From a bacterium (GTDB lineage Bacteria; UBA9089; CG2-30-40-21; SBAY01), in assembly GCA_040757115.1 (NCBI GenBank), contig JBFLYA010000075.1, forward strand, positions 1 to 16,932: a DNA stretch of 16,932 bases, given 5' to 3'. A program made the position numbers and the translations under genes. Positions 1 through 16,932 of this stretch are shown here, one piece after another; position 1 is the stretch's first letter; every line of letters begins with the position of its first letter. The notes beneath the pieces are model-generated. The model was not told the origin of the DNA. It did no database searches and worked only from the letters and a program-made list of their open reading frames with translations.

Positions 1-165
1 TTATAGTTTATGGTTTATGGTTTATAGTTTATGGTTTATGGTTTATAGTTTATGGTTTATGGTTTATAGTTTATGGTTTATGGTTTATGGTTTATGGTTT
101 ATAGTTTATGGTTTATAGTCTATAGTCCTTCAACTATAAACTATCAACTATAAACTATCAACTAT
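1..165. repeat. Heptamer tandem array with inverted arm
   Basis: Positions 1-126 are exactly 18 uninterrupted 7-bp units (TTATGGT/TTATAGT, last one CTATAGT). The array is cut by the window edge, so its full length is unknown. After a short spacer, 131-165 holds five units of CAACTAT/AAACTAT, which is the same heptamer on the other strand, so the two parts can pair as a hairpin. No gene overlaps it. Confidence 0.95.
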
Positions 166-396
166 CTACTACATTTCAGCGTTAAAATACTTGAAGCAAA
201 GATATTACCAAATTCCTCCAACTCTTTGAGAAACCCTGCTACTTCCTCTTTGAAATTTGATTTGTAATTTTGCATTTTGATATCTAATATTTGATATCTA
301 ATATTTGATATTTATTTATTGTCTCTCCCAAATCCTATTTTGCAGAACCCTATTGGAAAATGGTAAATAAGCAAGCAAGCACCATTACCCCTTTCG
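166..396. other. Intergenic stretch downstream of the cyclase gene
   Basis: No convincing gene is present. A 37-codon minus-strand reading frame (275 down to 162) opens in low-complexity sequence and ends in the heptamer arm, so I do not call it. Positions 276-317 are a short tandem array of 7-bp units (TTTGATA alternating with TCTAATA). I see no clear terminator for the cyclase gene that ends at 397. Confidence 0.6.
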
Positions 397-1854
397 TTAT
401 TTTGCAGATATTACCCTGTTTTTCCCTTCTTCTTTAGCCCGATAGAGTGCCTTGTCTATTTTTTCAACAAACTCAAATTTACTACCGACATCTAACTTTG
501 GATATGTTCCAATACCAATACTCATTGTAACTGAGGTGTTAGGTGGAAGTCCGGAGAAGATATATTCTTCGATTGAGCATCTTATCCTTTCTGCGGTCTT
601 AAAGGCGCCCTCACTATCTGTTTCTGGCATAATCACTGCAAACTCTTCACCACCATAGCGTGCCACAACATCCATATCTCGAACACACCTTTTTAATAAA
701 GACCCTATCCCTTTTAAAATCATATCCCCGGTTTGATGTCCATAAGTATCATTTATCTTTTTGAAATTATCTATATCCCCAATCAACAGAGAAAAGGTTA
801 ATTTATATCTTTTTGCTCGTTGGAATTCAGTTTCCAGGACTTCCTGAAAATGACGATGATTATAACATTTAGTTAAACCATCCGTAATGGCTAAGAGTTT
901 AAATTGGTCATAAAACATCGCATTATTAATCACAATTGTGGCTTCATCCGCAATAATATTGAGTATTTCTATTGTTTCTGGATTAAAGGCATTTTCAAAG
1001 GCACTGGCAAAATATAAAATGCCTATCACTGATTTGTGTGCCCGCATGGGAATACTCAAGGAAGACCTCACCTTTATCGGAGCATCCTTTTTCCCTTTTT
1101 GTGCTGTTGATTTAATCGTTGTTACCCGTAGATTATCCTGACGGACAGTAAAGTCAGCCTTTGTCATCCCTTCAGTTTTTATTTTTGCAATGCACTCGGT
1201 TAAAAAGCTTTCAGATATTGATTGATTTATATAGACCATCATATTTATTGTTTCATCCTGTTCTATCATCACTGAGGCTAAATGATAGTTAACAACCCTT
1301 GTGAGCAACCCTAAAATTTCCTTGATGACATCCTCACAATTATCACAGGTTCTCGCAATTCTATTAATTTCATTTAACAGTGTTGTTTGAAAGAGTTTTT
1401 TATCTAATAGCCCATTGAGGCGATACAGGATGTTATCAATTGTTGTCTTGGGGATTTCTACTGGTTTTTTCTTTCTTTGTTCTTCAGTTTTCTCAAGGAC
1501 ACGAACAATCGCATTAAACAACTCATCAGATTCAAAGTCTTTGATAATATATTCATCTGCCCCGGTCTGTAATCCCCAGAATTTGTCTTTGGGTGCATCT
1601 TGAGAAGTAAGCATAATTACCGGGATGTAAGAGATATTTTCATCGCCTTTTAATAATCTGCAGACCTGGTAGCCATTCATTTTTGGCATAAGCACATCCA
1701 ATAACATTAAATCTGGTAATTCGAGATATGCCTGCTCGATGGCTTCGATTCCATCTTTTGCGACAACGGTTTCATATCCTTCCTTCCCAAGGAAGAATCT
1801 TAACATCTCAACAATGGTTGGACTATCATCAGCAATCAAGATTTTATCTGCCAC
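397..1854 (-). CDS. REC-GAF-GGDEF diguanylate cyclase response regulator
   Basis: This is a cytoplasmic response regulator predicted to make cyclic-di-GMP from two GTP. Residues 1-120 are a receiver domain with the acidic pair D9/D10, phospho-acceptor D53 in LLDVLMP, T83 and K105. Residues 150-310 look like a GAF sensor domain. Residues 320-485 are a GGDEF domain with the active-site motif GGEEF at 401-405. The inhibitory I-site RxxD (R392-D395) has the PleD spacing, so product feedback is expected. The start is GTG at 1854. An AGGAGG lies 13 nt upstream, and an in-frame stop just upstream excludes a longer protein. The start overlaps the end of cheB by 11 nt, which implies translational coupling. 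All key residues are intact, so it should be active. The input signal is unknown. Confidence 0.93.
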   Translation of the reverse strand: MADKILIADDSPTIVEMLRFFLGKEGYETVVAKDGIEAIEQAYLELPDLMLLDVLMPKMNGYQVCRLLKGDENISYIPVIMLTSQDAPKDKFWGLQTGADEYIIKDFESDELFNAIVRVLEKTEEQRKKKPVEIPKTTIDNILYRLNGLLDKKLFQTTLLNEINRIARTCDNCEDVIKEILGLLTRVVNYHLASVMIEQDETINMMVYINQSISESFLTECIAKIKTEGMTKADFTVRQDNLRVTTIKSTAQKGKKDAPIKVRSSLSIPMRAHKSVIGILYFASAFENAFNPETIEILNIIADEATIVINNAMFYDQFKLLAITDGLTKCYNHRHFQEVLETEFQRAKRYKLTFSLLIGDIDNFKKINDTYGHQTGDMILKGIGSLLKRCVRDMDVVARYGGEEFAVIMPETDSEGAFKTAERIRCSIEEYIFSGLPPNTSVTMSIGIGTYPKLDVGSKFEFVEKIDKALYRAKEEGKNRVISAK

Positions 1855-2908
1855 TTCGTGATTTTATCCTCCTCATTATTTCATCTGGTATTTCATCCAG
1901 GGGTAGAATTTTGTCCACACCACCCATTTCAATAGATACTTTTGGCATACCAAATATGGCGCAGGTTTTTTCATCCTGGGCGATAGTGAATCCGCCGGCG
2001 TCTTTAATTGCTTTTATACCAATTGCTCCATCATCACCCATACCTGTAAGAATTATACCCATCGCGGAATCCTGATATGCCTGGGCTACGGATGTAAGTA
2101 AGACATTCCCGGCGGGTTTATGACCACCAACAGGCGGCGTATCTTCTAATTTTATCCGCTCGTTTTTAGTTACAGTCATATGGACAAAAGACGGAGCAAC
2201 ATATACTGTTCCTTTATTAAGTCTCTCCCCATCTTTTCCTTCTCGAATTTCTATGGCACATTCATTATTCCACCAATCAACTAATCCTTTCGTAAATCCA
2301 TCAGAGATATGTTGAACAATGACGATTGGTATCGGGAAATCAACAGGTAATTTAGATAATATTTTCCGAACAGTTTTAGGTCCACCAGTAGAAGAAGCGA
2401 TGCCAATTATCTTGAATTTTGCCTCAGATGGGGTAGGTGTAGATTCTAAAAACTCTTTTTCCTTTTTGAGGAGTCTACCGCCAAGATGAGTAATTACCTT
2501 TACATTTACCAGGATTTTTACTTTATCTATAAGTTGTTTTCTTTTTTTTGAGGCAGGATTTAACAATTCTGAGATATTTGGTCTTTCGATAACATCTAAT
2601 GCCCCAGAATTTAATGCTTTAAATGCAATCTCCATATCTTTTGGAAGTAAGGAGGTAATGACGATAATCGGGGTAGGATGGTAAGCCATAATATGTTCGG
2701 TTGCCTGGAGTCCATCCATAATCGGCATAACTATATCCATCGTGACTATATCTGGTTTTAATTCGGGTATGAGGTCAATTGCCTCTTTACCGTTAGTCGC
2801 CGTGGCAATGACTTTAATCTCTTCTTCACTTTCTAAGGCACTGATAATTGCATCACGGATAATCGCTGAATCATCTACAACTAAAACTTTTATTGGGTTT
2901 TTCATCAT
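1844..2908 (-). CDS. cheB: CheB protein-glutamate methylesterase/glutamine deamidase
   Basis: CheB demethylates and deamidates chemoreceptors in adaptation, under control of a phosphorylatable receiver. Residues 5-125 are a receiver domain with D12/D13 and phospho-acceptor D58. The usual Lys before Pro at the end of the receiver is Arg here (R109 in ERP). Residues 165-345 are the methylesterase domain with catalytic triad S173 (SSTGG), H200 (VQHIS) and D293 (GMGDDG). The length of 354 aa is typical. AGGAG lies 7 nt before the first ATG; the next codon is also ATG. No cheR, cheA or receptor gene is in the window. It is directly followed by the receiver-cyclase gene, so it may serve a non-flagellar chemosensory pathway; that role is inference. 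Confidence 0.93.
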   Translation of the reverse strand: MMKNPIKVLVVDDSAIIRDAIISALESEEEIKVIATATNGKEAIDLIPELKPDIVTMDIVMPIMDGLQATEHIMAYHPTPIIVITSLLPKDMEIAFKALNSGALDVIERPNISELLNPASKKRKQLIDKVKILVNVKVITHLGGRLLKKEKEFLESTPTPSEAKFKIIGIASSTGGPKTVRKILSKLPVDFPIPIVIVQHISDGFTKGLVDWWNNECAIEIREGKDGERLNKGTVYVAPSFVHMTVTKNERIKLEDTPPVGGHKPAGNVLLTSVAQAYQDSAMGIILTGMGDDGAIGIKAIKDAGGFTIAQDEKTCAIFGMPKVSIEMGGVDKILPLDEIPDEIMRRIKSRSGR

Positions 2909-2918
2909 AATGTGTCTC

Positions 2919-3233
2919 CTAATATTTTATACGGAGTAAGACGCGGTCAAAACTTACACCTTTAACGAATGGATGAATATCTGTTTCCACAGCATACTGA
3001 CGAATCAATAATTTTTTTTGTAGCAAATCTTCTATTTTAATATCAGTAACATCGTATCCAAACTCTTTTAATGCCTGCCATACCCGTTCGGCATTAATTC
3101 TATCAGGTCTCATAAAAATATCAATATCTAATGTTGCCCGCGCATAACCATGCACAGGAAAAGCAGTTGCCCCGATTATTACAAAATCCACTTTATGTTC
3201 TTTTAATGATTTCAAAAGGCTTTCTGTATCCAC
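2919..3233 (-). pseudogene. 3'-truncated nucleotidyltransferase-like protein
   Basis: The 104-aa product has the N-terminal core of a nucleotidyltransferase-superfamily domain: GATAFPVHGYARATLDIDIF, with acidic residues D36 and D38 and a later acidic site near D85 (ETDIHPF). Relatives of this small family usually continue for several dozen residues after this point. Here the frame stops after VSFDRVLLRIKY, ten bases before cheB, and the stop codon overlaps the cheB ribosome-binding site. The start is GTG at 3233, with GGAG four bases upstream. It overlaps the 61-aa gene upstream by 41 nt. The lost tail suggests a deletion that fused this gene to the cheB leader. It may still be translated and keep the metal-binding residues. 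The substrate is unknown. Confidence 0.6.
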
Positions 3234-3378
3234 TTTTCTCCAATAATTCTCTCATCTCTTTTGATTTTTTAAACATCATCTCAAATCGCTGACGAGTGGT
3301 AAGAGATAAGAGATACTTTAATTCAAACTCCATTTCTTTTTTTTCATTATCTTTATCTAATTTTAATATTGGACTCAT
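3193..3378 (-). CDS. Small hypothetical protein paired with nucleotidyltransferase
   Basis: This 61-aa charged protein is predicted to be helical (MEFELKYLLSLTTRQRFEMM, then KPFEIIKR near the C-terminus), with no signal peptide or membrane segment. Its start has AAGGAG four bases upstream. Its end overlaps the start of the nucleotidyltransferase-like gene, so the two are translationally coupled. I recall such short proteins beside small nucleotidyltransferases in candidate-phylum genomes, where the pair resembles an antitoxin/toxin-like or MNT/HEPN-like arrangement; that is inference and there is no HEPN motif. A MITE-like element sits just 18 bases upstream of the ATG and has probably separated it from its original promoter. 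Confidence 0.6.
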   Translation of the reverse strand: MSPILKLDKDNEKKEMEFELKYLLSLTTRQRFEMMFKKSKEMRELLEKSGYRKPFEIIKRT

Positions 3379-3388
3379 AACGCTCCTT

Positions 3389-3653
3389 CAGACCAAGTAA
3401 CTGTTCACCGCAAGATGCCACAGAGACGCAGAGAAAAAATTAAAATCTATTCACCAGAGACAGAAATTTTCTTTTTTTTGTGCATTTCGGGTCTTTCGTT
3501 GTTTATTAATCTTTTAATACGGACTTTGGACTAACTGTTTTTAAGCCTTTTTAAACACCGAAAAACGCGAAAAACACAAAAAAAAGATATTTTCCTCTCT
3601 GCGAACTCTTGCGTCTCTGCGGTAAATTACCACCTGAACGGTTACCAGACCAA
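3389..3653. mobile_element. MITE-like element with 8-bp target duplication
   Basis: The element body is 3397-3645. It starts GTAACTGTTCACC, and its other end read inward starts GTAACCGTTCAGG, giving imperfect terminal inverted repeats. It is flanked by identical 8-bp direct repeats CAGACCAA (3389-3396 and 3646-3653), as expected for a target-site duplication. Inside the ends are inverted copies of a CAGAGACGCAGAG-type segment (near 3420 and 3615). There is no coding capacity, so it would need a transposase from elsewhere. The rest of 3379-3708 is low-complexity sequence with no gene. Confidence 0.8.
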
Positions 3654-3708
3654 AGATTCTCATAGATAATTTTTAAAAGTCTGTCGTATGTTCCCTCTCT
3701 TCTCTTGT

Positions 3709-4686
3709 TTATTTCACCACTGCTGGCATAAATTCTGTAGAGCCATAGATACCGTAGATGCCGTGTTCATTGAGCCATTTTGCCCGTTTAAGATAACCCA
3801 GTGCCGGCCCAATGACATTTGCCGCCATTGTTGTTTCATCACCGAGTATAAATTTATGGCTTGAGATTTTCCCATCAAAGGTCTTACCGGTTAATGTCAT
3901 TGTTGTCGTTACTGGTTTTTTAGCATGTCGGGTATCCAGGACTCCACCTACTTCAACCTTATCTCTTAAATCGACTACACCTGCTTTTTGGAGAAGTAAA
4001 TCATCGGCATGTTCCATCTCATGCAATTCTAATATCCCATTTCGTTCGTCTAACAACTTTGTTACATCTTCATCCGAGAGTGCCTTTGCTTTTTCAACAG
4101 TAAATCCGGGTAAATGGGCAATATCTTCACGAATAGTGGCTTTATATGCCTCCCAATTGGCTATTCCGACACCCCACCAGATGATCACTTTTGAAACTTC
4201 AATAAATGATTGAGCGGCTATGACCGCCGCCGCAGTTAATAAGCCTGGTGTTGCCCCGGCGCCAGTAATGTAAGTGTTCTTCGTTGATTTTAGCCCTTCG
4301 TTTAGTTCAAACATCAATTCCATCGCCTGGGTCCTTTTCAGGGCATCAGTCCATACCCCCTGGTATCCAGCATCAATAAACCGTTGAGTAACTCCTGGAA
4401 TGAATTCATTTGGCAAATTAGGCAAGGCGACAAATATGCCATCAATGTCATTACTTAGTTTTATAATCTCGCCAATTGAGTCATCAGACATTTTCCCATC
4501 AGGCATTTTACCCACGGTTGAACCTATTTTAATCTCTTCAATTTCCGCACAATTAAGTCCATCTGGATTAAAGGCAAATCCCTGATGGTCGCAAATAGCG
4601 ATTAATCTCATCTCTTTTTTCAAACTAATAATTTTCCCCGCGGCTTTACCTAAACCACCTGCACCTAACACGGCTATTCGCATCAT
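3709..4686 (-). CDS. Saccharopine dehydrogenase-like NAD(P)-binding oxidoreductase
   Basis: The 325-aa soluble protein has an N-terminal Rossmann fold: MRIAVLGAGGLGKAAG, with the dinucleotide-binding GxGxxG-type loop at residues 8-13. A central GAGATPGLLTAAAVIA segment and a C-terminal alpha/beta part resemble proteins annotated as saccharopine dehydrogenase-like oxidoreductases. The substrate cannot be told; lysine-pathway or carboxynorspermidine-type chemistry are family possibilities only. An open frame extends 49 codons further upstream to 4833, but it is encoded by a repeat element. I choose the ATG at 4686 because AGGAGG lies 12 bases upstream and the Rossmann motif follows at once. An ATG at 4710 is possible but lies upstream of that site. 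It is likely transcribed alone from the promoter at 4866-4895. Confidence 0.7.
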   Translation of the reverse strand: MMRIAVLGAGGLGKAAGKIISLKKEMRLIAICDHQGFAFNPDGLNCAEIEEIKIGSTVGKMPDGKMSDDSIGEIIKLSNDIDGIFVALPNLPNEFIPGVTQRFIDAGYQGVWTDALKRTQAMELMFELNEGLKSTKNTYITGAGATPGLLTAAAVIAAQSFIEVSKVIIWWGVGIANWEAYKATIREDIAHLPGFTVEKAKALSDEDVTKLLDERNGILELHEMEHADDLLLQKAGVVDLRDKVEVGGVLDTRHAKKPVTTTMTLTGKTFDGKISSHKFILGDETTMAANVIGPALGYLKRAKWLNEHGIYGIYGSTEFMPAVVK

Positions 4687-4710
4687 TTTCTTTTTTAGCC
4701 TCCTGCTCAT

Positions 4711-4865
4711 AGTGTCGTGTTGAACAAATAACGCACTGAATTTGATTCTGGTAACTGGTGATTGGTAACTGGTAATTAAATACCGTTTGGCTAAGCTCAG
4801 GACGAAACTATTTAACCAATTACCAGTTACCAATTATCCGTTTGTAGGTTACTCAACACTACACT
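4711..4865. mobile_element. MITE-like inverted-repeat element in a gene leader
   Basis: The ends are inverted copies of AGTGTCGTGTTGA (from 4711) and AGTGTAGTGTTGA (minus strand; the outer end carries an extra AGTGT repeat finishing at 4865). Inside is a second inverted pair made of GGTAACTGGTGATT-type heptamers (about 4748-4773 and 4813-4836). The heptamers match the large array at 12752. No target-site duplication is seen and no gene is encoded. It lies between the promoter and the ribosome-binding site of the oxidoreductase gene, so it would be transcribed as a hairpin leader. Confidence 0.65.
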
Positions 4866-4895
4866 ACACTATTATAATATAAAAAATACTTCTCT
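4866..4895 (-). promoter_or_regulatory. Sigma70-type promoter for oxidoreductase gene
   Basis: On the minus strand TTGCAA (4890-4895) is followed by 18 bases and TATAAT (4866-4871). Transcription would start near 4859 and give a leader of about 170 nt that contains the inverted repeats at 4711-4865. Confidence 0.55.
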
Positions 4896-4934
4896 TGCAA
4901 CTATTTTTGGAAAATCACAAGCAAAATGCTTGTG

Positions 4935-5831
4935 TTACCTGATTTCAACTGGAAACATCACCTTTAATTTTTTATGTAATAATTTAATCTGATATGTAGT
5001 TTCTTTTAAAATCTCTCCATCGACATGGGCTATTAATGACATTGGGAAACTGACAATAATTTCTTTCGCTCGATACATTTTTACCTCTGGGAGCAAAATA
5101 TGGGTTCCTTTTAATACCTTTGGTAGATTACATAGTGCCTTTAATTTACCTATTCCCTGGACAATACATACATCAAATAATCCATCGTCAAGAATAGCGT
5201 TGGGAGTAAGTAAAAATCCTCCACCACACCTTTTTCCACATCCTATGGTTATAAGCAAAGGAATCAGGTTAATAGTCTCATCATCTAAATTAACATTTGC
5301 CTGAATAGGTTTATATTGAAATAATGTTTTTATGACGGCATATAGATACACGGCAACGCCCGTTAAAATTCCTTTATATTTTAAGCGGTGATATGCTACC
5401 TGGGCATCAAATCCTATTCCCAGACCATTAATAAAATATCTGTTATTTACCACGCCGACATCAATCTTTTTAACTATTCCATTAACTAATGTTTTACATG
5501 CCGTTTCAATATCTTTTGGAGAAAGTCCCATCATCCAGGCAAAATCATTACCTAAACCAATGGGGATGATACCTAAAATAGCCTCCTGCTCAAAATCAAT
5601 TATTCCATTTACTACTTCATTTATCGTTCCATCTCCACCAACAGCAACTATTAGATTAAAACCTTCTTCTACAGCCCTTTTGGCTAAAGAGATACCCTCA
5701 CCAGGTTTTTGAGTAAAGGCTGAATCAAACTCTAATCCTTGTGCCGTCAAGTTTTGTTTTATTTTGTCGATTTCTTTATCAAGTCTTCTTTTACCCGCAT
5801 AAGGATTCAGGATTAACTTTAATTTACCCAT
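4935..5831 (-). CDS. Diacylglycerol kinase-family lipid kinase (YegS/DgkB type)
   Basis: This enzyme is predicted to phosphorylate a lipid such as diacylglycerol at the inner face of the cytoplasmic membrane, using ATP. The 298-aa length is typical. Residues 1-130 form the catalytic DAGK domain with NPYAG at 9-13, the nucleotide-binding GGDGT at 65-69 and the PIGLGNDFA motif near 90-99. The C-terminal beta-rich half contains GLGIGFDA, LDDGLFDV (expected metal-site region) and HVDGE near the end. The ATG follows the stop of the small envelope gene after one base (TGA-T-ATG), so the two form an operon with coupled translation. It may recycle diacylglycerol for phospholipid synthesis; the true lipid substrate is unproven. 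Confidence 0.9.
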   Translation of the reverse strand: MGKLKLILNPYAGKRRLDKEIDKIKQNLTAQGLEFDSAFTQKPGEGISLAKRAVEEGFNLIVAVGGDGTINEVVNGIIDFEQEAILGIIPIGLGNDFAWMMGLSPKDIETACKTLVNGIVKKIDVGVVNNRYFINGLGIGFDAQVAYHRLKYKGILTGVAVYLYAVIKTLFQYKPIQANVNLDDETINLIPLLITIGCGKRCGGGFLLTPNAILDDGLFDVCIVQGIGKLKALCNLPKVLKGTHILLPEVKMYRAKEIIVSFPMSLIAHVDGEILKETTYQIKLLHKKLKVMFPVEIR

Positions 5832-5832
5832 A

Positions 5833-6171
5833 TCACTTCCGTTTAGCGTTGATGATAAAACCTAAGACAATTCCCAGTATAGCCAATAAGAGTAGCCCAC
5901 TAACTAACAAGCCTTTTAATTTAATAAAAGATGGGGATTGTTGTGGGGATGGAAATTTTTCTTTTGCCTGAACCTTTGTTTCTTGTAATTCTTCTGGTTT
6001 TTTATACTTTTCCTGGATAATTTTTTGTTTTTCCTGCTTTTGTTTTAAGATTAATTCCCGTATCTGGCTGGGTGGGCCCTGTTCAAATTGCACCGCAGAG
6101 AAAACATACCCGGGAACCAATAATAAAACAAAAATAAAACACCAGGTTAAAACACACATTTTTACATTCAT
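5833..6171 (-). CDS. Small secreted/membrane protein, coiled coil plus C-terminal TM
   Basis: I do not recognise this 112-aa protein. Residues 1-25 are a signal peptide or first membrane segment (hydrophobic run ending VFSA). Residues 35-75 are rich in Lys, Gln and Glu and probably form a helix or coiled coil. Residues 83-108 are a strong transmembrane helix (GLLVSGLLLLAILGIVLGF), followed by the basic tail NAKRK. The topology is an envelope-facing loop anchored at the C-terminus, with the tail in the cytoplasm. It is the first gene of a two-gene operon with the lipid kinase. The -10 element ends only nine bases before the ATG and there is no ribosome-binding site, so the mRNA is probably leaderless. 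A start at the fifth codon (ATG) is less likely. Confidence 0.75.
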   Translation of the reverse strand: MNVKMCVLTWCFIFVLLLVPGYVFSAVQFEQGPPSQIRELILKQKQEKQKIIQEKYKKPEELQETKVQAKEKFPSPQQSPSFIKLKGLLVSGLLLLAILGIVLGFIINAKRK

Positions 6172-6180
6172 ATTGATTAT

Positions 6181-6209
6181 ATTTTAACACAAGATTATGA
6201 GAATGTCAA
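6181..6209 (-). promoter_or_regulatory. Sigma70-type promoter, leaderless transcript
   Basis: Minus strand: TTGACA (6204-6209), 17-bp spacer, TAAAAT (6181-6186). The start codon is at 6171, so the mRNA leader would be only about 0-4 nt. Confidence 0.75.
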
Positions 6210-6229
6210 CTTTTTTATGTTAGCAATTG

Positions 6230-6525
6230 GTAACTATTCACCACGAAGGGCACGGAGAGCACGAAGTGAAATTTGATGAATTATCGAATAGAGTCATTGG
6301 ATGCGCGTAACTATTCAGCCACAGATGGACACGGATGAGACACGGAAAATCCGTGAACCGTGTCCGGGAGCCGTGTCCGTAATTAGGCTGATGGTTTTTC
6401 CTCCTGTTGTCCTTTGCCCTCTGCCTTCTGCCCTCTGCCCTCTGCCCCCTGCCCTCTGCCCTCTGCCCCCTGCCCTCTGCTATTTATCTGTGCCAATCCG
6501 TGTCAATCAGTGGTTGAATAGTTAC
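6230..6525. mobile_element. MITE-like element copy A with CCCTCTG heptamer core
   Basis: The inner element is 6307-6525. It starts GTAACTATTCAGCCAC and ends with the inverse of GTAACTATTCAACCAC, so the 16-bp terminal inverted repeats differ at one base. Its centre (about 6411-6480) is a 7-bp tandem array of CCCTCTG/CCTTCTG/CCCCCTG units. Segments such as ACGGACACGG are shared with the copies at 7790 and 8812. A related fragment, GTAACTATTCACCACGAAGG, lies just outside at 6230. No target duplication was found. A 76-codon open frame across it is repeat-derived. Confidence 0.75.
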
Positions 6526-6533
6526 CTTTAAAT

Positions 6534-7643
6534 TTAGAATTGCTGGATTGTAAAGGTATAAACATTATTTTTTCTACTTTCCTCAATATTAGATTTTCGG
6601 TGAGTAGCATTGTAGTTTAAGTCAAAGGAGATTTTTTTAGTGAGTTGATAAGATAACCCCGAAGATATGGCTTGAAGTTTATCCTCACGAGTGCTATCTT
6701 CCCAATTGCCCTTCATAGAAGTAAAATTTAAATTAAAATTAGTTTTTCTATTCAATCGGCGGTAAAGTCCTATTTTTGCCATTTTTACCTCCACGGGCTC
6801 AATTACCGAACGGGTGAAATTCGTATCCTTCCCGAATGTAAGATTAAGTGATGTCTTTTGATTAATCTGGCGATTAAAGTTTGTCGTAAATGCAAAGGAA
6901 TGAGAATCTCCACCTGCCACTTTTCTGTTTTCCAGTTTAACGATTAATTCACTGTTAATCTCTGGACTCAGTTCGTATTTTATCCCCACCCCCAGAGAGT
7001 CAATGTTCTGGTTAGAAGAGTTTTTATATGCCCTCTTTTTATCTTGATATACCAATCCTGTCTTTAATCGTTTCGTTAAGGTATAATAAATATCAAAAAG
7101 TATTCGATTCTCTTTACTATCGTTTTCATCTTTCTTTCTAAAATTAAAGTCTTCGTATTGATACTTAATGTTAGTTTCAAGTGGAGGTTTTGGGGAGATA
7201 AATTTTATTGTTGTGTCAAAGGTTTGTTTTAAATATTCCCGCCTGGTTACTGAAAAATCCTCTTCGAGTGTTTCTTCTTTATCTTCGATGAAATTTCCTT
7301 GTATCGAAAGAATAAGTTTATTGGAAAATCTATGCCAACCTGTAAGATTAAGGTTATGTTGAACACTTTTTTGCTTAATATCCTTATAATCTAAAAATTT
7401 CACTCTATAGTCTATCTCAGATAGCCATTTTTGAGCAATTATTTTAGTATTTATTCCTGGAATAATTGTAGTTATAAATTCGGCTTTCGGCTCAGTCTCA
7501 AAAAATATATTGTCGTTATATTCAGTTTTTAGAGTAATAAAAATATCAGGTTTAGCTTTATCTAAGGCATAAACTCCTGACGGGGATATAAAGATTACTA
7601 ATATTAGAAGCAGATTACTGATTAATTTTTTTCCTATTTTCAT
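6534..7643 (-). CDS. Outer-membrane beta-barrel protein
   Basis: The 369-aa protein has an N-terminal signal peptide (hydrophobic run ending GVYALDK). The rest is built of alternating polar/hydrophobic strands rich in Tyr, Asn, Lys and Thr, and ends in ...TFTIQQF. A terminal Phe is the usual BAM-complex signal for outer-membrane barrels. The YNDNIFFE segment after the signal peptide matches the YxDNIF motif common in BBP2-like outer-membrane proteins, some linked to polysaccharide export or PEP-CTERM loci. No export genes are nearby, so its cargo or role is unknown. I choose the ATG at 7643 because AAGGA sits five bases upstream; an in-frame ATG at 7649 overlaps that site. It has its own promoter and appears monocistronic. 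Confidence 0.85.
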   Translation of the reverse strand: MKIGKKLISNLLLILVIFISPSGVYALDKAKPDIFITLKTEYNDNIFFETEPKAEFITTIIPGINTKIIAQKWLSEIDYRVKFLDYKDIKQKSVQHNLNLTGWHRFSNKLILSIQGNFIEDKEETLEEDFSVTRREYLKQTFDTTIKFISPKPPLETNIKYQYEDFNFRKKDENDSKENRILFDIYYTLTKRLKTGLVYQDKKRAYKNSSNQNIDSLGVGIKYELSPEINSELIVKLENRKVAGGDSHSFAFTTNFNRQINQKTSLNLTFGKDTNFTRSVIEPVEVKMAKIGLYRRLNRKTNFNLNFTSMKGNWEDSTREDKLQAISSGLSYQLTKKISFDLNYNATHRKSNIEESRKNNVYTFTIQQF

Positions 7644-7667
7644 CAACATCCTTAATTATAATTTATC

Positions 7668-7696
7668 AGTATATCCTAAATTTGGAGTTATGTCAA
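7668..7696 (-). promoter_or_regulatory. Sigma70-type promoter for barrel gene
   Basis: Minus strand: TTGACA (7691-7696), 17-bp spacer, TATACT (7668-7673). Transcription would start near 7661 and give a leader of about 18 nt that includes the AAGGA ribosome-binding site. Confidence 0.75.
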
Positions 7697-7726
7697 GAGG
7701 CTGACCGAGAATTTTTTAAAAATATC

Positions 7727-8180
7727 GTAACCGTTCAGGTAATCCTTTACCGCACAGACGCAGAGGAACAGAGAAGACATAGAAATAAAGTAACTATTCA
7801 GCCACTGATTAACACGGATTAGCACGGATAAATACAGAGGGCAGAAGATAGAAGGCAGAGGACAGATGAGAAAGGGGGAAACGGAGAAAAGGAGAAACAA
7901 ATGGAGAAGAAGAGGAGACACGAGGCACTATACCTGAATTTTCAGCCATCAGCCTTCAGCCTAATTACGGACACGGAAAACGGACACGGATTATGAATTT
8001 TCACTGTTTCATCCGTGTCCATCTGTGGCTGAATAGTTACTTTTAATGTTGTTGTACTCAAGAGATTGCCCTGATGAAAATCAGGGATGTTAAGCGTCTC
8101 GTCCATAGATTTTCCCCTCTTGAGAGGGATTAGGGATGTGTTTTTCTCTGCGTCTTTGTATCTCTGCGGTGAACGGTTAC
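7727..8180. mobile_element. Nested MITE-like elements (copy B inside an older copy)
   Basis: The outer ends are GTAACCGTTCAGG (7727) and the inverse of GTAACCGTTCACC (ending 8180), with CAGACGCAGAG-type arms inside both ends. The inner element is 7790-8040, with perfect 16-bp terminal inverted repeats GTAACTATTCAGCCAC and a purine-rich heptamer core (about 7836-7866). The outer right part also has two hairpins: a 7-bp stem with GAAA loop at 8069-8086 and CCCTCT/AGAGGG at 8115-8128. No target duplication was found for either. Open frames here are repeat-derived. Confidence 0.7.
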
Positions 8181-8216
8181 AAAAACGACTTTTTCAACAC
8201 CCTCGAAAAAAAATAC

Positions 8217-8245
8217 TTGACAAACTAAAAAGATTATGTTAAAAT
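8217..8245 (+). promoter_or_regulatory. Sigma70-type promoter for HTH gene
   Basis: TTGACA (8217-8222), 17-bp spacer, TAAAAT (8240-8245). Transcription would start near 8252 and leave a leader of about 190 nt before the HTH gene. The leader has a small AATCG/CGATT stem and no recognised riboswitch. Confidence 0.75.
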
Positions 8246-8443
8246 ATGAATAATTAGGTATAAATGGAATAAGTCAGTAAAAATATTGGTAACACCCAAA
8301 TGAAGTATTATGGAAATCAACTGAGCAGTTATCGGTAATCAGGCAATCAGTAATTCAGATAAATCGTTAAAACCGATTACTTCAGATGGCTAAATGGTTA
8401 CAAATATTGATATACTGACTACGGCAAAATGGGGTGATTTAAA

Positions 8444-8734
8444 ATGTTAGAGGATTTATTGACCACCAGGCAGTTAGCTGATTATTTAAAGGTACATGAA
8501 ATGACCATTTATAAGCTCCTTCAATCTCAAGAAATCCCTGCTATCAAGGTGGGTAGAAAGTGGAGATTTAGAAAAACTACTATTAAATTATGGATTGAAG
8601 AGCGAGAGGCTGAGAGCGTCAAAAGATGGACTCCTCAAACTACTAAACCAAAAAGATGGAATGCACAGATAGAAATGATAGAAGTAGAAGAAAGAGAGAA
8701 GGAGTTGTATGATATTTTTAAGGTGGAGATTTGA
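8444..8734 (+). CDS. Excisionase-family helix-turn-helix DNA-binding protein
   Basis: The 96-aa protein has an N-terminal winged-helix domain of the HTH_17/MerR-like excisionase type: LTTRQLADYLKVHEMTIYKL, then IPAIKVGRKWRFRKTTIKLW (residues 6-55). This is the usual DNA-binding unit of such proteins. Residues 56-96 are charged and helical with no known domain; they may dimerise. GGGGTG lies seven bases before the ATG. It has a strong promoter and is the first plus-strand gene before the KaiC cluster, separated from it by a repeat element of about 230 bp. It may regulate the cluster or a mobile function; no integrase is near, so an excision role is unlikely. Confidence 0.8.
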   Translation: MLEDLLTTRQLADYLKVHEMTIYKLLQSQEIPAIKVGRKWRFRKTTIKLWIEEREAESVKRWTPQTTKPKRWNAQIEMIEVEEREKELYDIFKVEI

Positions 8735-8774
8735 TAAAAGATACCACGAAGGCACACGAATGGACTCTAATAAT

Positions 8775-9022
8775 GTCCCACTGTAACCGTTCAGGTATAG
8801 ATAAAAAGACAGTAATTATTCAGCCACTGATTAACACCTATGGGGTCAAATGACACTATCACGGATTGGCACAGATAAATAGCAGAGGATAGAGGGCAGA
8901 AGGCAGAGGATAGAAGGTAGAGGACAACAGGAGGAAAAACCTTCAGCCTAATTACGGACACGGTTCACGGATTCTCCGTGTTTCATCCGTGTCCATCTGT
9001 GGCTGAATAGTTATGTCCCACT
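8775..9022. mobile_element. MITE-like element copy C with 8-bp target duplication
   Basis: The body is 8783-9014, flanked by identical 8-bp direct repeats GTCCCACT (8775-8782 and 9015-9022). It begins GTAACCGTTCAGG and also contains the second end type (GTAATTATTCAGCCAC at 8812). Its far end, read inward, is ATAACTATTCAGCCAC. The core (about 8881-8928) is a 7-bp array of GCAGAGG/ATAGAGG units. Compared with copy B it has a 25-bp insertion at 8838-8862, bounded by CAC repeats. No gene is encoded. Confidence 0.8.
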
Positions 9023-9063
9023 GGTGATTAATCAGTTACCATTTAACCAATTACCAATCACCA
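9022..9063. repeat. Short inverted GGTGATT/GGTAATT heptamer hairpin
   Basis: TGGTGATT (9022-9029) and AATCACCA (9056-9063) are inverted, with CAGTTACC and CAATTACC heptamers between. This is the same heptamer family as the large array at 12752, reduced to a few units. It sits about 50 bases upstream of the first KaiC-like gene. Confidence 0.7.
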
Positions 9064-9114
9064 TTGTATAAATTCGTGTTTATTCGTAGCTAATAATTTA
9101 AGAGGAAGAATATC

Positions 9115-10503
9115 ATGGAAGAGATTAAAAGAATAAAGACAGGTATTGAAAATTTGGATGACAAAATCCTGGGAGGAGGAATACCTACATACTCTGTAAA
9201 TATCATTGGTGGTACCCCTGGTAGTGGCAAAACTATCCTTACTCAGCAAATTCTCTTTAACAACGCCTCTCCTAAAACAAGGACGATTTACTTTACTACC
9301 GTCTCTGAGCCTACTGCCAAGCTTATTCATTATCAAAGAAGTTTTGATTATTTTGATGAACAGAAGGTCCGGGATGGTGTAGTCTCCTATGTTGATATTG
9401 GACATATTATTCATAGAGATGGTTTACAGGCGGGTATTGAAGCAATTACTGCGGCTATTGATAAGCACTCTGCTTCTATTGTAGCTATTGATTCATTTAA
9501 GGCAGTAAATGAATTAGCTGAATCTATTTCTGCCTTCCGTCAATTTGCCTATAGGTTATGTGTAGAATTGATTGCCTGGCGTTGTACTTCTTTTTTAGTA
9601 GGTGAATATAATCAAGAGGCTTTAGAAAAAGAACCAATATTTGCCGTTGCTGATGGTATTATTCACTTAGATAATAAGATTCAAGGGGTACAAAACCGCA
9701 GGACTCTTCAAATAACCAAGATGCGTGGTGTGAACTATTTTGATGGTATTCACTCACTTAGTATCTCTAAAAAGGGTATTGATGTCTTCCCTCGAGCTAA
9801 AACACCACCTAAACTATCATTTGAGCATCTTGGAGAAAGAAAAATATCCACAGGCGTTTCGGGATTAAATGAAATGACTGCTTCAGGGTTACCACTTGGT
9901 TCATCTACATTGGTTGCAGGAGGGGCTGGAACGGGTAAGACTACCTTAGCACTTCACTTCCTTATGAATGGAGTAAAAAATAAAGAACCAGGATTGATGG
10001 TTACCTATCAAGAGACTCCAGATCAATTGGAGATTATAGGTAAAGGTTTTGGCTGGAATTTGAAAAAATATGAAGAAGAAGGTTTGCTAAAGATTATCTA
10101 TACCTCTCCGGTTGAGTTAGATATAGATGAACATGCCATTGCTATTAAAAAAGCAGTTGAAGAGGGTAGTCTTAAAAGGGTAGTTATTGACAACCTGAGA
10201 GATATTGAAATTGTTGCTAATAACACAGTTCGCTATCATGATTATGTCTATTCATTGGTTAATTTCTTTAAGTCTAAAACGATTACTTCGATATTGACTA
10301 CTGAGACAGAAGAGCTTTTTGGTGTACCAAGACTATCCAGTGGTATTTCGTTTATTGCTGATAATGTCATCTTGCTAAATTATATGAATGTAGAATCTGT
10401 TATCAAAAGAGCGATGACAGTCTTGAAGGTAAGAGGTAGTGACCATGATAAGGAGATAAAAGAGTTTGTGATTACATCTGCTGGAATGGAAGTAAAAATC
10501 TAA
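9115..10503 (+). CDS. KaiC-like double-domain RecA-fold ATPase (KaiC-1)
   Basis: The 462-aa protein has two tandem KaiC (RecA/RadA-type) domains. Domain CI is about residues 1-230, with Walker A GTPGSGKT (33-40), Walker B IVAIDS and ITKMRG. Domain CII is about 243-462, with Walker A GGAGTGKT (269-276), Walker B VVIDN and KVRGSDHDKEI. The paired catalytic glutamates of KaiC are reduced: S64-E65 in CI and Q299-E300 in CII. At the KaiC phospho-site segment, S431 aligns with S412 and T432 with F413. It ends soon after the last strand and lacks the A-loop/KaiA-binding tail of the 519-aa clock KaiC. The start has AGAGGAAG seven bases upstream. It probably acts as an ATP-driven hexameric signalling switch, not a KaiABC clock; partners are likely the downstream genes. 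Confidence 0.88.
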   Translation: MEEIKRIKTGIENLDDKILGGGIPTYSVNIIGGTPGSGKTILTQQILFNNASPKTRTIYFTTVSEPTAKLIHYQRSFDYFDEQKVRDGVVSYVDIGHIIHRDGLQAGIEAITAAIDKHSASIVAIDSFKAVNELAESISAFRQFAYRLCVELIAWRCTSFLVGEYNQEALEKEPIFAVADGIIHLDNKIQGVQNRRTLQITKMRGVNYFDGIHSLSISKKGIDVFPRAKTPPKLSFEHLGERKISTGVSGLNEMTASGLPLGSSTLVAGGAGTGKTTLALHFLMNGVKNKEPGLMVTYQETPDQLEIIGKGFGWNLKKYEEEGLLKIIYTSPVELDIDEHAIAIKKAVEEGSLKRVVIDNLRDIEIVANNTVRYHDYVYSLVNFFKSKTITSILTTETEELFGVPRLSSGISFIADNVILLNYMNVESVIKRAMTVLKVRGSDHDKEIKEFVITSAGMEVKI

Positions 10504-10613
10504 GAAGATTTAGCATTTCTACGCCGTTCCCGACGATCCTGAATGTGAAATACTAAAAGAAATACACCAGCAACAATAGAAAAACTGAAAAGTACAAGAG
10601 TAGCCGCTTCCAT
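10500..10613 (-). CDS. 37-aa single-TM membrane protein
   Basis: This very short gene encodes a 37-aa protein: one hydrophobic helix (about residues 3-22, TLVLFSFSIVAGVFLLVF) and a strongly basic tail (DRRERRRNAKSS) expected in the cytoplasm. AGGAGG lies nine bases before the ATG. The ATG follows the stop of the upstream 64-aa gene by four bases, so the two are co-translated from one promoter. Its stop codon overlaps the stop of the convergent KaiC-1 gene. No known family is recognised. The good ribosome-binding site, tight spacing and TM/basic-tail design make a real gene likely despite its length. Confidence 0.7.
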   Translation of the reverse strand: MEAATLVLFSFSIVAGVFLLVFHIQDRRERRRNAKSS

Positions 10614-10617
10614 CAGT

Positions 10618-10812
10618 TTATTCCTCCTTGTCTTTAGGGATTAAAAAGTAGGCTCCTATTGTCAATAGGATAGCACATATTATTCCACTCATTAAGTAAA
10701 GAGGTTTGAAAATACCTGTTATCAAACTACCAATTATACCGACAGTTAGGATAAACTTTACTATATCAAAAAATAAATCAGCTAATTTTTCACGACGCTT
10801 GCGATTATACAT
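10618..10812 (-). CDS. 64-aa two-TM membrane protein, DUF6722-like
   Basis: The 64-aa protein has a basic N-terminus (YNRKRREKLADLFFD) and two hydrophobic helices (about residues 16-34 and 38-57), with a charged KDKEE end. The opening KLADLFFDIVKFIL and two-helix layout recall the small DUF6722 membrane proteins, a match from memory only. It is the first gene of a two-gene operon with the 37-aa protein, driven by a consensus promoter. The leader is about 11 nt and carries only a weak GAG site. The function is unknown. The position, antisense to the gap between two KaiC-cluster genes, suggests a separately controlled or inserted module. Confidence 0.72.
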   Translation of the reverse strand: MYNRKRREKLADLFFDIVKFILTVGIIGSLITGIFKPLYLMSGIICAILLTIGAYFLIPKDKEE

Positions 10813-10830
10813 AGTTTTTTCTCTTATTTA

Positions 10831-10859
10831 ATTATAACCAATATTTCTATGAATGTCAA
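10831..10859 (-). promoter_or_regulatory. Perfect consensus sigma70-type promoter
   Basis: Minus strand: TTGACA (10854-10859), 17-bp spacer, TATAAT (10831-10836). Both hexamers and the spacer are the exact consensus. It drives the two small membrane-protein genes; the start codon at 10812 is about 11 nt from the expected transcription start. Confidence 0.85.
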
Positions 10860-10892
10860 GAAAAAAATGCTACAAGAGGGAGGTAAGTAAGA

Positions 10893-11312
10893 ATGAATGA
10901 AAAAAAGTATTCAGAAAAGGAAGTAGAGACGAAAATCAAACAAGAGATAATAGGTCTCTATGAGGAATTGTTTAAAACCCTCTGGGAGAAGATTGCTGTT
11001 ACCTTAGGCGGGATAACTTTAGTAGCTTTATTCCGACGAATTATTAGAAAGGTCTCTTTAAAATACACATGGATGAAAAGAGTAGAGGTAGGAGAAGAAG
11101 GACTTGATTTTAAAAATTTACACCGTAAGATGTGTGAGAGTGATAAAGAGGTAATGAAAGAGGGATTTAATACTGTTATTGCTGAATTATTCTCCTTCTT
11201 AACACAAATGACCGGTGATATTTTAATAGGTGAGCTGGAAAATATAGTTGAGAAATACATACCAGAAATGAAAGAGGAATCACGCACTACGAATAAGGAA
11301 TTAATTTTTTAG
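10893..11312 (+). CDS. KaiC-cluster small protein, paralogue 1
   Basis: I do not recognise the family of this 139-aa protein. A charged N-terminal helix (residues 8-33) leads into a hydrophobic stretch (34-47, IAVTLGGITLVALF), then RRIIRK, KYT (57-59), a VEVGEEGLDF segment, and a second helical part with ELFSFLTQMTGD. It aligns without gaps to the 127-aa product of 13066-13449: I count 37 identities in 99 columns, including W31, TLG, VAL, RR, KYT, EG, GF and TGD. GGGAGG lies nine bases before the ATG. It is followed after 33 bases by the second KaiC gene. It could be a partner or membrane adaptor for KaiC; the hydrophobic run is short for a full membrane helix. Confidence 0.8.
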   Translation: MNEKKYSEKEVETKIKQEIIGLYEELFKTLWEKIAVTLGGITLVALFRRIIRKVSLKYTWMKRVEVGEEGLDFKNLHRKMCESDKEVMKEGFNTVIAELFSFLTQMTGDILIGELENIVEKYIPEMKEESRTTNKELIF

Positions 11313-11345
11313 AATTTCATCTGACTAAAAAGGAGGAATAAAGTC

Positions 11346-12770
11346 ATGTCAATAAGAATTAAAAAATCAGTTTCTACAGTAGATTTAAAACCTCTCCATA
11401 CAGGCTTAAGAGGTTTTGATGAGATTATCTTGCCAAATGGCTTACCACTGTATTCTCTTAACGCCATCACCGGCCATCCAGGTAGTGGTAAAACTGTATT
11501 TACTTACCAACTGCTGTTTAATAATGTTAGCAAAGAGAATAAAGCCTTATACTTTACCACCATCTCAGAGCCACCAATTAAGGTCATTCGCTATTTGCAG
11601 CAGTTTAAGTTTTTTGACAAAGAGAAATTCTTCAAGTATATTAAGGTGATAGACCTGGGAAGTGTCTTAAGGAAAGAGGGATTAGAAAAAGGTATTAAGT
11701 TTGTCATAAATAAGATTGATGAGGAGGAGGCAAAGATTGTAGCTATAGATAGTTTTAAAGCTATTCATACTCTACTTGGGTCTGAAGAAGAGATTCGTAA
11801 ATTTACCTATGATTTAGGGGTTGAACTTCTTGCTTATCAATGCACATCATTTTTAGTTGGTGAGTATACAGAAGCGGAGACAGAGCAAGAACCAATATTT
11901 GCCATTGCAGATAGTATCATCAATATCTCATCCGATACCAAAGGATATTTACGCAGACGCTACTTAGAGATACACAAGATGCGCGGCTCTGGTTACTTTG
12001 CTGGTAAACATCGGTTCTCAATTACAAAGGATGGAATTATAGTTCATCCAAGACTTATGCCAAAGCAGAAAATGGTCAAACCTGATATAGATGTTTCCTG
12101 CCCAAAAATAAAGACAGGGATAAAAGGTTTAGATAAGATGCTTAATGGCGGCCTCTTTACAGGTTCATCTACACTAATAGCGGGTAATTCAGGGACAGGA
12201 AAGACTACTTTAGCTCTTAAATTTCTACAGGAAGGAGCTATAAATGATGAGCGGGGACTTTTAATATCATTTGAGGAATCACCTAATTTGATATTCAGAT
12301 TAGCAAACTCATTTAATATCCCGTTGGCAGAGTTGGTAAAAGAAAATAAGATTATCATCTTACATTACTCCCCAGTAGAGCTAAATGTAGATGAATTTCA
12401 TGCAAAGATTATGGAGGTTACACATCAACAACAGATACAACGAGTGGTTATAGATTCAATAGCGGATATTGAGGTATCCATTGGAGACCCTACACATCTT
12501 AAAAATTATATACTATCTTTAATAGACTACTTTAATGAACAATCTATAACCAGTATTTTGACATCAGAATCAATTGAAGGGACTACCTTTGGTATTACAG
12601 AAACTAAACTTTCAGTGATTATTGATGTCATCATCCAATTAAGATATAAGGAGGAAGAAGGGAGGATAAATAAATATATTACTATTCTCAAGATGCGCGG
12701 TTCTGACCATGATAAGGAAATTAAGAAGTTTGAGATTACAAACTCTGGGATGGTAATTGGTAACTGGTAA
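11346..12770 (+). CDS. KaiC-like double-domain RecA-fold ATPase (KaiC-2)
   Basis: The 474-aa paralogue of KaiC-1 has the same two-domain plan. CI has Walker A GHPGSGKT (43-50), S74-E75 at the catalytic Glu pair, IVAIDS and IHKMRG. CII has Walker A GNSGTGKT (280-287), the intact Glu pair E310-E311, VVIDS and KMRGSDHDKEI. At the phospho-site segment, T426 aligns with T418-region Thr (TET), S431 with S423 and T432 with V424. It also lacks the KaiA-binding tail. AAGGAGG lies nine bases before the ATG. The last residues VIGNW and the stop codon are read from the heptamer array that begins at 12752, so the natural C-terminus has been replaced or trimmed. CII is the best candidate in the cluster for an active kinase/ATPase site. 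Confidence 0.88.
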   Translation: MSIRIKKSVSTVDLKPLHTGLRGFDEIILPNGLPLYSLNAITGHPGSGKTVFTYQLLFNNVSKENKALYFTTISEPPIKVIRYLQQFKFFDKEKFFKYIKVIDLGSVLRKEGLEKGIKFVINKIDEEEAKIVAIDSFKAIHTLLGSEEEIRKFTYDLGVELLAYQCTSFLVGEYTEAETEQEPIFAIADSIINISSDTKGYLRRRYLEIHKMRGSGYFAGKHRFSITKDGIIVHPRLMPKQKMVKPDIDVSCPKIKTGIKGLDKMLNGGLFTGSSTLIAGNSGTGKTTLALKFLQEGAINDERGLLISFEESPNLIFRLANSFNIPLAELVKENKIIILHYSPVELNVDEFHAKIMEVTHQQQIQRVVIDSIADIEVSIGDPTHLKNYILSLIDYFNEQSITSILTSESIEGTTFGITETKLSVIIDVIIQLRYKEEEGRINKYITILKMRGSDHDKEIKKFEITNSGMVIGNW

Positions 12771-13047
12771 TTGGTAACTGGTGATTGGTGATTGGTGATT
12801 GGTAACTGGTGATTGGTAACTGGTAATTGGTAACTGGTGATTGGTAACTGGTAATTGGTAACTGGTAATTGGTAACTGGTGATTGGTAACTGGTGATTGG
12901 TAACTGGTGATTGGTAACTGGTGATTGGTAACTGGTAATTGGTAACTGGTAATTGGTAACTGGTGATTGGTAACTGGTAATTGGTAACTGGTAATTGGTA
13001 ACTGGTGATTGGTAACCATTTAACCAGTTACCATTTAACCAATTACC
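12752..13047. repeat. 38-unit heptamer array GGTRAYT with inverted arm
   Basis: Positions 12752-13017 are 38 consecutive 7-bp units with no insertion or deletion: mostly GGTAACT alternating with GGTAATT or GGTGATT. Positions 13018-13047 hold the inverted form (AACCAGTTACC, AACCAATTACC), giving hairpin potential. The array supplies the stop codon of KaiC-2 and ends 18 bases before the next ATG. It leaves a long open frame on the other strand that is a repeat artefact. There are no spacers, so it is not CRISPR. Confidence 0.95.
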
Positions 13048-13065
13048 AAATAAAGGAGGACTTCA

Positions 13066-13449
13066 ATGGAAAAGATAAGGGAAGAGGAAATTTTGACAGC
13101 TAAAAAGGAAGAGGTGGTAGATATCTATGAAGATTTGCTTAAGAAGGTGTGGGATAGGATTGTACTGACATTAGGGGCGGTTACTGTAGTTGCTCTGTGG
13201 CGTAGAGTGATTAAACGGACTGCTAAAAAATATACGATTCTTCAGTACTTAGATGTTACCACTGAGGGAATTCAGTTCCAAAAATTAAAATCCAGAATAT
13301 CTGAGCAGGAAAAAAAGATTATCAAGGATGGGTTTGAAGAGTTGATATTGGATCTATTTGATCTATTAGCTGAATTGACCGGGGATATGATTGTTGATAA
13401 ATTATTTAAGAATGAAGTTACAACCAGGCTGAAAAGTATCCCAGAATAA
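13066..13449 (+). CDS. KaiC-cluster small protein, paralogue 2
   Basis: This 127-aa protein is the paralogue of the product of 10893-11312 and keeps the same order: charged helix, W29, hydrophobic run 32-45 (IVLTLGAVTVVALW), RRVIKR, KYT (55-57), TTEGIQF, DGF and AELTGD, but ends sooner. AAAGGAGG lies six bases before the ATG. It follows the heptamer array and precedes the HD-GYP gene by about 50 bases, so paralogue 1 is paired with KaiC-2 and paralogue 2 with a cyclic-di-GMP enzyme. No known domain is recognised. The repeated pairing suggests a shared adaptor or regulator role; this is inference. Confidence 0.8.
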   Translation: MEKIREEEILTAKKEEVVDIYEDLLKKVWDRIVLTLGAVTVVALWRRVIKRTAKKYTILQYLDVTTEGIQFQKLKSRISEQEKKIIKDGFEELILDLFDLLAELTGDMIVDKLFKNEVTTRLKSIPE

Positions 13450-13450
13450 C

Positions 13451-13484
13451 AAAAGTAGAGAGTAGAAAGTAAAGAGAAATAAAG
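13451..13484. repeat. Short AGTAGAG heptamer run
   Basis: A few 7-bp units (AAGTAGA, GAGTAGA, AAGTAAA) follow the stop of the small protein. It is the same family as the longer array at 15073-15162, without an inverted arm. Confidence 0.7.
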
Positions 13485-13502
13485 CTGATGCAGGAGGAAA
13501 AA

Positions 13503-15080
13503 ATGATACAAGAAAAAAGTAAATCTTATTTAGAAGAACTTTATAAAATCTCGGAGTTGATGAGTTCTACATTTGACTTAGAAGAATTGTTAGAATTGAT
13601 TATGGACTCAAGTATTAGAGTAACTAAGGCAGATGAAGGCTCCCTGATGCTTTTAGATGATAAAGAAGAAACTCTACAGATTAAGGTTGCAAGAGGTCTG
13701 CCAGAAGAGGCTAAGAAATCAGTCAGAATCAAAGTTGGCGAGCCAATTGCAGGCCTGGTAGCTAAAGAGGGAAAACCATTGCTTCTTACACACCAGAGTA
13801 TTAGACAAGACCCCAGACTTTCAGCCCTTCAGGAAAGAGGAGCTATTAAATCAGCTCTTTCTATCCCCTTAAAGACTAAGGATAAGGTCATTGGGGTACT
13901 TAATTTGAATGTCATTATTACTGAGGCTACTTTTACTAAAGAAGATGTAGCACCTCTTACTATTTTTGCTGCACAAGCTGCCGTGGCGATTGAAAATGCT
14001 ATGCTTTATTCTACTGCACAGCGTCGTACTGGAGAACTTATCATACTGAATAGAATTGGCAAAATGCTTAGTTCTACATTTGAGCAAGACCAGGTGTTAA
14101 AATTAATGTCAAAAAGTCTTGAGGAGATGATAGAGTTTGATATATTGACTTTACTTTTGTTAAATAGTGAGCGAGCAATGTTAAATATAATTTCACAAGA
14201 GCCTATTTCAGATGAATTAGTGGAGAAGGCTAAATTTCATCTGATTGATATACTTTGTGAATTTACAAATTGGAATTTTGATAAAAATCCAATCATTATC
14301 AAAAAAGCATTTAGAAAAAAGAGGCGAAAGGTTGTTTCCCATCCAATCAAATCTACCTTGAGTCTTCCTTTAGTGGCTAAAGATGAGACAATTGGTGCAG
14401 TAAGTATTTCAAGCTTTCAACCCAATGCCTTTACTCAGGATAACTTAAGAATGTTTTCTACCTTAACACCACAGGTGGCGATTGCCTTAGAGAATGCACG
14501 CATTTATATAGATATGCAAGACCTTTACACTGGTACGGTCGAGGCGTTGGCTTCGGAGATAGAAACTCGGAATCCATACACTCGGGGTCATTCAGAGCGG
14601 GTAACTCATTATGCGGTTAAAATGGCTAAAAAATTAGGATTTAATCAAAAAGAGATTGAGGTGATGAGATACGCAGGACTTCTACATGACCTGGGTAAGA
14701 TTGGTATCAGTGACCAGGTTTTACTTAAACCAGGTAAATTAACTGATGAAGAATACGACACAATGAAACATCATCCAATCAAAAGTGAATCTATTTTACG
14801 GGTAATTGCATTTTTACGACAGATATTGCCCATTGTTCGCCATCATCATGAGCATTATAATGGGAAAGGCTATCCCGATGGATTAAAGAGTAAAAAGATA
14901 CCATTAGGTGCTCGGATTATTACTGTAGCCGATGCCTTTGATGCTATGACTTCTGATAGGCCTTATCGAGAGGCAAAATCTGTAGAAGAAGCTATAGAGA
15001 TATTAAAAGAATGCTCAGGTACTCAGTTTGACCCAAAGATAGTCAAAACATTTCTGGAAATAGTAGCAGAGGAAAAGTAG
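13503..15080 (+). CDS. GAF-GAF-HD-GYP cyclic-di-GMP phosphodiesterase
   Basis: The 525-aa soluble protein is predicted to hydrolyse cyclic-di-GMP. GAF 1 is about residues 20-170 and GAF 2 about 185-340; both are small-molecule or redox sensing modules with no clear ligand residues. The HD-GYP domain is about 345-525, with TRGHSERV, the metal-binding HDLGKIG (H395-D396), HHHEH (447-451), GYPDG (456-460) and DAFDAMTSDRPYR. All catalytic motifs are intact. I choose the ATG at 13503 because AGGAGG sits five bases upstream; the in-frame ATG at 13488 has no such site. The stop codon TAG lies inside an AGTAGAG heptamer run. It follows a KaiC-cluster small protein and precedes a cyclase, so it probably opposes it. 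Confidence 0.92.
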   Translation: MIQEKSKSYLEELYKISELMSSTFDLEELLELIMDSSIRVTKADEGSLMLLDDKEETLQIKVARGLPEEAKKSVRIKVGEPIAGLVAKEGKPLLLTHQSIRQDPRLSALQERGAIKSALSIPLKTKDKVIGVLNLNVIITEATFTKEDVAPLTIFAAQAAVAIENAMLYSTAQRRTGELIILNRIGKMLSSTFEQDQVLKLMSKSLEEMIEFDILTLLLLNSERAMLNIISQEPISDELVEKAKFHLIDILCEFTNWNFDKNPIIIKKAFRKKRRKVVSHPIKSTLSLPLVAKDETIGAVSISSFQPNAFTQDNLRMFSTLTPQVAIALENARIYIDMQDLYTGTVEALASEIETRNPYTRGHSERVTHYAVKMAKKLGFNQKEIEVMRYAGLLHDLGKIGISDQVLLKPGKLTDEEYDTMKHHPIKSESILRVIAFLRQILPIVRHHHEHYNGKGYPDGLKSKKIPLGARIITVADAFDAMTSDRPYREAKSVEEAIEILKECSGTQFDPKIVKTFLEIVAEEK

Positions 15081-15162
15081 AGAGTAGAGGGTAGAAAGTA
15101 GAGAGAAAAGAAAACCATGCAAAAGATTAGCCAAAAATCTCTCTACTCTCTACTTGCTACTT
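15073..15162. repeat. AGTAGAG heptamer array with inverted arm
   Basis: Positions 15073-15107 carry 7-bp units such as AGAGTAG, AGGGTAG and AAAGTAG. After a spacer, 15139-15162 is the inverted form (CTCTCTACTCTCTACTTGC), giving a hairpin. The first unit contributes the TAG stop of the HD-GYP gene. The hairpin has no U-tract, so it is not a typical terminator, and the next gene starts 21 bases later. Confidence 0.8.
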
Positions 15163-15183
15163 ATGATATAAGGAAGTAATCTA

Positions 15184-16758
15184 ATGCAAATAACAAAGGA
15201 TGATTTAGAGAAAAAACTAAATATGCTTGCTTTACTTTACCAAAAGACGGAAGTTTTCTTCTCTTTCTTACACATAGACAAGTTAGCATTAGAGATAGTT
15301 AAGAAGGCAAAGGGATTTTTAGAAGTAGAGATTTGCTCTTTAATGCTTAAAACAGACGATACACTATACATTGCCGCTGCAATAGGTTTAGTTAATGATA
15401 TAATCCAACAGACAAAAATAAAATTAGGTAAAGGGATATCAGGCTGGGTAGCTAAAACAGGGGAGCCCCTACTAATCAAAGATATAGAAAAGGATAAAAG
15501 AGTTCGGAAAAAACACCAATCCAAATATTATACTAAATCTTTATTATCAGTACCACTTAAAAAAGATAATAATGTCCTGGGCGTCCTTAACCTGAATAAT
15601 AAGAAAACTAAAGAGATTTTTAATGAGGATGATTTAAAATTAGCTACTATATTAGCTAATCAAGCAAGTTTGGCAATCGATAGAATTCAACTCATACAAC
15701 AAGAAGATGAGCAAAAGAGGATGGTAAAAAAGAGGACTCAAGAGTTAAATTCATTGTATAAATTAGGCATCAGATTAAGTTCTTCACTTAATTATATTGA
15801 GATAATACAAATCCTTGAGGAGGAGTTACATAAGATTTTCTATTCACCAATAATAGTCTTGATGCTATTTTGGGAAGGGATAAAGAAGGTAATAGTCAGC
15901 AGCCAGTATCGAATTACAGATACTATGATTGAAAGGGTTAAAAATGAGCTAACACATAAATTACCACTATTTTATGATGAAGAGGTAAATTTAGATAGTT
16001 TTGAGTTTACTATACATCAAAAAGAGGAAATTCTACCTGTATCTAAAAAGGAATTAGCTAAACATAAGGTCACTTCATTACTTTTACCGTTAGTCTCAGC
16101 AGATAATGTAATTGGGGTAATTAGCTTAGGAAATAATGTATCACATCCTTTTACCAAAGAAGACCTGAGGTTATTCAATATTATTGCGAATCATGGTGCT
16201 GTAGCTATTGAGCAGGCATTATTGCATAAAAGGGTAGAGGAATTAGCTATCACTGATGGTTTAACTGGATTATTTAATCATCGCCATTTTCAAGAATGCC
16301 TGGATACAGAATTTAAACAAGCTCACCGTTATGGTGGGCCGTTTTCGTTAATTATGTTAGATATAGATGATTTTAAGGATTATAATGATACTTATGGACA
16401 TATAGAGGGGGATGATGCATTAGTAAAAATGGCGAAGGTAATGAAAGAGAGCTTCAGGGAAGTAGATATTATTGCTCGTTATGGCGGTGAAGAATTTGTT
16501 GTCATTTTACCTCAGACGGATAATAAAGCGGCTTACTTAGCTGCTAATCGACTACGAGTGGCTGTAAAACGAACGAAGTTTATACAAGAGTCTTCTCTTA
16601 CTATTAGTCTTGGTGTAGCTACTTATCCACAACACGGTGCTCAAAAGATAGAATTAATTAGGAATGTTGATGAGGCGCTATATCAAGCTAAAAGTCGTGG
16701 GAAGAATCAAGTCTGTATTGCCGCTACATCCTCGCAGGTTACTCTAACAATAAACTAA
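15184..16758 (+). CDS. GAF-GAF-GGDEF diguanylate cyclase
   Basis: The 524-aa soluble protein is predicted to make cyclic-di-GMP. GAF 1 is about residues 20-170; a linker helix (residues 175-195, EDEQKRMVKKRTQEL) probably transmits the signal; GAF 2 is about 195-350; GGDEF is 355-515. The active-site motif GGEEF is at 434-438 and the inhibitory I-site RxxD at R425-D428, so feedback control is expected. The GGDEF start LAITDGLTGLFNHRHFQE closely matches that of the cyclase at 397-1854. AAGGAAG lies upstream of the ATG. It follows the HD-GYP gene in the same direction, making a make/break pair for cyclic-di-GMP in one locus. Confidence 0.92.
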   Translation: MQITKDDLEKKLNMLALLYQKTEVFFSFLHIDKLALEIVKKAKGFLEVEICSLMLKTDDTLYIAAAIGLVNDIIQQTKIKLGKGISGWVAKTGEPLLIKDIEKDKRVRKKHQSKYYTKSLLSVPLKKDNNVLGVLNLNNKKTKEIFNEDDLKLATILANQASLAIDRIQLIQQEDEQKRMVKKRTQELNSLYKLGIRLSSSLNYIEIIQILEEELHKIFYSPIIVLMLFWEGIKKVIVSSQYRITDTMIERVKNELTHKLPLFYDEEVNLDSFEFTIHQKEEILPVSKKELAKHKVTSLLLPLVSADNVIGVISLGNNVSHPFTKEDLRLFNIIANHGAVAIEQALLHKRVEELAITDGLTGLFNHRHFQECLDTEFKQAHRYGGPFSLIMLDIDDFKDYNDTYGHIEGDDALVKMAKVMKESFREVDIIARYGGEEFVVILPQTDNKAAYLAANRLRVAVKRTKFIQESSLTISLGVATYPQHGAQKIELIRNVDEALYQAKSRGKNQVCIAATSSQVTLTIN

Positions 16759-16932
16759 AAACCTGTCACAACTTCATACTAAATTGGTCATTTTGACCTA
16801 TAGCGGTTATTAACTGGAAGTTTACATAGGATAATATCCATAAATAAGGCATGAGAATAATCGTTCCGTTAGGAACATAATATCGGTAGGAATAGATAGA
16901 CAAATCAATCAGTTCCGTAGGAACGATATATT
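16759..16932. repeat. Intergenic palindromes, including two GTTCC-GGAAC hairpins
   Basis: No gene is seen after the cyclase. Two small palindromes repeat: GTTCC-GTTA-GGAAC (16863-16876) and GTTCC-GTA-GGAAC (16912-16924), both within similar AT-rich flanks. A third hairpin, GGTCA-TTT-TGACC, is at 16786-16798. They look like dispersed REP-type repeats; the window ends inside this region. Confidence 0.65.

Follow-up and report, generated by a model that had tools for sequence, protein, structure and literature searches.

Two KaiC homologs, their cognate small proteins and neighbouring cyclic-di-GMP enzymes in a bacterium lacking kaiA and kaiB

What do two KaiC homologs do when they are encoded beside two small proteins and two enzymes of cyclic-di-GMP (c-di-GMP) turnover, away from any clock partner? 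KaiC homologs without kaiA or kaiB are common in prokaryotes and, to our knowledge, their roles are largely unknown. The stretch of bacterial DNA analysed here (the window, 16,932 nucleotides of contig JBFLYA010000075.1) carries, between 9115 and 16758, six open reading frames (ORFs) on the plus strand, encoding KaiC1, small protein 1 (SP1), KaiC2, SP2, an HD-GYP protein and a GGDEF protein (Table 1). The initial annotation had described these six genes as running in one direction over 7.6 kb, which is confirmed with three corrections: two small minus strand ORFs interrupt the run between KaiC1 and SP1, the module reaches upstream as far as an HTH_17 gene, and a 14-bp tandem repeat array lies between KaiC2 and SP2. 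It had also reported that kaiA and kaiB are missing, and profile searches found neither (PF07688 and PF07689) anywhere in the 99.9%-complete host genome (G000).

Table 1 Features of the locus, with positions in the window
Feature	Position	Strand	Evidence
HTH_17/excisionase-type DNA-binding protein	8444-8734	+	PF12728 E=4e-16; G014 ortholog 49% identical
KaiC1, two-domain KaiC homolog	9115-10503	+	PF06745 E=4e-83, 2 domains; motif columns; tree
37-aa ORF, one membrane helix predicted by eye	10500-10613	-	ORF listing
64-aa small hydrophobic protein	10618-10812	-	77% conserved in sister genome (L026)
SP1, small helical protein	10893-11312	+	39% to SP2; co-divergence with KaiC2; AF2 pLDDT 79.6
KaiC2, two-domain KaiC homolog	11346-12770	+	PF06745 E=1.5e-80; motif columns; orthologs
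14-bp tandem repeat array, 19 copies	12751-13016	n/a	repeat scan
SP2, small helical protein	13066-13449	+	co-divergence with KaiC1; AF2 pLDDT 77
GAF-GAF-HD-GYP c-di-GMP phosphodiesterase (predicted)	13488-15080	+	PF13487 E=1.6e-42; PF13185 x2; motifs
GAF-GAF-GGDEF diguanylate cyclase (predicted)	15184-16758	+	PF00990 E=4.6e-47; GGEEF, I-site

The larger minus strand ORF occupies the same position in the sister genome. Upstream of it lies a sigma-70-like promoter match of 12/12 (10859-10831, minus strand), in a window whose promoter and terminator scans were overall at shuffle level. The repeat array covers the 3' end of the KaiC2 gene plus the gap before SP2 and so parts the two genes, while SP2 lies directly upstream of the HD-GYP gene, at a distance of 38 bp.

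KaiC1 and KaiC2, which are 43% identical, are members of the KaiC superfamily, scoring 278.6 and 270.4 bits against the PF06745 cut-off of 26.6, and their best PDB sequence matches are KaiC. With the clock KaiC of Cyanobacteria, for which KaiC1, KaiC2 and KaiC3 groups have been described (PMC5520375), they share tandem RecA-like KaiC domains and two P-loops (Walker A motifs) per protein. Unlike it, they do not reach the equivalog cut-offs of the NCBIfam models TIGR02655 (220/189 bits vs 546) and PRK09302 (273/268 vs 408), and their tails stop after the KaiC domain, with no C-terminal A-loop/tail. In columns aligned to clock KaiC, the CI Glu pair reads SE in both proteins, and the replacement of the catalytic E77 by Ser was found in all 18 N-terminal rings read among SP-linked KaiCs; the CII pair reads QE in KaiC1 (E318 to Gln) and EE in KaiC2 (E318/E319 kept) (for the roles of E77 and E318, see PMC2777353). 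Position 431 retains Ser, and position 432 is occupied by Phe or Val in place of T432. Since the CII base is kept in KaiC2 and lost in KaiC1, KaiC2 is the likely active enzyme of the two. In the tree, all SP-linked KaiCs fall in one clade separate from clock KaiC; KaiC1 groups with proteins from Cyanobacteria and Chromatiaceae, and KaiC2 with those from other families of the host phylum. KaiC2 has orthologs at 52-55% in G014, G017 and G018. Given this placement in different groups, the idea that a KaiC-SP unit was recently duplicated in tandem was rejected.

The small proteins belong to a sporadic, undescribed family of small helical proteins. SP1 and SP2 are 39% identical over 111 aa and had no match in Pfam, NCBIfam or PDB; a spidroin fold match (Z 6.5) and globins (Z ~3) were set aside as lying within the stated noise of the fold search, and SP has no conserved His that would point to heme binding. 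A first-pass scan of genome contigs with two query sequences gave no match, nor did viral contigs.

SP genes adjoin KaiC genes in Cyanobacteria, Chromatiaceae and the host phylum, frequently with a 4-bp overlap: SP lies directly 5' of KaiC with this overlap at L076, L077 and L078, the two genes also overlap at L128, and KaiC1 overlaps SP at L124. In the window neither pair overlaps, SP1 and KaiC2 being 33 bp apart and SP2 and KaiC1 about 2,560 bp. Among 19 genomes of the host phylum, eight have a two-domain KaiC, and SP occurs in the same eight and in G016, so that the two-domain KaiC is confined to SP-bearing genomes (8/8; Fisher p=1.2e-4, a value that ignores kinship among the genomes). Because the SP tree is too poorly resolved for the pairing with KaiC to be read from it alone, pair specificity was tested by distance correlation with a swapped-paralog control. 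With r=0.75 (p=5e-5), a Mantel test showed the SP and KaiC distance matrices to be correlated. The divergence of SP1 follows that of KaiC2 (r=0.91, vs -0.05 with KaiC1), as had been proposed for this paralog, and the divergence of SP2 follows that of KaiC1 (r=0.91, vs 0.05 with KaiC2). Hence the linkage of KaiC with the small proteins, first suggested from the window, is real, and the two form linked, cognate gene pairs, even though the sister genome (G001) has SP1 without KaiC2, and SP lies beside unrelated genes at L029 and L032. As SP1 tracks KaiC2 and SP2 tracks KaiC1, a recent duplication seems unlikely for the KaiCs and the SPs alike; the small protein had been called duplicated, and the paralogs are indeed related, though by an old event.

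From their sequences, the two enzymes downstream are predicted to be a c-di-GMP phosphodiesterase (HD-GYP; 145.6 bits to PF13487, with motifs HDLGK and HHEHYNGKGYP that look intact) and a diguanylate cyclase (GGDEF; 160 bits to PF00990, with GGEEF and an RxxD I-site that look intact). They share the domain layout and catalytic motifs of known GAF-HD-GYP and GAF-GGDEF enzymes; unlike those, the HD-GYP protein of the window is coupled through gene order to SP and KaiC. Across the phylum an HD-GYP gene was found within 5 kb of SP at 9 of 17 loci and in four of five families, against 0.64 loci expected (P=6e-4). The proximity of GGDEF genes was not beyond chance (P=0.11). Of the proposed linkage with c-di-GMP enzymes, the HD-GYP part is thus upheld, and GGDEF as a fixed part of the module was set aside as unproven. 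The order SP-KaiC-SP-HD-GYP-GGDEF was seen in none of the other genomes, the sister genome included. Related arrangements are SP-KaiC2-HD-GYP in another family (L038), HD-GYP-REC.GGDEF-SP-SP-KaiC (L031), and KaiC2 followed by HD-GYP in G017, where a GAF histidine kinase takes the place of GGDEF. G003 has an HD-GYP ortholog (75%) and neither SP nor KaiC.

These observations can be read together as two cognate pairs of non-clock KaiC ATPases, SP1 with KaiC2 and SP2 with KaiC1, in which SP acts as a KaiC partner or adaptor and has c-di-GMP and phosphorelay proteins as further clients; we give this reading about an even chance. As in the known family, the KaiCs would probably form double-ring, ATP-bound hexamers, whose CI ring has lost its general-base Glu, so that its ATP site probably works slowly or has a structural role. 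Each SP may dock onto its own KaiC, and as a portable adaptor it would stand beside the GAF-GAF-HD-GYP protein in this phylum and be fused to histidine kinases or a receiver elsewhere. The nucleotide state, or a GAF ligand, might then act through the KaiC-SP complex on HD-GYP activity and thereby on c-di-GMP breakdown, with DNA as a possible second output through HTH_17. KaiC gating of c-di-GMP is plausible as a hypothesis; the wider claim, that SP is a general KaiC partner in the place of KaiA and KaiB and relays the nucleotide state of KaiC to HD-GYP, so that a KaiC switch sets c-di-GMP, is rather doubtful.

It is rather unlikely, though the most serious of the alternatives, that SP-KaiC is a stand-alone regulator of DNA or transcription with an HTH_17 or winged-helix output, the c-di-GMP enzymes being mere neighbours or having an SP of their own. 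The HTH_17 gene probably heads the KaiC1 unit: its ortholog in G014 overlaps KaiC1 by 4 bp, and HTH_17-KaiC1-SP occurs as a run of overlapping genes. Winged-helix-like tails occur on the KaiC1-type proteins of Cyanobacteria and Chromatiaceae, where no c-di-GMP enzyme was found adjoining the SP-KaiC pair. G016, which has no two-domain KaiC anywhere in its genome, has SP-HD-GYP, and therefore SP can serve HD-GYP alone. Such a purely DNA-directed role is opposed by the recurrence of HD-GYP near SP in four families and by its place next to KaiC2 in L038 and G017. A less probable alternative is that SP is a general dimerisation or ligand-sensing helical module of kinases, receivers, KaiC and c-di-GMP enzymes, so that linkage reflects shared input and no KaiC-SP complex exists. 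The SP domain is indeed fused to PAS-histidine kinases and to a receiver (REC), occurs within DUF4388 proteins, and lies beside GGDEF at L070 and L075; it is the pair-specific co-divergence under the swapped-paralog control, and the 4-bp overlaps repeated with KaiC specifically, that speak against it. A chance neighbourhood of unrelated signalling genes could be imagined in genomes rich in HD-GYP (18) and GGDEF (11) genes, the more so given the GGDEF result, and is very improbable in view of SP-KaiC adjacency in several phyla and the excess of HD-GYP loci. That SP is a divergent KaiA, corresponding to its C-terminal helix bundle, in a reduced Kai clock, would suit a small helical KaiC partner with one receiver fusion (the REC+SP protein of L071, which resembles the KaiA receiver-plus-bundle layout), and was rejected as extremely improbable by a profile comparison of SP with KaiA (hhalign probability 0.1%) and the PF07688 search, as the SP models include a beta hairpin, the window KaiCs lack the KaiA-binding tail and KaiB is missing; KaiA is also absent from the fold-search lists for SP (Foldseek/VIA), which does not exclude a KaiA fold.

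Other known systems come near the preferred reading, cognate KaiC-SP pairs serving other signalling proteins. For the archaeal KaiC-like 'signal transduction hubs' (Makarova et al. 2017, as cited in PMC5847659), that citing account describes KaiC ATPases whose links are to small domains, receivers and PAS/V4R proteins and not to a clock; the present locus differs from the hubs as outlined there in being bacterial and in having a c-di-GMP phosphodiesterase and the SP family. Three-domain KaiCs with V4R partners were also found in G008, G011 and G013. In S. elongatus, where a KaiC system is likewise connected with c-di-GMP, the influence of c-di-GMP on the KaiABC clock is indirect, with no SP and no linked gene order (PMC13001216).

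A small cognate partner that accompanies a single clade of non-clock KaiCs in several phyla offers a concrete handle on these proteins, namely a defined binding test, with HD-GYP as the predicted output of SP-KaiC in one phylum. The recurring place of the SPs beside HD-GYP in the host phylum hints at a route, apart from any clock, by which the ATP state of the cell might enter the c-di-GMP signal. If the proposed pairing and output hold, an ATP-driven KaiC switch would be tied directly to c-di-GMP signalling.

The genome under study (G000) is that of an uncultured bacterium (4.3 Mb, 99.9% complete), and the window makes up one entire contig of it (G000:C75). ORF and domain analysis of the window bore out the six genes of the initial annotation, all on one strand, but two small opposite-strand ORFs split KaiC1 from SP1, the first of the small helical proteins (SP family). 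One of them encodes a hydrophobic protein of 64 amino acids, is kept in the sister genome (G001) at 77% and has a perfect predicted sigma-70-like promoter (12/12 promoter-like site). Because these ORFs intervene and the 64-aa one is conserved with a promoter-like site, the gene run is read as two units, not one: HTH_17 plus KaiC1, and SP1-KaiC2-SP2-HD-GYP-GGDEF, whose genes are spaced by 33, 295, 38 and 103 bp in that order. HTH_17 is counted in the module because G014, which belongs to a different family, has HTH_17, KaiC1 and an SP-like gene in succession with 4-bp overlaps; the match of this SP-like gene is restricted to its first half.

Features of the window and of comparison loci
Locus	Position	Strand	Feature
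Window	397-2908	-	REC-GAF-GGDEF response regulator and CheB-like receiver-methylesterase, 11-bp overlap
Window	3709-4833	-	BioU-like (S)-8-amino-7-oxononanoate synthase homolog (427.8 bits, cut-off 600)
Window	4749-4777		14-bp tandem array, as at 12751-13016
Window	6534-7649	-	Outer-membrane beta-barrel protein resembling PEP-CTERM-associated TIGR03016 (59 bits, cut-off 90.85)
Window	8444-8734		HTH_17
Window	9115-10503	+	KaiC1
Window	10618-10812	-	64-aa protein; conserved antisense neighbour of SP1, relative near SP2'/KaiC1' in L028
Window	10893-11312	+	SP1
Window	11346-12770	+	KaiC2
Window	12751-13016		14-bp tandem array (TGGTGATTGGTAAC); similar short arrays lie in intergenic DNA, and one array extends across the end of KaiC2
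Window	13066-13449	+	SP2
Window	13488-15080	+	HD-GYP
Window	15184-16758	+	GGDEF
L029	9973-10344		SP adjoining OmpA-like protein, also NagZ-like gene; no KaiC or c-di-GMP genes
L031 (G011)	3577-5661		Three-domain KaiC (694 aa); two SPs upstream, V4R protein downstream
L032	3483-4007		SP adjoining OmpA-like protein; no KaiC or c-di-GMP genes
L125 (Chromatiaceae)	486-3865		Two tandem KaiCs with winged-helix-like tails; SP-KaiC pair on different contig

KaiC1 and KaiC2 score well under the clock KaiC cut-offs, and a tree of 24 KaiCs places every SP-linked KaiC in a single clade (100/99), together with four KaiCs lacking an adjacent SP and with clock KaiC outside. In S. elongatus, the CI water is activated by E77 and the CII catalytic base is E318 (PMC2777353); the KaiC1-3 groups of Cyanobacteria retain both catalytic pairs (PMC5520375). 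E77 is replaced by Ser ('SEP') in all 18 clade members whose CI motif was read, and E318 by Gln in the KaiC1 branch, whereas KaiC2 retains it. The Ser of clock KaiC S431 is kept in the window KaiCs, but T432 and the KaiA-binding tail are missing, and a profile search of the G000 genome found neither KaiA nor KaiB. Judged by sequence, these are not clock KaiCs. They are old paralogs: the tree places KaiC2 among sequences from other families of the phylum, and KaiC1 with those of G014, Cyanobacteria and Chromatiaceae.

SP1 and SP2 are 39% identical and match no Pfam or NCBIfam family and no PDB sequence. Their AlphaFold2 models (pLDDT 80 for SP1, 77 for SP2) agree on a long helix, a helix, a beta hairpin and a helix, without a match among PDB folds. 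The family is rare, being found in 16 of 386 genomes of the phylum and other Bacteria (nine of the 16 from the phylum) and in 3 of 292 genomes of the cyanobacterial phylum. Stand-alone SP genes lie beside KaiC, HD-GYP or GGDEF genes; SP is also a domain of PAS-histidine kinases, one receiver protein and one DUF4388 protein. On the kinases of L067-L069 (one family, f103, of high-GC genomes) it is N-terminal. No description of the family or the module was found in the literature, in which archaeal KaiC hubs were covered through a citing paper.

Among the 19 phylum genomes sampled, two-domain KaiC occurs in eight, all of which carry SP; SP without it occurs solely in G016. SP is next to KaiC in G000, G001, G008, G011, G013, G014 and G018, and outside the phylum directly upstream of it, with a 4-bp overlap, in Prochloraceae, Symploca and one Chromatiaceae MAG; the two also overlap in G433. 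Loci L030 and L033 have the order KaiC(1 domain)-SP-KaiC(2 domains)-V4R.PAS. Over ten outside SP-KaiC pairs, a small set that includes close relatives, the identity of SP1 to the outside SPs tracks that of KaiC2 to their partner KaiCs (r=0.91; KaiC1, -0.05), and that of SP2 tracks KaiC1 (r=0.91; KaiC2, 0.05). The co-divergence held in a deduplicated rank test (p=0.014) and a Mantel test (r=0.75, p=5e-5). As species history alone would give the same pattern for both SPs, their tracking of different KaiCs favours SP1 with KaiC2 and SP2 with KaiC1 as two cognate pairs.

HD-GYP genes lie within 5 kb of SP at 9 of 17 phylum loci, where HD-GYP density predicts 0.64, and in four of five families (P=6e-4); for GGDEF the figures are 4 of 17 loci and two of five families (P=0.11), all of this being computed from genome counts of both enzymes and SP locus maps of the phylum. 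The initially noted order SP-KaiC-SP-HD-GYP-GGDEF was found in full in G000 only. Elsewhere the orders are SP-KaiC2-HD-GYP (G018), KaiC2-HD-GYP-GAF histidine kinase (G017), HD-GYP-REC.GGDEF-SP-SP-KaiC (G011) and SP-HD-GYP (G014, G016); in the sister genome, which has no KaiC2, the pieces are on three contigs, some separated by PDDEXK_3 genes, and in G003 the HD-GYP homolog (75%) stands alone. The HD-GYP link is therefore loose, though real, and confined to the phylum within what was searched. The PDDEXK_3 genes of the sister genome (GxxExxY-like; L026, L027, L028), which lie within or next to the module pieces, are possibly mobile. Close to the module, the REC-GAF-GGDEF protein adds a second c-di-GMP cyclase, and at L075 CheA-CheB-REC.GAF-SP-GGDEF occur together. 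In S. elongatus, c-di-GMP is reported to shift the clock indirectly (PMC13001216), but that effect concerns a KaiABC system.

Alongside the observed linkage, co-divergence and residue changes, SP is most likely a KaiC partner that also serves the HD-GYP enzyme as adaptor. The strongest rival is that SP-KaiC is a transcription-only unit; in its favor, the cyanobacterial and Chromatiaceae proteins of KaiC1 type carry winged-helix-like tails and have no c-di-GMP enzyme as neighbour. With SP as partner and adaptor, it would bind KaiC, which probably forms hexamers; KaiC2 would be the active ATPase and KaiC1 mainly a scaffold with bound nucleotide, and signalling may run to c-di-GMP breakdown and also, through HTH_17, to DNA.
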